Source: Bacteroidetes Order II. bacterium | Lineage (GTDB): Bacteria > Bacteroidota > Rhodothermia > Rhodothermales > UBA2364 | Direction: 5' to 3' | DNA length: 64,000 nt | Assembly: GCA_016788705.1 (NCBI GenBank) | Contig: JAEUSQ010000007.1 | Span: 124,001-188,000 of the forward strand | Part shown: in pieces, positions 1 to 64,000 of the stretch | Layout of the letters: every line of letters begins with the position of its first letter | Numbering within the stretch: the stretch's first letter is position 1 | The notes under the pieces: generated by a model | The model's database searches: none | Told to the model about the DNA's origin: nothing | The model's input: the letters and a program-made list of their open reading frames with translations, nothing else | Translations under genes and position numbers: made by a program

Positions 1-2352
1 GCCTTTACAGGGGAAACACTGATGGGTGCGAGTATCATAATCGAACCAGCGCAACGTGGCACAACGACTGATCGGGAGGGGCGGTTTAAAATTAATCAGA
101 TTACCAATAAAAATATCGGATTGCGGGCGTCTTATGTGGGTTATGAGCCAGTCATTCTTGAGGTTCATCTAACCGGAAAACCCATAGACATCAGGCTGTC
201 CCCATCCAATACTTCTTTGGCCCAACTTGTGGTGGATGGACACCGGGCGGAAGGGCTTTCGGAAAATGCCACTCCCGGTGTCTTGACCCTCTCGTCGCGT
301 CAGTTGGAGCAAGCTGGCGCTTTCCGTGGACAAGAGGATTTGTTTCAGGTGTTGGACGGATTAGCCAGTGTAGGGCGTTCATCTGAGGTAAATGGGGATC
401 TGGTTGTACGGGGGGCAGATGAGGGGCAGGTCCGGTATGTGGTGGATGATATTCCCCTTTTTACACCGGGCCGTACTTTTGGTGGTTTTTCCACCCCGCA
501 AACCGATTTGTTGCAAGGCGTTACGCTCTATAGAGGATTGATTCCTGCCGAATTTGGTGGGCGTTTAGCTTCCGTGTTAACCACCAGCCTTAAAGATGGG
601 ATGGGTAACAAGCCATCTTATTCGGTGGGATTAAGCCAGAGCAGTGGCCGTATAAGTGCAGAATTACCCCTTTCGGCTCGCTTATCTGGTATGTTGGCAC
701 TTCGGCACTCGGTTCAGGACGTATTGCGTCAACAGCAAACCCTATACATCCAACAAAAAAACCGATTGCAAAATATTTCCGCCCAATATGGCTATGGAGA
801 TGCCACCGCAAAGCTTACCTTCCGACCGTCTCGGTATCATCAGGTATCAATCAACCTCTATCAAGGTTCTGATGCACTGTTGGCGGAAGGAAATGAGTCA
901 CTTTTTCCACAGCTAAAGAAAAATCCCGAATATGCCACAGGGTTTAGTGCAGGCTTGACGTATGGGTGGCGGAGCCATCAGGCTGGTGTCCGCTATCAGT
1001 TTTTACCTTCCAACCAAATCATTCTTTCTGCTGCCTTGTATCATTCTGGTTATAAAATGACGGAGATGAACAGAGTAGGGGTGGTTACAACAACCGGAAG
1101 TGCAGTAGAGGCGTTTCAGTATTTTCAGCGGGCATCATACGAAAACAAACAGTCCGAGGCGGGGATCAAGGTACGGGCGGATGTACAGCATGGGCGTCAT
1201 ACGGCAAGGGTTGGGGTGGCGTTGATCCGGCACGAGTTGGGAAGTGTATTACAAGGTATGCCTAACAATACAGGGGCTGTAACAAATGGCTCACCTCAAG
1301 GGGGGGGCATGCCCGGAGCGTCCAAAGAACAACCACTTTTTGCAGCCAATAAAGAGCTATCGCCCTATCAGACGGCCCAACAGGCCACAGAGACCTTTGT
1401 TTTTGCCGAAGAGGTGTGGCAGTTGGGACGTTTGCAAGTAACACCTGCTGTTCGGTTAGGGGCTTTTGATCGCCATACTTTTTTTTCTCCTCAACTAGCT
1501 GCTAAATTATCTCCTACCGAAAACCTAGCACTAAAGGCGGGAATCGGCGCACAAGCCCAGCATTTGCATACCCTACGAGACCGACTTGGGTGCGCCTATA
1601 GTGTAGAGTCAGGAGCATGTACCAACCTTGGGCGCTTGTTTATAAGACCCAGTCATGGCCGTCAGGCCAACGCTGGTGCCGACTGGATGCTACGCCCCGC
1701 CCTTCGGTTAGAGATAGAGGCTTATTGGCGAAAGTCAGACAATTTGCTCATCGCCGATCGACCTTACAGGGTACGGGACGGCTTGGAAGAACCCCTGATT
1801 GAAGCTGGTCAGCAGGTGGAAAGATATATTCCCGGACAAAATCTGGCCTTTGGTCTGGAATCAACGGGATATTGGAATTTGAACAACCATTATTCAGCCA
1901 CCTTTGGCTATGTGTATGGACGTTCCTATTATCAATTTCAAGAGGGGAACCAGACGCTGGCAATTCCTGCCCGTTATGATGCCCCGCATAGTACTTATGC
2001 AACGGTGCAATATCGGAAGAATGGCTGGTTAACCACCCTTTCTGGTCAAATTCGTTCCGGCTACCCAGTACATACCGAAGGGTTTTCGCTCATTTCAATG
2101 ATGGACCCCGAAAAGATGTGGGGATCTCGTACCCCCTTGGTAGAACGCTTGGATACCTACCACCGTCTGGATATTTCGGTGGGCAAGCGTTTAAGTCATA
2201 AAGGGAGAGCCTATGAATTTACGGGACAATTGCTTAATTTTACCAATACCACAAATGATTTAGACCAATTGATAGATGGGACGGGGGGCATGTATGCTTC
2301 AATTCATGGCAGTGGCGTGAAACCAGCGTTTAATTTGAAAATCTCTTTCTAA
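1..2352 (+). CDS. TonB-dependent receptor, 5' end outside window
   Basis: Outer-membrane TonB-dependent receptor that would import a ligand across the outer membrane using TonB energy. The reading frame is open from base 1 and the residues before the first ATG (position 22) already fit a carboxypeptidase-regulatory-like fold (TGETLMGASI, then TTDREGRF), so the true start and signal peptide lie upstream. A plug domain follows, with the motif DLVVRGADEGQVRYVVDDIP at about residues 125-145 and an EFGGRLASVL segment, and then a long beta-barrel ending in FNLKISF, a typical barrel C-terminus with terminal Phe. No SusD-like gene follows; the next gene is holA, so the receptor appears to end its unit. 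The ligand cannot be told from the sequence. Confidence 0.85.
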   Translation, partial: AFTGETLMGASIIIEPAQRGTTTDREGRFKINQITNKNIGLRASYVGYEPVILEVHLTGKPIDIRLSPSNTSLAQLVVDGHRAEGLSENATPGVLTLSSRQLEQAGAFRGQEDLFQVLDGLASVGRSSEVNGDLVVRGADEGQVRYVVDDIPLFTPGRTFGGFSTPQTDLLQGVTLYRGLIPAEFGGRLASVLTTSLKDGMGNKPSYSVGLSQSSGRISAELPLSARLSGMLALRHSVQDVLRQQQTLYIQQKNRLQNISAQYGYGDATAKLTFRPSRYHQVSINLYQGSDALLAEGNESLFPQLKKNPEYATGFSAGLTYGWRSHQAGVRYQFLPSNQIILSAALYHSGYKMTEMNRVGVVTTTGSAVEAFQYFQRASYENKQSEAGIKVRADVQHGRHTARVGVALIRHELGSVLQGMPNNTGAVTNGSPQGGGMPGASKEQPLFAANKELSPYQTAQQATETFVFAEEVWQLGRLQVTPAVRLGAFDRHTFFSPQLAAKLSPTENLALKAGIGAQAQHLHTLRDRLGCAYSVESGACTNLGRLFIRPSHGRQANAGADWMLRPALRLEIEAYWRKSDNLLIADRPYRVRDGLEEPLIEAGQQVERYIPGQNLAFGLESTGYWNLNNHYSATFGYVYGRSYYQFQEGNQTLAIPARYDAPHSTYATVQYRKNGWLTTLSGQIRSGYPVHTEGFSLISMMDPEKMWGSRTPLVERLDTYHRLDISVGKRLSHKGRAYEFTGQLLNFTNTTNDLDQLIDGTGGMYASIHGSGVKPAFNLKISF

Positions 2353-2518
2353 TCCAACTCGTTGTTTATTTGTGTTTTTGATACCATTCTGTGTAACAAT
2401 TTTTTCTTTTTAAGGTCTTAAAATTGTCAGATTTGATCGTACATTGTATTCCGAACTGGCAGGGCAAAATCGTCCGCTTATCCATCCAGAGGGGACGATT
2501 TTCCAAGCGTGTAACAAG

Positions 2519-3586
2519 ATGACACAAGACATAAGCTATGAACAGGCGCTGACGGCCTTTGCACATAAAAACTTTCGCCCTTTATATTTTGTGTTTGGGG
2601 AGGAGAAGTTCCTTCTGACAGAACTGCAAAACACCTTAATGGAACATGCACTCGCGGTGCATGAACGTGATTTTAACTTGGATATTTTGTATGGATCAGA
2701 CGTAGATGGTGTACAAGCACTGTCATATTGTCAGGGATATCCGATGATGGCAGAACGTCGTGTCGTCATTATTCGGGATTTCGAGAAAATGGCCAATAAT
2801 AATGTATTTGTGCCTTATGCCAAAAACCCGAATCCGAATGCAGTGGTGTTGTTGCTGTGTGGAAGCAAGCCGAATTTGACCAATAACCCCTATCGGGCAA
2901 TAAAGTCCTCGGCTGTTGTCATAGAATTAAAGCCCATAAAAGAAAATCAAGTGGGCGGATGGGTACATAAACAGGTATCCAAGATAGGGAAAAAAATTCG
3001 CCCGGACGCAGTCCAAATGTTGGTGGATTTTAATGGCAACAACCTGCATACGCTGGCCAATGAGGTGGACAAGTTGCAGGCATATGTTGGGCAGAAGGCC
3101 GAAATTACACGAGAAGATGTATTAGATGTTGGTGGGCACGCCCGTGAGTTTAATGTATTTGAGCTGCAAAAAGCCGTTGGTCAAGCTGACTTCCTGACAG
3201 CACTACGCATCGTGGAACACATGTTGCAACAAAAAACAAATCGGGCTGGTGAAGCACTGATGATGGTTTCCATCCTAAGTGCCTACTTTCAAAAACTCTG
3301 GAAACTTGTGGGCTGTCAAAACCTAAATATGTCGGATAAACAAATGGCGGAGCGGATAGGTGTTTCACCTTATTTTATCAAAGAATATGTGATGAGCCTC
3401 CGAAAGTACCCGTATTCGAGCATTCTACACGCTTTAAATGCGTTATTGGCTGCCGATTACGAATTAAAAGGCGGCTCTTCCCGCACTCCTGAGTTAATCT
3501 TGCATTTGTTGTTATTAAGGATTATTCCGCACCCAACCACCCGCGCCATTGGCTATCCAACGACTTCCAAGGGTATTACCATTTGA
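2519..3586 (+). CDS. holA: DNA polymerase III delta subunit
   Basis: Delta subunit of the replicative clamp loader, which opens the beta clamp. The protein has the HolA layout: N-terminal motif FRPLYFVFGEEKFLLTEL, then the segment RRVVIIRDFEKM, the linker VIELKPIKENQVGGWVHKQV, and a helical C-terminal collar domain with FNVFELQKAVGQADFLTALR. The frame extends upstream to an ATG at 2444, but the homologous part begins at the ATG at 2519 (MTQDISYEQAL), giving 355 residues, close to the usual 330-350, so that start is preferred. The 166 bases before it show no other gene. The C-terminal 20 residues look poorly conserved. Assignment is by family motifs. Confidence 0.87.
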   Translation: MTQDISYEQALTAFAHKNFRPLYFVFGEEKFLLTELQNTLMEHALAVHERDFNLDILYGSDVDGVQALSYCQGYPMMAERRVVIIRDFEKMANNNVFVPYAKNPNPNAVVLLLCGSKPNLTNNPYRAIKSSAVVIELKPIKENQVGGWVHKQVSKIGKKIRPDAVQMLVDFNGNNLHTLANEVDKLQAYVGQKAEITREDVLDVGGHAREFNVFELQKAVGQADFLTALRIVEHMLQQKTNRAGEALMMVSILSAYFQKLWKLVGCQNLNMSDKQMAERIGVSPYFIKEYVMSLRKYPYSSILHALNALLAADYELKGGSSRTPELILHLLLLRIIPHPTTRAIGYPTTSKGITI

Positions 3587-3698
3587 CGAGGCATAATGAC
3601 CTCTAATCGAAATGTAATAAACCCAGCCCTCAAACGTTCGTAAATAGGGGAATAAGTTGCCCAAAGGTGCTTCTACCGAAAAAACAGGATAAAGATAT

Positions 3699-4313
3699 AT
3701 GCCAAACCTGAATAACAAACAGTACCAGCCGCTCTTGCAATTGAGCGATGAGGATTTGATGGCCGAATTCCAAAATGGTCGAGTAGAGGCTTTCGAGATC
3801 TTGGTACAACGGTATAAGGATCCCCTTTCCAATTATATCTATCGTTTTCTGGGCGATATGAAGGAATGTGAGGACTTGTTGCAAGAAACATTTCTGCGGG
3901 TTTACCGAAACCGTCATTCGTACCGTCGGATTGCGAAATACTCTACTTGGCTCTACACCATTGCAGGGAACTTAGCACGGTCCGAGTATCGTAAACGGAA
4001 ACGTCGGCGCGTCTATTCGTTGCAGTCGGTAAACCGCGACGATGAAGAGTATGAAGTGGAAATTCCAGATGAAACATACCTACCCGATCTTCAGACGGAA
4101 AGTTTGTTGCAAGACAAATTTGTTCAGGAAACCTTGCGGCAAATCCCCGATGAGTTTCGAGAGGTGGTGGTTTTGCGCGATATTCAACAATTGTCTTATG
4201 AGGAAATTGCCGAGATCACAGGCTTGCCCATGGGAACCGTTAAAAGCCGGATAAACCGTGGCCGTACCAAGTTGCAACAAATGCTCAAAGATATTTACGT
4301 TCCTGGTGATTAA
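3699..4313 (+). CDS. ECF-type RNA polymerase sigma factor
   Basis: Sigma-70 family factor of the extracytoplasmic-function group, 204 residues. Region 2 spans about residues 25-95 (AFEILVQRYKDPLSNYIYRF, then the core-binding motif CEDLLQETFLRVYR), followed by a charged linker with a KRKRRR run. Region 4 covers about 140-195 with the helix-turn-helix SYEEIAEITGLPMGTVKSRI. It would direct RNA polymerase to a stress or envelope regulon. The next gene encodes a small single-pass membrane protein that fits a cognate anti-sigma factor, but a strong hairpin terminator lies between them. The regulon is not predictable here. Confidence 0.93.
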   Translation: MPNLNNKQYQPLLQLSDEDLMAEFQNGRVEAFEILVQRYKDPLSNYIYRFLGDMKECEDLLQETFLRVYRNRHSYRRIAKYSTWLYTIAGNLARSEYRKRKRRRVYSLQSVNRDDEEYEVEIPDETYLPDLQTESLLQDKFVQETLRQIPDEFREVVVLRDIQQLSYEEIAEITGLPMGTVKSRINRGRTKLQQMLKDIYVPGD

Positions 4314-4346
4314 AGGGAGAACCTTTTTTATACCTGCGAGTAGAAG

Positions 4347-4385
4347 AACACCAATGTTACCCAAAAGCATTGGTGTTTCTTTTTA
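4347..4385 (+). terminator. Hairpin terminator after the ECF sigma gene
   Basis: A perfect 10-bp inverted repeat (AACACCAATG at 4347-4356 with CATTGGTGTT at 4368-4377) is separated by an 11-base loop and followed by a T-rich tract. It separates the sigma factor from the putative anti-sigma gene. It also argues that the latter starts at 4412 rather than at the ATG at 4370, which would fall inside the right arm. Confidence 0.8.
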
Positions 4386-4411
4386 CAGCCCGTTTTTTTG
4401 TTTCCCGGCCT

Positions 4412-5011
4412 ATGTCTAAAGGATACAACCCGGAAAATTTCCAAGCCTACGACCCTTTGTTAGAGGAATTTATTGTGGACTATGTGGACGAAACAATGGA
4501 CGTTCACACCCGGTCTGCGTTTGAGGCTTATCTATGCGATCATCCTGAATTACACGAGCAGGTGCGTCGGATGCAGGAAATTCGTTCCATGATGTGTGGC
4601 CTAAACTGCGGTTGCATGGCGCCCCCAGGATTTCAGGCGCGGTTGCGGAATAAACTGGCGTGCGAGATGATGCGCGAAGAATTACCAACCTCGTTGTCGT
4701 CCGAGCATACACCTGCTTTTCACTTGGTTGCTTCAGTTGTGGTGGTACTCATCACTTTTGGAAGTTTTTATTGGATTTTGGATCGTTTTTCATCCAAGGA
4801 ACTACAAACTCCCCCTCCGAATGAGGTGATAAGTGCATTGCAGACGCTTCCAGTTCATGCTTATCAAGCAGCAGCGGTATTTCCATCTAAGCGGGCGGTA
4901 AATCAGCCCTCAAAAGGAGAAGTTCGTAACAGCCTTCGCAAATCCCTTCCCCGAACGGCGCCAACATGGGCCTTCTCCTTGAAAAAACCCATTACCTGTC
5001 CGCATCTTTAA
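4412..5011 (+). CDS. Putative membrane anti-sigma factor
   Basis: A 199-residue protein with a soluble N-terminal part, one predicted membrane segment at about residues 104-123 (HLVASVVVVLITFGSFYWIL) and a short periplasmic tail. The N-terminus (FIVDYVDETMDVHTRSAFEA, then HPELHEQVRRMQEI) resembles the helical zf-HC2-like region of anti-sigma factors. The canonical H-x3-C-x2-C zinc motif is not visible; instead Cys62, Cys66 and Cys68 cluster in the segment MMCGLNCGCMAPP. Position directly after an ECF sigma gene supports the role, which is otherwise inferred. The start at 4412 (MSKGYNPENF) is preferred over an upstream ATG at 4370 that overlaps a terminator hairpin. Confidence 0.6.
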   Translation: MSKGYNPENFQAYDPLLEEFIVDYVDETMDVHTRSAFEAYLCDHPELHEQVRRMQEIRSMMCGLNCGCMAPPGFQARLRNKLACEMMREELPTSLSSEHTPAFHLVASVVVVLITFGSFYWILDRFSSKELQTPPPNEVISALQTLPVHAYQAAAVFPSKRAVNQPSKGEVRNSLRKSLPRTAPTWAFSLKKPITCPHL

Positions 5012-5116
5012 AGTTACCCTTTCGAGGGGGCACTTTTTGTCTTCTTCCCTTGTACCTTATGCAAATCGTAGCGTATTTTAAGGTGTAAATCCCCTTTACC
5101 TTAAAACCATATTTAC

Positions 5117-5821
5117 GTGTCAAAGAAAAAAAACATAAAGCCCGTCCCACTAGATTTGGGGCAAATTGTCGCATTAATCATACCAACCAATCATGTGCCA
5201 GAAAAAGAAGAGGCTGAATATGGATTGTTTGAGTATGTTCGGCATGCGGACTTCTCAACGGCTGTTGTGATCGGGCATCTTACAGATCAAGAAACTGGGA
5301 GGATTTCGCTCTATAATGGAGATACCTTTCCCATTCAAGGTGTACACCTCCCAATTAATACCGAACTATTGGATGAGTTGTGTGACGAAGAAGATGACTT
5401 TTTTGCGGAAGATATTGGCCATACCCAGAATCCAGCAATCATCCGGATGATCGGGGCGTTATTGGGTTTGCGGAATAATGTAGAGGTTTTGCCGATTATT
5501 GCAGGTAGTAAGCGTTTATCCATTGCCGAGGAGTTGGGTCATGCTTTGGGAGAGGTGATGCACAACCGTCATTTGCTTTTGGTGTCGGCCATCGAAGTTG
5601 AGAAAGTAGCGCAAGCAACACTGGGAGCGTTTATCGGTTCCTTAGAGACCATGCAGCTCAACCCATTGATCCGGATGGTACAATCGGACGAAGTAAAATT
5701 AAAGGGCGGTAACGTAAGCTTTATTGGTACGTTATTGGCTGCGTCTCGGCGTGGAGTAAAGCAAGCGAAGGTATTGACCACGGCAAACAATCAGTTTATG
5801 GGTGCTATTTTGTATCGGTAA
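5117..5821 (+). CDS. Divergent Memo-like (AmmeMemoRadiSam B) protein
   Basis: A 234-residue protein whose overall layout follows the MEMO1/AmmeMemoRadiSam B family: an N-terminal LDLGQIVALIIPTNHV strand, ISLYNGDTFPIQGVHLPIN matching the substrate-loop/strand region, GHTQNPAIIRMIGALLG where Memo proteins have the EHS-type helix, NVEVLPIIAG, then LLLVSAIEVEKVAQ and a C-terminal GGNVSFIGTLLAAS. The family's metal-binding His/Asp/Cys residues (the P-H-A-G start, the paired His after the first strand, the SSD-x-x-H segment and the CG near the end) do not appear in the expected places. It is probably a non-enzymatic or altered relative. Translation appears to start at GTG (5117); a stop lies in frame just upstream. 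No AMMECR1 or radical SAM partner is adjacent. Function unknown. Confidence 0.55.
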   Translation: MSKKKNIKPVPLDLGQIVALIIPTNHVPEKEEAEYGLFEYVRHADFSTAVVIGHLTDQETGRISLYNGDTFPIQGVHLPINTELLDELCDEEDDFFAEDIGHTQNPAIIRMIGALLGLRNNVEVLPIIAGSKRLSIAEELGHALGEVMHNRHLLLVSAIEVEKVAQATLGAFIGSLETMQLNPLIRMVQSDEVKLKGGNVSFIGTLLAASRRGVKQAKVLTTANNQFMGAILYR

Positions 5822-5864
5822 GCAGGTAAAAAGATTGCTTGATAAAGCGTAGTCATGGTATAGC

Positions 5865-7349
5865 CTATAAGACAATTTGTTTTCGAAGCCGTGCAACCGG
5901 AATGTTCATGTGTTCTCGGTATTTTGTCACGGTTCTTCGTGCAATATGATAACCCTTCTCGGCCAGTAGTTCAACCAGACGCTGATCTGAGAGGGGTTTT
6001 ACTTTGTTTTCGGCTTCGATGATCTGTTGAATGAGTGACCGAATTTCTTTATTGGACACCTCTTCGCCACTTTCGGTGGCTAAGCCTTCCGAGAAAAAGT
6101 ATTTCAGTTCATAAACACCCCATTCGGTTTGGACATACTTATTGGAAACGACCCGACTTACGGTAGAGATATCCATTTCAATTTGTTGGGCAATGTCTTT
6201 TAGGATCATCGGTTTTAGATGACCCTCGCCAAACTTAAAAAAATCTTCTTGCAACAGTACAATGGCTTGCATCACTTTCAGCATGGTTTGCCGCCGTTGG
6301 TTCAGTGAATTAATAAACCAGCGTGCCGATTCAATTTTTGATTTAAGAAACTTTCGGGTTTCGTTATCCTCGGTTCTTTTTTTGTCTTTATACCCCCCTA
6401 TTTTTTTACGTGATGCCAGCGTTTCCCACATCTGGCGATATCCCCTTGAGATACGTAGCTGTGGCAGATTTTTTCCATTGAGTGAAATGACAATTTCCCC
6501 ATCAGTGTATTCCACCATAAAATCGGGTGTGATGTAATTTTCAGAAGGGCGGAATAGGCCCTCGCCAGGCTTCGGATTCAAACGTTTGATCAGATCGTAG
6601 GCGTCTTTAAGCTCAGATTCATCTATGTCTAAGCGGCGCATAATGATATCGAAGTGTTTCATGGCAAATTGTTGATAACACTTGCGCAACATCTGGATGG
6701 CGGCTTCCAATCCTGGCTCATCGTTCGGCATGACATAAAGTTGAACCAGAAGGCATTCGCGGAGGTCTCTGGCAGCAATCCCGACAGGGTCGAAGCGCTG
6801 TACTTTATATAAAACCGCCTCCACCTCTTCCTCGGTGGGCATCAGTCCGGAATTAAACATCACATCATCGGAAATGGCTTCGAGGGATCGTCGGAGATAC
6901 CCGTCTTCATCTATCGAACCAATGATTTGCTCGGCGATTAAGTATTTCTTTCGGTCAAAATCTTGATGTCCAATTTGTTCTAAGAGATGCTCGGAGAGGC
7001 TGGCAAAGTACTGCGCGGGCATTTCCCCATAATCTTCTTCGGAACTACCTTCCACATTTGCCTTATAGCCATACAACTCATCTGCGGGATTTAAATATTC
7101 ATCCCAGTCAAAGTCGTCGGTCACCGATTCGCCTTCTCCTTCATTTTCTTCGTTTCGTTCTTCATTTTCTTCGTTTCGTGGTTCTTCTTCGTTTAATCCT
7201 TCCTCCAGTAGCGGATTAATTTCAATTTCTTGTTTAATACGTTGTTCTAAAGCCAATGTAGGCAATTGCAGCAGTTTAATATATTGAATCTGCTGTGGGG
7301 AAAGTTTTTGCTGGAGTTTTTGCTGCTGGGTTAGCCGTACTCTCGTCAT
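5865..7349 (-). CDS. rpoN: RNA polymerase sigma-54 factor
   Basis: Sigma-54, which recognises -24/-12 promoters and needs AAA+ activators. The 494-residue protein shows all three parts: a Gln/Leu-rich activator-interacting region at the N-terminus (KLSPQQIQYIKLLQLPTLAL), an unusually acidic linker at about residues 50-90, the core-binding region, and the C-terminal DNA-binding region with the RpoN box ARRTVTKYREHMNIP followed by RLRKQIVL at the very end. It lies 14 bases downstream of the DUF3109 gene on the same strand, so the two are probably co-transcribed. No enhancer-binding activator gene is in the window, and no convincing -24/-12 promoter was seen. Confidence 0.97.
   Translation of the reverse strand: MTRVRLTQQQKLQQKLSPQQIQYIKLLQLPTLALEQRIKQEIEINPLLEEGLNEEEPRNEENEERNEENEGEGESVTDDFDWDEYLNPADELYGYKANVEGSSEEDYGEMPAQYFASLSEHLLEQIGHQDFDRKKYLIAEQIIGSIDEDGYLRRSLEAISDDVMFNSGLMPTEEEVEAVLYKVQRFDPVGIAARDLRECLLVQLYVMPNDEPGLEAAIQMLRKCYQQFAMKHFDIIMRRLDIDESELKDAYDLIKRLNPKPGEGLFRPSENYITPDFMVEYTDGEIVISLNGKNLPQLRISRGYRQMWETLASRKKIGGYKDKKRTEDNETRKFLKSKIESARWFINSLNQRRQTMLKVMQAIVLLQEDFFKFGEGHLKPMILKDIAQQIEMDISTVSRVVSNKYVQTEWGVYELKYFFSEGLATESGEEVSNKEIRSLIQQIIEAENKVKPLSDQRLVELLAEKGYHIARRTVTKYREHMNIPVARLRKQIVL
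7140..7181. repeat. Two-copy 21-bp tandem repeat inside rpoN
   Basis: Two adjacent 21-base units (7140-7160 and 7161-7181, about 18-19 identical bases) encode the repeated acidic stretch NEENEE/RNEENEG in the sigma-54 linker. The unit is a multiple of three, so copy-number changes would keep the frame. Confidence 0.7.
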
Positions 7350-7363
7350 GGTGGTGTTATGAT

Positions 7364-7951
7364 CTATAAGGTCTTCTGTGCCAGTTCGAGCCTGCGTGTT
7401 TCCGCAGCCTGCTTAAAATGTTGATACCATATGTCGCCATATTTCCGGATGAGTGGATCAGCAAGGTAATCTGATAAATATATTCCGGTTTTTTGGCCAC
7501 AATCCCTACCCGGCGCGCAAATTTCCCATTTCTCGTAATTTAATACTTCTTGCGTACCGTATCTTCGGGCGCGGATTGGGTATAGGTGACAAGAAACGGG
7601 TTTGGGCCAGTTTACCTCCCCTTGTTGGTAGGCTTTTTGGATGGCGCATTTGGCCACAGGGCCTTCGTAGTACACAAAAACACACTCCGATCCATCTACA
7701 CAAGTAGTGGCATACCGCCCCGGAACCACTTCTTCCCACAGCCCTTCCTGCTGTATTACTGCATGGGCTTCGGGACGGAGTCGAGGTTGTATGATGGGCA
7801 AAAGATTTTGCAGAACCTCACGTTCTTCGGGAAGTAACGGGGCGCCTTCCTCGCCTTGTACGCAACAAGCCCCCAAACAGCCTCCTAGATCACACGCAAA
7901 GCGGGCTTCTGCAATTTCATCGGAGATTAGAATGTCATCTACTACAAACAT
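7364..7951 (-). CDS. DUF3109 family Cys-rich protein
   Basis: A 195-residue cytoplasmic protein of the DUF3109 family, distantly related to YkgJ-type Cys-cluster proteins. Cysteine motifs are visible throughout: FACDLGGCLGACCVQG near the N-terminus, TCVDGSECVF, KCAIQKAY, SCHLYPIR and ICAPGRDCG. Such clusters suggest binding of a metal or an iron-sulfur centre. The gene lies directly upstream of rpoN with a 14-base gap and probably shares its promoter. The biochemical role of the family is not established. Confidence 0.85.
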   Translation of the reverse strand: MFVVDDILISDEIAEARFACDLGGCLGACCVQGEEGAPLLPEEREVLQNLLPIIQPRLRPEAHAVIQQEGLWEEVVPGRYATTCVDGSECVFVYYEGPVAKCAIQKAYQQGEVNWPKPVSCHLYPIRARRYGTQEVLNYEKWEICAPGRDCGQKTGIYLSDYLADPLIRKYGDIWYQHFKQAAETRRLELAQKTL

Positions 7952-8143
7952 AATGCCTTTTTTTGCATGATAGCGAAAAACGCGCCCAGATCAAAGTCCT
8001 TTTTTGCCTTTTTGCTTACAGGATTTAATGGGATAAAAAGACTTTACATATTTTTTAGGCCATTGTTTTTTATTATTATAGAGATAATTAATCACTGCAT
8101 GAGCAGGGGTATTTCTGTAATAGAAATTTATTATTGATAATTG

Positions 8144-9172
8144 ATGAATAAATCAGATTTGGGATTAGGAGTACCCGAAAGCCCCATTGAGCGGGACTTT
8201 GAGCGGCAAATCCGACCACAGTCATTAAACGATTTTGTGGGCCAAGATAAGATCAAACAAAACTTACGGGTTTTTATAACAGCGGCACTTCAGCGGAGTG
8301 AGGCATTGGATCATGTGCTGCTTTCGGGTCCGCCGGGATTGGGTAAAACCACGCTGGCCTCTATCATTGCGGCAGAGTTGGGGGCACAAATAAAGGCGAC
8401 CAGTGGACCTGCTTTAGACAAGCCTGCCAGCATTGCGGGCCTTCTTACCAATTTGGAGGAAGGAGATGTGTTGTTTATAGACGAAATCCATCGCTTGAGT
8501 CCGGTTGTTGAAGAGTATTTGTATTCTGCCATGGAGGATTATCACATAGATATATTGCTGGATTCCGGTCCAAGTGCCCGTAGCGTTCGTATTTCCCTAC
8601 CACCATTTACGCTGATTGGTGCGACGACACGAAAAGGGTTGTTGACGGCTCCGTTACGGGCGCGTTTTGGTATAGATTTTCGGTATGATTATTACGAAAC
8701 GTCTTTATTGCAGGCCATTGTAACGAGGGCTGCACGGATTTTGAATGCGCCAATTACCGAAGAAGGGGCTTTCGAGATTGCGCGTAGAAGCCGAGGTACC
8801 CCACGCATTGCCAATCGTCTGCTTCGGCGTACCCGCGATTTTGCACAAGTGGGGTATAATGGAACCATTACCACCGAAGTGGCTCGTTTGGCATTGGATG
8901 CGTTAGATGTTGATGAGGCGGGCTTGGACGAGATGGATGCCCGCATCTTGCTTTCGCTGATGGAGAAATTCAATGGAGGGCCTGTGGGTCTTTCTACCAT
9001 TGCGGTTGCCGTTGGAGAAGACCCCGGAACTTTGGAAGAAGTGTACGAACCGTATTTAATTTTGGAAGGGTTTATGGCCCGAACACCTCGTGGGAGGGTG
9101 GCCATGCCCCGTGCTTATGCCCACTTTGGATTGACGCCCTTGCCGAAACAATCTGATATTTTTGGCACTTAG
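8144..9172 (+). CDS. ruvB: Holliday junction branch migration ATPase RuvB
   Basis: AAA+ motor that with RuvA drives Holliday junction branch migration in recombination and repair. Walker A is GPPGLGKTT (about residues 62-70), Walker B is LFIDEIHRL, sensor 1 lies in [12 protein letters not shown] and the arginine-finger segment is LRARFG. A C-terminal winged helix follows ([20 protein letters not shown]). The length of 343 residues is typical. A TTG three bases upstream could extend the frame, but the ATG at 8144 is preferred. It is divergent from the DUF3109-rpoN unit across 192 bases; ruvA and ruvC are not adjacent. Confidence 0.97.
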
Positions 9173-9268
9173 TGCTTGGTCTCCTGAATTTTTTGTTTAG
9201 AAAAAAGGGGGACGTAAAACTTTTTACGGGTTTTATACGTTGTAAGAAAATCTCCAAACGAATGTATC

Positions 9269-10462
9269 ATGAACCTTCAACCGTTGATCCGAACAACCAT
9301 GCAACTTACGCTCCGAACGGCCCTGTTGTTTGGGACCATATTTACACTTTCTGCTTGTCGCGATCAGGCGCAATCGCAACAATTTAAAGATGCCAAGCCA
9401 CAACAAGTGGAACAAACAAGTCGTGACCGTGCGTCACTCAACATTGATCAATCTCGCCAAACAGCCATTACGAACGCTGTAAAAGTGGTCTCTCCGGCGG
9501 TGGTTAGCATCAATGTGACGGAACTTCGAGAATATCGGGATCCGTTTTTTAACGACCCCTTCTTTTCGCAGTTTTTTCGGGGCCGAACCGAACCGCAATA
9601 TCAGGAAGTTAAAAGTCTGGGTTCTGGCTTCTTGATTTCTCCGGATGGCTACATTGTGACGAATGACCATGTGGCGGGGAATGCCACCAAAATCACCGTT
9701 GCTTTTCCGGATGGCTCCAAGCGCGAAGCCCAGTTGGTGGGAACAGACCGTATTACAGATTTGGCGTTACTAAAGGTGGAAACCGACAAAGCCTTACCCT
9801 ATTTGTCTTTTGCAAACTCGGATGAGGTAATGGTAGGGGAATGGGTGATAGCCTTTGGGAACCCCTTCGGATTATTTGAGGCCACTCAGCCGACGGTTAC
9901 TGTTGGGGTGGTGAGTGGATTAAATCGTAATTTGGGTCCCACACAAGGCCATTCCTACAAAGGGATGATCCAAACCGATGCTTCGATCAACTCTGGAAAC
10001 TCTGGCGGGCCCTTAATGAATGCAATAGGACAGGTGATTGGGGTGAATACCGTTATTTACACGCAATCTGGCGGCTCTGTAGGGGTGGGTTTTGCTGTTC
10101 CGGCAAACAAGGTACAGGAAGTGGTTGGGCAACTTAAAAAGCGCGGATCGGTTGCAAGAGATGTATATACAGGACTTCAGGTTCAAGACATGAACCCTTA
10201 TGTGGCGCAGCAATATGGGATTCCCAGCCTCATTTTAGTGAAAGGAGTACAACAAAACTCACCTGCGGCAAAAGCGGGCTTCCGGTCTAATGATGTGATT
10301 CTTCAGATAAATGGAGAAAAAGTGACGAATCAGGAAGAGGCGGGCTTACAATTGGCCGGATACCGTGCGGGAGATCGGGTTTCGGTTCGGGTTTGGCGCG
10401 AAGGACGCGAAGTGGAATTGAATATGGTACTTGGTCGCCAACAAGGGCAAGGTGCCATGTAA
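9269..10462 (+). CDS. HtrA/Deg-type serine protease, lipoprotein
   Basis: Periplasmic S1C-family serine protease for quality control of envelope proteins. An N-terminal signal ends in the lipobox LSAC (Cys30), so the mature protein is probably lipid-anchored, unlike classical DegP. The trypsin-like domain carries His134 (TNDHVAG), Asp164 (ITDLALLKV) and Ser245 (NSGNSGGPL). A single PDZ domain follows (about residues 300-390, with LVKGVQQNSPAAKAGFRSND). Translation may start at 9269 or at the second Met (9299); both leave the signal intact. It is transcribed alone and ends at a strong bidirectional terminator. Confidence 0.93.
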   Translation: MNLQPLIRTTMQLTLRTALLFGTIFTLSACRDQAQSQQFKDAKPQQVEQTSRDRASLNIDQSRQTAITNAVKVVSPAVVSINVTELREYRDPFFNDPFFSQFFRGRTEPQYQEVKSLGSGFLISPDGYIVTNDHVAGNATKITVAFPDGSKREAQLVGTDRITDLALLKVETDKALPYLSFANSDEVMVGEWVIAFGNPFGLFEATQPTVTVGVVSGLNRNLGPTQGHSYKGMIQTDASINSGNSGGPLMNAIGQVIGVNTVIYTQSGGSVGVGFAVPANKVQEVVGQLKKRGSVARDVYTGLQVQDMNPYVAQQYGIPSLILVKGVQQNSPAAKAGFRSNDVILQINGEKVTNQEEAGLQLAGYRAGDRVSVRVWREGREVELNMVLGRQQGQGAM

Positions 10463-10485
10463 AGAACTGTGGATCGAAAGTTGTG

Positions 10486-10519
10486 CAAAAGGACATTGTA
10501 GGCGTGCAATGTCCTTTTG
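10486..10519. terminator. Bidirectional terminator between htrA-like gene and ppa
   Basis: A perfect 13-bp inverted repeat (CAAAAGGACATTG at 10486-10498, CAATGTCCTTTTG at 10507-10519) with an 8-base loop. A-rich left and T-rich right flanks let it serve both convergent genes. Confidence 0.85.
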
Positions 10520-10535
10520 TAGTTCAGATCGTTTT

Positions 10536-11168
10536 TTAGCCGTTCGTATTGTGTAACATCAGGTGGCCAAACATGTCTTGGTAGTCCACCATAGACGCCT
10601 CAATGACTTTATGGGCTTCCTCTTTGCCATATTGTTTGGCGATGTGTACGTGTACTTCCTGTCCGGGAACCAATTTATAGGTCGTGAAATAGTGGACTAA
10701 TCGGTTTACGAGCATGGTGGGCAAGTCTTCCAAGTCTCGGCAATTGGCCCAAACTTCGTCATTGTCTAAAACGGCAATGATCTTATCATCTGCTTCTCCA
10801 TTATCTACCATTTGAAGGCCACCCACAACCCGTGCATTCAGGAGGATTTCGGACTTGTTGATGGGGCGTTCAGAAATAACACAAATGTCTAACGGGTCGC
10901 CATCGCCATGCGTGGCATCTGGCGCTAGATTGCTGACACGGGTTCCGCAGTAAGTGCGTGGAATAAAGCCGTAGAGCGTGGGTGGAAGCGAGGAGGTCCG
11001 TTGTGGGCGATCTACTTTCAGATACCCTGTATTTTTATCCACTTCATATTTAATGAGGTCAAAAGGGGTTATTTCGATATAGGCTTGCACAACATCCGGT
11101 GCGTTTTTTCCGGCCTCCAGCCCATGCCAAGGGTGTGGTCGCCATAAGTGATAATTTTTTTGTGACAT
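10536..11168 (-). CDS. ppa: Inorganic pyrophosphatase
   Basis: Soluble family I pyrophosphatase, hydrolysing PPi released by biosynthetic reactions. Characteristic segments are visible: [28 protein letters not shown], the metal-binding [14 protein letters not shown] signature (D-G-D-P-L-D) and a final [16 protein letters not shown]. The start used is the Met at 11166-11168 ([10 protein letters not shown]); an in-frame ATG nine codons upstream adds residues with no family resemblance. At 210 residues it is longer than the roughly 175-residue E. coli enzyme and nearer eukaryotic-like or plant-type bacterial forms. It ends against the shared bidirectional terminator. Confidence 0.95.
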
Positions 11169-11396
11169 TGGTTTTCTCGGAAAAAGTATAAACAAGGTAT
11201 AAAATAGGAAACAGGAGCTGTCATTATGTATTAACGAGATGATTCTTTGCTAAAACCTGCCTTAAAGAGGGTCCTCGCCTCATTACTTAACACTGTTCTT
11301 GCTCTTAACCGCATTTTGTTCGCCACAGAAGCCAATATTTCCGATTTTAATATGAATCAACGATTTTGTTGATTCCCAACCCCAACCTTTACCGCT

Positions 11397-12398
11397 ATGG
11401 AAATTATCACCTCAACTATTGGTTCTGCAGAGGAAGCGTCCCTGATGGATAAGATGGATGCCCTGAGGACCTTAGAGCCCGATGTGGACGCCTTTATGCA
11501 GTTTCACCTACAGAAAAGACGGCTTTGGTTCTCTTCCGACTTTCTTCCGGCAGACGAAAAAGCTGTTGACCCTGAGAATGATACGTTTTATAACCGGCTA
11601 CGCGAACGCGCCCGGTCTTTAGGAGACGCTGCCCGTGTCTCGCTGATTGTCAATCTTTTGACTGAAGAAGGTTTACCACATTTCCACCGCATCATCTCCA
11701 CACACCTCGGTGATGAGAGTGTTTGGGGGCGCTGGAACAACATTTGGACTGCGGAAGAAGACCGACATGGGGCTATTCTTCGGGATTATATGCGCGACTC
11801 CCGAATTGTAAACTGGCATGTTGTAGAGTATATGCAATATGCTTATCAGGAGGCAGGGTTTAATCCCGAATGGGACAAAGACCCCTATCGGGTTTTTGTT
11901 TATACATCGCTACAGGAACGGGCTACACAATATGCTCACCGGAATACGGCAAGATATGTGGGAGAGGACGAGCCTGTTTTTCAGAATATTGCAAAAAACA
12001 TTGCAGCCGACGAGGCCAAACATTTTCAATTTTATAGGAATGTGTTTAAAAAAATCTTAGAAATGGATCCCAACCGTGCGCTTCAATCTGCTTTAGCAAT
12101 TATGCCGAGTATTGACATGCCAGGTTATCGAATGCCGAATTTTAAGGAGATGGCGGATGTAATTCGGCGGGTAGGCATTTATACACCGTGGGACTACAAG
12201 GAGATTGTAGAAGAGGCGATGTCTTTTTGGAAAATTGAGCACCTTACCGGATTGAGTGAAGCCGGGCGGAAAGCACAGGAAAAAATCATGGCTATTCCGA
12301 AACGCCTTCAACAAATTGCCGAATATATTGAACGGAGGACAGTTAGTAAGACGTTTTCGTTTGATTTTATTTATGGCCGATTGATCGCTTTTCAATGA
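11397..12398 (+). CDS. Acyl-ACP desaturase (ferritin-like diiron)
   Basis: Soluble acyl-[acyl-carrier-protein] desaturase that introduces a double bond into acyl-ACP using O2, for membrane unsaturated fatty acids. Diiron ligands are visible in a four-helix pattern: Glu90/91 (LLTEEGLPHF), the EExxH motif AEEDRHGAIL with His124, Glu174 (TSLQERATQYAHRNT) and the second DExxH motif AADEAKHFQFYR with His209. The 333-residue length fits the FA_desaturase_2 family (plant stearoyl-ACP desaturase-like). It has its own promoter region and a hairpin terminator, and is not linked to other lipid genes except plsC about 1.5 kb away on the other strand. Confidence 0.93.
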   Translation: MEIITSTIGSAEEASLMDKMDALRTLEPDVDAFMQFHLQKRRLWFSSDFLPADEKAVDPENDTFYNRLRERARSLGDAARVSLIVNLLTEEGLPHFHRIISTHLGDESVWGRWNNIWTAEEDRHGAILRDYMRDSRIVNWHVVEYMQYAYQEAGFNPEWDKDPYRVFVYTSLQERATQYAHRNTARYVGEDEPVFQNIAKNIAADEAKHFQFYRNVFKKILEMDPNRALQSALAIMPSIDMPGYRMPNFKEMADVIRRVGIYTPWDYKEIVEEAMSFWKIEHLTGLSEAGRKAQEKIMAIPKRLQQIAEYIERRTVSKTFSFDFIYGRLIAFQ

Positions 12399-12421
12399 GC
12401 ATGATAGTTTTTGGATATGAG

Positions 12422-12446
12422 AAAGGCCCCAAGGGGTCTTTTTTTA
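12422..12446 (+). terminator. Hairpin terminator after the desaturase gene
   Basis: An 8-bp stem (AAAGGCCC at 12422-12429 with GGGTCTTT at 12434-12441, one G-U pair), a CAAG loop and a run of T residues. Confidence 0.75.
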
Positions 12447-12456
12447 TGGTACCAAC

Positions 12457-13152
12457 TTACATAAACTGTTCTACTGCGGGGGCAATGATTTTTGCACGGT
12501 TCAGGACACTTTTCTCCAGTTCCATTTTGAGTAGAAATCGGTTTGGTAAGGGTGCTTCGAGCATTTGTACGGCATCCTCCCAGACCTGATTCCGCCAGTG
12601 GGTAACCAACCGCAAGGTCAGCCATTCATCCATTGGGCCCATGATTACGTCCACTACGGCGGTCCATTCGTCCTGCTTGGCTAAAATATCTGACTGGACC
12701 GCATTGATGGTTTCGGCGATGATGGTATTGACCAAGTCGTAGTCTTTGCGTCGGCCAAGTTGCCACGAGGCGTTTTGCTTGGCCCACTCCCCATCCATTA
12801 ACTCCACGAGTGTAAGTACAAGGTCGTAATTAATATGGGCATTGACGCCCAACAGGAGGTTTCGTATTGCAAGTGCTTGTGGAAGTTGGGTGTGTTGGTG
12901 GGCAAGATACCAAGCGGCAGGGCTTTCACGGGGATTTCGCTCAAAAGCCTCCAATGCTTCGAAGTAATACTCTGCAAATCTGGTCAAGAGTTGAGAGACC
13001 CAGGCTGTATCCTGAAATCTGTTATCACCCAGCGCCATTAGCATGTTTTGGGTCATCATTGAATAACAACGTAAGAACGTGGCGCGGCGATCTTCTGTTG
13101 CATCCCAAAGCCCGATCAGATATTGCATCCGATCTGTTACAAGGTGATTCAT
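12457..13152 (-). CDS. DUF5995 family protein
   Basis: A 231-residue predicted cytoplasmic, mostly helical protein matching the DUF5995 family, best seen in the segment RNLLLGVNAHINYDLVLTL. It has no signal peptide or membrane segment. The His and Asn of GVNAHINYD and other acidic residues could form an active or ligand site, but no activity is known. It is convergent with the desaturase and followed, on the same strand, by no close partner: the HD gene starts upstream in its transcription direction with 58 bases between them, so co-transcription is possible. Confidence 0.8.
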   Translation of the reverse strand: MNHLVTDRMQYLIGLWDATEDRRATFLRCYSMMTQNMLMALGDNRFQDTAWVSQLLTRFAEYYFEALEAFERNPRESPAAWYLAHQHTQLPQALAIRNLLLGVNAHINYDLVLTLVELMDGEWAKQNASWQLGRRKDYDLVNTIIAETINAVQSDILAKQDEWTAVVDVIMGPMDEWLTLRLVTHWRNQVWEDAVQMLEAPLPNRFLLKMELEKSVLNRAKIIAPAVEQFM

Positions 13153-13210
13153 GGTTTTGGATTTCGGTAAAGAAGTAATTACTTTAAATAAATACTTATT
13201 TATTAATGAC

Positions 13211-13747
13211 TTATGAAATAATCTTTAAGGCTTGTTGATGTACTTCGTCGAAGAGGAGCGAGAGTGTTGGGTCTGCGTCTCGGCAGCCATTCACCACACG
13301 GTGCGCCCAGTCTAAGTAGGCGAGCCGGCGTTCTTTAGACCATCCGTTGGGAGGATGTTCTGTAATGTCACGGATATTGCAAATCTTATCGGCCATCTTG
13401 AGGCATTTGGCCTTTTGCGAACGATGAGGAGCGTGTGCTACCTGAAGCCTTTTCCGAATGTCTTTGGGCAATGATTTGTCATCGGTCAGTTCGCGCACCA
13501 AGTCTGCTACTTCGGTTCCAAAGTGGAATGACAATTCCTCGAAGTTGGTTTCGGTGTCTTCCACCGTATCATGAAGAATTGCGCCCATCAGGAGAGTGGG
13601 GTCATCTAAGCCTGCTTCAATGGCAAGTACTGTGGCGACTGCAATGGGGTGGTTGATGTAAGGAGAAGCGGCCACATCTTTACGGCGTTGGTGGCGATGC
13701 TTTTCTGCTGCAAAGGAAAGTGCCCGGAAAAGAGAAGCGTTATCCAT
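13211..13747 (-). CDS. HD phosphohydrolase, MESH1-like small alarmone hydrolase candidate
   Basis: A 178-residue single-domain HD protein similar to the hydrolase part of RelA/SpoT and to Mesh1. Metal-binding residues are visible in order: His in AAEKHRHQRRKDVAASPYIN, the HD pair in GAILHDTVEDT and Asp in the KMADKICNIRDI segment (the N-R/K-D pattern of SpoT hydrolases). There is no synthetase, TGS or ACT domain, so degradation of (p)ppGpp or a related nucleotide is the likely role. That substrate is inferred; related small HD proteins may act on NADPH or other nucleotides. The gene lies on the minus strand between plsC (upstream) and DUF5995 (downstream). Confidence 0.85.
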   Translation of the reverse strand: MDNASLFRALSFAAEKHRHQRRKDVAASPYINHPIAVATVLAIEAGLDDPTLLMGAILHDTVEDTETNFEELSFHFGTEVADLVRELTDDKSLPKDIRKRLQVAHAPHRSQKAKCLKMADKICNIRDITEHPPNGWSKERRLAYLDWAHRVVNGCRDADPTLSLLFDEVHQQALKIIS

Positions 13748-13860
13748 AAATGTATAAGAAAAATGAATGGGCTAAAAAAGAATATACGGTGAAAGACATG
13801 GTTAGGGATCTAAAAGCACCCGGATGCTGATAAAAAACCGTGTTTCTTTCGTATGTCTTG

Positions 13861-14607
13861 CTAGGCAGTGCAGTGCATACCCTCCACCTCGGCGCGGATT
13901 TGGTCTTCGGCAAGTTGTGCCATTTCTTCGGGTGTTTTACCTTTCGGCTCGATGGGGGTCAGGGTTTTCCAAGAAAGTTGTTGAAAACTCCGGAAGGGGA
14001 AGGATTTATAGCTATCGAGTTTGCCTGTCCCATTGATTGCTACGGGCACCACGAGTGCGCTGGGGGCTTTTTTTATCAATGCGCCCAGTCCGCCTGCCGA
14101 AAACCGCTTCATGCCTTTAAGCGAACGCGTACCTTCGGGAAAGATACAAGCAGAAAAATTAGATTCTTCGATCATTTTGGCCAATCGAACAATTTCTGCA
14201 ATGGCCTGTCGCGAGTCTTTACGGTCAATGAGCGCAGCCCCGCTTTTCTGGAGGTTATACGAAATGCTCGGAATCCCTTTTGCCAATTCTTTTTTGGAAA
14301 CGAATACCGGAAAATTTGCTCGCAAGTACCAAATCATGCCGATAATATCAAACATACTTTGGTGATTGGCTACAAAAATGATCGGACGATCTGTGGGCGT
14401 TGCTTGAACACGGCTAAAAGATAGCCGTGTTCCCAATAGGTACAAACCGTGCAGCAGGAAAAAATTCAAGGCATGTACCACCCGTTGATGTGCCCGTTTG
14501 CCGAATAAGTGGTAAGCAAACATCTGCAAAGGATGGAAAATAAGCAGCGTGAGAAGAAACCAAAGGCCGTATAGAACACTTAAGGGATAGTCCAATAACC
14601 GCTTCAT
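13861..14607 (-). CDS. plsC: 1-acyl-sn-glycerol-3-phosphate acyltransferase
   Basis: Membrane enzyme converting lysophosphatidic acid to phosphatidic acid in phospholipid synthesis. The acyltransferase motif I NHQSMFD (H-x4-D) and motif III FPEGTRS are both present, with motif IV near VVPVAING. One or two hydrophobic segments at the N-terminus (LSVLYGLWFLLTLLIFHPL) anchor it to the inner membrane. The start MKRLLDYPL at 14605-14607 gives 248 residues, the usual size; a longer frame to 14700 adds unrelated sequence. It is upstream of the HD-domain gene on the same strand, 113 bases apart. Confidence 0.92.
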   Translation of the reverse strand: MKRLLDYPLSVLYGLWFLLTLLIFHPLQMFAYHLFGKRAHQRVVHALNFFLLHGLYLLGTRLSFSRVQATPTDRPIIFVANHQSMFDIIGMIWYLRANFPVFVSKKELAKGIPSISYNLQKSGAALIDRKDSRQAIAEIVRLAKMIEESNFSACIFPEGTRSLKGMKRFSAGGLGALIKKAPSALVVPVAINGTGKLDSYKSFPFRSFQQLSWKTLTPIEPKGKTPEEMAQLAEDQIRAEVEGMHCTA

Positions 14608-14837
14608 ACTGGAAAAATATCTGAAAAGGCTTGATGATTGTAGAATAAAAGGAGACCATAAGATACGACCAAAGTACATGATGGCCTGCGAACATCCCAT
14701 AAATCTGTTTGGTAGTACCCAAGTCTCTCAATGTAGCCGTCAGATGCAGGTTACACTAATTCATTATGAAACTGTTACCTATCTGTGAAGTAGGCGTTAT
14801 TATTTATTGACAACAAAAAATCCTCATCTCTCTGCGT

Positions 14838-15509
14838 ATGATTATTGATTTTATCGGATGCCGCTTCAGGATAACGGGGCAATCGGTGGTAGGTCTGTAT
14901 TTCCTCTTTTGCCCTTTGCTGCTGATGGCGCAGGCCGATGACAGCCAACTTTGGTCTAAGGTGTCTTTTTCTGAGAATATAGGTGCAAAATCAAAAATTG
15001 GGCTTGATTATGAAGTGAGGCTTAAAGAACAAGGATCCGTTTTAGACGCGCACTATATAAGTGCGTTATATGGGTATAAAATGAAAAAATGGATTGAGAC
15101 AGGGGCCGATTTTCGGTACAAAAAGGGTTCGGAAGAGACGAGTATGCGTGTAGCCTTTCAGTTGGCATTGCAAAAACGGGTACGAAGTATTCGGTACAAA
15201 GCGACCGCTAAAACCCTTTATGAATGGTATTTAACACCCGAAGATACGCCTATAGAATGGACCTTTAGGCCCGGTGTGGAATTTAAATGGTACACGGGAG
15301 CCGTGCGGTGGGCAACAGAAGTAGAACCGCTGTGGCTAATAGAAGAGCGTGCTTTATCTCTTAAACGGGTTCGCTGGAAAACCGGTTTCGAGGTTCGGAT
15401 TTTACCGACCATTGCTCTTGAGACCTTTTATACGGCGCAATGGCGCTACAAAAAAAATGACACACCCTACACCCACATTGGCGGGATCGGGCTTAGCATC
15501 GGACGTTAA
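14838..15509 (+). CDS. DUF2490 outer-membrane beta-barrel protein
   Basis: A 223-residue exported protein of the DUF2490 family. A hydrophobic N-terminal signal (VVGLYFLFCPLLLMAQA) precedes alternating strands such as SKIGLDYEVRLKE, HYISALYGYKMKKWIETGAD and TGFEVRILPTIALETFYTAQ, ending in HIGGIGLSIGR, consistent with a small outer-membrane barrel. It is the first gene of a three-gene cluster with a VTC-domain protein (23 bases downstream) and a DUF4956 membrane protein, suggesting a shared envelope function. Family function is unknown. Confidence 0.8.
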   Translation: MIIDFIGCRFRITGQSVVGLYFLFCPLLLMAQADDSQLWSKVSFSENIGAKSKIGLDYEVRLKEQGSVLDAHYISALYGYKMKKWIETGADFRYKKGSEETSMRVAFQLALQKRVRSIRYKATAKTLYEWYLTPEDTPIEWTFRPGVEFKWYTGAVRWATEVEPLWLIEERALSLKRVRWKTGFEVRILPTIALETFYTAQWRYKKNDTPYTHIGGIGLSIGR

Positions 15510-15531
15510 TTCTGGGCTACAGTCTGCGCTA

Positions 15532-16266
15532 ATGGATTTTGTTCCCATAACGCTTCGGGACTTAGAGGCGGTTTCACTTCAAAACCGGGTGGATGCCAAG
15601 TTTCTGATCCCCCTTTCGGTATTACCCGACGTGCTGGGCCGGATCCAACAAGATTACGGCGTTTTAGACATTGAGAAAAGCCGAATTTTTCCGTATGTGT
15701 CCTGCTATTTTGATACGCCCGATTTGCAATTTTACCATCACCACCATAATGGTCGCCCCAATCGGCTTAAAATTCGTTTACGTCAGTATGTACTTTCTGA
15801 TTTGTTTTATTTTGAGGTGAAGCAAAAAAGATTTGGGACGAGGACCGAAAAAATACGCCTCAAACGCGAGGACTTGTCCACGAAACTGAAACGTGCTGAA
15901 GAAGCATTGATCCATGATACCTTCTATCTGAACCATGAAATTTGTCCACAACTTACGACGTGCTTTAACCGGATCACTTTGGCAGGAGGCCAGCATGAAG
16001 AGCGGGTTACGATAGATACCGGATTGCTTTTTTCGCGAAATGGGGGATCCGTTCAATTGTCTGAAGTAGTTATTGTAGAAGTTAAGCAACCCCGAAACAA
16101 CCTCCACACCCCCATTCGGCATGTACTTCGGCAATTGGGTGCTTCCCCGAAACCGTTTTCAAAATATGCGATCGGGATGGCCCTTATGATGCCGACCCTC
16201 CGCCAAAACGCCTTTAAGCCTGTTTTCCTAAACCTGAAACGACTTTATGATGGAAGAGCTTTTTAA
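15532..16266 (+). CDS. VTC-domain (polyphosphate polymerase-like) protein
   Basis: A 244-residue protein with the VTC domain, the tunnel-fold catalytic domain that in yeast Vtc4 makes polyphosphate from ATP. Tunnel-type motifs are visible: NRVDAKFLIP at the N-terminus, the basic strand NRLKIRLRQY, the EVK strand LFYFEVKQKRFGTR, a second EVK in VIVEVKQPR and the C-terminal SKYAIGM. The start at 15532 leaves a 23-base gap to the DUF2490 gene; a longer frame would overlap that gene. It overlaps the DUF4956 start by 20 bases, so the two are translationally linked. Polyphosphate synthesis is inferred from fold; bacterial VTC-domain enzymes of this size are not well characterised. Confidence 0.85.
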   Translation: MDFVPITLRDLEAVSLQNRVDAKFLIPLSVLPDVLGRIQQDYGVLDIEKSRIFPYVSCYFDTPDLQFYHHHHNGRPNRLKIRLRQYVLSDLFYFEVKQKRFGTRTEKIRLKREDLSTKLKRAEEALIHDTFYLNHEICPQLTTCFNRITLAGGQHEERVTIDTGLLFSRNGGSVQLSEVVIVEVKQPRNNLHTPIRHVLRQLGASPKPFSKYAIGMALMMPTLRQNAFKPVFLNLKRLYDGRAF

Positions 16267-16876
16267 AATCCATACACCCGATTTATCCATTTTCCTTGCG
16301 CGAGCTTTGCTCAATGCGGTTTCTATTTTTATTATTGTTCGTTTAATATATTATCCAAGGCATAAAAATAAAGATTTTGTTTTTACCTTTTTTCTTTTTA
16401 ATGCAGCCAATTTTATTATTTGTTTGTTTCTGAGTACTTCAAAATTCGAGATGGGATTTGCTTTTGGCTTATTTGCCATATTCTCCATTATTCGCTACCG
16501 AACAGTGACGGTTCACATCCGCGAAATGGGGTATTTTTTTGTTGCGGTTGCATTGGCCATGATGAATGCGCTGGCGGTTCCAGACATGTTGTTGCTCCTT
16601 GGAAATGGACTGCTTTTAGGGCTTGTTTGGGCCTTAGACCATCAGGATAAACTCATGCACGAAAGTTATCAGGTCATTTTATACGAACGTATTGATCTTA
16701 TTTCGCCAGAAAAACGGACCGAACTGTTGGCGGATTTAAGAGTGCGTACAGGCATAGATTACCATAGGGTGGAGGTGGAACGGGTAGATTTTTTCCGGGA
16801 TACTGTTCGTCTTCGTGCGCATTATTTCACCCAGCGTGTGGAAGGGGCCAGAGGTGCTTTGGGAGAGGATGACTAA
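16247..16876 (+). CDS. DUF4956 inner-membrane protein
   Basis: A 209-residue DUF4956 protein with about four membrane segments in its first 130 residues (for example ALLNAVSIFIIVRLIYY, DFVFTFFLFNAANFIICLFL and MLLLLGNGLLLGLVWAL) and a conserved loop FGLFAIFSIIRYRT. The C-terminal 80 residues form a soluble domain (RVRTGIDYHRVEVERVDFFR). It overlaps the VTC-domain gene by 20 bases; this pairing of VTC and DUF4956 genes recurs in bacteria, so it may anchor or serve the polymerase-like partner at the membrane. Either of two adjacent ATGs (16247, 16250) could start it. Function unproven. Confidence 0.83.
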   Translation: MMEELFKIHTPDLSIFLARALLNAVSIFIIVRLIYYPRHKNKDFVFTFFLFNAANFIICLFLSTSKFEMGFAFGLFAIFSIIRYRTVTVHIREMGYFFVAVALAMMNALAVPDMLLLLGNGLLLGLVWALDHQDKLMHESYQVILYERIDLISPEKRTELLADLRVRTGIDYHRVEVERVDFFRDTVRLRAHYFTQRVEGARGALGEDD

Positions 16877-16981
16877 ACAACCTTTTTTCAAAATTTGGCG
16901 ATCAAACCAAACCTTATTCAACATTGGCCTATGTTCTGCTTTATCTTATCCGTGAAACCTGCCTTTTTCGGTTCATAACAG

Positions 16982-16988
16982 AAGGAGG
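16982..16988 (+). promoter_or_regulatory. Strong Shine-Dalgarno before yceH
   Basis: AAGGAGG lies 3-4 bases before the ATG at 16992 (sequence GAAGGAGGAACATG). This near-perfect site is unusual in this window, where most genes lack a clear ribosome-binding sequence. Confidence 0.6.
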
Positions 16989-16991
16989 AAC

Positions 16992-17633
16992 ATGAATCTG
17001 TCCGAAATAAAATTAGATGCCATTCAAGTGCGGGTCTTGGCTTCATTAATTGAAAAAGCCCGTACAACCCCACAGAATTACCCGCTCAGCCTGAACTCTT
17101 TGGTTGCGGCATGTAACCAAAAAACAAGCCGTAACCCCGTCATGCAGTTAGACGAACGCTCGGTGTATGCGGCCATCGAAGCGTTACAGCACAAACGCTT
17201 GGTACAATTAGACTCGGCTTCTGGAAGAGTCAATAAGTATCGGCAGAGTCTGAACCGCGTGATAGACCTTGATCCTCAGGAATTGTGCATCTTGGCCGTC
17301 CTTATGCTACGTGGGGAGCAAACCTTGGGTGAAATCAAGGGAAATGCCACGGCCATGTATCACTTTGAGTCGTTGGAACAAGCGGAAAAAGCCTTAAATC
17401 GCCTGATTGAATGTGAGGAACCACTGGTGGTTCAATTACCGAAAAGGCCAGGTCGAAAGGAGGCGCGGTTTTTACACCTGATGGCCGGAATGCCAGACCT
17501 ATCGGAATACGAAAATGCAGACCATCCTTCACCACCCGTAGGGTTAGACACCGGCCGGATGGATAAATTAGAGGCAGAAGTCTCGGAACTGCGCCAGGAA
17601 CTAAACGCCTTGAAAGCTGCTTTAGGCGTATAA
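16992..17633 (+). CDS. yceH: DUF480/YceH family protein
   Basis: A 213-residue YceH-family protein: two winged-helix repeats (LDAIQVRVLASLIEKARTTP then DPQELCILAVLMLRGEQTLG) with the family motifs NYPLSLNSLVAACNQKTSRN and RPGRKEARFLHLM, and a C-terminal coiled coil (LDTGRMDKLEAEVSELRQEL). The fold suggests a nucleic-acid-binding or regulatory role, but the target is unknown. A near-perfect Shine-Dalgarno sequence precedes it. TrpB follows after 27 bases and may be co-transcribed. Confidence 0.92.
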   Translation: MNLSEIKLDAIQVRVLASLIEKARTTPQNYPLSLNSLVAACNQKTSRNPVMQLDERSVYAAIEALQHKRLVQLDSASGRVNKYRQSLNRVIDLDPQELCILAVLMLRGEQTLGEIKGNATAMYHFESLEQAEKALNRLIECEEPLVVQLPKRPGRKEARFLHLMAGMPDLSEYENADHPSPPVGLDTGRMDKLEAEVSELRQELNALKAALGV

Positions 17634-17660
17634 CCGCTTTTTAATCTTTAACGCAATTAT

Positions 17661-18851
17661 ATGCCCACGCCCTATCTTGCCCCCGATGTATATGGTCATT
17701 TTGGCCCCTTTGGTGGCGCTTTTGTTCCGGAAATATTGTATCCGGTATTGGCCGACTTGAAGGTTGCTTATGCAGCGGCACAGAATGATCCTGCATTTCT
17801 GGATATGTATCATTCTTTGTTGCGCGAATATGTTGGACGTCCTACGGCACTCACCTATGCTCCTCGTTTAACGGAAAAGATGGGTGGGCCACGCATCTAT
17901 TTAAAACGTGAAGACCTTTGTCATACGGGCGCGCATAAAATTAACAATGCGATAGGTCAAATCTTGCTTGCCCGAAGAATGGGCAAAACCCGCATTATTG
18001 CCGAAACAGGTGCTGGGCAGCATGGTGTTGCTACCGCTACCGTTTGTGCACGGTTTGGGATGACGTGTGTGGTGTATATGGGCGCGGAAGACATCGAACG
18101 ACAAAATCTTAATGTTCAACGAATGCGTTTGCTTGGGGCAGAGGTGCGTCCGGCTACTTCCGGCAGCCAAACCCTAAAAGATGCCACGAATGAAGCGATC
18201 CGAGACTGGGTGAGCAATCCGCATGATACCTTTTATATCATTGGCTCCGTTGTGGGACCGCATCCATATCCCATGATGGTGCGGGATTTTCATCGCGTAA
18301 TTGGCGAGGAAACCCGAAAACAACTTTTGGCACTGGAAGGGCGCGAAACACCGGATGCCTTGGTGGCCTGTGTGGGTGGTGGATCCAACGCAATGGGGCT
18401 TTTTTTTCCGTTTATCAATGATGAAAAAGTACGCATTTTTGGCGCGGAAGCGGCTGGTGAAGGGTTGGAAGGCCGTACCGCTGCCACATTAACGTTAGGA
18501 GAGCCAGGGGTGCTACATGGCGCCATGAGTTTATTGCTCCAAGATGATCAAGGACAGGTAGAACTGGCGCACTCCATTTCTGCCGGGTTGGATTACCCGG
18601 GCGTCGGGCCAGAACACGCTTATCTGAAAGACTTAGGAAGGGTCCAATATCACCCCATTACCGATTCCGAGGCCATTGCAGGGGTACGACTACTCGCCGA
18701 AACCGAGGGCATCATTCCGGCACTCGAAACCGCACACGCCATCGCTTTGTTACCAAAAATCACCGATACCATGCACCACAATGAAGTGTTGGTGCTGTGT
18801 TGTTCTGGTCGTGGAGACAAAGACATGGGCACGATTTCACAATATCTGTAA
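17661..18851 (+). CDS. trpB: Tryptophan synthase beta chain
   Basis: PLP-dependent beta subunit that joins indole and serine to give tryptophan. The 396-residue protein has the catalytic Lys93 in [13 protein letters not shown], the substrate loop [20 protein letters not shown], and the phosphate-binding [10 protein letters not shown]. It is a TrpB1-type sequence of standard length, which normally pairs with TrpA, yet no trpA or other trp gene is next to it; it follows yceH by 27 bases. The remaining pathway genes must lie elsewhere. Confidence 0.97.
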
Positions 18852-19070
18852 GCTACTTCATGATTTAGGCCAGATGCCCACACGTTGAATTGCATGAAAA
18901 ATAGAATACCCAATTTTGCGTTGGTTGCATTCTTTAGGTGAAATGCTTATCATACATACATCCCCCTTACGCCCATCATAATATTGCACTTAGCCGCCAC
19001 TTCAAGGTCTATCTTTTGGCTTTGATTTAGGTGCTACATTGTATTTTGTCCATTTTGAACAATTGGAATT

Positions 19071-20537
19071 ATGGCAAAAGTTGTTGTTTTGGGGGCCGGT
19101 ATCGCAGGTCATACTGCCGCGGCATATTTGCGGCGAAAATTATCCAAAGAACATGAGGTCGTTGTAGTTTCTCCAAACAGAAATTATCAATGGGTACCCT
19201 CTAATATTTGGGTGGGAATTGGGCGGATGAAAGCCAAAGAAGTGTATTTCCCCTTAATTCCCTTATACAAAAAACACCAGATCGGGTATATTCAGGCGAA
19301 AGCAATTTCTTTTCATCCAGAGGGCAATGATAGCGAGTCCAAACCCTTTGTGATGATTGAATATTTATATGGCGAACAGGCAGGGAAAAAAGAAAAAGTA
19401 ACCTATGACTTTTTGATTAATGCAACAGGTCCCAAATTGGCTTTTGACCAGACGGAAGGCTTGATTCCAGGCAAGAACAAAGCCTTCTCGGTTTGTACCT
19501 ACGACCATGCTGAACATGCTTGGAACGGTCTCTACGAGTTGATTTGCCAGCTGAAAAAGGAGCGGCCAACCCGAAAAGCCAAAATCCTGATTGGTACAGG
19601 GCATCCCAAAGCGACTTGCCAGGGAGCTGCTTTTGAATATATCCTGAATGTTGAGCAGGAACTCAACCGACATGGAGTACGGGATAAGGTGGAAATTACT
19701 TGGATCTCCAATGAATATAAACTGGGTGATTTTGGGATGGATGGTATGCTGATGCGGGTGGGGAGGGAGGCCATTCCTTCGGAAGATCTCGTCGAAATGG
19801 TTTTTGAAGATAGGGGAATTAAATGGATATTGGGTGCGGGCGTTTACAAAGTGGAGGATGGAAAAGCCCATTATGAAACCTTGGACGGGGCGTATAAGAC
19901 CGAGGAATATGATTTTGCGATGCTTATCCCTGCATTTTCAGGACATGGGTTCAAAGCCTATGACCACCAAGATCGGGACATTACCGAAAAACTTTTCCGG
20001 GGTTTTATGGTTGTAGATGCCGATTATTCGCCAAAGCCTTACGAGGAATGGACGGTACAAGACTGGCCTGAAACCTATCAAAACCCAAGTTATCATAATA
20101 TTTTTGCACCGGGAATTGCGTTTGCGCCCCCTCATACCATCTCCAAGCCACGGAAAAGTACCAATGGCACAGAAATTTTCCCTTCGCCGCCTCGCACAGG
20201 GATGCCTTCTGGGATAACCGCAAAACTGGTCGCGGACAATATAATTGAGACCATCAAGGGTGGTGGGGGAAAAATGCACCATAAAGGTTCTATGGGCAAC
20301 ATGGGGGCGGCTTGCATTGCTTCTTCCGGCTATGGTATGATAAAAGGAAGGGGCATTAGCATTACCACTTTCCCGATTGTTCCAGATTACAAAAAGTATC
20401 CGGATTCAGGTGGCAGGGATTTAAAAAGGACCTTTGGTGCGCTTGGGTTAGCCGGGCATTGGGTAAAATTTGCCTTGCATTTCGCCTTTCTTTATAAAGC
20501 TAAACTTAAACCATTCTGGTGGCTAATACCAGAGTAA
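19071..20537 (+). CDS. sqr: Sulfide:quinone oxidoreductase
   Basis: FAD-dependent enzyme oxidising sulfide and passing electrons to quinone at the inner membrane. An N-terminal GAGIAGHTAAAYL dinucleotide-binding motif is followed by the SQR segment NYQWVPSNIWVGIG. All three cysteines expected from the Acidithiobacillus-type mechanism appear present: Cys142 (FSVCTYDHAEHAW), Cys183 (KATCQGAAFEY) and Cys415 (AACIASSGYG). The C-terminus (VKFALHFAFLYKAKLKPFW) is amphipathic and could bind the membrane. The 488-residue length is at the long end of the family. It stands alone, with a hairpin terminator about 180 bases downstream. A related flavocytochrome c sulfide dehydrogenase is less likely because of the cysteine pattern. 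Confidence 0.85.
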   Translation: MAKVVVLGAGIAGHTAAAYLRRKLSKEHEVVVVSPNRNYQWVPSNIWVGIGRMKAKEVYFPLIPLYKKHQIGYIQAKAISFHPEGNDSESKPFVMIEYLYGEQAGKKEKVTYDFLINATGPKLAFDQTEGLIPGKNKAFSVCTYDHAEHAWNGLYELICQLKKERPTRKAKILIGTGHPKATCQGAAFEYILNVEQELNRHGVRDKVEITWISNEYKLGDFGMDGMLMRVGREAIPSEDLVEMVFEDRGIKWILGAGVYKVEDGKAHYETLDGAYKTEEYDFAMLIPAFSGHGFKAYDHQDRDITEKLFRGFMVVDADYSPKPYEEWTVQDWPETYQNPSYHNIFAPGIAFAPPHTISKPRKSTNGTEIFPSPPRTGMPSGITAKLVADNIIETIKGGGGKMHHKGSMGNMGAACIASSGYGMIKGRGISITTFPIVPDYKKYPDSGGRDLKRTFGALGLAGHWVKFALHFAFLYKAKLKPFWWLIPE

Positions 20538-20971
20538 CTCTATCCTTTTATGGCAAAAAAAATCACCCGTTTCCAAAAATTTGTGATGCATAACCCATTA
20601 ATTCAATTTTTTATGTTTTTATACCTTAATGTAAAAATATTGAGTGTGGTGGCATTTGGTCATGGTGGTACCAGAGAAGAATCATGACGTGTTAATTTGC
20701 GGAAATATTCGCTTTTATTGAAGGGCCGCCTACACGAGATGGGTGGCCTTTCCTTTTTCGTTAATGGTACACCGGATGTTAATCAACACTGTTTAATACA
20801 AGATTGGGTATGTTTTCTCTAATAGTTGAATAGGCGAAAGGTACTTCCTAACATAGGTCGCACGTTCAATCTGGAAGATCTTGTTAAGAATACTGTAAAG
20901 TATGTGTGTAAGATCGTTTCCGCTTGTAGGGATCGGTTAATTTGTCCCCCAATACACCAAACCAGTTTGCT
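20538..20971. other. Intergenic region between sqr and uvrA
   Basis: This 434-base stretch holds a hairpin terminator (20721-20757) and then an AT-rich segment that must contain the uvrA promoter. No coding frame with protein-like features or RNA gene was recognised, and no SOS box was identified. Confidence 0.5.
20721..20757 (+). terminator. Hairpin terminator downstream of sqr
   Basis: A 12-bp stem with three G-U pairs (AAGGGCCGCCTA at 20721-20732, TGGGTGGCCTTT at 20740-20751), a 7-base loop and a following CCTTTTT tract. Confidence 0.7.
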
Positions 20972-23902
20972 ATGGAAGAAACCATCGTGATACGGGGCGC
21001 CCGCGAGCACAACCTGAAAAACATAGACTTAGACATTCCCAGAAATCGCTTGGTTGTGGTAACGGGTCTGAGCGGTTCTGGTAAATCGTCTCTGGCCTTT
21101 GATACCATCTATGCAGAAGGACAGCGTCGGTACATGGAGTCGTTGAGTGCGTATGCACGCCAGTTTTTGGGGATGATGGAGCGTCCGGATGTAGATTTTA
21201 TAGATGGATTGTCGCCCGTTATTGCGATTGATCAAAAAACGGTAGGCCGCAATCCGCGTTCTACCGTAGGAACCGTTACCGAAATTTATGACTTTTTGCG
21301 CCTGCTTTTTGCCCGCAGCGCCGATGCGTATTCCTACCTATCGGGCCGCCCGATGCGGAAACAATCCGACGATGAAATCATAGAGGCGATATGTGGGTTG
21401 CCGGAGGGTACGCGGTTGTTCCTTTTAGCACCAGTGGTTCGTGGTCGGAAGGGGCATTACCGCGAATTGTTTGAACAGGTGGCCAGACAAGGGTATGAGC
21501 GGGTGCGGGTAGATGGGGAAATTCGGGAGTTAGAACCAGAAATGCGGGTGGATCGTTACAAAATCCACGACATTGAGGTGGTGATAGACCGGCTTGTAGC
21601 GATGCCCGAAATACGTCCGAGGGTGAGTCAAGGGGTGACGAAGGCTTTAGAAATGGGTCAGGATACCCTCATTGTTGCTTTGGTGGAAGGGCCGGATATG
21701 GTGATGAGTCGGAACCTGACGTGTCCGGAGGATAACCTAAGCTACGACGATCCATCCCCCCATCTCTTTTCGTTTAATACGCCTTATGGCGCCTGCCCTA
21801 CCTGCAATGGTTTAGGCAATAAATTGGAATTGGAACCTACCCTGCTAATCCCAGACCGCACGAAGAGTATTGCCGAAGGTGGTCTAGCCCCTCTGGGGAA
21901 GCCACGCGAAATGTTTGCTTTTTCGCAGTTGGAAGCGGTAGCTAAAAAATATGCATTCACGTTTCAAACCCCCATCGAAAAACTTACATCGAGGCAATAT
22001 GAAGTACTCATGGAAGGTGCTGGGGAAGAAGTGTTTGATATTTTGTATAAACACAAAGACCGTGCAGTAACATATCAGCATCGCTGGGCTGGGCTTTTAC
22101 AATATGTGTGGAATTTCTACGAGAATACTTCCTCGAACGAAATCCGGAAGTGGGCCGAGTCTTTTCTCCGTCTCCAGTCTTGCCCCGACTGTAAAGGTGG
22201 ACGCCTAAAGCCGGAGAGCCTGTCGTATAAAGTGGGGCCTTACAGCATTGCACAGCTCGTTCAGATGGATTTGTACCAGCTTCGGGGCGCGCTGGGGGGG
22301 CTTACTTTTACGGGAAATAAAGCTGCAATTGCCCAACCGATATTGAAAGAAATTAATGATCGGTTAGATTTCCTGCTGAATGTTGGCTTGCACTACCTTA
22401 GCTTAGACCGGGCTGCCAGAAGTTTATCTGGGGGCGAAAGCCAACGCATCCGGCTTGCCACCCAAATCGGAACACAACTTGTTGGGGTTTTGTATGTATT
22501 AGACGAGCCAAGCATCGGACTTCATCCCCGTGATAATGTCCGGTTGATTCAGTCCTTAGAAAACCTACGGGACTTAGGCAATTCTGTTTTGGTGGTGGAA
22601 CATGACCGCGAGATGATTGAGGCCGCCGATTTTGTGGTGGATTTGGGGCCTGCTGCTGGAGAACATGGGGGCGAAGTGATGGCTGCTGGTAGCCCGAAAC
22701 AATACGCGGAAGCATCTTCTGGTATTCAGAGCCTAACAGCGGCGTATTTGTCGGATCGCCGTTACATCCCCATACGTCGGGAACGGCGTACCGGAAACGG
22801 GAAATACCTCGAACTCGTTGGGGCACGCGGCAATAATCTGAAAGGAGATACTCTTCGGATTCCATTGGGGATGTTTGTGTGTGTAACAGGCGTTTCCGGT
22901 TCAGGTAAATCAAGCCTTGTCAATCATACCCTATATCCTCTGTTGGTCAATCATTTCCATCACGGGCAACGGAGTCCTTTGCCTTATGACGCCTTACTGG
23001 GCTTGGCGCATTTAGACAAGGTGATAGACATGGATCAATCACCCATTGGCCGTACACCTCGTTCAAATCCTGCTACCTATACGGGTCTTTTTACACACAT
23101 CCGCGATCTTTTTGCAAATGCACCAGAATCTAAGATTCGCGGGTATAAACCGGGGCGCTTTTCGTTTAATGTGAAAGGAGGGCGTTGCGAAACATGTACG
23201 GGGGCGGGGATCAAAAAATTAGAAATGAACTTTTTGCCTGACGTATATGTGGAGTGCGAAACGTGTAAGGGGAAGCGATATAATCAAGAAACGTTGGAGG
23301 TTAAGTATAAAGGAAAAACCATCGCAGATGTATTGGATATGACTGTAGAGGAGGCGTTAACCTATTTTGAAGCGGTTCCGAATATTCGTAAAAAGGTACA
23401 AACACTTGCTGCGGTAGGATTGGGATACATTCGTTTGGGACAACAAGCCACCACTCTATCTGGTGGAGAAGCCCAACGGATAAAACTAGCAACCGAATTG
23501 TCGCGTCCGGCAACAGGGAAAACCTTGTATATTTTGGATGAGCCTACAACCGGGCTTCACTTCGAAGACATTCGTCACTTATTACATGTTTTACACGCCC
23601 TTGTTGAAAAAGGCAATTCCGTTTTGGTTATCGAGCACAATATGGATGTGGTTAAAACAGCCGATTGGGTGATTGATCTTGGGCCTGATGGTGGAGCAGG
23701 AGGAGGGCAGATTTTGTGTACTGGCACGCCCGATGATGTATCGAGGCATGAGACATCTGTGACGGGCAAGTTTTTAAAGGCCGAGTTGGACCGGGCACAT
23801 TATGAAGACGAGGCATTTACCTTAGACCTTGAAGACCTTCGGGTGGAATCGGAGGAGACTTTGGAAAGCGAAGACCGCGAGGATGAACTGGAAAGGGTGT
23901 GA
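20972..23902 (+). CDS. uvrA: Excinuclease ABC subunit UvrA
   Basis: DNA-damage recognition ATPase of nucleotide excision repair. Two ABC ATPase modules are complete: Walker A motifs GLSGSGKSS and GVSGSGKSS, signature motifs LSGGESQRIRLATQIG and LSGGEAQRIKLATELS, and Walker B VLDEPSIGLHP and ILDEPTTGLH. Zinc-module cysteines are present (CPTCNGLG, CPDCKGGR, CETCTGAG, CETCKGKR). The ATG at 20972 (MEETIVIRGA) is the family start; a TTG ten codons upstream is unlikely. The 976 residues include an acidic C-terminal extension of about 30 residues (DLEDLRVESEETLESEDRED) not typical of E. coli UvrA. Confidence 0.98.
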   Translation: MEETIVIRGAREHNLKNIDLDIPRNRLVVVTGLSGSGKSSLAFDTIYAEGQRRYMESLSAYARQFLGMMERPDVDFIDGLSPVIAIDQKTVGRNPRSTVGTVTEIYDFLRLLFARSADAYSYLSGRPMRKQSDDEIIEAICGLPEGTRLFLLAPVVRGRKGHYRELFEQVARQGYERVRVDGEIRELEPEMRVDRYKIHDIEVVIDRLVAMPEIRPRVSQGVTKALEMGQDTLIVALVEGPDMVMSRNLTCPEDNLSYDDPSPHLFSFNTPYGACPTCNGLGNKLELEPTLLIPDRTKSIAEGGLAPLGKPREMFAFSQLEAVAKKYAFTFQTPIEKLTSRQYEVLMEGAGEEVFDILYKHKDRAVTYQHRWAGLLQYVWNFYENTSSNEIRKWAESFLRLQSCPDCKGGRLKPESLSYKVGPYSIAQLVQMDLYQLRGALGGLTFTGNKAAIAQPILKEINDRLDFLLNVGLHYLSLDRAARSLSGGESQRIRLATQIGTQLVGVLYVLDEPSIGLHPRDNVRLIQSLENLRDLGNSVLVVEHDREMIEAADFVVDLGPAAGEHGGEVMAAGSPKQYAEASSGIQSLTAAYLSDRRYIPIRRERRTGNGKYLELVGARGNNLKGDTLRIPLGMFVCVTGVSGSGKSSLVNHTLYPLLVNHFHHGQRSPLPYDALLGLAHLDKVIDMDQSPIGRTPRSNPATYTGLFTHIRDLFANAPESKIRGYKPGRFSFNVKGGRCETCTGAGIKKLEMNFLPDVYVECETCKGKRYNQETLEVKYKGKTIADVLDMTVEEALTYFEAVPNIRKKVQTLAAVGLGYIRLGQQATTLSGGEAQRIKLATELSRPATGKTLYILDEPTTGLHFEDIRHLLHVLHALVEKGNSVLVIEHNMDVVKTADWVIDLGPDGGAGGGQILCTGTPDDVSRHETSVTGKFLKAELDRAHYEDEAFTLDLEDLRVESEETLESEDREDELERV

Positions 23903-24008
23903 CCGTTTACGGGTTGCAAATACAGCACATGGAAGTGGTGACACTGTGCGTGCCTTCTGTGGGACATTGGCCTCAACATAGGATCAAGCCAATAGGCTGA
24001 AATACGCA

Positions 24009-25991
24009 TCATGAAATATGCTTCCTCTGTTTGGCGAATTCCTCAAAGAAGACCAATGCATCAGGATTTCGCATGGCGCCCTTATTGGCCGCTTTGTCAG
24101 TGGGTAGGCCCATGAGTATTTTTTTTACCGGTGCTTCCATTTTTTTTCCGCTGATGGTATAAGGCACTTCTGGAATCAAGAGGATGGCATCCGGAACATG
24201 ACGCGGAGAATACATGCTGCGTATGGTCTGAATAATGGCTGTTTGGAGCGCCTCATTGAGTTCTGCACCTGTTCTAAGCTGAACAAAAAGGGGCATAAAG
24301 TGTGTACCATCCTTCTGTTCAAGGTTAACAATCAGACTGTCCTGAATGTCCGCAATTTGGTATAGCGCCCGATAAATCTCTGCTGTTCCGATACGCACCC
24401 CATTCCGGTTCAGCGTGGCGTCCGATCGGCCCCAAATCAGCAGGGTATTTCGGTCGGTGAGGGTAAGCCAATCACCGTGTCGCCAGACCTTACCTCCATA
24501 ATGGGTAAAATAGCTATCCAAATAGTTCGTTTTATGGGGGTCGTTCCAAAAATAGATGGGCATAGAAGGCATTGGTTCGCTAAGCACCATTTCACCCACT
24601 TCGTTTATTACGGCGTTTCCCCATTCATCGAAGGCATAAACGGCTGCTCCCAATGATCGCCGTTGGATTTCTCCTTCATAGACAGGCTCGGTGGGTACGC
24701 CTCCCACAAATGCGGTGCATACATCCGTTCCGCCACTCATTGAACAGAACCATACGCGATCCTTTACATGTTCGTAAATCCACTGAAAGCCTTCTGGAGG
24801 CAAGGGAGCGCCCGTAGAACTGATCGAACGCAATTTGGATACATTGAACTGTTTTTTGGGCGTGATGCCAGCCTTGCGACACGCCAAGATGTAAGGGGCA
24901 CTGGTTCCAAAGTGTGTAATGTCAGCTTCTTCTGCCAGTTGCCATAGGGCATTCAGGTTGGGATAATTTGGACTACCATCGTATAGGACTACGGTTGCGC
25001 CGACCAATAAAGATGCCTGAACAAAATTCCACATCATCCAGCCCGTTGTCGAAAACCAGAAGAACCTTTCTCCTCTATGAACGTCATTGTGAAAACTGAG
25101 GTACTTAAGGTGTTCCAGCAAAACACCACCTTGTGAATGGGTAATGGCCTTCGGTGTACCCGTGGTCCCCGATGAGTATAAGACCCAGATTGGATGGGCA
25201 AAAGGGACGGCTTCGAACCTAAGTTTTGGCCTATCTGGTTCCATAAGAATGGAATGCCAAGTAGTTGTTTTTACTGAAAAAACCGTCTTGTGTGGAAGGC
25301 TCTCCGCTTCCACAATGATCATTGTCGTAATGGTAGGTATTCCCGTCAGTATGGCTTGGATTTCGGCTGTTCGCTCATATGTTTTACCATTATAGGTGTA
25401 GCCATTCGCGGCAATAAAGGCTTTTGGCGTAATTTGTTGGAACCGCTCGGTTACACTGTCAAGGCCAAAATCGGGGGAGCAACTCGACCAAACGGCCCCC
25501 AGCGCACAAGTGGCCAGAAACCCAATGGTGGCTTCCGGAATATTGGGCAAATAAGCAACTACACGGTCTCCGATTCCCACGCCTTCTGCTTTTAGGTAGG
25601 CCGCCATTTTTGCAACCTTTTCCCGAAGCGATGCCCATGAAATGGCTTCGATTGGTTTGGATTCCGATTTAAAAAGAATAGCCGGATACAAAGACGTCTC
25701 GTTCCGAAAAATATGTTCCGCATAGTTTAAGGTAGCGCCTTCAAACCAGCGAACTGCAGGCATGGCATCCCCAGAACGGATGGTTTTGTAGGGCGTATGG
25801 GCCATGATTTCAAAATAAGCCCAAATAGAAGCCCAAAAATCATCTATGTTCGACACCGACCATGCCCAGAGTGCATCATACGAAGCAAATGTTTGCCCAG
25901 TACGTTCCGCCAGCCATTGTAGATACGTTGAGAGATTGGCTTGTTCAAGGTCTTCTTTTGTGGGTTGCCAAAGTATTGTAGGAGTGTTCAT
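24009..25991 (-). CDS. aacS: Acetoacetyl-CoA synthetase
   Basis: Acetoacetate-CoA ligase, an ATP-dependent adenylate-forming enzyme that activates acetoacetate for lipid or ketone-body use. The 660-residue protein has the ACS-type N-terminal cap, the family segment GDAMPAVRWFEGATLNYAEH, the P-loop-like YSSGTTGTPKAITHSQGG, a middle CSMSGGTDVCTAFVGG and the C-terminal hinge and catalytic region TISGKKMEAPVKKIL. Those features separate acetoacetyl-CoA from acetyl-CoA synthetases. It is convergent with uvrA and divergent from the DUF2911 gene. Confidence 0.93.
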   Translation of the reverse strand: MNTPTILWQPTKEDLEQANLSTYLQWLAERTGQTFASYDALWAWSVSNIDDFWASIWAYFEIMAHTPYKTIRSGDAMPAVRWFEGATLNYAEHIFRNETSLYPAILFKSESKPIEAISWASLREKVAKMAAYLKAEGVGIGDRVVAYLPNIPEATIGFLATCALGAVWSSCSPDFGLDSVTERFQQITPKAFIAANGYTYNGKTYERTAEIQAILTGIPTITTMIIVEAESLPHKTVFSVKTTTWHSILMEPDRPKLRFEAVPFAHPIWVLYSSGTTGTPKAITHSQGGVLLEHLKYLSFHNDVHRGERFFWFSTTGWMMWNFVQASLLVGATVVLYDGSPNYPNLNALWQLAEEADITHFGTSAPYILACRKAGITPKKQFNVSKLRSISSTGAPLPPEGFQWIYEHVKDRVWFCSMSGGTDVCTAFVGGVPTEPVYEGEIQRRSLGAAVYAFDEWGNAVINEVGEMVLSEPMPSMPIYFWNDPHKTNYLDSYFTHYGGKVWRHGDWLTLTDRNTLLIWGRSDATLNRNGVRIGTAEIYRALYQIADIQDSLIVNLEQKDGTHFMPLFVQLRTGAELNEALQTAIIQTIRSMYSPRHVPDAILLIPEVPYTISGKKMEAPVKKILMGLPTDKAANKGAMRNPDALVFFEEFAKQRKHIS

Positions 25992-26209
25992 CGGGCAGAG
26001 ACGGTTTTTTTAAAAGATTAAAAAAAGTACGGGATATTTAAGATGCCAGAATATTTTTACCGAATTTTGGTAGATGCGGGAATGGGCAGACACAAGATAA
26101 GATAATTGCCTTCTTTATTTGATAGGGTAAAAAGGACACAACCTATCGGAACAAAAACCTTCTATGGGGCATTTTAGCACCATTCTTAACCCAAACAAAT
26201 TTAATTCAA

Positions 26210-26755
26210 ATGAAAAAAAATACCCGTATCGCATTGTTTTTTGTGGTGAGCGCTTTTTTTGCCCTACCGACTCAAGCGCAAAACTTCCCTAAGTTAGATG
26301 GTAGTCCGGCAGATATAGCCTACTTGCGAGAAGACCGTAATGCCCCACCTATTGCGAAAATTATTTATTCGCGTCCTCAGAAAAAGGGTCGGGAGATTTT
26401 TGGAAAGTTAGAGGCTTTTGGAAAGGTCTGGCGGGTTGGTGCAAACGAAGCCACTGAAATCCGCTTTTACAAAGACGTAACCATTGGCGGAAAAGCCGTG
26501 AAGGCGGGCACTTATTCGGTCTATGCCATCCCTTTCGAGGATAAATGGACCATGGTGCTAAATACTGATACCGATGTATGGGGAGCTTATAGCTACAAGC
26601 AAGAAAAAGATGTAGTTCGGTTTGATGTCCCCGTCGCGAAATTAGAAAAAGAACAGGAATCACTCGCCATCATTTTTACCGAACCGATCAATGGGGCCAG
26701 TAAAATGATCATTGGCTGGGATATGACGAAGGTAGAAATTCCGATTCAGTTCTAA
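26210..26755 (+). CDS. DUF2911 family secreted protein
   Basis: A 181-residue protein of the DUF2911 family with a clear signal peptide (IALFFVVSAFFALPTQAQ). The family motif region is well preserved: AKIIYSRPQKKGREIFGKL, VWRVGANEATEIRFYKDVTI, KAGTYSVYAIP and WDMTKVEIPI. These proteins are abundant in Bacteroidota and thought to be periplasmic or secreted, but function is unknown. It is transcribed alone and ends at a nested-hairpin terminator. Confidence 0.9.
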   Translation: MKKNTRIALFFVVSAFFALPTQAQNFPKLDGSPADIAYLREDRNAPPIAKIIYSRPQKKGREIFGKLEAFGKVWRVGANEATEIRFYKDVTIGGKAVKAGTYSVYAIPFEDKWTMVLNTDTDVWGAYSYKQEKDVVRFDVPVAKLEKEQESLAIIFTEPINGASKMIIGWDMTKVEIPIQF

Positions 26756-26773
26756 CTTTTGCATCAAGCGTTG

Positions 26774-26838
26774 AGCCTTTTGTCTGAGAGCCTCGGTTCG
26801 TTGCAAACGAGCCTTTTCAAACGACAAAAGGCTTTTTT
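26774..26838 (+). terminator. Nested hairpin terminator after the DUF2911 gene
   Basis: A perfect 11-bp outer stem (AGCCTTTTGTC at 26774-26784, GACAAAAGGCT at 26823-26833) encloses an inner 8-bp stem (26794-26801 with 26805-26813) and is followed by six T residues. Confidence 0.75.
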
Positions 26839-26987
26839 ATGCACCTACCGGAAAAATATTTGTGCAGGGTGGTGGGCTTAATAACACTTCCGTTTCTACA
26901 CATAAAAGCCAAAAGAAAGCAAAAAATCAATTGCGCATTTTGCGCATTTTGTCTTTCTGGTAGCGCCTACAACGGATAGAGATACGC

Positions 26988-27422
26988 ATGAAACCAATGA
27001 ATATAGAAACACCCAAACTCACATTTTTTACCCTGCACCGTGGGTTTCGCGGACATGCCCAAGACGGCGATGCTCTACAGGCGCGGTTTGTCTTTTCTGG
27101 ATTTACTGGACTAGAACGCATTTTACGCCATATGGGACTGGTCTTGGAGGAAATACCCCCTTCGTTTCTGCGCCCTGTTCCAAATAAATCCTATACTTTT
27201 GACGAAATGAAGGCATTTAAAAGTGAAATCGCTGCTTTTCCTGGATATGCCCAGCCGGGCCATGTGGTACTCAGTGGGCAACCCGCCTTTATTTGGGTCT
27301 TTGCCGGATACCTTGAAATTTCGGTCTCTGGTAGTGCCGATGGTAACTTATATGAGGTTTCAGATGAGGACTATAAACGGTGTGCGTTGATTGAAGAGGG
27401 CTGGACTCAGTCTGGTTTGTGA
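26988..27422 (+). CDS. Hypothetical protein, 144 aa
   Basis: A small gene of unrecognised family between the DUF2911 gene and hpt. The product has no signal peptide, membrane segment or Cys pair; it alternates predicted strands and helices (KLTFFTLHRGFRGH, then FIWVFAGYLEISVSGSADG) and looks like a compact cytoplasmic domain. Codon usage and composition resemble its neighbours, which supports it as a real gene. A second Met (26997) could be the start. The hpt start lies about 150 bases downstream. Confidence 0.55.
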   Translation: MKPMNIETPKLTFFTLHRGFRGHAQDGDALQARFVFSGFTGLERILRHMGLVLEEIPPSFLRPVPNKSYTFDEMKAFKSEIAAFPGYAQPGHVVLSGQPAFIWVFAGYLEISVSGSADGNLYEVSDEDYKRCALIEEGWTQSGL

Positions 27423-27570
27423 GTTTATTTGATCATAAATAGTAATATTGAATAGGGAAAACAAAAATATTTACGTTGTTGGTTTGACTTCAAGATGGTT
27501 TCGCTTTTTTCAGATCGGGGGGATGACGTACTTTCCTGATTACATTCCGACCACAAAACCAATCCTAATT

Positions 27571-28140
27571 ATGCACTTTGCCCCTTCCGAGACGCCCGAA
27601 ATCGTGTATTGCCGGGACGAACGATTCCGTATGATGATTCCGAACGAAGCGCTTCAGGCACGTATCACAGAAATAGGGTCCGCTATCAACGAAGAGTATG
27701 ACGGCAAAAACCCTATTTTTATCGGGTTATTAAATGGTTCCTTTATTTTTATGGCCGACTTGATCCGGAACGTGACGATAGATTGCGAGATGGATTTTAT
27801 TAAATTATCCTCCTATGGAGCGGAAAAAATTTCCAGCGGACAGGTGACGGAGAAGAAAGGGTTAGATGCCAAGATCGCTGGCCGACATGTGATCGTGGTG
27901 GAAGACATTGTGGATACAGGGCTTTCGATGCGGTATATCCTTGAACAAATGGCGCACCACCACCCTGCCTCTGTAAAAGTCGTAACGCTGTTACACAAAC
28001 CAGATGCCACCCGCGAAAAGGTTCAGTTGGATTGGGTGGGCTTCCCCATCGAAAATAAATTTGTTTTGGGATACGGCTTAGATTACGGCCAATTAGGGCG
28101 AAACCTTGCCGCTATTTATGTGTTAGACGAGGCCAATTAA
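27571..28140 (+). CDS. hpt: Hypoxanthine phosphoribosyltransferase
   Basis: Purine salvage enzyme converting hypoxanthine (and usually guanine) plus PRPP to IMP/GMP. The PRPP-binding motif VVEDIVDTGLSM is clear, with the flexible loop region LSSYGAEKISSGQV and the C-terminal FVLGYGLDYGQLGRNL that contacts the purine. The Met at 27571 (MHFAPSETPE) gives 189 residues, the usual size; a TTG start at 27448 adds unrelated sequence. A strong terminator follows. Confidence 0.93.
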   Translation: MHFAPSETPEIVYCRDERFRMMIPNEALQARITEIGSAINEEYDGKNPIFIGLLNGSFIFMADLIRNVTIDCEMDFIKLSSYGAEKISSGQVTEKKGLDAKIAGRHVIVVEDIVDTGLSMRYILEQMAHHHPASVKVVTLLHKPDATREKVQLDWVGFPIENKFVLGYGLDYGQLGRNLAAIYVLDEAN

Positions 28141-28154
28141 GGGTTTGAAACGAA

Positions 28155-28187
28155 CAAAAGCCGGAAAATACGCCGGCTTTTGTCTTT
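28155..28187 (+). terminator. Hairpin terminator after hpt
   Basis: A perfect 10-bp inverted repeat (CAAAAGCCGG at 28155-28164, CCGGCTTTTG at 28173-28182) with an 8-base loop and a short T-rich tail. Confidence 0.8.
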
Positions 28188-28261
28188 ATGTTTTTTTTGC
28201 CGCAGATCGTTTCATGTCTTCGTGGTGCGTTTACCACTACGCGCTTTTGCCGAAAAGTGCA

Positions 28262-29944
28262 TTATAGTCCTAAAATGCTTTTTCCTTGCTCAAAAACAAT
28301 ATCTACAGGAATTTTTGCTTCGGCCAAGCGATTCAGGTCGGCTTTTAACATTTCACCCACGCGGCCTTTTTCATTCCACAACGCCACAACAGCGTCATAT
28401 TGTCCGTCGCCCTGAAGCCGGAGAATAAGATCGGATAGGCTGTCCACTGCGGCACGCAACTTTTCAAAATCTACGCGATAGGTTCCGGTCACTGCATCAC
28501 GGGTAAAAACCCCGCGTTCTTGAAAGTAATTGAAGCGAACTAAATTGGCTTTGCCATGCGCACTTCCTGTTCCAAACCGGATGCTTCGGAAAATACTGGC
28601 ACAGAAGGTAACATAATAGTCTTTTAAATCTACGTTTTTGAGTTCGCCGGTTTCCACCATTTTTTGGATCATATACAATCCCAAAATATCGGCCTTGCCT
28701 TCTTCCAGCCAAGAAGCTTGTTCCTTCAGTGCGCCGCGAACGGTTCCTTTTCCGTTGAGGGTGTTTTTAATTCCCAAACCATGCGCCACTTCGTGGAACA
28801 TCGTGGTGGCAAAAAAAGCATCGAATGTTACGTGTTTGCGTTGGTCAGGCGCAACGAGAAGATCCGAAATCGGCAACATCATTTTGTCGAATTTGGCTTT
28901 CATGGCGTTTTTAAGCTGTAAACGGCGGGTTCCTTTTTTGAGTTGGACTTCTTCGTCGTTCGGCAAGTTTATGGCAATGGTTTTGGAGCCAGAATTGGCG
29001 TCGCCCGTCACAAAGACCACATCATAGGCGTTCAAGTCCGAATCTGTTCCGGGCATTTCAGCTTTATAGGCATCGGGAACGGGTAAGCCGCGTTGTAGCA
29101 TGGGTAAGAGGGCGGCATAGCGCGAGAGGCGTTCGCTCCAAGCCAGGTCTTTTAACAAAACATAGGCTTCTGCTCCAGCTTTATACCCAAATAACCCATC
29201 TTCATACGTCTCGATAGGGCCAATAACCACATCAATAGGACTGGTTTTCATGTCCATCCAAGCAAAATCGCTGGCTTGGTACTGGTTAGTGAGCAATGCC
29301 TCGGCGCGGAGTTCGAGGTATTTTCGGAGGCCCATATCTTCGGCCAAGGCCGCTGCTGCTCGGAGTTTGGCTGCTGCCCGCTCCATTTGGGGCTTAAAAT
29401 ACGTATTGAATGGGAGGGCCGTCAGTTTGCCGTTGGCATCCCTCCGAACCATTGTATAAGGGTCTTTAAGTGCGGGATTTGTGGCCGCTGCGGCCTCAAA
29501 TTCTGCCTTACTCATGTCTTTTGGGTAATAATTTGCACCATCAGGCTTAGGTCCCACACCAGGAATAAACGGAGTATTGGCATGGAGAAAATCCCACGGG
29601 CCATAATTTACTCGGATATACGCCTGTACGGCTGGATCGGTGTATTGGGATAAATTGCGTGGGTCACCATAGGTCTGCTCCCAAAAAATGTCGTCCATCA
29701 CCTGTGCCGCCTCGATAAGCAGGCCCACCACTTGTTTGTTTTTCGTAGAAAGCCCTTCTACCAAATCGCTTGTTAAACGATAAGGTACATACATTGGGGT
29801 GGTGGTGGATTGACCATTCTCGACTTTGAGAACCGTTCCTGCTGCGGTTCCGGAGCGGGTTAACGGTTTTTGCTTTTGTGAACAAGCGCTTAGCCCCAGC
29901 ACCAAAACGAAGACAAACGCCATTCTGAAGGATTGTGTATTCAT
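28262..29944 (-). CDS. M49-like (dipeptidyl peptidase III-type) lipoprotein
   Basis: A 560-residue predicted zinc metallopeptidase resembling dipeptidyl peptidase III. The N-terminal signal ends in the lipobox LSAC (Cys21), so it is probably lipid-anchored in the envelope. The zinc site is the pentapeptide HEVAH (His384, Glu385, His388) with a downstream LEEGKAD (Glu414/415) as third ligand; classical M49 enzymes have HEXXGH plus EECRAD-type motifs, while a few bacterial members have HEXXH as here. The start at 29944 (MNTQSFRMAF) is chosen because it begins the signal peptide; a longer frame to 30046 adds non-signal sequence. Cytosolic DPP III lacks a signal, so the envelope location is noteworthy. 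Peptidase class is well supported, substrate not. Confidence 0.8.
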   Translation of the reverse strand: MNTQSFRMAFVFVLVLGLSACSQKQKPLTRSGTAAGTVLKVENGQSTTTPMYVPYRLTSDLVEGLSTKNKQVVGLLIEAAQVMDDIFWEQTYGDPRNLSQYTDPAVQAYIRVNYGPWDFLHANTPFIPGVGPKPDGANYYPKDMSKAEFEAAAATNPALKDPYTMVRRDANGKLTALPFNTYFKPQMERAAAKLRAAAALAEDMGLRKYLELRAEALLTNQYQASDFAWMDMKTSPIDVVIGPIETYEDGLFGYKAGAEAYVLLKDLAWSERLSRYAALLPMLQRGLPVPDAYKAEMPGTDSDLNAYDVVFVTGDANSGSKTIAINLPNDEEVQLKKGTRRLQLKNAMKAKFDKMMLPISDLLVAPDQRKHVTFDAFFATTMFHEVAHGLGIKNTLNGKGTVRGALKEQASWLEEGKADILGLYMIQKMVETGELKNVDLKDYYVTFCASIFRSIRFGTGSAHGKANLVRFNYFQERGVFTRDAVTGTYRVDFEKLRAAVDSLSDLILRLQGDGQYDAVVALWNEKGRVGEMLKADLNRLAEAKIPVDIVFEQGKSILGL

Positions 29945-30325
29945 GTTTTTAGGGTTTGAAAAGAACCAATAGCCAAATGTACAATTTAAATCTGAATATA
30001 CAATGAATCCCAGAGGGCGGCATGTGGAAAAGTGAAGCGCACACACACACTATTGTATTCACCTAATCTTAATATTGTGGAAAGGCTTTGGAAAGAATTA
30101 AAAGCGCGGTGGCTAAGGCCAACAGACATGCACAAACCGAACGCCTGTTCTTTGCCGTTTGGTCAGCACTTGCCGCTGTTAGGTTTGAACTGACCATCAA
30201 TTCATTTCGTTGTGCACATACAAAAAAATACCCGGTTTCGGAGGAAGAAGCCGGGCTTTTTTGATGCAGACGGGTGGTGGGGTGGGGGCGCTTTCGGGTC
30301 GGCGGTAGCATCAAAAAAATCGTGT
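29945..30325. other. Intergenic region upstream of the M49-like gene
   Basis: A 381-base stretch between two minus-strand genes. It holds the terminator of the RlpA gene (30222-30261) and a short CA-repeat near 30041-30052. Several short open frames cross it but none looks like a protein. The M49-like gene promoter must lie near 29945-30060. Confidence 0.5.
30222..30261 (-). terminator. Hairpin terminator for the first RlpA-like gene
   Basis: A 9-bp stem with one G-U pair (CCCGGTTTC at 30231-30239, GAAGCCGGG at 30247-30255) flanked by an A7 run on the left (T7 on the minus strand) and a T6 run on the right, so it can also stop plus-strand transcription. Confidence 0.75.
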
Positions 30326-31606
30326 TCAGTTTTGGATTTGCTTAACCAACGCATCTCTTCCGTTGTTGCGGATTTGGCTGGCTGCAAGTTCTGCTTCGGC
30401 CTTCTTTGCAAATCGGCCAATATTGACCCGATATAAGGTATTGCCATTTACTTGGGTGGCGTGAACCCATCCGCCAGAAATTTGGTTGGCTTGCATCCGG
30501 GCCCGTTGGGCATCGCCGGTAGCAGCAATTTGTACCGTATAACGTTCTGGTTGGGTTTGTTCGATGGTGGGGTATTGGGGAGCCACACGGTTTTGGGTTG
30601 GACGCGGGGCCTCTTCGGTATAGGCAATAAATTGTCCGGTCTCTTCTTCGAGTAACTCTAATTTTACGCGGCCAACGCCTTGTTTAACCATGTCTATATC
30701 TTGGGCGGCTTGCATGGCCAAATCAATAATGCGTCCGTCATTTGTGAAAGGGCCACGGTCGTTCACCCGTACAATAACACTTTTATTGTTGGATAGATTC
30801 GTTACCCGAACTTTCGAGCCGAAGGCAATGGTGCGGTGGGCGGCGGTGTATTGGTACATGTCAAAAACCTCCCCATTTGCGGTTCTGCGTCCCTGATATT
30901 TCCCACCATACCAAGAGGCTAAGCCATAGCTGACGGCGGTCACCTTCCAACGGCGGCCTTCATAAGGGCTGCCAGAGGGCGCAACTCCGGTAGAAGGTGG
31001 GGTGTAAAGCCGCTCTGAGGGCGAAGAAGACGCATATGCCAAAATAGGGCTGGTGTTGTTTGCCGGGCCTTCATTTCGGCGTGATGCCACCCGTGCGACT
31101 TCGTTCTCGGTTGGGGTGTAAGTGGGCGCTGGGGTATAAGCCGTGTTTCGGATAGGAGCTGAAGGCGAAGCAGAACCACGTCCGGGAGCCGCTGATACAT
31201 GAACCACTGGGCGAACATAGTCTGAAACAGCCGCTTCCCGATAGGTTGGCGAAACAGGTTGGACCGATGATTCCGTCCGTTGAGGGGATGGGGCACGATT
31301 GGGCAATTCTGACGCAACTTCCCGGCTTTCTAAAATGGCTACCTGACGACCGTTCACCTCCTCGATCCGAACAGTCCACGAACGACGCCCGTCTTGAGGT
31401 AACGGAATGTAAAGCGGCTGGTCTTGTCCGGTTACCGATTTGTTGCCAGCATCAGCAGAATACGATGCTGTGTCGTTTTTCCAACGACCCGATTGGCCCA
31501 TTGCCGGAAGGGCGAGGGCTAATACAACTAAAAAACCAAAAAAAGTTTTGGCATATGTTTCCGAATTATAAGTGGTTACACTGAACGGAAAAATTTTTTT
31601 TCTCAT
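30326..31606 (-). CDS. rlpA: RlpA-family lytic transglycosylase with SPOR domain
   Basis: Septal-ring-type enzyme cutting glycan strands that lack peptide stems. A signal peptide (LVVLALALPAMGQ) is followed by a long low-complexity, proline/serine-rich linker (about residues 100-215), the double-psi beta-barrel domain (about 220-310, GLASWYGGKYQGRRTANGE, then TAAHRTIAFGSKVRVTN and VRVNDRGPF) and a C-terminal SPOR domain (about 350-425, RYTVQIAATGDAQ). The residues expected to form the RlpA active site, Glu246, Asp249, His257 and Asp283, are all present. SPOR binds denuded peptidoglycan at the septum. Start at 31606 (MRKKIFPF). A second, altered relative follows upstream at 32184-33350. Confidence 0.9.
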   Translation of the reverse strand: MRKKIFPFSVTTYNSETYAKTFFGFLVVLALALPAMGQSGRWKNDTASYSADAGNKSVTGQDQPLYIPLPQDGRRSWTVRIEEVNGRQVAILESREVASELPNRAPSPQRTESSVQPVSPTYREAAVSDYVRPVVHVSAAPGRGSASPSAPIRNTAYTPAPTYTPTENEVARVASRRNEGPANNTSPILAYASSSPSERLYTPPSTGVAPSGSPYEGRRWKVTAVSYGLASWYGGKYQGRRTANGEVFDMYQYTAAHRTIAFGSKVRVTNLSNNKSVIVRVNDRGPFTNDGRIIDLAMQAAQDIDMVKQGVGRVKLELLEEETGQFIAYTEEAPRPTQNRVAPQYPTIEQTQPERYTVQIAATGDAQRARMQANQISGGWVHATQVNGNTLYRVNIGRFAKKAEAELAASQIRNNGRDALVKQIQN

Positions 31607-32183
31607 AACACCCCCTACTGGCATAGGATTTGTGGTTTAAAAGTTTGCTCAGAACGCCCTCGCTTGTGGGTTGGACGAAAAAACCACTTACAGGTACTCT
31701 TGGGGGGACTTCGCGTCCCCCTGAGAGAGGGGTGATCAAAGAATCGGGAAACGTTTGGGAGACCTGGTTATTGGTGGTGGGTCTCTGTTTCTGTATCGCT
31801 TTGATACAAGACAATGAAGAGCGTTTAATGACTAAGATAAAAAAATCCCAAAATGATACGTGATGGGGTCTGAGTAGCGGGTATGCTTGAATGCAATTCT
31901 ATGTAGTTATACCAGTATTTGCGAGCTATTTGGGCAATAAAATCATCTCTTTATTGGTTAAGCCTCAAAAATAAAAAATCGAATGTTTTCTTGTCTCATA
32001 CGGAGACATCAGGCTGTACCACCATCAATTGTATAAGCTTGGTGAGTGTGGTTGCGATTTTATGTGGACAGAAACGCAGAAGAGTTTTATTCGTAAACAA
32101 GCTATGCCATTTTCGGCTTTTCTCTGCCAGTGCAGGTTCAGGCAGTAGTGTATTGACAAGTATGAGGAGTGTCTCGTGTATTT
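31607..32183. other. Non-coding region between two RlpA-family genes
   Basis: A 577-base stretch without a supported gene. It contains a GC-rich hairpin (31697-31727) and a near-palindromic GGGAAACGTTTGGG (about 31748-31761) reminiscent of LacI-type operators but with no linked regulator. The rest is AT-rich and may hold the promoter of the downstream minus-strand RlpA gene. Confidence 0.5.
31697..31727. repeat. GC-rich palindromic hairpin (possible REP-like element)
   Basis: GGGGGAC (31703-31709) pairs with GTCCCCC (31715-31721) over a TTCGC loop; the pairing extends outward to about 13 bp with two G-U pairs. No T tract follows, so it is not a standard terminator. Its isolated, GC-rich character suggests a dispersed palindromic element, but no second copy was noticed in the window. 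Confidence 0.45.
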
Positions 32184-33350
32184 TTAATAACCGTTTTTGG
32201 CTGGTTTTACATAGGCATCATTGTATCCCAATTGTCTTAATTCAAGGACAACTGCTTGTGCTTCCGATTTACTACGGAAACGCCCAAAATTAAGCCTTGT
32301 AAGATCATCGGTGCCAGTTCGTTCTTGCCACAGATCTGGCCCCAAGGCAATTTGCTGATCCTTAATGGAACGTTGACTCCGGACAGCCGAAATTTGAATT
32401 GTCCAGTTTCCATCTGGTATGGTATAATGATTGCGTTTCAATTTTAAAGGAATGCCTCCATTTGGAATAATACCCGTCGGACTCATCGAAGACATTCCCA
32501 GCGGCAAATCCTCGCCTCCTAAAGTATTAACCTGTCCTGCATTTCCCCCGTAAGCATTTAATCCTGATTTTTTTTCTGTGGGCGTACTATTGTATAAAGA
32601 CCTGTTTTCATTTGGATTGGCGGAGTTGGGAGCCAATCGGGTGGCTCCACCACCAGATGGATAGGTGTAATCCGGGAATTGGGTGGGTGTCGGATTTTGC
32701 CAAACTGGTGTAGTATTTAACGCAGGTGCTGAAGTTTTTTCCGTACGGCTCGTGAAAGCGGCGTTGGTAGGTGCTTGATAGGAAGTCCGCCCAGCATCGC
32801 CAAAGCCTGTTGAATAGGGTGAAAGGGGGTCATAAGCGAGTGTTGGTCCATTGCTGTTGGAAGCAGAAGGTTCTACAGGGACTACCTCTACGCGCGCAAT
32901 TCCAGACTGAAGGAGGCCAATCTGGGCGGCGGCACTCCCCGAAAGACCGATGACTTTATTGTCCGTAGCACTGGGGCGGTCGTTGATCCGAACGACCACA
33001 GATTGTTGATTGGTGAGGTTGGTGACCATTACATACTGACCGAAAGGGTAAGATTTATGAGAGCCTGTGAAGTCTCGGTGGTTATACGGTTCTCCACTGG
33101 CCGTAAGGTTCCCTTGGTCTTTTTCGCCGTAGTGGCTGGCAACCCCTGTCTGTGTTCGAAATCCTTCTGTAATCCGGTAAGACTCAGGGCTGTGCTGGCT
33201 TTTTGGGGGTGGCAAACTCCGTACAACGCCGCAGGCATTCCAAACGAAGGCCAATAAGACCAAAACCACCAAAAGGGCGATTTGGAGGAGTCTGTTTTGT
33301 TGTGTGTAGGCGGAATGGGGCGGGGGCTTCATCGTGTTGGGACTGGTCAT
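32184..33350 (-). CDS. RlpA-like protein with SPOR domain, altered active site
   Basis: A second RlpA/SPOR protein of about 388 residues. An N-terminal hydrophobic segment (LLQIALLVVLVLLAFVW) anchors or exports it; the following WNAC is a poor lipobox. The double-psi beta-barrel (GVASHYGEKDQGNLTASGE, GSHKSYPFGQYVMVTN, VVRINDRPSATDN) is followed by a Ser/Pro-rich linker and a C-terminal SPOR domain (GNWTIQISAVRSQ). Compared with the neighbouring RlpA, the active-site Asp is Asn90 (SGEPYNHR), DRGPF reads DRPSA, and IDL reads IGL at residue 135. It may be inactive and work as a septal peptidoglycan binder. The start could also be the Met at 33332. Confidence 0.8.
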   Translation of the reverse strand: MTSPNTMKPPPHSAYTQQNRLLQIALLVVLVLLAFVWNACGVVRSLPPPKSQHSPESYRITEGFRTQTGVASHYGEKDQGNLTASGEPYNHRDFTGSHKSYPFGQYVMVTNLTNQQSVVVRINDRPSATDNKVIGLSGSAAAQIGLLQSGIARVEVVPVEPSASNSNGPTLAYDPLSPYSTGFGDAGRTSYQAPTNAAFTSRTEKTSAPALNTTPVWQNPTPTQFPDYTYPSGGGATRLAPNSANPNENRSLYNSTPTEKKSGLNAYGGNAGQVNTLGGEDLPLGMSSMSPTGIIPNGGIPLKLKRNHYTIPDGNWTIQISAVRSQRSIKDQQIALGPDLWQERTGTDDLTRLNFGRFRSKSEAQAVVLELRQLGYNDAYVKPAKNGY

Positions 33351-33538
33351 AAAAAAAACCGAATGTATCCATGGATTGCCCTTCCCAATTATCGTACCAA
33401 TCTCTTCCCCGAAATACAACTTGCCCGAAAAAAAGTTTAGAGGTGCAAAAAATAAGGTTATGATTATCTTCTTAACGGTGTCAAGAAAATAAAGTCACCT
33501 TCTTTACGGTATTAACCAATTAATTAAACCATAATAAA

Positions 33539-34006
33539 ATGAAAAAGATTGTTTATTCGATGTTGTTGTGCATTTTTTTATATGGTTATGCACAAGCCCA
33601 AGCAGATCGAGAGACCGTTTTTACATGGAATAAGGACGGCTATGCCAATTCCAGTGTGCGGATTCAGGTGTATGAAGCAGATGTTAAAGCCACACGGGGC
33701 AAAACCCATGTGGTGGTGGTTCAGGAAATTGCTGAAAATAACGGAGTTTCTGGCTTAGAGGATGCTCGCTATCTTGCTACCGCCATTGCAGAAAAATACA
33801 ACTTATCGGTTGAAGCAGCGCTTTTTGTACATGTCATTGGTGCATTCACCTTTGAAGGCGGGAAAGGTAAAAAAGGATTTATGTTTGGAACGGGGTACAA
33901 GCGGCAGGAAAATGGCAGGCTGACTACCCCTGCTTGGCGATTGGTCTCGGTCGAGGATTTAGTGGAATATACCGATCGGCAGTATCGTCTGGCCTTGGCA
34001 CGATAA
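33539..34006 (+). CDS. Hypothetical secreted protein, 155 aa
   Basis: A small exported protein with a clear signal peptide (MKKIVYSMLLCIFLYGYAQA). The mature part has a mixed alpha/beta pattern (SSVRIQVYEADVKATRGKTH, LATAIAEKYNLSVEAALFVH) and no Cys or recognisable motif. It is transcribed divergently from the second RlpA-like gene and ends at its own hairpin terminator, so it is a single-gene unit. I do not recognise the family. Confidence 0.7.
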   Translation: MKKIVYSMLLCIFLYGYAQAQADRETVFTWNKDGYANSSVRIQVYEADVKATRGKTHVVVVQEIAENNGVSGLEDARYLATAIAEKYNLSVEAALFVHVIGAFTFEGGKGKKGFMFGTGYKRQENGRLTTPAWRLVSVEDLVEYTDRQYRLALAR

Positions 34007-34046
34007 TTGCGTATGAGTAATAATGATAATCTCCTGAGTTTTAAAG

Positions 34047-34082
34047 ACCTCGTGGTTCTTGTTAAGAGCCAGAGGTTTTTTT
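34047..34082 (+). terminator. Hairpin terminator after the 155-aa gene
   Basis: ACCTC-x-TGGTTCT pairs with AGAGCCA-GAGGT (stem of about 12 bp with one bulge and one G-U pair) over a short loop, followed by a T7 run. Confidence 0.75.
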
Positions 34083-34255
34083 ATGTGTTTCAGGGTTGTA
34101 GGAAAAGGTTTAATTTGCTTGCCCAAAATTTTGGGGTGTTTGTCGAAAAGAAAGTCCATTTTATCGAATGAAACTGAAAAGTACTTCATATAATGGGTAA
34201 ACTGGAACACCACCAGAAAATGTCCTCCATACCTTCATATATATTATTGATAGCC

Positions 34256-37200
34256 ATGAAAAAACAATTTACGCCCCCCAAAAAAAAGTCTAACAGCCCT
34301 CGGGTGAGCAGCGGGTGGTTGGGCTGGCTCTTTGTCTTGTTCTTCTTGTCTGGCGGTACTGCAACTTTTGCCCAATCCTCGCTTTCGATAGCGAAACGGG
34401 CCAATGTGAGTAGTGTGCCTTCTGGACAAACGTTTTATTATACCGTTCAATATGCTTGCTCCAGTCCTACGACGCCTTGTAATGATGTTGTGGTACGGGA
34501 TTCACTTGCTGCGGGCTTGACCTATTTAGGAAATGTTGGTTCGGTGCATACTACCTCCTCTTCTTACAACAGCACCAGCCGAATCGTTACATTTAACTTT
34601 GGTACTTTGGCATCGGGTTCTACGGGTGAGTTACAGATAACGGTGAAGTTTCCCGAAGGAACCACGCCAAACGGTACAGTGGTCAAGAACCGGGCAGCCA
34701 TTTTTGCCACGAATGCCGCGACGGTAACCAGTAACACCGTTTCTGTGACGGCCACGGCAGTCTCGAAATGGGAAGTGGACAAACAAATTACCACTTCTTC
34801 CTTTATAGATTTTGATGTTTCGTACAAAGTTGCTCTTTGCAGTCCGAATGCTGGAAACCTAGGCGGATTAAACCTTCAAAACGCCCGCTTAGTAGATACC
34901 TTGCCGCTGAATGCCGTTTTTGTTTCTGCGAGTAATAGCGGGGTGTATGACGCCATAAATAGGACGGTCACTTGGAATTTGGGCAGTATTGGCGTGACCA
35001 ATGGTGGATGTACGAGTCGTACTGTAACGGTACAATACCCCAGTACTGTTTTCTCTAATGGTCAAACGGTGGTGAACCGTGTAGAAGGCTTTGGAACCCC
35101 ATACGGTCTTTCGGATCAATCCTTGGGGACAGATCAAGTGAGCCATGTTCTATCCGGATTTGTCCCATCTACAGGCAGTACACTGAATAAATATGTGGAC
35201 TTTGGTGAAAAGGTGGTGGGTCAGGTTGCCTCTTATACGTTTAACCTTAAAAATAGCAGCAATGTAGCGGTCAATGACTTTGTGTTGGAAGATGCGATTC
35301 CAGTGGCCCTTGATGTTACCGAAATTACTTCTGGTGGCTATCCATCTGCTGCGCCAGTCAATATTTGGTATAAAACCAACCTCAATAGCAGCTATGCCTT
35401 AGTTCCGGGAAGCCCCTTTAGTAGCAATAGCACCGTTTTGGTTTCTGCCATGGGGCTGGGGAGTTCTGAAGTAATTACCCATCTGAAATGGGATTGGGGA
35501 ACAGTAGCTGTTGGGTTTGCTCCTTCGTCCACGGCGCTTCGTCCTGGTCTTAAAGCGACCTTGCTTGCGACCGACCGGAACGGAAATGCGGTAAATACGG
35601 GAAGCATCGTACAAAATTGTGGTTCCTTGGGTTTTGTGTATAATGGTAATGTCACCAACCGAAACGCCTGCGTAAATGTGGAAGTCATAGACCCTATGGC
35701 TCGTCCTTATCCTTACAAAGAGGAAACGACAACTGGCCCTTACCTTCCGGGTAGTACCGTTGGATACCGTTTGCGGGTACGGAACTATGGATTGGCCACC
35801 CACAAATTAGACAAGCCCGTCCTGATGGATTTATTACCGGAAAGCCAAGTTTTTGTGGATGGCTCTTGGACATATGATGCCGGAAACGCTGGAATGGCCG
35901 CTCCAGTATTTGAGAAACTGGAAAACTATGCCGGAAGTGGCAGGACGTTGCTACGTTGGAGTTGGACCGATGCCGTTCCCGTGGATGCAGCAGCATATAT
36001 TTCGTTTAATGCACAAGTGAAACCCGGAACGATTTATGGGGCATTGCCTAATAAAGTACAGCTCACTTCTAATGTGGGAAATGTACGTTGTCCGGCAACC
36101 AAAGAAACCGATACGCTTGACCTGGATGGTGATGGAAGCAAAAGTGATCAAATTTGCAATTATACCCATACCATCCAGATCCAAGGGGTCCCCGCGCTTT
36201 CTGCGAATAAATTGGTGAAAGGCGAATATGATGATGATTTTCATAAGTATCCCGAAGTTGGGGTTTCTACGCCTGGCGGCACGGCCGATTATTTGTTGCA
36301 GGTGAAAAACGAGGGCAATGTTCCAATGAACGAAGCCGTGCTCATAGATGTACTTCCGGCCATTGGTGACCAATTAGTGACCACAAAAGATGAACGCAAG
36401 AGCGAATGGCGGCCCAATTTGATTGGTGCGGTAGCGGCTCCAAAAGGGGTGACGGTTTATTATAGTACCGTTGCAAACCCTTGTACCGAAGAATTGGGGA
36501 CTTCTAAGCCGGACTGCGAAAAGCCTGAGTGGCGTACTGAACTTCCTGAAGATATTACGAGTGTGCGGGCCTTGAAATTCGACTTTGCCAAGGTGGAAAT
36601 TGGTCTGAACGAAACGCTAACCCTGTCTTGGCCGATGCGTGTTCCTGCTGGTGCACCCACCGAAGGCGAAGTGGCTTGGAACTCCTTTGCTTATACGGCA
36701 ACCCGTGCCGATAATGGTTCCCGCCTCCTTGCCGCCGAGCCAACGAAAGTGGGTATTGCCTTGAAGCCCATCAAAGGCATTGCAATCGGTAGTTTCTTTT
36801 GGTTGGACGAAGACCGCGACGGTGTACAAGGTGAAAAAGAAAGTGGGCTAAACGGGGTCAAAGTAACGCTTATACATCCGGGTGGTGACGAAAAACCGGG
36901 AACCGAAGACGATAAAGAGGTAGCCTTTAGTTATACGGGCGACGACCAAAAAGGCCGTCCGGGATATTACCTCTTTCCAAATGTAGAAGAAGGAATTTAT
37001 GCCCTCCGCTTCGACCTCCCAAAGGGCTTTCGCTTCACCAAGATGGATGCGGAAAACGATGAGATAGACTCCGACATCAATCCGGAATCTGGGTACACCG
37101 AAGTCTTCAAGGCATCTGGTGCTTCGGTACTGAATATGAATGGTGGTGCTTGGAAAGCCAAAGCAGACCTTGCGTTGAAAAAAGGGGTGGATAATCCGAT

Positions 37201-39286
37201 TGCACAAAGTGGCCAAAACGTGACCTATTATATCGTGGTAGTAAATGACGGCCCAGATGATGCGACCAATGTGACCGTTCACGACCCGCTTCACAGTTCG
37301 CTTACGTACATTGCTAGCGGTACTTCGCAAGGCGCCTACAACCCAAGTACGGGTGAGTGGAATATCGGAACCCTGCCCGTTGGTGGACAAGCCGAGCTAA
37401 AGATTGAGGTACAACTTGGCAAAGAATGTCTGGTTTATAACATTGCACAGGTTACTGGTAGCGATGCTCTCGACCCAGATTCTACTCCCAATAACTATGT
37501 TGGTATATTTGATGAAGATGATGTAGATGTGGCAGTTGTGAATGGTTGTTCGTTCTCTTCGGGCGGTAATAATGGCGGCTTGGAGTCGAATGGCAATCTT
37601 GCCAGTGCAATTGCCACCCGAAACTTCAACCGTGCCCACTTACCGGGTGTCGAAACAGAATATGGCCCGTTTAACCGTCATACCGAAAAACAGCTAAACA
37701 AACGGGATGCCCTGGGGGTTATTTTGGACGTGATTCCGCAGGAAGGACCCTTGAAAAGCAGTTCCATTGTCACTACACCGAAAGATCTGCAAGGGATTAC
37801 TAATGCCACCAGCTTCTTTGCAGTGGACTATATGTACACCGACCAACGCCGCGTAGGGGCCATCTTGGCCAATACCACCCCAGACGGTTACACATACGAG
37901 CACACAAAAGCCATTTGTGATCGCCTGAACGGGGCAACGCTCGAAGAAATGACCACCGTAAACATCATGGGACAACCTTTCCAAATGGTCACGTTGCGTC
38001 ATCCAGACGGAGCTGTGGACTATGCTTCTTGGTTTGTGGTGTATCAGACAGTAGATGGTTTTCAGGTAGAAAATCAGTTCCGCCGTGCCGGATATAAGCC
38101 CATACAAACCGGAAATGAAATCCTGAACTTCCAGGTTTGGTCGGTGGTACCCCAATTTACCAAAGGACTTGTAGAGGAAATTTTGGTGGCATTACAAAAA
38201 CGTGGTAGTCTAAACTGGACGGGTAACCTTCCACAAATGCCAAAAGTATATGTTCGGAAAGCACAATATGCTTCTGGAAAAATGAATCTGGAAGTGGTGA
38301 ACTTGGCTGGTGCCAGTAGTATGACCTTTAATGGCACGCAAGCCCGTACCGAAAGTGGTGATCGTGTGCCCTTCTCTCAATTGGTTTCGCTGACCAATAC
38401 CGAGCCGGGAAGTGTGGAGTGGTTGGAAGTTCCGGTTAACGCCTTGTATGACATTGGTTTCTCCATTAGCAACGAAGTAGATACTGCCACCGATGAGTTG
38501 TATCTGGCAGATGGACCGTGGGGGGCGAGTGCCGATCCTGCGGGCGCACAAGTTGCCCGGTTCTTGGTTAAGTCGGTAGATGCGGCCAATACCAGTGCGG
38601 ACGTTTATACGGTAGATCGCGCCGTTGAAATTAGCGGTCAGGTTAAAACGTGGGTGGCTGTTTTTCGGAGTTTACAACCCAACCAACGTCCGACCAATTT
38701 GGGCGCTTTCAATACCTTGCGGTTCAAGGCGAAGGGCGCAGCCAACCTAAAAGTGGTTTTGGAAAAAGCAGGCATCAAAACGTGGGACCAATACGCAACG
38801 CGCGTCAGTCTTTCGGAAAACGAAGCGGTCTATGAATTGCCCTTCCCATCCTTCCGCGTTGCAGATGGAACAGGAAGGTTCCGTGCCGATGATGTAACCC
38901 AGTTGGTATTCTATGTGGAAGGCAATGGCCAGGCCAGTCAAGCCTTTGACCTAAGCATCTCGGATGTACAATTTGTCTCCGGAACAAGTGTTGCAGCAGA
39001 GAATGAGGCCCAGCCAACAACGTTTGCCTTGGATCAGAACTACCCGAATCCGTTCAATCCGAGTACAAACATCCGTTTCACCCTGCCTGAGTCAGGTAAG
39101 GTTGCGCTTAAGGTATATGACATGCTGGGACGTCAGGTGGCGACCTTGGTAAACAACGAGCTTCGTACAGCGGGCGTCCATACCATTACCTTCGATGCAG
39201 CCAATTTACCGAGTGGAACCTATGTGTACCGCCTCGAAGTGGCCGGACAAGCGGCCATTACCCGCAAAATGATCTTCGTAAAGTAA
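34256..39286 (+). CDS. Giant surface protein with DUF11/SdrD domains and T9SS signal
   Basis: A 1676-residue exported protein. A signal peptide (LGWLFVLFFLSGGTATFAQ) is followed by several DUF11-type Ig-like repeats (for example SIAKRANVSSVPSGQTFYYT and ADLALKKGVDNPIAQSGQNV), one SdrD-B-like module (GSFFWLDEDRDGVQGEKESG, residues about 850-930), then a 450-residue region of unrecognised fold (about 1150-1580), and a C-terminal type IX sorting domain (DQNYPNPFNPSTNIRF to RKMIFVK). It is probably exported by T9SS and attached to, or released from, the cell surface, acting as an adhesin or matrix protein; that role is inferred. The Met at 34256 starts the signal peptide. It stands alone with its own terminator. 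Confidence 0.85.
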   Translation: MKKQFTPPKKKSNSPRVSSGWLGWLFVLFFLSGGTATFAQSSLSIAKRANVSSVPSGQTFYYTVQYACSSPTTPCNDVVVRDSLAAGLTYLGNVGSVHTTSSSYNSTSRIVTFNFGTLASGSTGELQITVKFPEGTTPNGTVVKNRAAIFATNAATVTSNTVSVTATAVSKWEVDKQITTSSFIDFDVSYKVALCSPNAGNLGGLNLQNARLVDTLPLNAVFVSASNSGVYDAINRTVTWNLGSIGVTNGGCTSRTVTVQYPSTVFSNGQTVVNRVEGFGTPYGLSDQSLGTDQVSHVLSGFVPSTGSTLNKYVDFGEKVVGQVASYTFNLKNSSNVAVNDFVLEDAIPVALDVTEITSGGYPSAAPVNIWYKTNLNSSYALVPGSPFSSNSTVLVSAMGLGSSEVITHLKWDWGTVAVGFAPSSTALRPGLKATLLATDRNGNAVNTGSIVQNCGSLGFVYNGNVTNRNACVNVEVIDPMARPYPYKEETTTGPYLPGSTVGYRLRVRNYGLATHKLDKPVLMDLLPESQVFVDGSWTYDAGNAGMAAPVFEKLENYAGSGRTLLRWSWTDAVPVDAAAYISFNAQVKPGTIYGALPNKVQLTSNVGNVRCPATKETDTLDLDGDGSKSDQICNYTHTIQIQGVPALSANKLVKGEYDDDFHKYPEVGVSTPGGTADYLLQVKNEGNVPMNEAVLIDVLPAIGDQLVTTKDERKSEWRPNLIGAVAAPKGVTVYYSTVANPCTEELGTSKPDCEKPEWRTELPEDITSVRALKFDFAKVEIGLNETLTLSWPMRVPAGAPTEGEVAWNSFAYTATRADNGSRLLAAEPTKVGIALKPIKGIAIGSFFWLDEDRDGVQGEKESGLNGVKVTLIHPGGDEKPGTEDDKEVAFSYTGDDQKGRPGYYLFPNVEEGIYALRFDLPKGFRFTKMDAENDEIDSDINPESGYTEVFKASGASVLNMNGGAWKAKADLALKKGVDNPIAQSGQNVTYYIVVVNDGPDDATNVTVHDPLHSSLTYIASGTSQGAYNPSTGEWNIGTLPVGGQAELKIEVQLGKECLVYNIAQVTGSDALDPDSTPNNYVGIFDEDDVDVAVVNGCSFSSGGNNGGLESNGNLASAIATRNFNRAHLPGVETEYGPFNRHTEKQLNKRDALGVILDVIPQEGPLKSSSIVTTPKDLQGITNATSFFAVDYMYTDQRRVGAILANTTPDGYTYEHTKAICDRLNGATLEEMTTVNIMGQPFQMVTLRHPDGAVDYASWFVVYQTVDGFQVENQFRRAGYKPIQTGNEILNFQVWSVVPQFTKGLVEEILVALQKRGSLNWTGNLPQMPKVYVRKAQYASGKMNLEVVNLAGASSMTFNGTQARTESGDRVPFSQLVSLTNTEPGSVEWLEVPVNALYDIGFSISNEVDTATDELYLADGPWGASADPAGAQVARFLVKSVDAANTSADVYTVDRAVEISGQVKTWVAVFRSLQPNQRPTNLGAFNTLRFKAKGAANLKVVLEKAGIKTWDQYATRVSLSENEAVYELPFPSFRVADGTGRFRADDVTQLVFYVEGNGQASQAFDLSISDVQFVSGTSVAAENEAQPTTFALDQNYPNPFNPSTNIRFTLPESGKVALKVYDMLGRQVATLVNNELRTAGVHTITFDAANLPSGTYVYRLEVAGQAAITRKMIFVK

Positions 39287-39311
39287 CAGACGACCTCTTC
39301 CGCCTATAATA

Positions 39312-39346
39312 AAGGCCGCTTCCGAGCATGGGGGCGGCCTTGTTTG
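39312..39346 (+). terminator. Hairpin terminator after the giant surface protein
   Basis: A perfect 8-bp stem (AAGGCCGC at 39312-39319, GCGGCCTT at 39334-39341) with a 14-base loop and a short T-rich tail. Confidence 0.65.
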
Positions 39347-39433
39347 TAAGCATAGGTTTGTAATTTCGTCATAAATAGTGGGCATGGTTGGCGTATATTC
39401 CGAAAGTACCCTTTCTAACAAAAATAAACGGTT

Positions 39434-40495
39434 ATGATCTCTTTATACCGCCTCTTTTTGGTTATTCTTCTCCTCGTTGTCTCAAACAACGGGTTTTCGG
39501 TTGCCCAAAAAAACACCTTTAAAATAGCCTTTGGCTCATGTGGAAGCGAGGAACACCCTCTACCGATCTTCGACGTGGTGGTTAAACATAAGCCCGATGT
39601 ATTTGTTTTTCTTGGAGATAATATCTATGGTGATACCAAGGACATGAACGAACTGCGGACGAAATATGGCAAATTGGCCGCCAAGCCTACTTTTCAGCAC
39701 TTAAAACGGAATACCAAAATATTGGCCACATGGGACGATCATGACTTTGGCTGGAACGATATTGGCAGGCATTACCCCTTTAAAAAAGAATCCAAAGACA
39801 TCTTTCTGACCTTTTTTGAGGAGCCGAAAGACTCGCCGAGGCGGCAACATGAAGGCATTTATACCTCGTATTACTACAAACAGAAAGGAAAAATCCTTCA
39901 AGTGATTCTTTTAGACAACCGAACCTTCCGTGACGATGTATTGCCTTATAATGGAGAGTTCAAAGACGATAAACGATATTTTTATTCCCTCGACTATGCC
40001 CCTTATACCAAGCCGGATTCTACATTTTTGGGCGAGGCGCAATGGAAGTGGTTAGAGGCCGAGTTGCAAAAACCTGCTGATGTGCGGATTGTTGGGAGTG
40101 GGTCGCAATTTGGCATCGAATACAATGGCTACGAGGCTTGGGCGAATTTCCCCCATGAACAAAAGCGGTTTTTGGAGTTGATCCGAAAAACACGCGCAAA
40201 TGGGGTCTTGTTTATCACTGGAGACGTTCACTACGCCGAAATATCAAAACTACAGGAACCCAATCTATACCCTATCTACGACGTTACGTCGAGCGGCTTG
40301 TCTTCTACTTGGCATTTTGCTACGCCGAACCGAAATCGCATTGAAGGGCCAGTGATGGAAAATCATTTTGGACTCATTACCATAGATTGGGCTGCAAAAG
40401 ATCCGATAATCCGGATGGAAGTGATTGATGTAACCAATAATCAACGCTTTGAGCACACCATCCGTTTGAGCGAAATTTCATTTAAATCAAAATGA
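39434..40495 (+). CDS. PhoD-family alkaline phosphatase/phosphodiesterase
   Basis: Exported metallophosphoesterase of the PhoD type, 353 residues, with an N-terminal signal (LFLVILLLVVSNNGFSVAQ). Family motifs are in order: FKIAFGSCGSEEH, VFVFLGDNIYGDTKD, ILATWDDHDFGWNDIG, LLDNRTFRDD and the C-terminal LFITGDVHYAEISKL that contributes metal ligands. It lacks the N-terminal beta-sandwich domain of B. subtilis PhoD, so it belongs to the shorter group that may release phosphate from diesters. Not linked to pho regulators here. Confidence 0.92.
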   Translation: MISLYRLFLVILLLVVSNNGFSVAQKNTFKIAFGSCGSEEHPLPIFDVVVKHKPDVFVFLGDNIYGDTKDMNELRTKYGKLAAKPTFQHLKRNTKILATWDDHDFGWNDIGRHYPFKKESKDIFLTFFEEPKDSPRRQHEGIYTSYYYKQKGKILQVILLDNRTFRDDVLPYNGEFKDDKRYFYSLDYAPYTKPDSTFLGEAQWKWLEAELQKPADVRIVGSGSQFGIEYNGYEAWANFPHEQKRFLELIRKTRANGVLFITGDVHYAEISKLQEPNLYPIYDVTSSGLSSTWHFATPNRNRIEGPVMENHFGLITIDWAAKDPIIRMEVIDVTNNQRFEHTIRLSEISFKSK

Positions 40496-40719
40496 CACGC
40501 TGTGTTGCGATCAGGAAACGCTGGATGATCCACGAAGACATTGTAAGACCAATGTTCTTATCTGGTAGTCATTGTGTTACATGAAAAATGAGCCTCCCAT
40601 TGCTTCACAGCATCTTGCCGGATTCTTCTTGGTTGCCAAACAGGACTTTGGGCAGAAATTGGTCATTGGATAGCGGTTTCTTGGGTATGGACAGCTTAAC
40701 TTGTAGGGTTCATTAAAAA

Positions 40720-42468
40720 ATGCTCTTGTCACCAAGTAGAAGCGTCGTGTTTAAGCCCAAACTCTTTACCATCTTCCATACGTTTAATCGGGAACAACTC
40801 ACCAAAGACATCATTGCGGGTATTGTCGTGGGCATCTTGGCCCTGCCTCTCTCCATTGCCTTCGCCATTGCTTCGGGCGTTTCGCCGGATAAAGGCTTGT
40901 TTACGGCCATTATTGCTGGATTCTTGGTATCCTTTTTGGGTGGAAGCCGTGTTCAGATCGGTGGGCCTACCGGGGCTTTTATTGTGATCGTCTATGGCAT
41001 CGTACAACAGTATGGCATAGATGGGCTAACGGTTGCCACCATTATGGCTGGGTTGATGCTCGTAGTGATGGGATTTGCGCGTTTGGGTCAGGTGATTAAG
41101 TTTATTCCTTATCCGCTCATTGTAGGCTTCACAACTGGAATTGCGTTGATCATCTTTTCCTCTCAGATGAAAGACTTTTTCGGATGGCGTATGGGGGCTG
41201 TTCCAGCCGATTTTATCGAAAAATGGGTGGCCTATGCGGCACATTTTAACACTACAAACCCTTATGCCATTGGGTTGGGGGTGGGCACCATCATTATTTC
41301 GCTCTTATTTGGCAAGATTTCTCAACGTATCCCAGGATCATTGGTAGCCATTGTGCTGTCCACCCTTGCTGTACACTACTTTCAGTGGCCCGTAGAGACC
41401 ATTGGAAGCCGATTTGGTACCATTCCGTCGGGGTTCCCTTCGTTATCCATCCCGTCGGTGGATTGGGCCATGATCAAAGGATTGTTTCAGCCCGCATTCA
41501 CCATTGCACTTTTGGGCGGGATTGAGTCTTTGTTGTCGGCAGTAGTGGCAGATGGCATGATTGGTAAGACCCACCGATCGAATATGGAACTGGTGGCACA
41601 AGGTGTGGCCAATGTGGTTGCGCCCTTTTTTGGAGGGATTCCTGCAACCGGTGCAATTGCACGAACGGCAACCAATGTAAAAAATGGAGGGCGGACGCCC
41701 GTCGCAGGCATCGTACATGCCCTCACGTTATTATGCATTGTTTTGTTTGTCGGTCATTTGGCGGTGCTGATTCCACTCGCTTGTTTGGCTGGTATTTTGG
41801 TGGTTATTGCCTATAATATGAGTGAATGGCGTTCTTTTCGACGGATTGCCCAAGGGCGCGGGAGCGATGCAGTGGTGTTGGTGGTTACATTTCTATTGAC
41901 CGTCTTGCTGGATCTTACTGTTGCGATAGAAGTCGGAATGGTATTAGCCGCTTTTCTTTTCATGACCCGTATGTCCCAACTTTCGCACGTAGATCTAGTG
42001 AAAGACCTTAAACTTAGAGAGGAAGAATCGGAAGCGGTCGTACATCCAATGGACTTGAGTAATTTTATCGTACCCAAAGGCATTCAGGTGTTTGAAGTTT
42101 CCGGCCCGATGTTCTTTGGGGCCGCGTATAAATTCCAAGAAGAAATTAAACACTTAGAAATGCCTCCGCCCATTCTTATCTTACGGATGCGTTATGTACC
42201 TATGATTGATGCGACGGGCCTTCGGGCAGTGGAAGATGTTTATCGGGAAGTGACGCCAAAAGGCACCAAATTGGTGCTGTCTGGGGTGCAGCCGCCTGTA
42301 TTAGAGGAACTACGAAAATCTCGGCTTTTGTTTAGAATTGGAAAAGGCAATGTATTGCCCGATTTTGCCCACGCACTGGAACGTGCCGTCCGACTACTCG
42401 AAGACACGCATTTAGAGGATCCGGAAGCGGCTGAAAACGAGGAAGGAGAGAGCGTTTTGAGGACTTAA
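40720..42468 (+). CDS. SulP-family anion transporter with STAS domain
   Basis: Inner-membrane SLC26/SulP transporter, 582 residues. About 12-14 hydrophobic segments span residues 30-430, including the family signature regions ALPLSIAFAIASGVSPDKGL, GPTGAFIVIVYG and FFGGIPATGAIARTATN. A cytoplasmic STAS domain covers about 440-555 (VFEVSGPMFFGAAYKFQEEI, PMIDATGLRAVEDVY). Substrates in the family are sulfate, bicarbonate or dicarboxylates; the sequence does not decide which. A cupin gene follows 24 bases downstream and may be co-transcribed. Confidence 0.93.
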   Translation: MLLSPSRSVVFKPKLFTIFHTFNREQLTKDIIAGIVVGILALPLSIAFAIASGVSPDKGLFTAIIAGFLVSFLGGSRVQIGGPTGAFIVIVYGIVQQYGIDGLTVATIMAGLMLVVMGFARLGQVIKFIPYPLIVGFTTGIALIIFSSQMKDFFGWRMGAVPADFIEKWVAYAAHFNTTNPYAIGLGVGTIIISLLFGKISQRIPGSLVAIVLSTLAVHYFQWPVETIGSRFGTIPSGFPSLSIPSVDWAMIKGLFQPAFTIALLGGIESLLSAVVADGMIGKTHRSNMELVAQGVANVVAPFFGGIPATGAIARTATNVKNGGRTPVAGIVHALTLLCIVLFVGHLAVLIPLACLAGILVVIAYNMSEWRSFRRIAQGRGSDAVVLVVTFLLTVLLDLTVAIEVGMVLAAFLFMTRMSQLSHVDLVKDLKLREEESEAVVHPMDLSNFIVPKGIQVFEVSGPMFFGAAYKFQEEIKHLEMPPPILILRMRYVPMIDATGLRAVEDVYREVTPKGTKLVLSGVQPPVLEELRKSRLLFRIGKGNVLPDFAHALERAVRLLEDTHLEDPEAAENEEGESVLRT

Positions 42469-42492
42469 TGCCTATACACACGGCCATTATTC

Positions 42493-42792
42493 ATGACACT
42501 TAGATATTTGAAAACCGCCTTAGCTACGGCCACCCAACCCTTACTTGTCCCTTTGGCCAAAACAGACCAAAACAAGGTGATTGCCATTGGCTTTAAAAAA
42601 GGCATGGTGCTGCGTAAGCATAAAACAGCAATTCCGGCTAAACTGTACGTACTGGAAGGCCAGGTTCAATATGAGGCAGAAAGCGGTGGTATGGTGTTGT
42701 CGCAGTATGAGGAAACGCCTATTCCAGCTGGTGAATACCATGAAGTGACCGCCCAAGAAGAAACACTGTGCTTACTGATTATTGGAGGGTGA
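42493..42792 (+). CDS. Small cupin-like protein
   Basis: A 99-residue single-cupin protein (VIAIGFKKGMVLRKHKTAIP, KLYVLEGQVQYEAESGG, ETPIPAGEYHEVTAQEETLC). It retains the overall cupin strand order with His residues in RKHK and EYHE. It sits between a SulP transporter and a truncated haemoglobin, a pairing with the haemoglobin seen in other Bacteroidota-like genomes; a role in redox or nitrosative stress is inferred from context only. Product is soluble and cytoplasmic. Confidence 0.75.
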   Translation: MTLRYLKTALATATQPLLVPLAKTDQNKVIAIGFKKGMVLRKHKTAIPAKLYVLEGQVQYEAESGGMVLSQYEETPIPAGEYHEVTAQEETLCLLIIGG

Positions 42793-42826
42793 TACTTCTT
42801 TTTCTGTTTAAAGCCATAAAAAACAA

Positions 42827-43231
42827 GTGCAAAACGATATTCAAACGAGTGATGATATCCGGTATTTGGTAGAGGCCTTTTATGCCCAAGTACGTCAAGA
42901 TGCCGTGATCCGACCCCACTTTGAGGAAATTGCAAAAATCAACTGGTCTTTGCATCTCCCTAAGATGTATGCCTTTTGGGAGGCGGTCATTTTTGGTAAA
43001 GCGGGTTATAAAGGCGATCCAATGGCGGTTCATATTCAGTTAGATCAAAAAAAAGCCCTCACCGCCGCTCATTTTGAGCGTTGGATGGCGATCTGGCAGG
43101 AGACACTCCATACCAATTTTAAGGGGCAAAATACCGAAAAAGCCCTGAAACAGGCCCAGGCGATTCAGGCATTAATGCAGCATAAAATCAATAGTTTCCG
43201 TGAACCCACCGAGGATATCGGGGTGATTTAA
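42827..43231 (+). CDS. Group III truncated haemoglobin
   Basis: A 134-residue 2/2 haemoglobin of group III. The proximal His lies in the helix F region VHIQLDQKKALTAAHFERWM, and the B-E helices show DDIRYLVEAFYAQVRQDAVI and LPKMYAFWEAVIFGKAGYKG. Such proteins bind O2 or NO and are thought to protect against nitrosative stress. The frame begins with a GTG at 42827, 34 bases after the cupin gene, and no ATG gives a full-length protein, so a GTG start is taken. Confidence 0.9.
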   Translation: MQNDIQTSDDIRYLVEAFYAQVRQDAVIRPHFEEIAKINWSLHLPKMYAFWEAVIFGKAGYKGDPMAVHIQLDQKKALTAAHFERWMAIWQETLHTNFKGQNTEKALKQAQAIQALMQHKINSFREPTEDIGVI

Positions 43232-43306
43232 TCGGCTAACTTAGGTCTATAAAGGTTTTGATGTTTAGTGCTAAAGCATTCATCCAACTGATAGCCGAAT
43301 AAAACC

Positions 43307-43726
43307 ATGCGTAAAAATCGCTTTATCGTTGTTCTTTTCTTTGTCCTTTTGAATGCGGGTTGTGATTCGGGTTCGGGAACATCCGCAGGGCTTGGTGAAT
43401 GGGGAAGCCCCCAACTTGCTTTGATTGTTACCCAAACGGGTGCGATTATGGAGTTTGGATGTGCGACCGGAACACTTGACAAGCCTATTAAAGCGGATAA
43501 AAACGGACAGTTTTCTGTTTCTGGAACCTATACACCAGGGAGTGGGGTGCCCCCTCCAGAAGGCTATGTACCTCCCGTTTATCCCATTATAGCCACCGGA
43601 AAAATTAGTGGGCAGACCATGACGCTCACGATAATGCGAACCGATCAACCGTCTGAAATTGGGCGTTTTATCGTGTCTAAGGGAACACCTGCCAAACTCC
43701 AAAAATGTCCTGAGAGCCATGTATAA
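43307..43726 (+). CDS. Putative lipoprotein A of a tandem pair
   Basis: A 139-residue lipoprotein with signal and lipobox LNAGC (MRKNRFIVVLFFVLLNAGCD). The mature part is a predicted beta-rich domain with Cys in AIMEFGCATGTL and near the C-terminus (KCPESHV), likely a disulfide, and a Pro-rich loop (GVPPPEGYVPPVYP). The C-terminal segment GRFIVSKG is polar. It overlaps the next, similar lipoprotein gene by 8 bases. Family not recognised. Confidence 0.7.
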   Translation: MRKNRFIVVLFFVLLNAGCDSGSGTSAGLGEWGSPQLALIVTQTGAIMEFGCATGTLDKPIKADKNGQFSVSGTYTPGSGVPPPEGYVPPVYPIIATGKISGQTMTLTIMRTDQPSEIGRFIVSKGTPAKLQKCPESHV

Positions 43727-44105
43727 ACAGGTTATGTTGGTGCTTTTTCTTTTGGTACTCATCGGTTGCGACGCGGAAAAGCCCTCGTTGACAGTGAGGG
43801 GCCGTTTTTCGGGCGAGTTCCGCTTGGTAGCAGATGGTGAACGGGTGCGGTTTGCAGTAGGGTGTTATGAAGGTGACGCCGAAAGAATCATTTTTCGGGA
43901 TGAAAAAGGTGGGTTCGATATTCCGACTATCTTATATAATTCGGTAGGCCCTACAAGGCGTGAAATCCTCGGTCCAGTTAGATTGGTTGGCTCCTTTCTG
44001 CCTCCAATCCTTCAGGTACGCCTCATAATGCCGGAGCAAACTTTAGGGCCATACACATCAAGACAGACATCGGAAGCGGTTTCAGTAGCCTCCCTTTGTC
44101 TCTAA
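43719..44105 (+). CDS. Putative lipoprotein B of a tandem pair
   Basis: A 128-residue lipoprotein (MYKQVMLVLFLLVLIGCD, lipobox IGC). Its layout repeats that of the gene before it: a Cys in the strand VRFAVGCYEGD lines up with FGC of the first, followed by a G-F strand, a loop and a strand with LQVRLIMPEQT lined up with MTLTIMRTDQ, and a second Cys near the end. The Met at 43719 places it in an 8-base overlap with the first gene, implying coupled translation. An in-frame Met further upstream at 43659 lies inside gene A and is unlikely. Function unknown. Confidence 0.65.
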   Translation: MYKQVMLVLFLLVLIGCDAEKPSLTVRGRFSGEFRLVADGERVRFAVGCYEGDAERIIFRDEKGGFDIPTILYNSVGPTRREILGPVRLVGSFLPPILQVRLIMPEQTLGPYTSRQTSEAVSVASLCL

Positions 44106-44213
44106 TTCGCTTTAAAAACGGTTTTTTAGTCGAAATAACATGAAGGAAACTCTGTGTATGCGGATCGGAATTTATTTTCAGGTCTTTCCTTCTGCTTTAT
44201 CCGACTGTTCAAT

Positions 44214-47015
44214 ATGCCAAACCGAGATCAACTCTTTAATATACCAGACGATGAAGCCTCGTCGCTTTCTAATGCATTCCAAAACCAAGTCAATTTATTG
44301 GGTTCATTGCTCAAGACCGCCATTCGGGAGCATGCGGGAACGGCTACCTTAGACCAGTTGGTACTGATCTGGCAAAAATGTGAACGGGCCTCATCGGAAG
44401 ACCAGCCCGCTTTACTTGCAGAAGCCCGCGATGCCATTGCCGCGTTACGGATCGAAGAAATCCAGTGGCTCTTGCGTTCATTTACAGCCTTTTTCCACCT
44501 CATCAATCAAGCCGAACGTCAGGAAATTTTACGTGTAAACCGGAGCCGTTCAAAAGCCGCGACCGATGAAAAACCACGCGGTGAATCTATATCCGAGGTT
44601 GTCTTTCAATTAAAACAAAATGGTTTCGAGCGGGAAGACGTACTTCAACTGTTGCGCCATATCCGGATTGAGCCTACGCTTACGGCGCATCCAACCGAGG
44701 CCCGTCGCCGGAGTATTCTTTATAAACAACAGGCGATTGCCGAACTACTGGAGTCCCAAAACAGGCAGGATCAGACAGGAACCGAACAACAATTGCTAAA
44801 GGATCAAATGTTGTATCACATTCTGATGCTGTTGGCGACCGATGAAGTGCGGGTGGAAACACTAAATGTGCTCGATGAGGTTAAGTATGCCTTGTATTTT
44901 GGACAAAATGTGATCCGAGAGGCGGTCCCAGATATTTTGAACGATTTGCAAAAGGCGGTCATGACCTATTACGAAAGTGCTGCATCACGGGCGACCCCCA
45001 CCGGAAATTTATTGCGTTATCGCACTTGGATTGGGGGAGATCGTGACGGAAATCCATTGGTTACGGCTGATGTGACCCGGCAAGTGTTTGATTTACAAAG
45101 ACGTACCATGATCGCATTTTGGCAAGGCACACTGAAGGGATTATGGCGCGAACTAAGCATCTCTTCACATAAAGTAGGTGTGCTAGGAAGCCTTACGGAC
45201 TCTATTGCCGCAGACCTGAACGAAGAACAGGTTCCCGAATCTACCTTGTGGCCCCATCGCCGCGAGCCATTTCGGCAGAAACTTACATTGATGATGCACC
45301 GCCTTGCATTGATGGAAGAAAATCCGCAAGTTTATAACAGCAAGCGTTTGGTGAATGACCTACAAATCATCCGAGATGCCATCGAAGCCAGTGGATGGTT
45401 GGGCGGAACGGTTTCTCCTTTGCTCCAAAAAGCCTTGGTTCAGGCACAGGCATTCGGGTTTTACCTCAATGCCATAGACTTTCGGCAACATAGCGCGGTG
45501 CATGAGCACGCAGTCTCGGAATTGTTGAAATTAGGCGGTGTGACGCCCGACTACATGGCGATGTCTGAAAAAACAAGACAAAGTGTTTTATTGAAAGAAC
45601 TGGAAAATCCAAGACCGCTTATTCCCGATTATGTCTGGCCAGAACTGAGCAAACAAACCCGTGAAACCCTCGAAACCATGCGGGTGATCGCAGAAATGGC
45701 AGCTACGGATCCGGATGCGATCGGAAGTTACATTATTTCGATGACGAGCCACTTGTCTGACATGTTCGAGGTGTTGTTATTGGCCAAGGAAGTGGGGCTG
45801 TGGAAAGCCCGTGGCCGCCGAATCGAAGCTCCGATAGACATTGTACCCCTTTTTGAAACCATCGGAGACTTAGAACAAGCCCTGCCGTTTATGGAGGAAT
45901 TGTTTACGCACCACCTTTATAAACGACATCTCAAAGCGCGAGGCCAATACCAAGAAATCATGTTGGGGTACTCGGACAGTAACAAAGATGGCGGGTATCT
46001 GATGGCAAACTGGGCCTTACACAAAGCACAGGGTGCATTGGCGGCCATTTGCCGCAAACACGAGGTACAATTTCAACTGTTCCACGGACGGGGCGGTTCC
46101 GTTGGACGTGGTGGAGGTCGGGCCAATCAAGGAATTTTGGCCATGCCATTGGCTTGTCAAAACGGACGGATTCGATTTACCGAACAAGGAGAAGTAATTT
46201 CTTTTCGATATTCGCACAAGGGTATTGCACATCGGCACTTAGAGCAGGTGGTGCATGCCATGATTGCCGCTTTGGCTCAGGCCAATGCACCCGAAGCCGA
46301 TCTTAGCGGGGGCGTTCCGCCTGAACGTTTTGAAATGATGGAAGCCATTGCACAAGCTGGGCAAGCAGCTTATCACCGATTAATTCATGACCCACACTTC
46401 TGGGCATGGTACATCCGGATTACCCCCATCGAACACATTAGCCGATTGAAAATTGCCTCCCGTCCGGTATCCCGTAAATCTGCTTCCGAAGTAGATTTTG
46501 AAGGTTTAAGGGCCATTCCGTGGGGATTCGCTTGGACGCAGACCCGCTATAATGTCCCTGGTTGGTTTGGTTTGGGCGAGGCCCTTTCAGGGTATATGGC
46601 TGCCGATGCAAGCCGCTTGCAAACACTGCAAGAAGCCTGGCAAAACTGGCCCGTTTTTAGGTCTATGCTCCAGAATGCCGCACGAGAAATGGGACGTGCT
46701 CGGCTCAAAATAGCGGCGCAGTACGCAGAAAAGCAACAAGGGCATTTTCATGAAATGATTCTGGCGGATTTTCAAAAGGCGGAGACCGCGATGAAAGCGA
46801 TTGCGGGTTGGCAAAACCTGATGGACGATGTGCCCGTTATTCAGTCTCTGATTCGCCTCCGAAATCCCTATACCGATGCCATTAATTTATTACAAATCAA
46901 TTTGATGGAACGGTGGCGCAACAGTTCCGAAGACCATGCAGATCAGGAAAAATTGCATGAAAGCCTCCTCCTAAGCATTAACGGGCTTGCTGCAGCCATG
47001 CAAAGTACGGGATGA
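44214..47015 (+). CDS. ppc: Phosphoenolpyruvate carboxylase
   Basis: Anaplerotic enzyme fixing bicarbonate onto PEP to give oxaloacetate. The 933-residue protein has the catalytic His159 in LTAHPTEARRRS, the GRGGSVGRGGG loop and the LGYSDSNKDGGYLMANW motif. The start at 44214 (MPNRDQLFN) is preferred; a GTG 60 bases upstream extends the frame but with non-family sequence. The preceding 108 bases hold no other gene. Length and motifs are complete. Confidence 0.97.
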   Translation: MPNRDQLFNIPDDEASSLSNAFQNQVNLLGSLLKTAIREHAGTATLDQLVLIWQKCERASSEDQPALLAEARDAIAALRIEEIQWLLRSFTAFFHLINQAERQEILRVNRSRSKAATDEKPRGESISEVVFQLKQNGFEREDVLQLLRHIRIEPTLTAHPTEARRRSILYKQQAIAELLESQNRQDQTGTEQQLLKDQMLYHILMLLATDEVRVETLNVLDEVKYALYFGQNVIREAVPDILNDLQKAVMTYYESAASRATPTGNLLRYRTWIGGDRDGNPLVTADVTRQVFDLQRRTMIAFWQGTLKGLWRELSISSHKVGVLGSLTDSIAADLNEEQVPESTLWPHRREPFRQKLTLMMHRLALMEENPQVYNSKRLVNDLQIIRDAIEASGWLGGTVSPLLQKALVQAQAFGFYLNAIDFRQHSAVHEHAVSELLKLGGVTPDYMAMSEKTRQSVLLKELENPRPLIPDYVWPELSKQTRETLETMRVIAEMAATDPDAIGSYIISMTSHLSDMFEVLLLAKEVGLWKARGRRIEAPIDIVPLFETIGDLEQALPFMEELFTHHLYKRHLKARGQYQEIMLGYSDSNKDGGYLMANWALHKAQGALAAICRKHEVQFQLFHGRGGSVGRGGGRANQGILAMPLACQNGRIRFTEQGEVISFRYSHKGIAHRHLEQVVHAMIAALAQANAPEADLSGGVPPERFEMMEAIAQAGQAAYHRLIHDPHFWAWYIRITPIEHISRLKIASRPVSRKSASEVDFEGLRAIPWGFAWTQTRYNVPGWFGLGEALSGYMAADASRLQTLQEAWQNWPVFRSMLQNAAREMGRARLKIAAQYAEKQQGHFHEMILADFQKAETAMKAIAGWQNLMDDVPVIQSLIRLRNPYTDAINLLQINLMERWRNSSEDHADQEKLHESLLLSINGLAAAMQSTG

Positions 47016-47096
47016 TGTAGGGCAGCGACGCAGGGAGGTGAAATCCTGGCCCTTAGGTTGTTTCTTCAATAAAAATACACATTCAGACTTGATTTT

Positions 47097-47112
47097 GGGA
47101 AACGCTTTCCTT
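47097..47112. promoter_or_regulatory. Operator-like site 1 upstream of the LacI-type gene
   Basis: GGGAAACGCTTTCCTT, an imperfect palindrome centred on CG, in the style of LacI/CcpA operators. It lies 174-189 bases before the regulator start and matches the central half of sites 2 and 3. Confidence 0.5.
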
Positions 47113-47121
47113 AGTTTTTTG

Positions 47122-47135
47122 TGGAAACGTTCCCA
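47122..47135. promoter_or_regulatory. Operator-like site 2
   Basis: TGGAAACGTTCCCA, differing by one base from the perfect palindrome at 47258-47271. Its centre is 136 bases from that of site 3, close to an integral number of helical turns (about 13), which would suit DNA looping. Confidence 0.6.
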
Positions 47136-47220
47136 GTTTTGTGGGACAATTCTATAAGTTATTGTAATTATTAAGATTATAATACTTTGTAGTTAATTAA
47201 GTTAATTGTTTTAAATCTAT

Positions 47221-47235
47221 TGGAACCGCTTTCTT
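47221..47235. promoter_or_regulatory. Weak operator-like half site
   Basis: TGGAACCGCTTTCTT resembles operator site 1 but is a poor palindrome. It lies 37 bases before site 3 and is the weakest of the group. Confidence 0.3.
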
Positions 47236-47257
47236 CGGTTTTCTTTTTGAGAAAAAG

Positions 47258-47271
47258 TGGGAACGTTCCCA
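47258..47271. promoter_or_regulatory. Operator-like site 3, perfect palindrome next to the start
   Basis: TGGGAACGTTCCCA is a perfect 14-bp palindrome ending 14 bases before the ATG at 47286, covering the ribosome-binding region. A bound LacI-type repressor here would block its own transcription or translation start, so autoregulation of the locus is likely. Confidence 0.7.
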
Positions 47272-47285
47272 GTTAATAAAAAACG

Positions 47286-48314
47286 ATGCCAGCCACCATA
47301 AAAGATGTAGCAAAAGAGTCAGGCGTCTCCGTCTCGACGGTCTCGCGTTGGCTGACAGGTGGCCCCGTGAGTACCCATAAACGAGAGAAAATTCAGCTTG
47401 CTGTACAGAAGCTAAACTTTGTCTCGAATGGGGCAGCCCGGAGTTTGGTGACCAAAAAAACCTATACTTTGGGAGTTTTATTGCCAGATATGTATGGTGG
47501 TTTCTATTCCGAAATCCTGCGTGGATTAGACCAAACCGCGCAAGAACGGGGGTATCACTTGTTGGTTTCGAGTTCTCACAATGAACAAAAGGAGATCGTG
47601 CGGGCCATTCAGGCCATGCAAGGCCGTGTAGATGGGTTGGTGGTGATGTCGCCCGACATAGATGCGGCTTCTTTACAGTCTAATTTACCGGCACGTCTCC
47701 CCATTGTATTGCTCAACTGCTATGTGGAAGGAGACGCCTATGATTCTATCAATGTAGATAATTATGGTGGGGCCTACTCCATTGTACGGCATCTGACTCG
47801 GCTGGGCCATCGTCGGATTGCCCTGATTACAGGTTCTTTGGTGAACCATGAAGTGTGTGAACGCTTGCGCGGGTACGAAGATGCTTTACGGGATGCGGGG
47901 ATAGCGGTGGTCTCGTCTATGCGCTTTGTGGGTGATTTTAACGAACCCAGTGGTCATCGTGGGGCACTGGCATTGCTACAATTTCCGGAACGTCCGACGG
48001 CGATTTTTGCCATGAACGATGGGATGGCCATTGGCGCTATGGCTGCACTGCGCACTCTTGGCCTACGAGTCCCGGAAGAAATTGCCATTGTAGGGTTCGA
48101 CGACATTCCGACTAGCCAATACTTAGAACCGCCGCTCACCTCGGTCCATGTGCCCATTTTTGAAATGGGGCAAAGGGCCATGGAGCGATTGCTGATGGCC
48201 ATTCAAGAGGCGAATGCGCATATCCGTCGTCAGGAAAAATTCCCAACCTCGCTGGTCATTCGGCGCTCTTGTGGCATAGGTCAGGAATTTCAGGAAGTAA
48301 CCACCGAAATGTAA
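47286..48314 (+). CDS. LacI-family transcriptional regulator
   Basis: A 342-residue LacI-type repressor: N-terminal helix-turn-helix with VAKESGVSVSTVSRWL, a hinge segment around AARSLVTKKTYTLGVLLPD and a periplasmic-binding-protein-like effector domain (LPDMYGGFYSEILRGLDQTA, then MNDGMAIGAMAALRTLGLRV and AIVGFDDIPTSQYLEPPLTS). It heads the co-directional glycan locus and three palindromic operator-like sites precede it. The effector is probably a sugar released from the target glycan, by family analogy. Confidence 0.93.
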   Translation: MPATIKDVAKESGVSVSTVSRWLTGGPVSTHKREKIQLAVQKLNFVSNGAARSLVTKKTYTLGVLLPDMYGGFYSEILRGLDQTAQERGYHLLVSSSHNEQKEIVRAIQAMQGRVDGLVVMSPDIDAASLQSNLPARLPIVLLNCYVEGDAYDSINVDNYGGAYSIVRHLTRLGHRRIALITGSLVNHEVCERLRGYEDALRDAGIAVVSSMRFVGDFNEPSGHRGALALLQFPERPTAIFAMNDGMAIGAMAALRTLGLRVPEEIAIVGFDDIPTSQYLEPPLTSVHVPIFEMGQRAMERLLMAIQEANAHIRRQEKFPTSLVIRRSCGIGQEFQEVTTEM

Positions 48315-48362
48315 GACCCAAACTCACCTTTTCACAACACCAAACCTCTTTGGAGACTCTTT

Positions 48363-50267
48363 ATGAAAACGTTTACGATCCGAATTTTATTAACCATGCT
48401 ACTCGTTGGCGGTTGGAGCACGAGTCAGGCGCAACGGGCAGATGCCTGGTGGGTGCGCTCGGCGGCGGGTGCTACCATCACCTTAGATGGCAATCTGAAT
48501 GAAGCGGCATGGGCAAAAGCCGAAGCCAAAACCATGGAATTTGGCAAAAGTGCTGGTTTACCTGGCTCTGGATGGCGGGATGAAGGCGGGCGTGGCGGCA
48601 ACCCGACAGACCCAATGAAAGCCACTGTCAAATTTTTGTTGGATGGCAATAAATTGTATATGGGCGTTGCCGTTGCCGATAGTTCGGTAGGCGGTTCTGG
48701 TGACTGGGCTACTTGGGATGCTTTCCTGATGGGCTTTAAGGACAAGACATCTGCCAACCGTCCTTTGCCAGCTGCCGAATATTTCTATACCTTCTGGTCT
48801 CCAGACAATCCCGATGCCACGAAGCCAGGTGCACAACCTCACTTCATTGGTAAATGGGGGGGCGATGGTTGGCCACCGTTTACTGCACCGCCAAGAGATG
48901 CCACACGGAAAGGCGCTTGGGATGGTGCGATCAAAGTGAATGGTGTGGTCAATGATGACAGTACGCCAGACAATGGGTATGTCGTAGAAATGATGTTCGA
49001 CTTGGGGGTGATGGGATATGACTTTACAAAGCCTGCGGGCGATGTGGGCCTTTTTGGCATGTCTATCTGGGATGCAGACTGGAATTGGCCGCGAAATGCT
49101 GCAAAATTTGCTTCGAACCGTACTTGGTGGCAAGATCCGTGGGGCAACGCGGATGCTTTTTCACAGATTCAGTTATGGGGTCGTCCAGATTGGACGATCA
49201 ACTCCACTGGAAGTGCGCCCACCGTGAATGTGGACGGTAAGATTCCAAATGCTACAGGAGAAACCATGCCGACAATTGATGGGGGATTGGCCGAAGCCGT
49301 TTGGGCCAAAGCCAAAGGTATGGATATCCGTTATGGTGATAAGGTGCTTCGCGATGGTTACCGGGGTGTTGCCCCTATGCTAAGCGGACAATTTCAGCCT
49401 GAGTTTAGCGGTGTCCGTGCGGACGTGCTTGATCCGGGAGATGCAACCGTTAAGTGGTTCTATTCTGGAACAAAATTGTATGTCTCGGTGGATGCTCGAG
49501 ACCAAGTCGTAACTGGCGATGACAACTACGACATGTGGGATGGCTTCCGCTTGATGTTATTAGACCGTGATCCGGCAGCACTAACGTCCGAAAATTTGGG
49601 CGAGGCCCGTCAGTTTGTTGTGCGCGTCGGTTCGGATGGTAAAATGGTGACCGATGGCTACCTGACCGATCTGATCAAAAATGGCAAAGCTGAAGCGGCG
49701 CTCAAGTTGAAAGGTTCTACTTCTGTGAACGATGCCAATGACATTGACCTTGGCTATACCGTTGAGATCATGATTGACCTTACCGCACTGGGTTATCCTA
49801 CTGCGGACAATACCTTGTTTGCAGGTATGTGTCTTTTTGACGGCGACCGTTTGGCAGATCCGGCCAAAAACTACAGTACGCGTACATGGTGGTTCAAAGA
49901 ACACCCGGGTGCTGCTTCATGGGCTTGGCTGGTGATGGATGATACCTTCAAAATTGGGGTGGCGAACGAAGATATATCCGAAGTACCAAACGGATTTAAA
50001 CTCGAAGGCAATTATCCGAACCCCTTTAATCCGTCCACAACCATTCGTTATGCACTGCCGCAAGCTGGAGAAGTGAATCTGGACGTATTTGATGTAACTG
50101 GTCGCCTTATTCGCACGGTTTATGTGGGTGCCCAAAGCACTGGATCGCAGGGCGCTACCTTCCAAGCGAATGGATTGGCATCGGGCGTTTACCTGTACCA
50201 AGTACGGGTAAAAACCCAAAAGGGCGTTTACACCAGTCCGGCTGGTAAAATGATCCTGATGAAATAA
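48363..50267 (+). CDS. Secreted double CBM9-like glycan-binding protein with T9SS signal
   Basis: A 634-residue exported protein with a signal peptide (LLTMLLVGGWSTSQAQ), two related beta-sandwich domains of the CBM9/DOMON-like type (about residues 30-265, starting ITLDGNLNEAAWAKAEA, and about 295-535, starting TIDGGLAEAVWAKAKG) and a C-terminal type IX sorting domain (GNYPNPFNPSTTIRYALP, ending GKMILMK). It probably sits at the cell surface and binds the target polysaccharide. It is the second gene of the locus, 48 bases after the LacI-type gene, and could share its transcript. No catalytic motif is seen. Confidence 0.8.
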   Translation: MKTFTIRILLTMLLVGGWSTSQAQRADAWWVRSAAGATITLDGNLNEAAWAKAEAKTMEFGKSAGLPGSGWRDEGGRGGNPTDPMKATVKFLLDGNKLYMGVAVADSSVGGSGDWATWDAFLMGFKDKTSANRPLPAAEYFYTFWSPDNPDATKPGAQPHFIGKWGGDGWPPFTAPPRDATRKGAWDGAIKVNGVVNDDSTPDNGYVVEMMFDLGVMGYDFTKPAGDVGLFGMSIWDADWNWPRNAAKFASNRTWWQDPWGNADAFSQIQLWGRPDWTINSTGSAPTVNVDGKIPNATGETMPTIDGGLAEAVWAKAKGMDIRYGDKVLRDGYRGVAPMLSGQFQPEFSGVRADVLDPGDATVKWFYSGTKLYVSVDARDQVVTGDDNYDMWDGFRLMLLDRDPAALTSENLGEARQFVVRVGSDGKMVTDGYLTDLIKNGKAEAALKLKGSTSVNDANDIDLGYTVEIMIDLTALGYPTADNTLFAGMCLFDGDRLADPAKNYSTRTWWFKEHPGAASWAWLVMDDTFKIGVANEDISEVPNGFKLEGNYPNPFNPSTTIRYALPQAGEVNLDVFDVTGRLIRTVYVGAQSTGSQGATFQANGLASGVYLYQVRVKTQKGVYTSPAGKMILMK

Positions 50268-50293
50268 ACCCTCTTTTAGGTGAAAATGTTTTG

Positions 50294-50340
50294 CAGGGGA
50301 AGACGTAGCCGCCGTTAAAAGGAAGCAACGGATTCCCCTT
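50294..50340. other. Intergenic hairpin between binder and receptor genes
   Basis: AGGGGAA (50295-50301) pairs with TTCCCCT (50333-50339), enclosing a smaller CCGTT/AACGG stem. It has no T tract and may be an mRNA processing or stability element setting different levels of the two proteins. Low confidence. Confidence 0.35.
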
Positions 50341-50381
50341 GTGAAACAGCCAATCTCTTTTCCACTTTTTACTTCGATCTT

Positions 50382-53033
50382 ATGAAAGGTCTGCGTCTGA
50401 TCCTGTTGCTGTGCAGTACACTGTATGGCCAGATGGCTTACGCCCAAACCGGTAAACTTTCCGGAAAAGTAACCGATACAAATGGCATAACCCTTATTGG
50501 GGTGACGGTGGCATTGCCCGGAACCCAATTGGGAGCGGTTACGGATACCGAGGGCTATTTTGCAATTTTACGTATTCCGCCGGGTACTTATTCGGTACGG
50601 TATAGCTACATTGGCTACCAAACGCTGACCATTTCTGGGGTACGGGTTAATTCAAACCAAACCACTACCCAAAATGCCACCTTATCCGAGGAGACCTTAC
50701 AAGGTGGTGAAGTGACGGTGGTGGCCGAACGACCTATTGTGGATGTTTCACAAACCAGTTCTATGACCAGTTTGTCTAAGGAAGACATTGCGGTATTACC
50801 CGTGCAAAACATTGGCGAAATTGTAAACCTTCAAGCAGGTGTGGTAGATGGACACTTTCGGGGTGGAAGACAAGGTGAAGTACAATACCAAGTGGACGGG
50901 GTATCGGTTAATAATCCCTACAACAACAGTTCCTCTTTAGAATTAGACCGCTCGTTGTTGCAAGAAGTTCAGGTAATTTCCGGAACGTTTGATGCTGAAT
51001 ACGGACAGGCCATGTCTGGCGTGGTAAATGCGGTATTGCGTAGTGGAGACTTAGACCGCTTTGAAGTGAACCTCGAAGCCTTTGGCGGAAGTTATTATTC
51101 CACCACAAACAATAGCTATACCAATGCCAACCGTTTTCCGCATTTAGACAAATTAAGCCCCGTCAACCAACGCAATCTTCAAGCGAGTGTGAGTGGCCCC
51201 TTTATCAAGCAGACGACCTTTTTGGTCAGTGGGCAGCATTTAGCGAATGACGGATATTTGTTTGGTGAACGACGTTTTTTGCCTTCCGACCGTTCAGATT
51301 TGGAACAACGCATTTTTAATCCTACCGGAGATGGGGCTGTTGTTCCGATGAACTTTTCCTATGAATCCAATCTTCTGGCAAAGGTCTCGAACCGTTCCAT
51401 TAAAAACCTAAAGTTAGAATACCAAGCCATTACAAATTGGATTAAACGCAAATATTATAACGACACTTGGCGGCTAAATCCGGATGGCGTTAAATCACCC
51501 CGGCAGTTCTCGGTTGTACATGGATTGAACATTACCCATACATTGTCGGATAAACGGTTTTACGAATTAACCTTCCGTCAAAATAAATTTGATTACAAAG
51601 ATATGTTATTCGAGGACTTAACGAATCCCTTGTATTTAGAGTGGGGGCGTCCTCAGGGTGATAGCAATTATGAAGATGGAGCGGTGGTACAAGGGGCAGA
51701 CTTAGGCCGATTTATTCAGACAACGGATGCTTTGGTAGCAAAAGGTGCTTATACGGATCAGATTACCAAGGCGCATCTGCTCAAAATTGGCTTTGAAGTA
51801 ATGCGCTCAGATATTTCCTTTGGGGCGCCAGGGATCATTACCGAAACCAATGTGGACGGGGTACAGATTTTGCAGCCCCGTACCGATCTTCCGGAAGCCA
51901 AAACGACTGATTTTAGCCCGATTCAGGCCTCTCTCTTTGCACAAGATCGCTTAGAATGGGGAGATTTACGTATTCGGGGTGGTTTTCGATTGGAGTATTT
52001 TGATGCACGAACGACAGTACCAAGTGAACTACGAAACCCGGCCAATGCCATTAGTGGAGCACCTGCTTCGGTGCCAAAAGCCACCACAGTAAAACTGGCA
52101 CTCGCACCCCGATTGGGCATCTCGTTCCCCATTTTAGACAGGGCATCGGTCTTTTTCTCGTATGGCCATTTTTATCAAATGCCTGGTTTGGGACAATTAT
52201 TCCAGAATGCCGACTATTCCGTGTTGAAAGACCTTCAGGCAGGAGGGATTTCCTATGGGGTAATGGGAAATCCGGACTTGAGGCCTGAGTTTACAACGCA
52301 GTATGAGTTTGGATTTAAATCTGCTTTAAACCGCGATTTGGGATTGGACTTGAGTTTGTTTTATAAGGACATCCGCGATCTTTTGGGCGTAGAATTTGTA
52401 CAAACGTTTACCGCCGCAGAATACGCCCGCCTAACCAATGTGGACTTTGGGGGCGTGAGAGGGTTTACCCTTTCTTTAGACCAGCGAACGGCTGCAGGTT
52501 TGAATGCCTCGGTGGACTATACACTACAAGTCGCTGTCGGAAACAGCAGTGATCCCCGCGAGACGGCCAATCGTGCCGCTGCCGGAGAAGACCCGCGCCC
52601 ACGACAAGTGGCTTTTAACTGGGATCAGCGCCACACCCTCAATGGATCGCTTACATGGTATCGGGCCAATAATTTTAACTTGACGGCCATCTTGCGTTTT
52701 GGAAGTGGGCAGCCTTATACGCCGGAACTGGGTTCCACTTTTGGATCGGACTTGGAACCGAATTCGGGTCGCAAGGCCAATTTTTTCTTGTTGGATTTGC
52801 GTGCAGAAAAATATTTCAAACTGGGCAAATGGAATGCAACCGGATTTATCCGAGCATTTAACCTGACGGATGAACACGCGGTGAATGGTTTTGTATTTGC
52901 CAATACAGGCAGCCCCTATTATTCTTTAACGCCCGAAGCCAACCGAAGCCAACTCCGAAATCCGGGCCGTTTTGCACAACCAAGGCGCATCGAGGCTGGC
53001 ATAACCCTGCGTGGTATTTTTAAAAAACCTTGA
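50382..53033 (+). CDS. TonB-dependent outer-membrane receptor of the glycan locus
   Basis: Outer-membrane receptor, 883 residues. Signal peptide (LILLLCSTLYGQMAYAQ), a carboxypeptidase-regulatory-like domain at about 23-105 (LSGKVTDTNGITLIGVTVAL to SYIGYQTLTI), plug domain at about 115-235 (EVQYQVDGVSVNN, EYGQAMSGVVNAVLRSG) and a beta-barrel ending in IEAGITLRGIFKKP. It resembles SusC/Oar-type receptors, but no SusD partner gene is present. Position after the CBM9-like protein suggests uptake of glycan fragments. Confidence 0.92.
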   Translation: MKGLRLILLLCSTLYGQMAYAQTGKLSGKVTDTNGITLIGVTVALPGTQLGAVTDTEGYFAILRIPPGTYSVRYSYIGYQTLTISGVRVNSNQTTTQNATLSEETLQGGEVTVVAERPIVDVSQTSSMTSLSKEDIAVLPVQNIGEIVNLQAGVVDGHFRGGRQGEVQYQVDGVSVNNPYNNSSSLELDRSLLQEVQVISGTFDAEYGQAMSGVVNAVLRSGDLDRFEVNLEAFGGSYYSTTNNSYTNANRFPHLDKLSPVNQRNLQASVSGPFIKQTTFLVSGQHLANDGYLFGERRFLPSDRSDLEQRIFNPTGDGAVVPMNFSYESNLLAKVSNRSIKNLKLEYQAITNWIKRKYYNDTWRLNPDGVKSPRQFSVVHGLNITHTLSDKRFYELTFRQNKFDYKDMLFEDLTNPLYLEWGRPQGDSNYEDGAVVQGADLGRFIQTTDALVAKGAYTDQITKAHLLKIGFEVMRSDISFGAPGIITETNVDGVQILQPRTDLPEAKTTDFSPIQASLFAQDRLEWGDLRIRGGFRLEYFDARTTVPSELRNPANAISGAPASVPKATTVKLALAPRLGISFPILDRASVFFSYGHFYQMPGLGQLFQNADYSVLKDLQAGGISYGVMGNPDLRPEFTTQYEFGFKSALNRDLGLDLSLFYKDIRDLLGVEFVQTFTAAEYARLTNVDFGGVRGFTLSLDQRTAAGLNASVDYTLQVAVGNSSDPRETANRAAAGEDPRPRQVAFNWDQRHTLNGSLTWYRANNFNLTAILRFGSGQPYTPELGSTFGSDLEPNSGRKANFFLLDLRAEKYFKLGKWNATGFIRAFNLTDEHAVNGFVFANTGSPYYSLTPEANRSQLRNPGRFAQPRRIEAGITLRGIFKKP

Positions 53034-53073
53034 TTGGGCGTGGTGAATTTTAACTTTTCGATTTAATCCGTAT

Positions 53074-56000
53074 ATGATTATGTTCCGCAAACTTTTCTTA
53101 TTGGGTCTCCTTTTTGGATATGGGCATCTGGGCTTTGCGCAAGTAGTTCCACCCGAACTCAGGAGCCGAATAGATGCCGAACGGTCGGGAACCCATGATG
53201 CCAACCGTATTCGGACGCTTTTCTACAATTTTGGCATGGTGGGGGACTTTCAGGGAAACCCCGACCTCTCGGTTTTCCACTCTTCTGAAGTACCCAAAGG
53301 CACGGGTATCAACTACTCGGATGGCGTAACCCCTTTTGTATTGGCAAAAGTCAAACAACGAAGTGGTTCTAATGCATACATCATGGAAACCGGTTATCGT
53401 GAGCGGCAGGGGATTAGTCCTGTGACGGGCAAGGTCATGCGCTTTGAGCCGCGACCGGGTTATTTTCAGGAAGACCCCAGCGTCAATAAAGGGCGCTCGA
53501 TTGCCATGAGTAACGATCCGCGTACTTGGCCGGATAAGTGGGTGGACAAATTGAACGACGTGGATGATCCGGGCTGGGCAGGAGACTGGAATGGCTACTT
53601 TGGCAAAAGACCCAATGCAGACCAAGAAAGTTATTCGGTAATGGATGATAACTACTATGATGGCTGGGATTATTTTCCGGACACAAGAGACAATACTCGG
53701 CGTGGATTGGGGCTAAAGATTGCGGTTAGGGGCTTCCAGTGGGCCAATCCACAGGCCCAAAATGTCATTTTCTGGCAATATGACATTACAAATGAGTCCA
53801 CAACCGATTATGATGATAACATCATTTTTGGTTTATACATGGATTCGGGGGTGGGTGGCTCCCAACTTTCGTGCGACGGCATCTATGAGTCGGATGATGA
53901 CAATGCTTTTTATTCCACCGATTTGGGCGAAGACTTGGTTTATACGTGGGACAAGAACGGCACGGGGGTTAGCCTGAGCAGCAGTTGTGCCAAAACAGGA
54001 TATTTGGGCTATGCGTACTTGGAAACACCGGGCAATAAGTTTGATGGTATTGATAACGATGACGACGGTATTGTGGATGAGCAGCGGGATGGTGGGCCTG
54101 GGCAGAAAATTGAGGGGCAGTCTGCCATCTTGGCTTACCTACAATCAAAATATGACCTCACAAAATTTGAAAAGGAAATTGCACCGCTTACACAACGCGC
54201 AGCCTATCGTCTGGGGGTTTGGTGGACGGGTGACGAGGATTTGGACTGGGTTCCTGAGTTTCATGATACGGGTGCGGATGGCGTATTTGGCACCAATGAC
54301 CGTGGCGAGGGCGATGGGATACCCACAGATGGCGAGCCAAACTTTGATAAAACAGACGTGAATGAATCTGATCAAATCGGTCTAACTGGCTTTAAATTCA
54401 ATCGTATTAAAGCTGGCGCCGGAAATGGCAGTACCGAGACCGATAATATTGTTTTTTATGATGATGGGAAAGAATGGCCACGTCGTCTTTGGGAGCAATT
54501 CACTCATTCAGATCCCCAAAAACGTTTTGATCCACCACTTGCCGCCAATTACAATATTGGATTTGTGTTTGCATCCGGTACGTTCAAACTGAAGGCTGGT
54601 TCTACAGAACGCTTTAGTCTGGCTTTGGCCTATGGTGCCGATCTGGAAGAACTAAAAGACAATGTGAAGGTGGTATCACGCATTTATGATGCCAACTACC
54701 AGTTTGCCACTCCGCCTCCCAAGCCTGTCGTTCAGGCATTTGCCGAAGACCAAAAAGTCACACTTGTATGGGACAATGTTTCGGAGAAAACGCCGGATCC
54801 CGTCACCAACTTGTATGATTTTGAAGGCTACCGAGTGTATCGCTCTACCGACCCCAACTTTTTGGATGCGCAGGTCATTTCAACGGGACGTGGTACTGGT
54901 CCTTTTGGGAATGGGAAACCAATGGCACAATTTGATCTGAAAAATGGCGTTCGGGGCTTCTCGAACATCGCGGTTCAAGGGGTACAATATTGGTTGGGTG
55001 AAGATTCTGGTTTGATGCACAGTTTTGTAGATACGACGGTGGTGAATGGGCAAACCTATTACTATGCGGTCACTGCTTACGACAATGGATCGGAAGAATT
55101 CCAGTTCTTCCCGTCCGAGAATGCAATCTCTGTTTCTCGGACACCACGCGGAGGAACCATTTTGCCGTCTAACGTCGTGGAAGTCCGGCCCAATAAGGCC
55201 GTGCCGGGGTATGTACGGGCTGGGGTACAAGCTGGTTCTTTGGTACATACTGCCGGCGATGGAACTGGAGAAGTGAATATCCGGATACTGAATCCTAAAG
55301 CCGTAAAAGATGGACATAAATACCGAATCACCTTTACAGCGTCGCCAGATAGTGTCCGTGCAAAGAGTTATAGCATGACGGATGTGGATACCGGAGAATT
55401 GGTGTTTTCGGGGAGTGAAGACTTGGATGGGGGGATTTCGGGTGTAACGGGACATGGCCTTTTGCCCGTTGTCCGCACGCCCAAGATTTTATCTCCCGAT
55501 CTGGTTGCTTCTGGGTTTAAGACCGGGAGTACCACATCTGCCCAGATTACGGCGCGTTATGCAAGTTCGTTTAATATCAACCGTCGCCGACCTGGGTTTC
55601 CAGATGATTTAATTATTACTTTCTCGGATACGCCACAGGATACGTCTTTGGCAGCCATTGGGGCGCCTGCGCGGGCGGCTAAATTCACCATAAAAACCAG
55701 TCAAGGTCAAAAACTAAAGTTCCGGTTTCGGGATGTCAACAACTCTGGTACCTTAGATGAAGCCACCGAATTCATAGAAGTGCTTACCTACCTGCCCGAA
55801 GCCCCCCGTACGCCTTTGGCTACGTGGGACATTCGGCTTGCAGCGGGTTCACCTACTTCCAAGCCGCCAACGAGCGGTGATGTTTATCAGTTGGTATTGG
55901 CAAAACCCTTTCAAAAAGGGGATGTATTTGAATTTAAGGTGGATGGCGAACGCATTAATGCCACGGATGCGAAATCTCAGTTCGACGAACAAAAACCTTA

Positions 56001-56298
56001 TGTTGTACCGAATCCTTATGTGGCGTCGGCCAGCTTCGAGCCAGAACGGTTTGCGGTTTCTGGTCGTGGGGTTCGCCGGATGGAGTTTCGGAACATTCCC
56101 CAAAATGCGACCATACGAATTTATACCGTAAAAGGGGAATTGGTTAAACTCTTGGTGCAAGATGGCCTAACGACTGGAATGGTTCCGTGGGATCTACGCT
56201 CCAAAGACAACTTGGAAGTTGCGCCCGGACTTTATTTGTTCCATGTGGATGCTGGAGACTTAGGCACGTTTGTGGATAAATTTGCGATTATTAAATAA
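53074..56298 (+). CDS. Large secreted protein of unknown function with FN3-like domain
   Basis: A 1074-residue exported protein. After the signal (LFLLGLLFGYGHLGFAQ) there is a N-terminal region of unrecognised fold with many Asp/Gly/Tyr residues (residues 30-330, including DNYYDGWDYFPDTRDN), a stretch of calcium-binding-like Asp repeats (GIDNDDDGIVDEQRDGG, about residue 322, and GADGVFGTNDRGEGDGIPTD, about 410), a fibronectin III-like domain (about 545-650, VTLVWDNVSEKTPDP) and a C-terminal Ig-like segment ending GTFVDKFAIIK, similar to FlgD-type/T9SS-like sorting modules. The start could be 53074 or 53080. Proteins of this layout often accompany TonB receptor and PorV genes, but the function is unknown. 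Confidence 0.75.
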   Translation: MIMFRKLFLLGLLFGYGHLGFAQVVPPELRSRIDAERSGTHDANRIRTLFYNFGMVGDFQGNPDLSVFHSSEVPKGTGINYSDGVTPFVLAKVKQRSGSNAYIMETGYRERQGISPVTGKVMRFEPRPGYFQEDPSVNKGRSIAMSNDPRTWPDKWVDKLNDVDDPGWAGDWNGYFGKRPNADQESYSVMDDNYYDGWDYFPDTRDNTRRGLGLKIAVRGFQWANPQAQNVIFWQYDITNESTTDYDDNIIFGLYMDSGVGGSQLSCDGIYESDDDNAFYSTDLGEDLVYTWDKNGTGVSLSSSCAKTGYLGYAYLETPGNKFDGIDNDDDGIVDEQRDGGPGQKIEGQSAILAYLQSKYDLTKFEKEIAPLTQRAAYRLGVWWTGDEDLDWVPEFHDTGADGVFGTNDRGEGDGIPTDGEPNFDKTDVNESDQIGLTGFKFNRIKAGAGNGSTETDNIVFYDDGKEWPRRLWEQFTHSDPQKRFDPPLAANYNIGFVFASGTFKLKAGSTERFSLALAYGADLEELKDNVKVVSRIYDANYQFATPPPKPVVQAFAEDQKVTLVWDNVSEKTPDPVTNLYDFEGYRVYRSTDPNFLDAQVISTGRGTGPFGNGKPMAQFDLKNGVRGFSNIAVQGVQYWLGEDSGLMHSFVDTTVVNGQTYYYAVTAYDNGSEEFQFFPSENAISVSRTPRGGTILPSNVVEVRPNKAVPGYVRAGVQAGSLVHTAGDGTGEVNIRILNPKAVKDGHKYRITFTASPDSVRAKSYSMTDVDTGELVFSGSEDLDGGISGVTGHGLLPVVRTPKILSPDLVASGFKTGSTTSAQITARYASSFNINRRRPGFPDDLIITFSDTPQDTSLAAIGAPARAAKFTIKTSQGQKLKFRFRDVNNSGTLDEATEFIEVLTYLPEAPRTPLATWDIRLAAGSPTSKPPTSGDVYQLVLAKPFQKGDVFEFKVDGERINATDAKSQFDEQKPYVVPNPYVASASFEPERFAVSGRGVRRMEFRNIPQNATIRIYTVKGELVKLLVQDGLTTGMVPWDLRSKDNLEVAPGLYLFHVDAGDLGTFVDKFAIIK

Positions 56299-56359
56299 GA
56301 AACTGATTCATTCAAGAGGCCGATTGGTGCAGTGACCGACCGCCATCACCCATGCTTAT

Positions 56360-57361
56360 ATGAAGGTACTTGTTTTTCTGGTTTCCCTTTTCCTGAACCT
56401 GACTTTGGCCTATGCGCAAAGCAAAACAGGAACCACCATCGGACAGTTTTTGCTAATTGAACCCAGTGCCCGTGCTTTGGGCATGGGCAATGCTTCGGTA
56501 ACGTTATACGGAGATCCTTCTGCGGGCTATTTTAACCCCGCTGCCCCTGCTTGGGAGCCTCGGACGGCTGTACAGTTCTCTCATGGTGCTTGGCTGGTGG
56601 GAATTTCTCATCAGTATGCCACGACTGATATCCGAATGGGAAAAGCTGATGCACTCTCCATTCACGTCACTTCCTTAAACTCTGGCGATATTGCCGTTCG
56701 TACCGTAGAGCAACCTTTGGGTACAGGAGAGCAATATCAAGTGCGAGATTTGGCGATGAGTGTGGGGTACAGCCGTAAACTCAGCGATCGGTTTTCGGCA
56801 GGCGTCAATCTTAAATACGTAACAGAGCGCATTTGGAATTCTTCGCTTCAAGCCGGAGCTTTGGATTTTGGGGTGATGTATCAATTGCCTTTTGGCGCAC
56901 AATTGGGGGCAAGTTTGGCTAATTTTGGCACAAAAGGGAAGTTTGATGGTAAAGACCTTCGGGTTCGCTTTGACGCCAATCCGGATAAATATGGGGATAA
57001 TTCCAGTTTACCCGCAGCCTTGGTCACCGATGCGCATCAATTGCCCGTTCTTTTTAGGGTTGGGATGGATTATCCTGTTCAATTAGGCCGTAAAGCAAAA
57101 GCCGTATTCGCCATAAATGCCTTCCATCCAAGCGACAATACGGAAAGTGTGAGTTTGGGAACGGAAGTTACCCTTTTCGACACATTTTCCCTTCGTGGTG
57201 GCTATCAGCACCTGTTTCAACAAGACCACGAAACGGGTCTCACATTGGGCGCTGGGATAAATTATGAAATAGAACAATACCGCTTCCGGTTCGATTATGG
57301 CTGGGCGGACTTTGGCCGCTTGGGAAGTAGTCAGCGTTTTGGGTTTGCCTTCGACTTTTAA
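56360..57361 (+). CDS. PorV/PorQ-family outer-membrane protein
   Basis: A 333-residue outer-membrane barrel of the PorV/PorQ (DUF3308) group, linked to type IX secretion. Signal (LVFLVSLFLNLTLAYAQ) and the family's N-terminal GQFLLIEPSARALGMGNASV and GYFNPAAPAW motifs are present; the C-terminus SQRFGFAFDF ends in Phe. PorV moves cargo with C-terminal sorting domains to the attachment complex. It lies between the large secreted protein and the glucanase genes, so it may serve locus-specific cargo. Whether it is a full PorV or a specialised relative cannot be told here. Confidence 0.85.
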   Translation: MKVLVFLVSLFLNLTLAYAQSKTGTTIGQFLLIEPSARALGMGNASVTLYGDPSAGYFNPAAPAWEPRTAVQFSHGAWLVGISHQYATTDIRMGKADALSIHVTSLNSGDIAVRTVEQPLGTGEQYQVRDLAMSVGYSRKLSDRFSAGVNLKYVTERIWNSSLQAGALDFGVMYQLPFGAQLGASLANFGTKGKFDGKDLRVRFDANPDKYGDNSSLPAALVTDAHQLPVLFRVGMDYPVQLGRKAKAVFAINAFHPSDNTESVSLGTEVTLFDTFSLRGGYQHLFQQDHETGLTLGAGINYEIEQYRFRFDYGWADFGRLGSSQRFGFAFDF

Positions 57362-57403
57362 GCACCGTATTAAGGAAAGAAGGGGGAACCCTTGGACAAA
57401 AGC

Positions 57404-59275
57404 ATGAAAAGAGTTGAATTTAAAGTGGTATTCACCTTGCTGGTTTGCATGGTTGCCGTAGGAACGTGTTCCGCTGTCTTTGCACAGACCGGGCCAGCGC
57501 CTCCTGTAAACTTTTCCGTAAGAACAGGGGATAAAACCGCCATTATTCGATGGGGTGCTGCAGATCGGACGACATTGGGCTATTACGTCTATTGGTCAAC
57601 CAGTGTTGCCGGGCCGTTTACCTCCAGAACATCGGTGATGCAAACACAGCCCTATTGGGTGGATACCAGTTTGCCGAATGATAAAACCTATTATTTTGCT
57701 ATTTCTGCAGTAAACACCAGCTTTATAGAAGGGGAAAAGTCGCAACCGATTGCTGTAACCCCAAAAGAATTATCGGATGAAGCCTTTTTGGATTTGATGC
57801 AACAAACGGCATTTGATTTTTTTTGGTACGAGGCCAATCCGGAAAAAGGGTTGATTAGAGACCGGAGCCAGCGGGGTTCTCATGCCAGTACGGCCAGTGT
57901 AGGTTTTGGACTTCCGGCCATTGCCGTCGGGATTGAACGTGGGTGGATCACCCGCGAGGAAGGCCGCAAACGTGTTTTAAATACCCTGCGGTTCTTTGCG
58001 GATGTCCCGACGGATCAGCCTTCGGATGGAACCGGATACAAGGGGTTTTATTATCATTTCCTGAATTTTACGGGCGGGTATCGGGAATGGAGTAGCGAAC
58101 TTTCTACCATTGATACAGCCTTGTTGCTGGCAGGTGTTTTGTTTTCTAAAGAATATTTTTCTGGAACCGACGCCGAAGAAGCCGAAATCCGGTCATTGGC
58201 AACGGAAATAAACAACCGTGCAGACTGGAACTGGGCCTCGCCCCGTTCTCCACGGGTGTCTCATGGGTGGAAGCCGGAAACGGGCCTGCTGCCTTATGAC
58301 TGGGCCGGATACAGTGAGGCATCCATCTTATATATCATTGGCCTTGGTTCGCCCACGCACCCTTTGCCCGCATCGTCTTGGAATGCATGGACGTCTTCCT
58401 ATAGCTGGCAAACGCATTACGGACAGTCTTTTGTTATCTTTCCACCTTTGTTTGGACATCAATATTCTCATGTTTTTATTGACTTTAGGGGGATAAAAGA
58501 CAGTTACATGGCCGCACGGGGTTCCGATTATTTCGAGAATTCGCGCCGTGCTACCCTTGCGCAACAGGCTTATTGTATAGCCAACCCCAAAAAATTTACG
58601 GATTATGGGGAAAACCTATGGGGGATTACCGCTTCGGATGTACCAGGTGGGTATAAAGCGCGAGGTGCTCCGCCAGACTGGAGCGATGATGGAACACTAA
58701 ATCCTACCGCACCAGGTGGATCTTTTCCTTTTACACCCACCGAGTCGCTGGCCGCTTTACGCGAGATGTATAACCGTTATCGTCCCAATTTGTGGGGCGC
58801 TTATGGGCTTAAAGACGCCTTTAACCCTTCCAAAAATTGGTTTGCAAGCGATTTTATAGGGATTGACCAAGGCCCGATTGTTTTGATGATCGAGAACCAT
58901 CGCACAGGGCTGATTTGGAAACACATGATGAAGAGCGAGGTCATTCAGCGTGGGCTCCGGCGGGCGGGCTTTAAAGGCCCTGGGGTGGTCAATGATTCTG
59001 AACTTCCTCCAGCAGAGGTTGTGCAGGCCAATGGGTATCCCAATCCCTTTATCAGCAACGTACAACTTCAAGTCGTTATGGATCAAAGTGGAAAAGCGAC
59101 CTTAGAGGTTTTTGATGTGCAAGGGCGGCGAGTACATCGGGAGGAAAAATACGTAGAACGTGGGGAACAGAAATGGTTGTTGAATGGGGCTGGGTGGCCA
59201 AGTGGGGTATATTTGGTGCGGATTCGGCATAATGGAAAAGAAACGTTTTCGCGGGTAGTCCGCCAAAGTGATTGA
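57404..59275 (+). CDS. Secreted GH144-type (PF10091) glucanase with FN3 and T9SS domains
   Basis: A 623-residue exported hydrolase. Signal peptide, an FN3-like domain at about 30-120 (PPVNFSVRTGDKTAIIRWGA), the catalytic glycoamylase-like domain at about 130-530 (LIRDRSQRGSHASTASVGFG, SELSTIDTALLLAGVLFS, FSPLFGHQY-like FPPLFGHQYSHVFIDF, IDQGPIVLMIENHRTGLIW) and a C-terminal type IX sorting domain (GYPNPFISNVQLQV). The PF10091 family includes GH144 endo-beta-1,2-glucanases, so beta-1,2-glucan is the best substrate guess. A TTG at 57392 is an alternative start, better spaced from a purine-rich GGAAAGAAGGGGG stretch; the ATG at 57404 is used here. The adjacent gene is a paralog. Confidence 0.83.
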   Translation: MKRVEFKVVFTLLVCMVAVGTCSAVFAQTGPAPPVNFSVRTGDKTAIIRWGAADRTTLGYYVYWSTSVAGPFTSRTSVMQTQPYWVDTSLPNDKTYYFAISAVNTSFIEGEKSQPIAVTPKELSDEAFLDLMQQTAFDFFWYEANPEKGLIRDRSQRGSHASTASVGFGLPAIAVGIERGWITREEGRKRVLNTLRFFADVPTDQPSDGTGYKGFYYHFLNFTGGYREWSSELSTIDTALLLAGVLFSKEYFSGTDAEEAEIRSLATEINNRADWNWASPRSPRVSHGWKPETGLLPYDWAGYSEASILYIIGLGSPTHPLPASSWNAWTSSYSWQTHYGQSFVIFPPLFGHQYSHVFIDFRGIKDSYMAARGSDYFENSRRATLAQQAYCIANPKKFTDYGENLWGITASDVPGGYKARGAPPDWSDDGTLNPTAPGGSFPFTPTESLAALREMYNRYRPNLWGAYGLKDAFNPSKNWFASDFIGIDQGPIVLMIENHRTGLIWKHMMKSEVIQRGLRRAGFKGPGVVNDSELPPAEVVQANGYPNPFISNVQLQVVMDQSGKATLEVFDVQGRRVHREEKYVERGEQKWLLNGAGWPSGVYLVRIRHNGKETFSRVVRQSD

Positions 59276-59292
59276 TTTAAATAGCTAAAAAA

Positions 59293-61380
59293 ATGATGCT
59301 ACGCAACGGTTTGTTGTTGCTTTTGGTGGTATTTGCAGGTTGTTCGCCGAAACCGCGTCCAACCCTCGCGATGCATTCCTCTGGCGATGAAGCGTTTTTA
59401 GACGAGGTGCAACACCGCACCTTTAACTGGTTCTGGGAAACCACCAATCCGCAAAACGGCCTGGTGCCAGATCGTTGGCCCACCGAGTCTTTTTCGAGTG
59501 TTGCAGCCGTCGGTTTTGGTTTGACGGCCTATCCCATTGGAGCAGAACGTGGCTGGATATCCCGAAAACAAGCCATAGATCGGACGCTCGCAACACTCAA
59601 GTTTTTCTGGAAAGCGCCACAAAGTCCGGCAGGCTTAAAACAAACCGGATATAAGGGCTTTTATTATCATTTTTTAGACATGAAAACCGGAGAACGCTTC
59701 CGGAACGTAGAATTGTCTAGCATAGATACGGCCTGGCTGATGTCGGGCGTGTTGTTTGCACAGAGCTATTTCGATCAAAACAATCCACAGGAAAAACAAA
59801 TTCGGGCATACGCCGATTCGCTCTACCGCCGTGTGGAGTGGGACTGGATGCATGTTCGCGGGGGCCTAATGGCAATGGGGTGGTATCCGGAGTCTGGTTT
59901 GCATACACACGACTACCGAGGCTATGATGAAGCCATGATGCCTTATATCTTGGGACTCGGTTCCCCGACGTTTCCTTTTAGGGATGATGCGTGGGCGTCT
60001 TATACGGCTTCTTACCAATGGCAGTCCTTTTATGGGCAGGAGCACGTTAATTTTTCTCCGCTATTTGGTCACCAATACACACAAATGTACCTACCGCTGA
60101 AAGGGATTCAGGATGCGTTTATGCGTACCAAAGGTATAGATTATTTTGAAAATTCGCGTCGGGCCACCTTAAGCCAGCACGCTTATGCGGTTGCCAACCC
60201 AAATGGCTGGAAAGATTATAGCGCAGCAATTTGGGGGCTTACCGCATGTGATGGTCCTTTAGACATTGAACGGGAGTTTAATGGAAAAATGCGTCGTTTT
60301 CAAACTTATACGGCACGGGGAGCCAGTGCAGGATACGTGTTAGATGATGGAACCTTGTCTCCTACGGCGGTTGGTGGTTCAGTGCCTTTTGCGCCAGAAA
60401 TTACAATTTCTACCTTGAGGGCCATGGCCTCGCGATATGGCGAACCGCTTTATAATAAATATGGTTTTTTGGATGCCTTTAATCCTTCATTTACCTTTAC
60501 GGATGTAAAGCCACAGCATGGCCGGGTTGTTCCAGGGAAAGGATGGTTTGATACAGATTATCTGGGTATAGACCAAGGCCCAATTTTGGTGATGATAGAA
60601 AATTATCGCACCGGCTTGGTCTGGAAAACCATGCAGAAAAACCCCTACATCCGCAAAGGATTGGAACGGGCAGGCTTTACCGGTGGTTGGTTGGATAACG
60701 TACCAAGCACACACGCTACACCAAGCCAATGGATACCCGAACGCATGACGAATGTACAAACTTCACCCAAATACAAACGTTTGGTGGTCATGGGTTCTTC
60801 TACTGCCGAGGGCGTAGGGCCAAAGATTTGGGAAAATACTTGGGTCAACCGATTACGTCACTTGGTTGAGCCAACAGGTGAAATCCATGTTTTCAATATT
60901 GCCCGTAGTGCATATACAACTTTTCACCTGCTTCCAACCGAGCACCCCAGGGTACAAAACAGGCCAGAACCAGATGTAGAGCGGAATATCAGCAAAGCCC
61001 TTAGCCTAAATCCGGATGGCATCATCATCAACTTGCCCTCAAACGACACCACGGCTGGTTATGGTTTGGAGGAACAAATGCTGAATTTTGAAGCCATCTT
61101 GGCACCTGCAAAGGAAAAGGGTATTCGGGTTTGGATGACCACCACACAACCACGTAACCTGACAGAGGAAAAACGGGCAGAACTGATGCAGGTTCGAGAC
61201 CAGTTGAAACTTCGTTATGGCGATTGGGTGATTGATTTTTGGCGTGACGTGGCCTTGGAAGACGGAAAAATTAACCCTAAATATGACGCTGGTGATCAGA
61301 TTCATCTGAATGATGTTGCCCATGAGTTGTTTTTTAATCGCGTGGAAGCAGCATTACGGCGTTGGTTGGAACAAAAATAA
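59293..61380 (+). CDS. Lipoprotein fusing GH144-type glucanase to SGNH hydrolase
   Basis: A 695-residue lipoprotein (lipobox FAGC, Cys17) with two enzymatic parts. The glucanase-like domain (about 30-470) parallels the neighbour's: GFGLTAYPIGAERGWISRKQ, SSIDTAWLMSGVLFAQ, FSPLFGHQYTQMYL, IDQGPILVMIENYRTGLVWK. From about residue 494 an SGNH/GDSL-type esterase domain begins: block I VVMGSSTAEG (Ser502/503 nucleophile), block III Asn584 (NLPSNDT) and block V Asp668-x-x-His671 (AGDQIHLND). This suggests one protein that cuts the glucan and removes acyl groups such as succinyl or acetyl. The acyl substrate is inferred. It lies 17 bases downstream of the first glucanase gene. Confidence 0.83.
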   Translation: MMLRNGLLLLLVVFAGCSPKPRPTLAMHSSGDEAFLDEVQHRTFNWFWETTNPQNGLVPDRWPTESFSSVAAVGFGLTAYPIGAERGWISRKQAIDRTLATLKFFWKAPQSPAGLKQTGYKGFYYHFLDMKTGERFRNVELSSIDTAWLMSGVLFAQSYFDQNNPQEKQIRAYADSLYRRVEWDWMHVRGGLMAMGWYPESGLHTHDYRGYDEAMMPYILGLGSPTFPFRDDAWASYTASYQWQSFYGQEHVNFSPLFGHQYTQMYLPLKGIQDAFMRTKGIDYFENSRRATLSQHAYAVANPNGWKDYSAAIWGLTACDGPLDIEREFNGKMRRFQTYTARGASAGYVLDDGTLSPTAVGGSVPFAPEITISTLRAMASRYGEPLYNKYGFLDAFNPSFTFTDVKPQHGRVVPGKGWFDTDYLGIDQGPILVMIENYRTGLVWKTMQKNPYIRKGLERAGFTGGWLDNVPSTHATPSQWIPERMTNVQTSPKYKRLVVMGSSTAEGVGPKIWENTWVNRLRHLVEPTGEIHVFNIARSAYTTFHLLPTEHPRVQNRPEPDVERNISKALSLNPDGIIINLPSNDTTAGYGLEEQMLNFEAILAPAKEKGIRVWMTTTQPRNLTEEKRAELMQVRDQLKLRYGDWVIDFWRDVALEDGKINPKYDAGDQIHLNDVAHELFFNRVEAALRRWLEQK

Positions 61381-61411
61381 CCTCTTAATTTTCTGCTATT
61401 ACCTTTCTCCT

Positions 61412-62680
61412 ATGTACCGTTTTATGTTCCTGTTTTTGGTCGTGGTGACTGGATGTACCAACCAAACGGATTCCCGAAAGGAAATCCGCATTTGGGCAAT
61501 GGGCAAAGAGGGGGAGGTTTTAGGAACATTGGTACCAGCGTTTGAGCGATTAAACCCTGATATAAAAGTGCGGGTGCAGGCCCTGCCTTGGACGGCAGCC
61601 CATGAAAAACTTTTAACCGGATTTGCGGGAGAATCGTTACCAGATTTGTGCCAGTTGGGGAATACTTGGATGCCTGAATTTACCGCACTGAATGCTTTGG
61701 AGGAGCTAACCCCTTGGATCGCCCAAAGCAAGGTTGTGCAGGCGAAAGATTATTTTACAGGTATTTGGGCCTCTAATGTTTTTGATAATCAAACATATGG
61801 TATTCCTTGGTATGTGGATACACGTCTGCTTTTTTACCGAAAAGACCTCCTCGAAAAAGCGGGATACACATCGCCACCCCAAACTTGGCGGGAATGGGAA
61901 ATAGCCATGCAGCAGATCAAAAAACAAGTGGGACCAGACAAATATGCGGTATTGCTGCCTTTAAACGAGTTTGAACCCCCCATTATTTTTGCCCTTCAAC
62001 AACCTGAGGAAATGCTTCGAGAAAATGGGACGCGGGGGAATTTCCAAAGTAGCGGTTTCAAAAAAGCATATAGGTACTACCTTGATTTATTCCGCAACCA
62101 ACTATCACCCAGTGTAGGCAATCAGGAAATATCCAATGTCTGGCATGAATTTGGGCGCGGGTATTTTTCTTTTTATATCACCGGACCTTGGAACGTGAGC
62201 GAATTTAAAGCCCGGCTCCCCCAATCCCTACAAACGGCTTGGGCAACCGCCCCCATGCCTGCACCAGAGGCTGGGCAGGCCCCTTATTCGATGGCTGGAG
62301 GTGCCAGTTTGGTTATTTTCCGGCAATCAAAACGGAAGGCCGAAGCGTGGGCCTTCTTGGAATACCTCTCGCGTCCAGAAGTGCAAATCCGGTTTAATGA
62401 ATTGACGGGTGACCTTCCACCACGTCTATCCGCATGGCAAAATCCCAAATTAGCCGCCGATCCATACATGCGGGCGTTTCGGCAACAATTGGAATTCACA
62501 CGCCCAACCCCGAAAGTGCCCGAATGGGAGCGTATTGCCACCGAATTGCGCCTGACTACCGAGGTGGTGCTGAGTGGCAAAAAAAGTATGGAAGTGGCCT
62601 TAAAAGATTTAGATGCCACGACGGACCGCATCCTTGAAAAGCGCCGCTGGATGTTGGCCCAAAACCGAGCAATACCATGA
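61412..62680 (+). CDS. Sugar ABC transporter substrate-binding lipoprotein
   Basis: A 422-residue family 1 extracellular solute-binding protein that would deliver oligosaccharides to the ABC importer. The N-terminus MYRFMFLFLVVVTGCTN has a lipobox VTGC. Family segments are IRIWAMGKEGEVLGTLVPAF, QLGNTWMPEFTAL, YGIPWYVDTRLLFYRKDLLE and a PYSMAGGASLVIFRQSKRK lobe. The start at 61412 begins the signal; a longer frame overlaps the upstream gene. It overlaps the permease gene by four bases (ATGA), so they are translationally coupled. Confidence 0.92.
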   Translation: MYRFMFLFLVVVTGCTNQTDSRKEIRIWAMGKEGEVLGTLVPAFERLNPDIKVRVQALPWTAAHEKLLTGFAGESLPDLCQLGNTWMPEFTALNALEELTPWIAQSKVVQAKDYFTGIWASNVFDNQTYGIPWYVDTRLLFYRKDLLEKAGYTSPPQTWREWEIAMQQIKKQVGPDKYAVLLPLNEFEPPIIFALQQPEEMLRENGTRGNFQSSGFKKAYRYYLDLFRNQLSPSVGNQEISNVWHEFGRGYFSFYITGPWNVSEFKARLPQSLQTAWATAPMPAPEAGQAPYSMAGGASLVIFRQSKRKAEAWAFLEYLSRPEVQIRFNELTGDLPPRLSAWQNPKLAADPYMRAFRQQLEFTRPTPKVPEWERIATELRLTTEVVLSGKKSMEVALKDLDATTDRILEKRRWMLAQNRAIP

Positions 62681-63573
62681 ATGCTCCTACACTCCCTATT
62701 GGAACGGTACGTGCTGCATGGTTTTTTGTAGCGCCCGCATTGCTCCTGATTGTGGTCTTTTTCTTTGTGCCCGTTTTGGCTGCTTTTTTTCTGAGTTTCA
62801 CGGATTTTGACATTTATGCCTTGGCAAACCCGGATCATTTACGGGTAGTGGGTCTTAAAAACTATCAGGAACTGCTTGCTTCCGAAGATTTTTGGAAAGC
62901 ACTTGGAAATACCTTCTATTTTGTCTTGGTCGGCGGCCCGCTATCGGTGGGCATATCATTGGGTACTGCTTTGTTGTTGCAATCCAAGGTAGTACGGTTC
63001 AAATCATTTTTTAGGACTATTTTTTTCGCTCCTGTGGTCACCACCATTGTGGCCGTAGCGGTTGTTTGGCGTTATCTCTATCACACCAAATATGGTTTTC
63101 TAAACTACATTCTACATTTTTTGGGAATAGATCCGGTGGATTGGTTGGGAGATCCGATCTGGGCCATGCCTGCAATCATCCTGATGGCGGTCTGGAAAGG
63201 CTTTGGTTACAACATGGTTATTTTTATTGCCGGACTACAAAACATACCAGATGAATTGTATGAGTCCGCTCAGATTGATGGGGCGGGGGCTTGGCAGCAG
63301 TTCTGGCATGTCACGTTGCCGATGCTTGCTCCTACCTTTTTGTTTGTGGGCCTGATGACGATGATCGGTTATTTTCAGTTGTTTGCCGAACCTTATGTGA
63401 TGACACTAGGTGGACCACTCCAAAGCACCGTTAGCATCGTGTATCTGATGTATGAACAAGGTTTTAAGTGGTGGAATCTGGGCTATGCGGCTGCCGTTGC
63501 ATTTGTCTTGTTTATCATTATGCTGGTTGCAACCCTCATCCAATTCCGGCTTCAGAAAACCGATGCCGCCTAA
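62677..63573 (+). CDS. Sugar ABC transporter permease, MalF-type
   Basis: A 298-residue inner-membrane permease of the MalF class, the first of a pair. About six membrane segments are visible (for example AAWFFVAPALLLIVVFFFVP), and the cytoplasmic EAA loop YESAQIDGAGAWQQFWHVTL lies in the second half with the conserved G. It couples to the substrate-binding gene by a four-base ATGA overlap and is followed 22 bases later by the second permease. Import of an oligosaccharide made by the glucanases is inferred from context. Confidence 0.95.
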   Translation: MNAPTLPIGTVRAAWFFVAPALLLIVVFFFVPVLAAFFLSFTDFDIYALANPDHLRVVGLKNYQELLASEDFWKALGNTFYFVLVGGPLSVGISLGTALLLQSKVVRFKSFFRTIFFAPVVTTIVAVAVVWRYLYHTKYGFLNYILHFLGIDPVDWLGDPIWAMPAIILMAVWKGFGYNMVIFIAGLQNIPDELYESAQIDGAGAWQQFWHVTLPMLAPTFLFVGLMTMIGYFQLFAEPYVMTLGGPLQSTVSIVYLMYEQGFKWWNLGYAAAVAFVLFIIMLVATLIQFRLQKTDAA

Positions 63574-63595
63574 GTTTATTAATGAGTAGATACCC

Positions 63596-64000
63596 ATGAA
63601 ACATCGGCTTAATTTTTGGTTGGTAAATGGCAGTTTATGGCTTTTTGCGCTGGTAACCGCCTTTCCATTGGTTTGGATGGTCTCTGTTTCGTTTATGCAA
63701 ACGGGCGAGGCTGGGGCATACCCACCCCCACTCTTCCCCCAATCCCCCACTCTGATGCAGTATGAAACCCTCTTCGAGCGGATGGAAATGGGGCGATATT
63801 TTCTGAATAGTTTCCTTTTGGCGACCAGTATCACGCTACTTTCGTTGCTTTTGAATGCCATGGCTGGCTATGCCTTTGCTAAATTGTCGTTCTATGGGAA
63901 AGAGCGCCTATTCAAAACCCTTTTAGCAGCACTTGTCATTCCGGCACAAGTGGCCATGCTACCCCTCTTTCTCATGATGAAATACCTCGGTTTGGTAAAT
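63596..64000 (+). CDS. Sugar ABC transporter permease, MalG-type, cut by window end
   Basis: The second permease of the importer, open to the right edge (135 codons seen). It starts MKHRLNFWLVNGSLWLFALV and shows the MalG-type N-terminal membrane segment, a periplasmic loop (GAYPPPLFPQSPTLMQYETL) and the segments NSFLLATSITLLSLLLNAMA and LVIPAQVAMLPLFLMM. The EAA loop and C-terminus lie outside the window. A matching ATPase is not visible. Confidence 0.9.
   Translation, partial: MKHRLNFWLVNGSLWLFALVTAFPLVWMVSVSFMQTGEAGAYPPPLFPQSPTLMQYETLFERMEMGRYFLNSFLLATSITLLSLLLNAMAGYAFAKLSFYGKERLFKTLLAALVIPAQVAMLPLFLMMKYLGLVN

Follow-up and report, generated by a model that had tools for sequence, protein, structure and literature searches.

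Locus Organization

The analyzed window is a stretch of 64,000 nucleotides on contig C7 of the source genome (G000; 4.28 Mb, 66 contigs). The module considered here consists of three genes in series on the + strand, recognized from the list of open reading frames and from Pfam matches. The first (14838..15509; 223 aa) encodes a predicted outer-membrane beta-barrel of the DUF2490 family with an N-terminus that appears signal-like by eye (PF10677, E = 5.1e-12; 46.3 bits, cut-off 29.8). It is followed by a VTC-domain gene (probably 15457..16266; 269 aa from the ATG at 15457; PF09359, E = 1.7e-28; 100.2 bits, cut-off 23), which is the sole VTC match in the genome, and by the gene of a DUF4956 inner-membrane protein (16247..16876; 209 aa; PF16316, E = 3.8e-51; 173.6 bits, cut-off 30.6). 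The order of the genes is that given in the preliminary description of this DNA, and the motifs it listed are present in the VTC protein, namely, EVKQKR (residues 95–100), EVKQPR (183–188), and SKYAIGM (210–216); here and below, VTC residues are counted from position 15532. An acyltransferase gene on the opposite strand is located upstream of the module, and a gap of 115 nt downstream of DUF4956 is followed by a DUF480 gene and a PALP-family gene.

It should be noted that the VTC start initially proposed at 15532, which would give a protein of 244 aa, is doubtful, since the codon corresponding to this ATG reads AGG in G236 and ACA in G237 (the genus has these two further members here), while an in-frame ATG at 15457 is common to all three genomes. 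Judging from these codons, the true start is probably 15457 rather than 15532; this ATG falls within the coding sequence of the barrel, which may account for part of its conservation. TTG at 15478 is a possible alternative start. When counted from 15457, the VTC gene overlaps the barrel gene by 53 nt, and the three genes thus probably overlap serially, by 53 nt and then by 20 nt. The 20-nt overlap of VTC and DUF4956 noted previously is present in the window but is not kept as a conserved trait, as G237 has a gap of +12 nt. A promoter and terminator scan of the locus was at the level of shuffled sequences (6 and 3 sites versus 4.0 and 3.1 in shuffles). The G+C content of the module was mildly low (0.444 versus a 2-kb mean of 0.472, with 7% of 2-kb windows lower).

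Co-Occurrence of the VTC and DUF4956 Genes

In the 394 genomes of the phylum, DUF4956 was found in 87 and VTC in 56, and all 56 genomes with VTC also contained DUF4956; this co-occurrence excludes a chance association. The co-conservation of the cluster, on which the preliminary description had staked its proposal beforehand, was thus borne out. Sixty of the 64 VTC places were located on the same strand within 1 kb of DUF4956, three were at 2.7 to 2.9 kb, and one, a fragment, had no DUF4956 nearby. DUF4956 occurred without a VTC match in 31 of its 87 genomes. Among the 244 genomes of the class, VTC was found in 63 and DUF4956 in 94, with both in 62 of the 63 VTC genomes; in the exception, G095, the contig ends 228 nt from VTC. 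Of the 68 VTC places in this sample, 63 were within 1 kb of DUF4956. These counts are not independent events, given that the class sample overlaps that of the phylum and that some loci nearly duplicate one another (e.g., L137 and L138).

The DUF4956 scores were bimodal, with type A at 153 bits or more (21 places in 20 genomes, including the window) and type B at 74 bits or less. Within the class, such high-scoring DUF4956 was present only in the genus of the window (3/244), and acquisition of the window module by transfer from other Bacteroidota was considered, although its G+C content departs only mildly from that of the genome. Of 591 candidate type-A stretches, at least 576 were confirmed, and the named loci are the best 80 of this longer list; according to their record titles, these 80 come mostly from Flavobacteriales, Bacteroidales, Chitinophagales, Emticicia, and Kapaibacterium, with a few from other phyla. 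VTC was beside DUF4956 in 72 of the best 80 named loci, and four of the eight misses have no more than 176 nt of upstream sequence. When loci were compared by type, VTC was present in 91 of 101 type-A loci and in 13 of 20 type-B loci. The spacing of the pair was tight, with overlap in 61 of the 91 type-A pairs and a distance of −60 to +30 nt in 83 of them. Sequence distances of VTC were correlated with those of DUF4956 (Mantel r = 0.66, n = 91) and of the barrel (r = 0.70, n = 60).

Several loci contained DUF4956 in other surroundings. In L123 (5909-8826; G040, a genome without a VTC match), an HlyD-type adaptor and then a 412-aa protein without a Pfam match come after DUF4956, which at such a locus may serve an export chain that lacks VTC. 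In L105 (3512-6542; G384), type-A DUF4956 without VTC lies beside a 341-aa protein without a Pfam match and a metallophosphoesterase with a weak match to the purple-acid-phosphatase N-domain; L106 (G281) is alike, by similarity only.

Fold and Tunnel Residues of the VTC Protein

The AlphaFold (AF2) model of the 244-aa form of VTC had a pLDDT of 90.4, and its top Foldseek match was Vtc4 (E = 2.8e-12). In the VIA comparison, the seven best rows were chains of Vtc3, Vtc2, and Vtc4 (Z 16.9-18.4, 209-219 residues, rmsd 3.2-3.6), the best Vtc4 entries among them having Z from 16.9 to 17.9. Of the remaining tunnel proteins, a putative adenylate cyclase scored highest (Z 15.3), and two more Vtc4 entries had Z of 15.0 and 14.1. 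A profile of 17 bacterial VTC relatives matched Vtc4 (E = 1.9e-17). According to the model, the VTC protein has the tunnel fold of Vtc4, Vtc2, and Vtc3. Vtc2 and Vtc3 are not known to be catalytic, and since they fit as well as Vtc4, the fold alone is not proof of catalysis. Neither an SPX domain nor membrane helices of its own were found in the protein: Pfam matched nothing in it but a single VTC domain, and the 244-aa model comprises the tunnel domain and nothing else.

The conserved tunnel residues, identified from an alignment to Vtc4 and column counts in 104 proteins, span 15586..16164 on the + strand and are R19, K23, R78, K80, R82, R84, E95, K97, K107, R147, R158, E183, K185, and K211. 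Residues R19, D21, K23, H71, R82, R84, and K97 align to Vtc4 R196, T198, K200, R253, R264, R266, and K281, and residues K107, R147, R158, E183, K185, and K211 align to Vtc4 K294, R361, R373, E426, K428, and K458, respectively (Vtc4 positions are those of the full-length protein, read off the printed alignment). The residues that we take to line the Vtc4 tunnel, namely, K200, R253, R264, R266, K281, K294, R361, R373, E426, and K458, are all present in the window protein except R253, which is H71 here. Ten mapped residues (K23, R82, R84, K97, K107, R147, R158 as R or K, E183, K185, and K211) were kept in nearly all 91 type-A proteins and in 13 of 13 type-B proteins. In type A, R82 was R and K97 was K in 89 of 91 (two gaps each), R147 and K211 were kept in 91/91, and E183 and K185 in 90/91; in type B, R82, K97, R147, E183, K185, and K211 were each found in 13/13. 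H71 was H in 89 of the 91 type-A proteins (two gaps), and the type-B proteins had K (10/13) or T (3/13) at this position. R78 and K80 are two further nearly invariant basic residues of the tunnel. A literature search on Vtc4 residue R264 returned nothing.

The hydrolase motif ExExK was used for spacing, and by this spacing, without an alignment to AtTTM3, residues R19, D21, and K185 fall at AtTTM3 E2, E4, and E171, that is, two basic residues and one acid. In the hydrolases, the second-metal glutamates are E2, E4, and E171 of AtTTM3 and E4, E6, and E162 of ygiF (PMC4641920). The acidic patch of AtTTM3 that binds further metals also includes E90, and the map covers the other three of its four glutamates. 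The basic residues that lead the chain away in Vtc4 are glutamates in AtTTM3, and three such glutamates hold the second metal in ygiF (PMC4641920). The map by spacing differs from that source, which places four basic Vtc4 residues at AtTTM3 glutamates, whereas the map puts T198 at E4. Basic residues at the second-metal positions of the sequence lean toward a polymerase without proving one. A decayed TTM as an explanation of VTC was rejected because the tunnel columns are nearly invariant.

A damaged tunnel was observed in one type-A protein, the second copy in G387 (L104, VTC at 5099-5902), with the replacements E183->D, K185->Q, and R84->C. By these substitutions, it is likely a non-catalytic paralogue that accompanies an intact copy elsewhere in G387, much as Vtc2/3 accompany Vtc4.

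The DUF4956 Protein

The AF2 model of DUF4956 contained five predicted long helices followed by a C-terminal beta-alpha-beta-beta domain (pLDDT 77.0, pTM 0.58). An RYRT motif (R83-Y-R85-T86; 16493..16504, + strand) follows the third long helix, and by the positive-inside rule, both the C-terminal domain and the RYRT loop would be cytoplasmic. Within type A, R83 was conserved in 100/101 proteins and R85 and T86 in 101/101; two arginines one residue apart were invariant in 16 type-B proteins. Comparison of the model with solved structures revealed no convincing match, either in Foldseek (best E = 0.14) or in VIA, where the best Z of 6.5, for plant ALMT channels, is in the noise range. MgtC chains were absent from the VIA matches listed, to which no weight is given.

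The type-B DUF4956 sequences matched an MgtC profile of five sequences (E = 3.1e-9), and the type-A and type-B profiles matched each other (E = 9.8e-10), whereas the direct comparison of type A, to which the window protein belongs, with the MgtC profile was not significant (E = 0.14). Two type-B DUF4956 genes (G176 and G161) appeared below the cut-off in the MgtC family search, and PF02308 (MgtC) had no matches in the genome of the window. Thus, by profile comparison, DUF4956 would be distantly MgtC-like, with the link running only via the type-B relatives.

Envelope Partners of the Pair

DUF2490 is a putative porin family (TC 1.B.81), the functions of which are not established (PMC4827864). 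Among the best 80 named type-A loci, a DUF2490 gene was located no more than 3 kb away in 48, after DUF4956 in 44 of these, and was absent nearby in 32. All 20 type-A genomes contained DUF2490 (1 to 7 matches each), and in 15 of them, by coordinates, a copy lay near the module; the genome-wide search covered these 20 genomes only, which gives no background rate. The side on which the barrel lies differs, before VTC in the window, G236, and G237 and after the pair in most relatives, and the link thus persists despite rearrangement.

Other envelope components were counted with profiles (barrel, lipoprotein, adaptor, and CotH) that had been built from the very loci to which they were then applied, with "near" for the last three meaning anywhere in the fetched stretch. 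A lipoprotein of approximately 138 aa was found in 36 of 101 type-A and in none of 20 type-B loci (CarboxypepD_reg match below the cut-off in the two scanned); none was seen in the window. Meanwhile, an EmrA/MacA-like adaptor of 331 to 399 aa was found in 15 of 20 type-B loci and in 1 of 101 type-A loci. The profile of 14 type-B adaptors matched EmrA (E = 5.9e-13), MacA, and AcrA, and of six adaptors scanned against Pfam, three passed HlyD_3, two were below its cut-off, and one had no match. That one enzyme pair is accompanied by two kinds of envelope part unrelated to each other is the strongest hint that transport across the envelope may be involved.

A candidate HlyD-VTC fusion in G226 (a 778-aa frame) was rejected, as this frame holds the VTC domain only and the adaptor is encoded in another frame that overlaps it (4012-5145 in L116). 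In L109 (5915-8701; G385), a DUF4956 gene without an adjoining VTC overlaps a gene of the phosphate-selective porin family Porin_O_P (E = 2.5e-7), which is followed by CotH; G385 has another DUF4956 with VTC.

CotH Kinases and PPK1

In the phylum sample, CotH was found genome-wide in 54 of the 56 VTC genomes, in 23 of the 31 genomes with DUF4956 only, and in 57 of the 307 with neither, although these frequencies are confounded by kinship. A hand tally by genus gave 37 of 38 genera with VTC versus 55 of 132 others. Within the fetched stretches, CotH was present in 22 of 101 type-A and 9 of 20 type-B loci. The genome of the window contains four CotH genes, all on contigs other than that of the module, and all four proteins had a Por_Secre_tail (type IX-like) match over the cut-off and a signal-like start by eye. 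In two type-A genomes where the barrel is not close to VTC (G275:C7:26316-29048 and G292:C22:87674-91834), DUF2490 lies within 3 kb of CotH. Carbohydrate-binding proteins of the Cthe_2159 family were observed near VTC-DUF4956 in Bacteroidota loci L088, L182, L189, and L204, with the Pfam match confirmed for L088 and L204 and the assignment of L182 and L189 made by similarity. PPK1 (TIGR03705) was found in the genome of the window (contig C39) and in 19 of 20 type-A genomes; consequently, the module is an addition to the usual enzyme, not its replacement.

Interpretation of the Module

The genes form a real and widespread module, and polymerase activity and export would be its functions. The reading that we tentatively put forward is an envelope-linked polymerase in which VTC polymerizes the phosphate of ATP, DUF4956 is the membrane partner, and the barrel or adaptor moves the product outward. 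A cytoplasmic VTC would take the terminal phosphate of ATP inside the basic tunnel and extend a chain that, by analogy with Vtc4, is most likely polyphosphate. DUF4956 would be the docking and probably the translocating partner, in the role of the membrane helices of eukaryotic VTC. The DUF2490 barrel, together with the small lipoprotein in many relatives, would carry the product to the outer membrane or cell surface, and in the sister type, an EmrA-like adaptor would replace the barrel in outward transfer. An envelope-linked polymer module had been suggested in the preliminary description; its fold, tunnel, pairing with DUF4956, and link to envelope parts held up in sequence and model comparisons, as did co-inheritance and gene order, whereas the reaction, product, complex, and export are those that we infer.

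Several observations count against the polymerase reading: R253 is not kept, D21 retains one acid of the hydrolase patch, DUF4956 occurs without VTC in 31 of 87 genomes, and S. intermedius kept both aggregation and Pel after deletion of its predicted polyphosphate polymerase gene SIR_1593 (PMC12345266). In addition, the host and 19 of 20 type-A genomes have PPK1, so polyphosphate does not require VTC. D21 and the genomes with DUF4956 but no VTC match, together with the MgtC relationship of type B, also favor a VTC protein that is a tripolyphosphatase or a sensor of NTP or polyphosphate and regulates an MgtC-like DUF4956 transporter without any polymerization. Phosphatase functions are typical of the tunnel fold (PMC8233210), and AtTTM3 failed to polymerize ATP (PMC4641920). 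However, nearly all relatives have a basic residue at two of the three second-metal positions (R19 and K185), R78 and K80 are nearly invariant, and no hydrolase listed comes as close in fold as Vtc4 does; we consider a hydrolase or sensor rather unlikely.

A module that phosphorylates or decorates a surface glycan or protein, with VTC supplying activated phosphate for use by CotH or another secreted protein and polyphosphate not being the end product, appears unlikely. It would fit the abundance of CotH both across VTC genomes (54/56) and in the type-A and type-B stretches, the Cthe_2159-like proteins in 7 of 101 type-A stretches, the link to Gram-positive Pel loci (PMC7112168), and the altered Pel levels after deletion of SIR_1592 or SIR_1594 (PMC12345266), but CotH is absent near the module of the window, its four genes being on other contigs, PelG exceeded the cut-off in none of the 31 VTC genomes tested, and CotH co-occurrence is corrected for kinship only by the genus-level tally. 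That the genes are independent and together by descent, with the barrel being an unrelated DUF2490 porin, is highly improbable: DUF2490 is indeed multi-copy (1 to 7 per type-A genome), and 5 of 20 genomes have none near the module, but the VTC-DUF4956 adjacency (60/64 in the phylum, 63/68 in the class), which already makes independence of these two unlikely, the position of the barrel before the pair in some families and after it in others, and the overlapping genes of the window argue against it. An extension of the polymerase reading, drawn from the four Por_Secre_tail CotH proteins in the genome of the window and from the CotH frequencies in VTC genomes and in those with neither gene (54/56 versus 57/307), would make exported polyphosphate, produced from cytoplasmic ATP, the phosphate donor for secreted CotH kinases that phosphorylate surface proteins; we regard it as improbable.

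The textbook route to bacterial polyphosphate is by PPK enzymes inside the cell. If the polymerase reading is true, a widespread second, Vtc4-like machine of the envelope would stand beside PPK1 as a route to surface or exported polyphosphate, and the co-occurrence with CotH could explain the action of secreted kinases where ATP is scarce. DUF4956, DUF2490, and, via DUF4956, the MgtC family would acquire a concrete testable role.

Comparison with Known Systems

The window module shares with the eukaryotic VTC complex (Vtc1/Vtc2-3/Vtc4; PDB 3g3q, 3g3r, 7ytj, 8i6v) the tunnel fold, nearly all mapped tunnel residues of Vtc4 and, presumably, a cytoplasmic catalytic domain tied to membrane helices. 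Unlike that complex, it has no SPX match, a separate membrane protein (DUF4956), a barrel gene alongside, and H71 in place of R253. PPK1 (TIGR03705), with presumably the same product, belongs to a different enzyme family and is a separate gene. As for MgtC/SapB (PF02308), the likeness extends to type-B DUF4956, whereas the window type has no direct match. In the literature searched, no assay of a bacterial VTC protein and no paper on DUF4956 together with the term "VTC domain" were found.

In B. thetaiotaomicron, BT3498-BT3499 are DUF4956 and DUF2490 genes in a table row with the values −7.6 and 0.175 (PMC10434189). These two families of the window module are side by side there; the passage concerned names no VTC and proposes no function. 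Beyond this row, no further literature on BT3497-3499 was found. In C. perfringens, a locus contains two VTC genes, each followed by a membrane protein of 222-226 aa, and a CotH gene (PMC2879425); by size and position, these membrane proteins would be DUF4956.

In Gram-positive bacteria, cotH, poly-phosphate polymerase, DUF4956, and DUF4832 genes adjoin pel genes (PMC7112168). Deletion of SIR_1592 or SIR_1594 in S. intermedius also changed aggregation, and SIR_1592 is described with an MgtC transmembrane and an ACT domain (PMC12345266). Following PMC7112168, SIR_1592 would be the DUF4956 gene, a name not used for it in the relevant part of PMC12345266. The latter source reports that the SIR_1592-1594 gene order was not detected other than at Pel loci; in Bacteroidota, loci L117 and L116 have their genes in the order adaptor, VTC, DUF4956, CotH. 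DUF4832 was absent among the Pfam matches of the scanned neighbors, and PelG was not found in the genome of the window or, over the cut-off, in any of 31 VTC genomes tested of the 56 in the phylum sample, the sole weak match being in G226 (18.7 bits, below the cut-off, on another contig). The pair as a mere Pel accessory was therefore rejected. The Pel accessory genes and the module have in common a predicted polyphosphate polymerase beside DUF4956 and the CotH link; in contrast, the window type has a barrel, many relatives have the lipoprotein, and CotH is not adjacent in the window. Thus, the polymerase-DUF4956-CotH link is already in print for Gram-positive Pel loci, while the Bacteroidota form, with a barrel and without PelG in the 31 genomes tested, is new relative to the literature searched.

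What the first reader, a model, noticed from the sequence alone, without database searches (positions are those of the whole stretch)
59293..61380. Glucanase-SGNH esterase fusion in one lipoprotein
A GH144-type (PF10091) glucanase domain is joined to an SGNH hydrolase domain with block I Ser (GSSTAEG), block III Asn584 and block V Asp668/His671 all visible. A two-activity enzyme for acylated beta-1,2-glucans (for example succinylated or acetylated osmoregulated or cyclic glucans) would explain the fusion. Such an architecture appears uncommon to me, but I could not search.
Basis: partly seen in the sequence, partly recalled or inferred. Interest (0 to 1): 0.75.

Follow-up and report, generated by a model that had tools for sequence, protein, structure and literature searches.

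The report
Beta-1,2-glucanase fused to an acyl esterase
A bacterium of the Rhodothermales order carries, in a gene cluster for eating beta-1,2-glucan, one membrane-anchored protein that joins a glucan-cutting enzyme to a probable acyl-removing esterase, and related esterases were joined to or placed beside such glucanases several separate times, which suggests that acyl-decorated beta-1,2-glucans are a real food source.

Summary
The 695-aa ORF at 59293-61380 (+) has a signal peptide with lipobox Cys17, a PF10091/GH144 domain (E=2.6e-76) and a PF13472 SGNH domain (E=1.2e-14). Ser503, Asn584, Asp668 and His671 are all present. AlphaFold models the SGNH part at pLDDT 97, with a best structural match Z of 21.6. 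The gene sits in a near-complete beta-1,2-glucan utilisation cluster.

The fusion is rare and conserved. It is present in 9 of 245 genomes of the class, all in the window's order. Four of 134 GH144-bearing Bacteroidota genomes sampled have it, as do 0 of 96 GH144-bearing plasmids.

The new result is recurrence. The same SGNH subfamily is fused to the other GH144 paralogue in reversed order (KSB1), is fused to a GH3 beside GH144 in another genome, and lies unfused in GH144 clusters of Neolewinella/Lewinella and another Bacteroidota lineage.

The best explanation is an anchored two-step enzyme that removes O-acyl groups and endo-cleaves beta-1,2-glucan before import. The acyl group and the esterase activity are inferred.

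It is a new variant of a known kind (a GH-carbohydrate esterase fusion) and a candidate new CE family.

The parts
59293..61380 (+). Whole gene: lipoprotein GH144-SGNH fusion, 695 aa
   Evidence: conserved in other genomes
59293..59343 (+). Signal peptide with lipobox FAG-C17; no acidic lipoprotein-export signal just after the Cys, so probably periplasm-facing (inference)
   Evidence: sequence; Cys17 invariant in 8 fused relatives
59380..60702 (+). GH144 (PF10091) beta-1,2-glucanase domain, about residues 30-470; general acid E213, F258, Y339, acidic base candidate D145
   Evidence: residues mapped on XcSGL/CpSGL of PMC12102758
60703..60774 (+). Linker of about 24 aa, fast evolving (50-67% identity inside the genus)
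60775..61377 (+). SGNH hydrolase domain, residues 495-695: S503, (A540), N584, D668, H671
57392..59275 (+). Neighbouring GH144 with Por_Secre_tail (type IX secretion): the extracellular partner glucanase
   Evidence: paralogue clade
61412..62680 (+). Lipoprotein solute-binding protein of an ABC importer, similar to the sophorooligosaccharide-binding protein Lin1841
62677..63573 (+). ABC permease 1 (BPD_transp_1)
63596..64000 (+). ABC permease 2, runs off the window; the cluster goes on outside it with a 1013-aa GDE_C-like protein, a GH94 phosphorylase, a GH1 beta-glucosidase and an aldo/keto reductase (L003)
56360..57361 (+). PorV-like outer-membrane protein
53074..56298 (+). Large exported protein of unknown family, conserved in the related clusters
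50382..53033 (+). TonB-dependent receptor (no SusD beside it)
48363..50267 (+). CBM9-like protein with type IX secretion tail
47286..48314 (+). LacI-type regulator, probably of the cluster

Best explanation
This is a lipid-anchored, probably periplasmic bifunctional enzyme of a beta-1,2-glucan scavenging pathway. A type IX-secreted GH144 outside the cell trims beta-1,2-glucans, and the pieces enter through the TonB receptor. In the periplasm the SGNH domain removes O-acyl esters (acetyl or succinyl) that would block the active sites downstream. The joined GH144 domain endo-cleaves the chain by an inverting mechanism into sophorooligosaccharides. The SBP/ABC importer then takes these in for the GH94 phosphorylase and the GH1 beta-glucosidase. 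Shown here: the fusion, its conservation, the catalytic residues, the SGNH fold, the cluster, and the separate re-association of the SGNH subfamily with GH144. Inferred: the esterase activity, the acyl-glucan substrate, the periplasmic location and the order of steps.
For: GH144 part: best solved match is XcSGL/XCC2207 (8xul, E=1.5e-169), a proven beta-1,2-glucanase (PMC12102758). E213, F258 and Y339 match its clan-defining E239, F286 and Y367. SGNH part: PF13472, pLDDT 97, fold matches include the carbohydrate esterase PbeAcXE and the mannan esterase CEX. Cluster: the SBP resembles Lin1841; [quoted passage not shown] GH1 and a T9SS GH144 are present. This is close to the Ignavibacterium album beta-1,2-glucan cluster (PMC8861115). 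Association: all 9 whole SGNH-subfamily genes in 114 genomes of the order are fused to GH144; a tenth match is a remnant. The reversed fusion SGNH-GH144-T9SS in KSB1 L035 is on the other GH144 paralogue; SGNH-GH3 lies beside GH144 in L038; the subfamily lies unfused in GH144 clusters in L071, L079, L084 and L085. Outside Rhodothermia, 11 GH144 genes lie in 6 of 75 SGNH loci (1.16 Mb), against roughly 0.2-0.5 expected. In 394 Bacteroidota genomes, 18 of 19 with the SGNH subfamily also have GH144, against 134 overall (Fisher 2e-8, not corrected for kinship). Natural cyclic beta-1,2-glucans carry succinyl and/or acetyl groups (PMC11842490, PMC9558356).
Against: Ala540 replaces the near-invariant block II Gly in this genus, and the genus sits on a long branch of the SGNH tree (0.83). 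Most SGNH-subfamily members found lie away from GH144 (69 of 75 non-Rhodothermia loci), so the subfamily as a whole is not specific to beta-1,2-glucan. Several sister species keep the GH144 without SGNH, so the domain is dispensable to the pathway. No solved or assayed enzyme is closer than about 25% identity.
Confidence: 0.66

Rival explanations
1. The SGNH domain is an esterase, but for another ester met in the same habitat: an acylated hemicellulose, lipid or acyl-sophoroside ester that travels with the glucan. The fusion gives anchoring and co-regulation only.
For: The subfamily is broad, and most members are in other contexts (T9SS proteins with LamG, CBM30, NHL or Ig modules). The nearest solved folds act on acetyl xylan, acetyl mannan or polyvinyl alcohol.
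Against: The fusion or neighbour partner is repeatedly a beta-1,2-glucan enzyme, and all other identified parts of the window's cluster serve beta-1,2-glucan.
Confidence: 0.2
2. In the window's genus the SGNH domain has lost or greatly lowered catalysis (Ala at the oxyanion position) and serves as a binding or structural module; the active form is in the other genera.
For: A540 is fixed in three species, with a long stem branch. SGNH dN/dS is about twice that of the GH part.
Against: Ser, Asn, Asp and His are all kept under purifying selection (dN/dS 0.085). The oxyanion hole uses the backbone NH of this residue (PMC9105624), which Ala still offers.
Confidence: 0.1
3. The SGNH domain transfers acyl groups onto glucan fragments (acyltransferase) instead of removing them.
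For: SGNH domains are known as acyltransferase partners, for example in AT3-SGNH proteins and PatB (PMC9558356).
Against: There is no AT3 or MBOAT gene in the cluster and no acyl-donor partner, and the cluster is catabolic. The organism has no OpgG and no second GH94/CGS-type gene, so it probably makes no beta-1,2-glucan of its own.
Confidence: 0.04

Closest known systems
XcSGL (XCC2207, PDB 8xul), GH144 endo-beta-1,2-glucanase of Xanthomonas campestris
   Same: GH144 domain aligned over residues 36-468; same catalytic Glu, Phe, Tyr and acidic base candidate
   Different: XcSGL has a short disordered C-terminal region and no SGNH domain (PMC12102758)
Ignavibacterium album beta-1,2-glucan cluster (IALB_1177-1187)
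   Same: Two GH144 (one proposed to act outside, others in the periplasm), a CGS-like GH94 and a Lin1841-like SBP (PMC8861115)
   Different: The terms esterase and lipase do not occur in that paper; there is a GH35 transglycosylase in place of the GH1
SGR_2422, putative acetyl-esterase in the Streptomyces griseus beta-1,2-glucan cluster
   Same: An unclassified esterase gene sitting in a beta-1,2-glucan cluster (PMC12369401)
   Different: A separate protein without signal peptide, untested, beside GH193 instead of GH144; homology to the present SGNH domain not tested here
SGNH carbohydrate esterases such as PbeAcXE (7tog) and the mannan esterase CEX (6hfz)
   Same: SGNH fold with Ser-Asp-His triad, acting on O-acetyl groups of polysaccharides
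   Different: About 17-19% identity; CBM-like N-terminal domain instead of a glycoside hydrolase in PbeAcXE; xylan or mannan substrates; GNSI motif in PbeAcXE against GSST here

Membership tests
GH144 (beta-1,2-glucanase) | Sequence membership of the family (PF10091 and similarity to XcSGL/CpSGL) | tested here: met
   PF10091 2.6e-76; 8xul E=1.5e-169, CpSGL 5gzh E=2.7e-41; groups with XcSGL in the tree
GH144 (beta-1,2-glucanase) | General acid Glu plus the clan's Phe and Tyr (XcSGL E239, F286, Y367) | tested here: met
   E213, F258, Y339 by the alignment; invariant; residues from PMC12102758
GH144 (beta-1,2-glucanase) | Acidic residue at the CpSGL E142 position | tested here: met
   D145 by alignment, invariant
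GH144 (beta-1,2-glucanase) | (alpha/alpha)6 barrel | tested here: inconclusive
   The full-length model from 8 rows is poor (pLDDT 49); fold inferred from similarity to 8xul
GH144 (beta-1,2-glucanase) | Endo-hydrolysis of beta-1,2-glucan with inversion | not testable with these tools
   needs an assay
SGNH hydrolase superfamily | SGNH fold | tested here: met
   pLDDT 97; Z up to 21.6
SGNH hydrolase superfamily | Block I Ser, block III Asn, block V Asp and His | tested here: met
   S503, N584, D668, H671 in 77 of 77
SGNH hydrolase superfamily | Block II Gly (oxyanion hole) | tested here: not met
   Ala540 in the window genus; Gly in 74 of 77 relatives, including the fused proteins of other genera. 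Superfamily membership rests on the fold and the other residues.
Known carbohydrate esterase (CE) family | Close sequence similarity to a characterised CE | tested here: inconclusive
   Only distant matches among solved structures (best profile E 3e-6); the CAZy families themselves could not be searched
Bacterial lipoprotein | Signal peptide with lipobox Cys | tested here: met
   LLVVFAG-C17 by eye, Cys invariant in relatives; no signal-peptide predictor was run

The most novel reading that the evidence does not exclude
The SGNH clades tied to GH144 are an unrecognised carbohydrate esterase group for acylated beta-1,2-glucans (succinylated or acetylated cyclic and periplasmic glucans). It was captured by beta-1,2-glucan clusters several times, in either domain order and on either GH144 paralogue. 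With the FGly-type sulfatases of sister clusters, it would point to decorated beta-1,2-glucans as an environmental carbon source.
Probability: 0.45. Interest if true: 0.68.

Novelty: new variant of a known kind. Interest (0 to 1): 0.5.

Why it matters
Beta-1,2-glucans of Brucella and many other Proteobacteria carry succinyl or acetyl esters. I found no report, in the open-access papers searched, of an enzyme that removes them. This protein and its reversed-order counterpart in KSB1 are direct, testable candidates for such an enzyme. If active, they would found a CE group, supply a tool to map substituents on these glucans (whose modified positions on linear periplasmic glucans are said to be unknown, PMC11842490), and show that decorated glucans are recycled by other bacteria.

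Tried and rejected
- Chance or annotation artefact: rejected. The same fusion occurs in other species and genera and is under purifying selection.

- GH192-194 membership: considered because the nearest structure comes from the paper that founded those families. XcSGL is itself GH144 there, and the only hit outside GH144 in the same list (8xuk, PgSGL3, Group 3) is weak.

- Full-length AlphaFold model from 8 rows: pLDDT 49, not used. No domain-domain geometry can be stated.

- Test whether the Rhodothermota fusions and the KSB1/Bin_13 SGNHs are one clade: not rejected on the SGNH domain alone (AU p=0.22). Independence of the KSB1 fusion rests instead on the reversed order and on the other GH144 paralogue carrying it.

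- Defence-system role: no PADLOC match.

- Own synthesis or turnover of glucan: no MdoG/OpgG domain and only one GH94 gene in the genome.

- Literature search for a GH144-SGNH fusion or a beta-1,2-glucan deacylase: none found in the open-access library. Subscription papers are not covered.

Full report
What is there. The ORF at 59293-61380 (+) is real and complete: a signal peptide ending in lipobox FAG-C17, a GH144 domain (about 30-470), a 24-aa linker, and an SGNH domain (495-695). Pfam gives PF10091 at 2.6e-76 and PF13472 at 1.2e-14. It starts 17 bases after the stop of another GH144 gene (57392-59275), which has a type IX secretion tail. A gene for a lipoprotein solute-binding protein follows about 30 bases after it.

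GH144 half. The best solved relative is XcSGL (8xul), a GH144 enzyme active only on beta-1,2-glucan among the polysaccharides tested (PMC12102758). Reading the alignment, E213, F258 and Y339 correspond to XcSGL E239, F286 and Y367, the residues proposed to define the clan. D145 corresponds to the acidic base candidate (CpSGL E142). The 8xul chain has Gln at the E213 position, which I take to be the inactive mutant used for the complex.

SGNH half. With 77 relatives AlphaFold gives pLDDT 97. The structural matches are SGNH esterases: Z 21.6 to a GDSL protein of Desulfitobacterium, about 21 to a polyvinyl alcohol esterase and to the acetyl xylan esterase PbeAcXE. S503, N584, D668 and H671 are invariant in all 77. 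The block II residue that completes the oxyanion hole through its backbone NH is Ala540 here and in the two other species of the genus, and Gly in 74 of 77 relatives. Ala keeps the backbone NH, so activity is plausible but should be measured.

Cluster. From 47286 to beyond the window there are: a LacI regulator, a CBM9-T9SS protein, a TonB receptor, a large exported protein of unknown family, a PorV-like protein, GH144-T9SS, GH144-SGNH, an SBP and two permeases. Outside the window (L003) follow a 1013-aa GDE_C-like protein with an F5/8-type C module, a 1161-aa GH94, a GH1 and an aldo/keto reductase. The SBP matches Lin1841, the sophorooligosaccharide binder of Listeria innocua (role in PMC12369401). 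[quoted passage not shown] The set resembles the I. album cluster, for which an outside GH144, TonB import, periplasmic GH144, ABC import and GH94 were proposed (PMC8861115). The genome has no MdoG domain and no second GH94, so this looks like scavenging, not own-glucan turnover.

How common. In the order, 10 of 114 genomes match the SGNH subfamily: nine are whole GH144 fusions, and the tenth (G003) is a remnant. Across 245 genomes of the class there is one more gene at the stricter cut-off, a CBM30-SGNH-T9SS protein without GH144 (G371). In a sample of 394 Bacteroidota genomes 134 have GH144, and only G000, G001, G002 and G008 have the fusion. Among 96 GH144-bearing plasmid records none covers 80% of the query.

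Recurrence. The 80 best relatives of the SGNH domain in named genomes were fetched and scanned for GH144. Five more records of the GH144-SGNH order turned up: L036, L047 and L078 from named Rhodothermota, L034 close to the window's genus, and L077, which groups with Rhodothermota in sequence. Some of them are the same genomes as in the unnamed set. In addition: (i) KSB1 L035 has SGNH-GH144-T9SS, the reverse order, next to an unfused GH144 lipoprotein. In the GH144 tree the fused one groups away from the lipoprotein clade, and its unfused neighbour falls inside that clade, so this is a separate fusion on the other paralogue. (ii) L038 has SGNH-GH3 beside a GH144, an SBP, permeases and a GH1. 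(iii) Three Neolewinella/Lewinella loci and (iv) Bacteroidota locus L084 (three GH144 genes) carry it unfused. Leaving out the Rhodothermia fusions, 11 GH144 genes lie in 6 of 75 loci over 1.16 Mb. A background of 0.145-0.43 GH144 per Mb, my rough estimate, predicts 0.2-0.5. Genome co-occurrence is also high: 18 of 19, not corrected for kinship. Still, 69 of 75 loci show no GH144 nearby, so only some clades are tied to it.

History. The C-terminal fusions form one group in the SGNH tree (94/96), so one gain is likely in Rhodothermales. Unfused orthologues fall inside the fused set in a quick GH144 tree (support 81-84), which hints at later losses; this is weak.

Why an esterase. [quoted passage not shown] The Brucella glucan is succinylated (reference cited in PMC9558356). 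An unclassified acetyl-esterase-like gene was noted in the S. griseus beta-1,2-glucan cluster (PMC12369401). Related Rhodothermales clusters also carry sulfatases with the CSPSR motif and an FGE gene. Some have SGNH and sulfatase, some sulfatase only, the window's cluster SGNH only. This fits a changing set of decoration-removing modules. It is inference, not proof.

Verdict. It is a new variant of a known kind (GH plus carbohydrate esterase), with a recurrent-capture pattern that raises its interest.

Noticed in passing
L126:16924-18393 and 15942-16901; L127:14237-15850 and 10321-12069; L129:11457-14222; L130:8679-10340; L035:4258-5679: FGly-type sulfatases (CSPSR motif) in the beta-1,2-glucan clusters of related Rhodothermales and KSB1, with FGE genes in at least two; suggests sulfated beta-1,2-glucans. 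The window genome has one sulfatase, about 88 kb away from the fusion gene.
   Followed up: partly
L003:5515-8556 (just outside the window): 1013-aa secreted protein with an F5/8-type C module and a weak GDE_C match; no solved relative for the catalytic part. Homologues are in the GH144 clusters of L034, L035 and L038: a candidate unknown glycosidase of this pathway.
   Followed up: partly
window residue A540 (60910-60912): Block II Gly replaced by Ala (NIARSAYTT) in all three species of the genus, with a long branch in the SGNH tree.
   Followed up: partly
L125:2700-3400 (-), genome G003: A collapsed copy of the fusion: signal peptide and first part of GH144 joined out of frame to the end of the SGNH domain, about 540 codons missing; a pseudogene or an assembly collapse.
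   Followed up: partly
L086:4152-8426: One 1425-aa protein with three SGNH domains of this subfamily in tandem (Marinilabiliaceae).
   Followed up: no
window 53074-56298: 1074-aa exported protein with no Pfam match, conserved between the TonB receptor and PorV-like genes of related clusters; perhaps the SusD-like partner of this group.
   Followed up: no
window 61412-64000 and L003: ABC importer with SBP and two permeases but no ATPase gene seen in the cluster.
   Followed up: no
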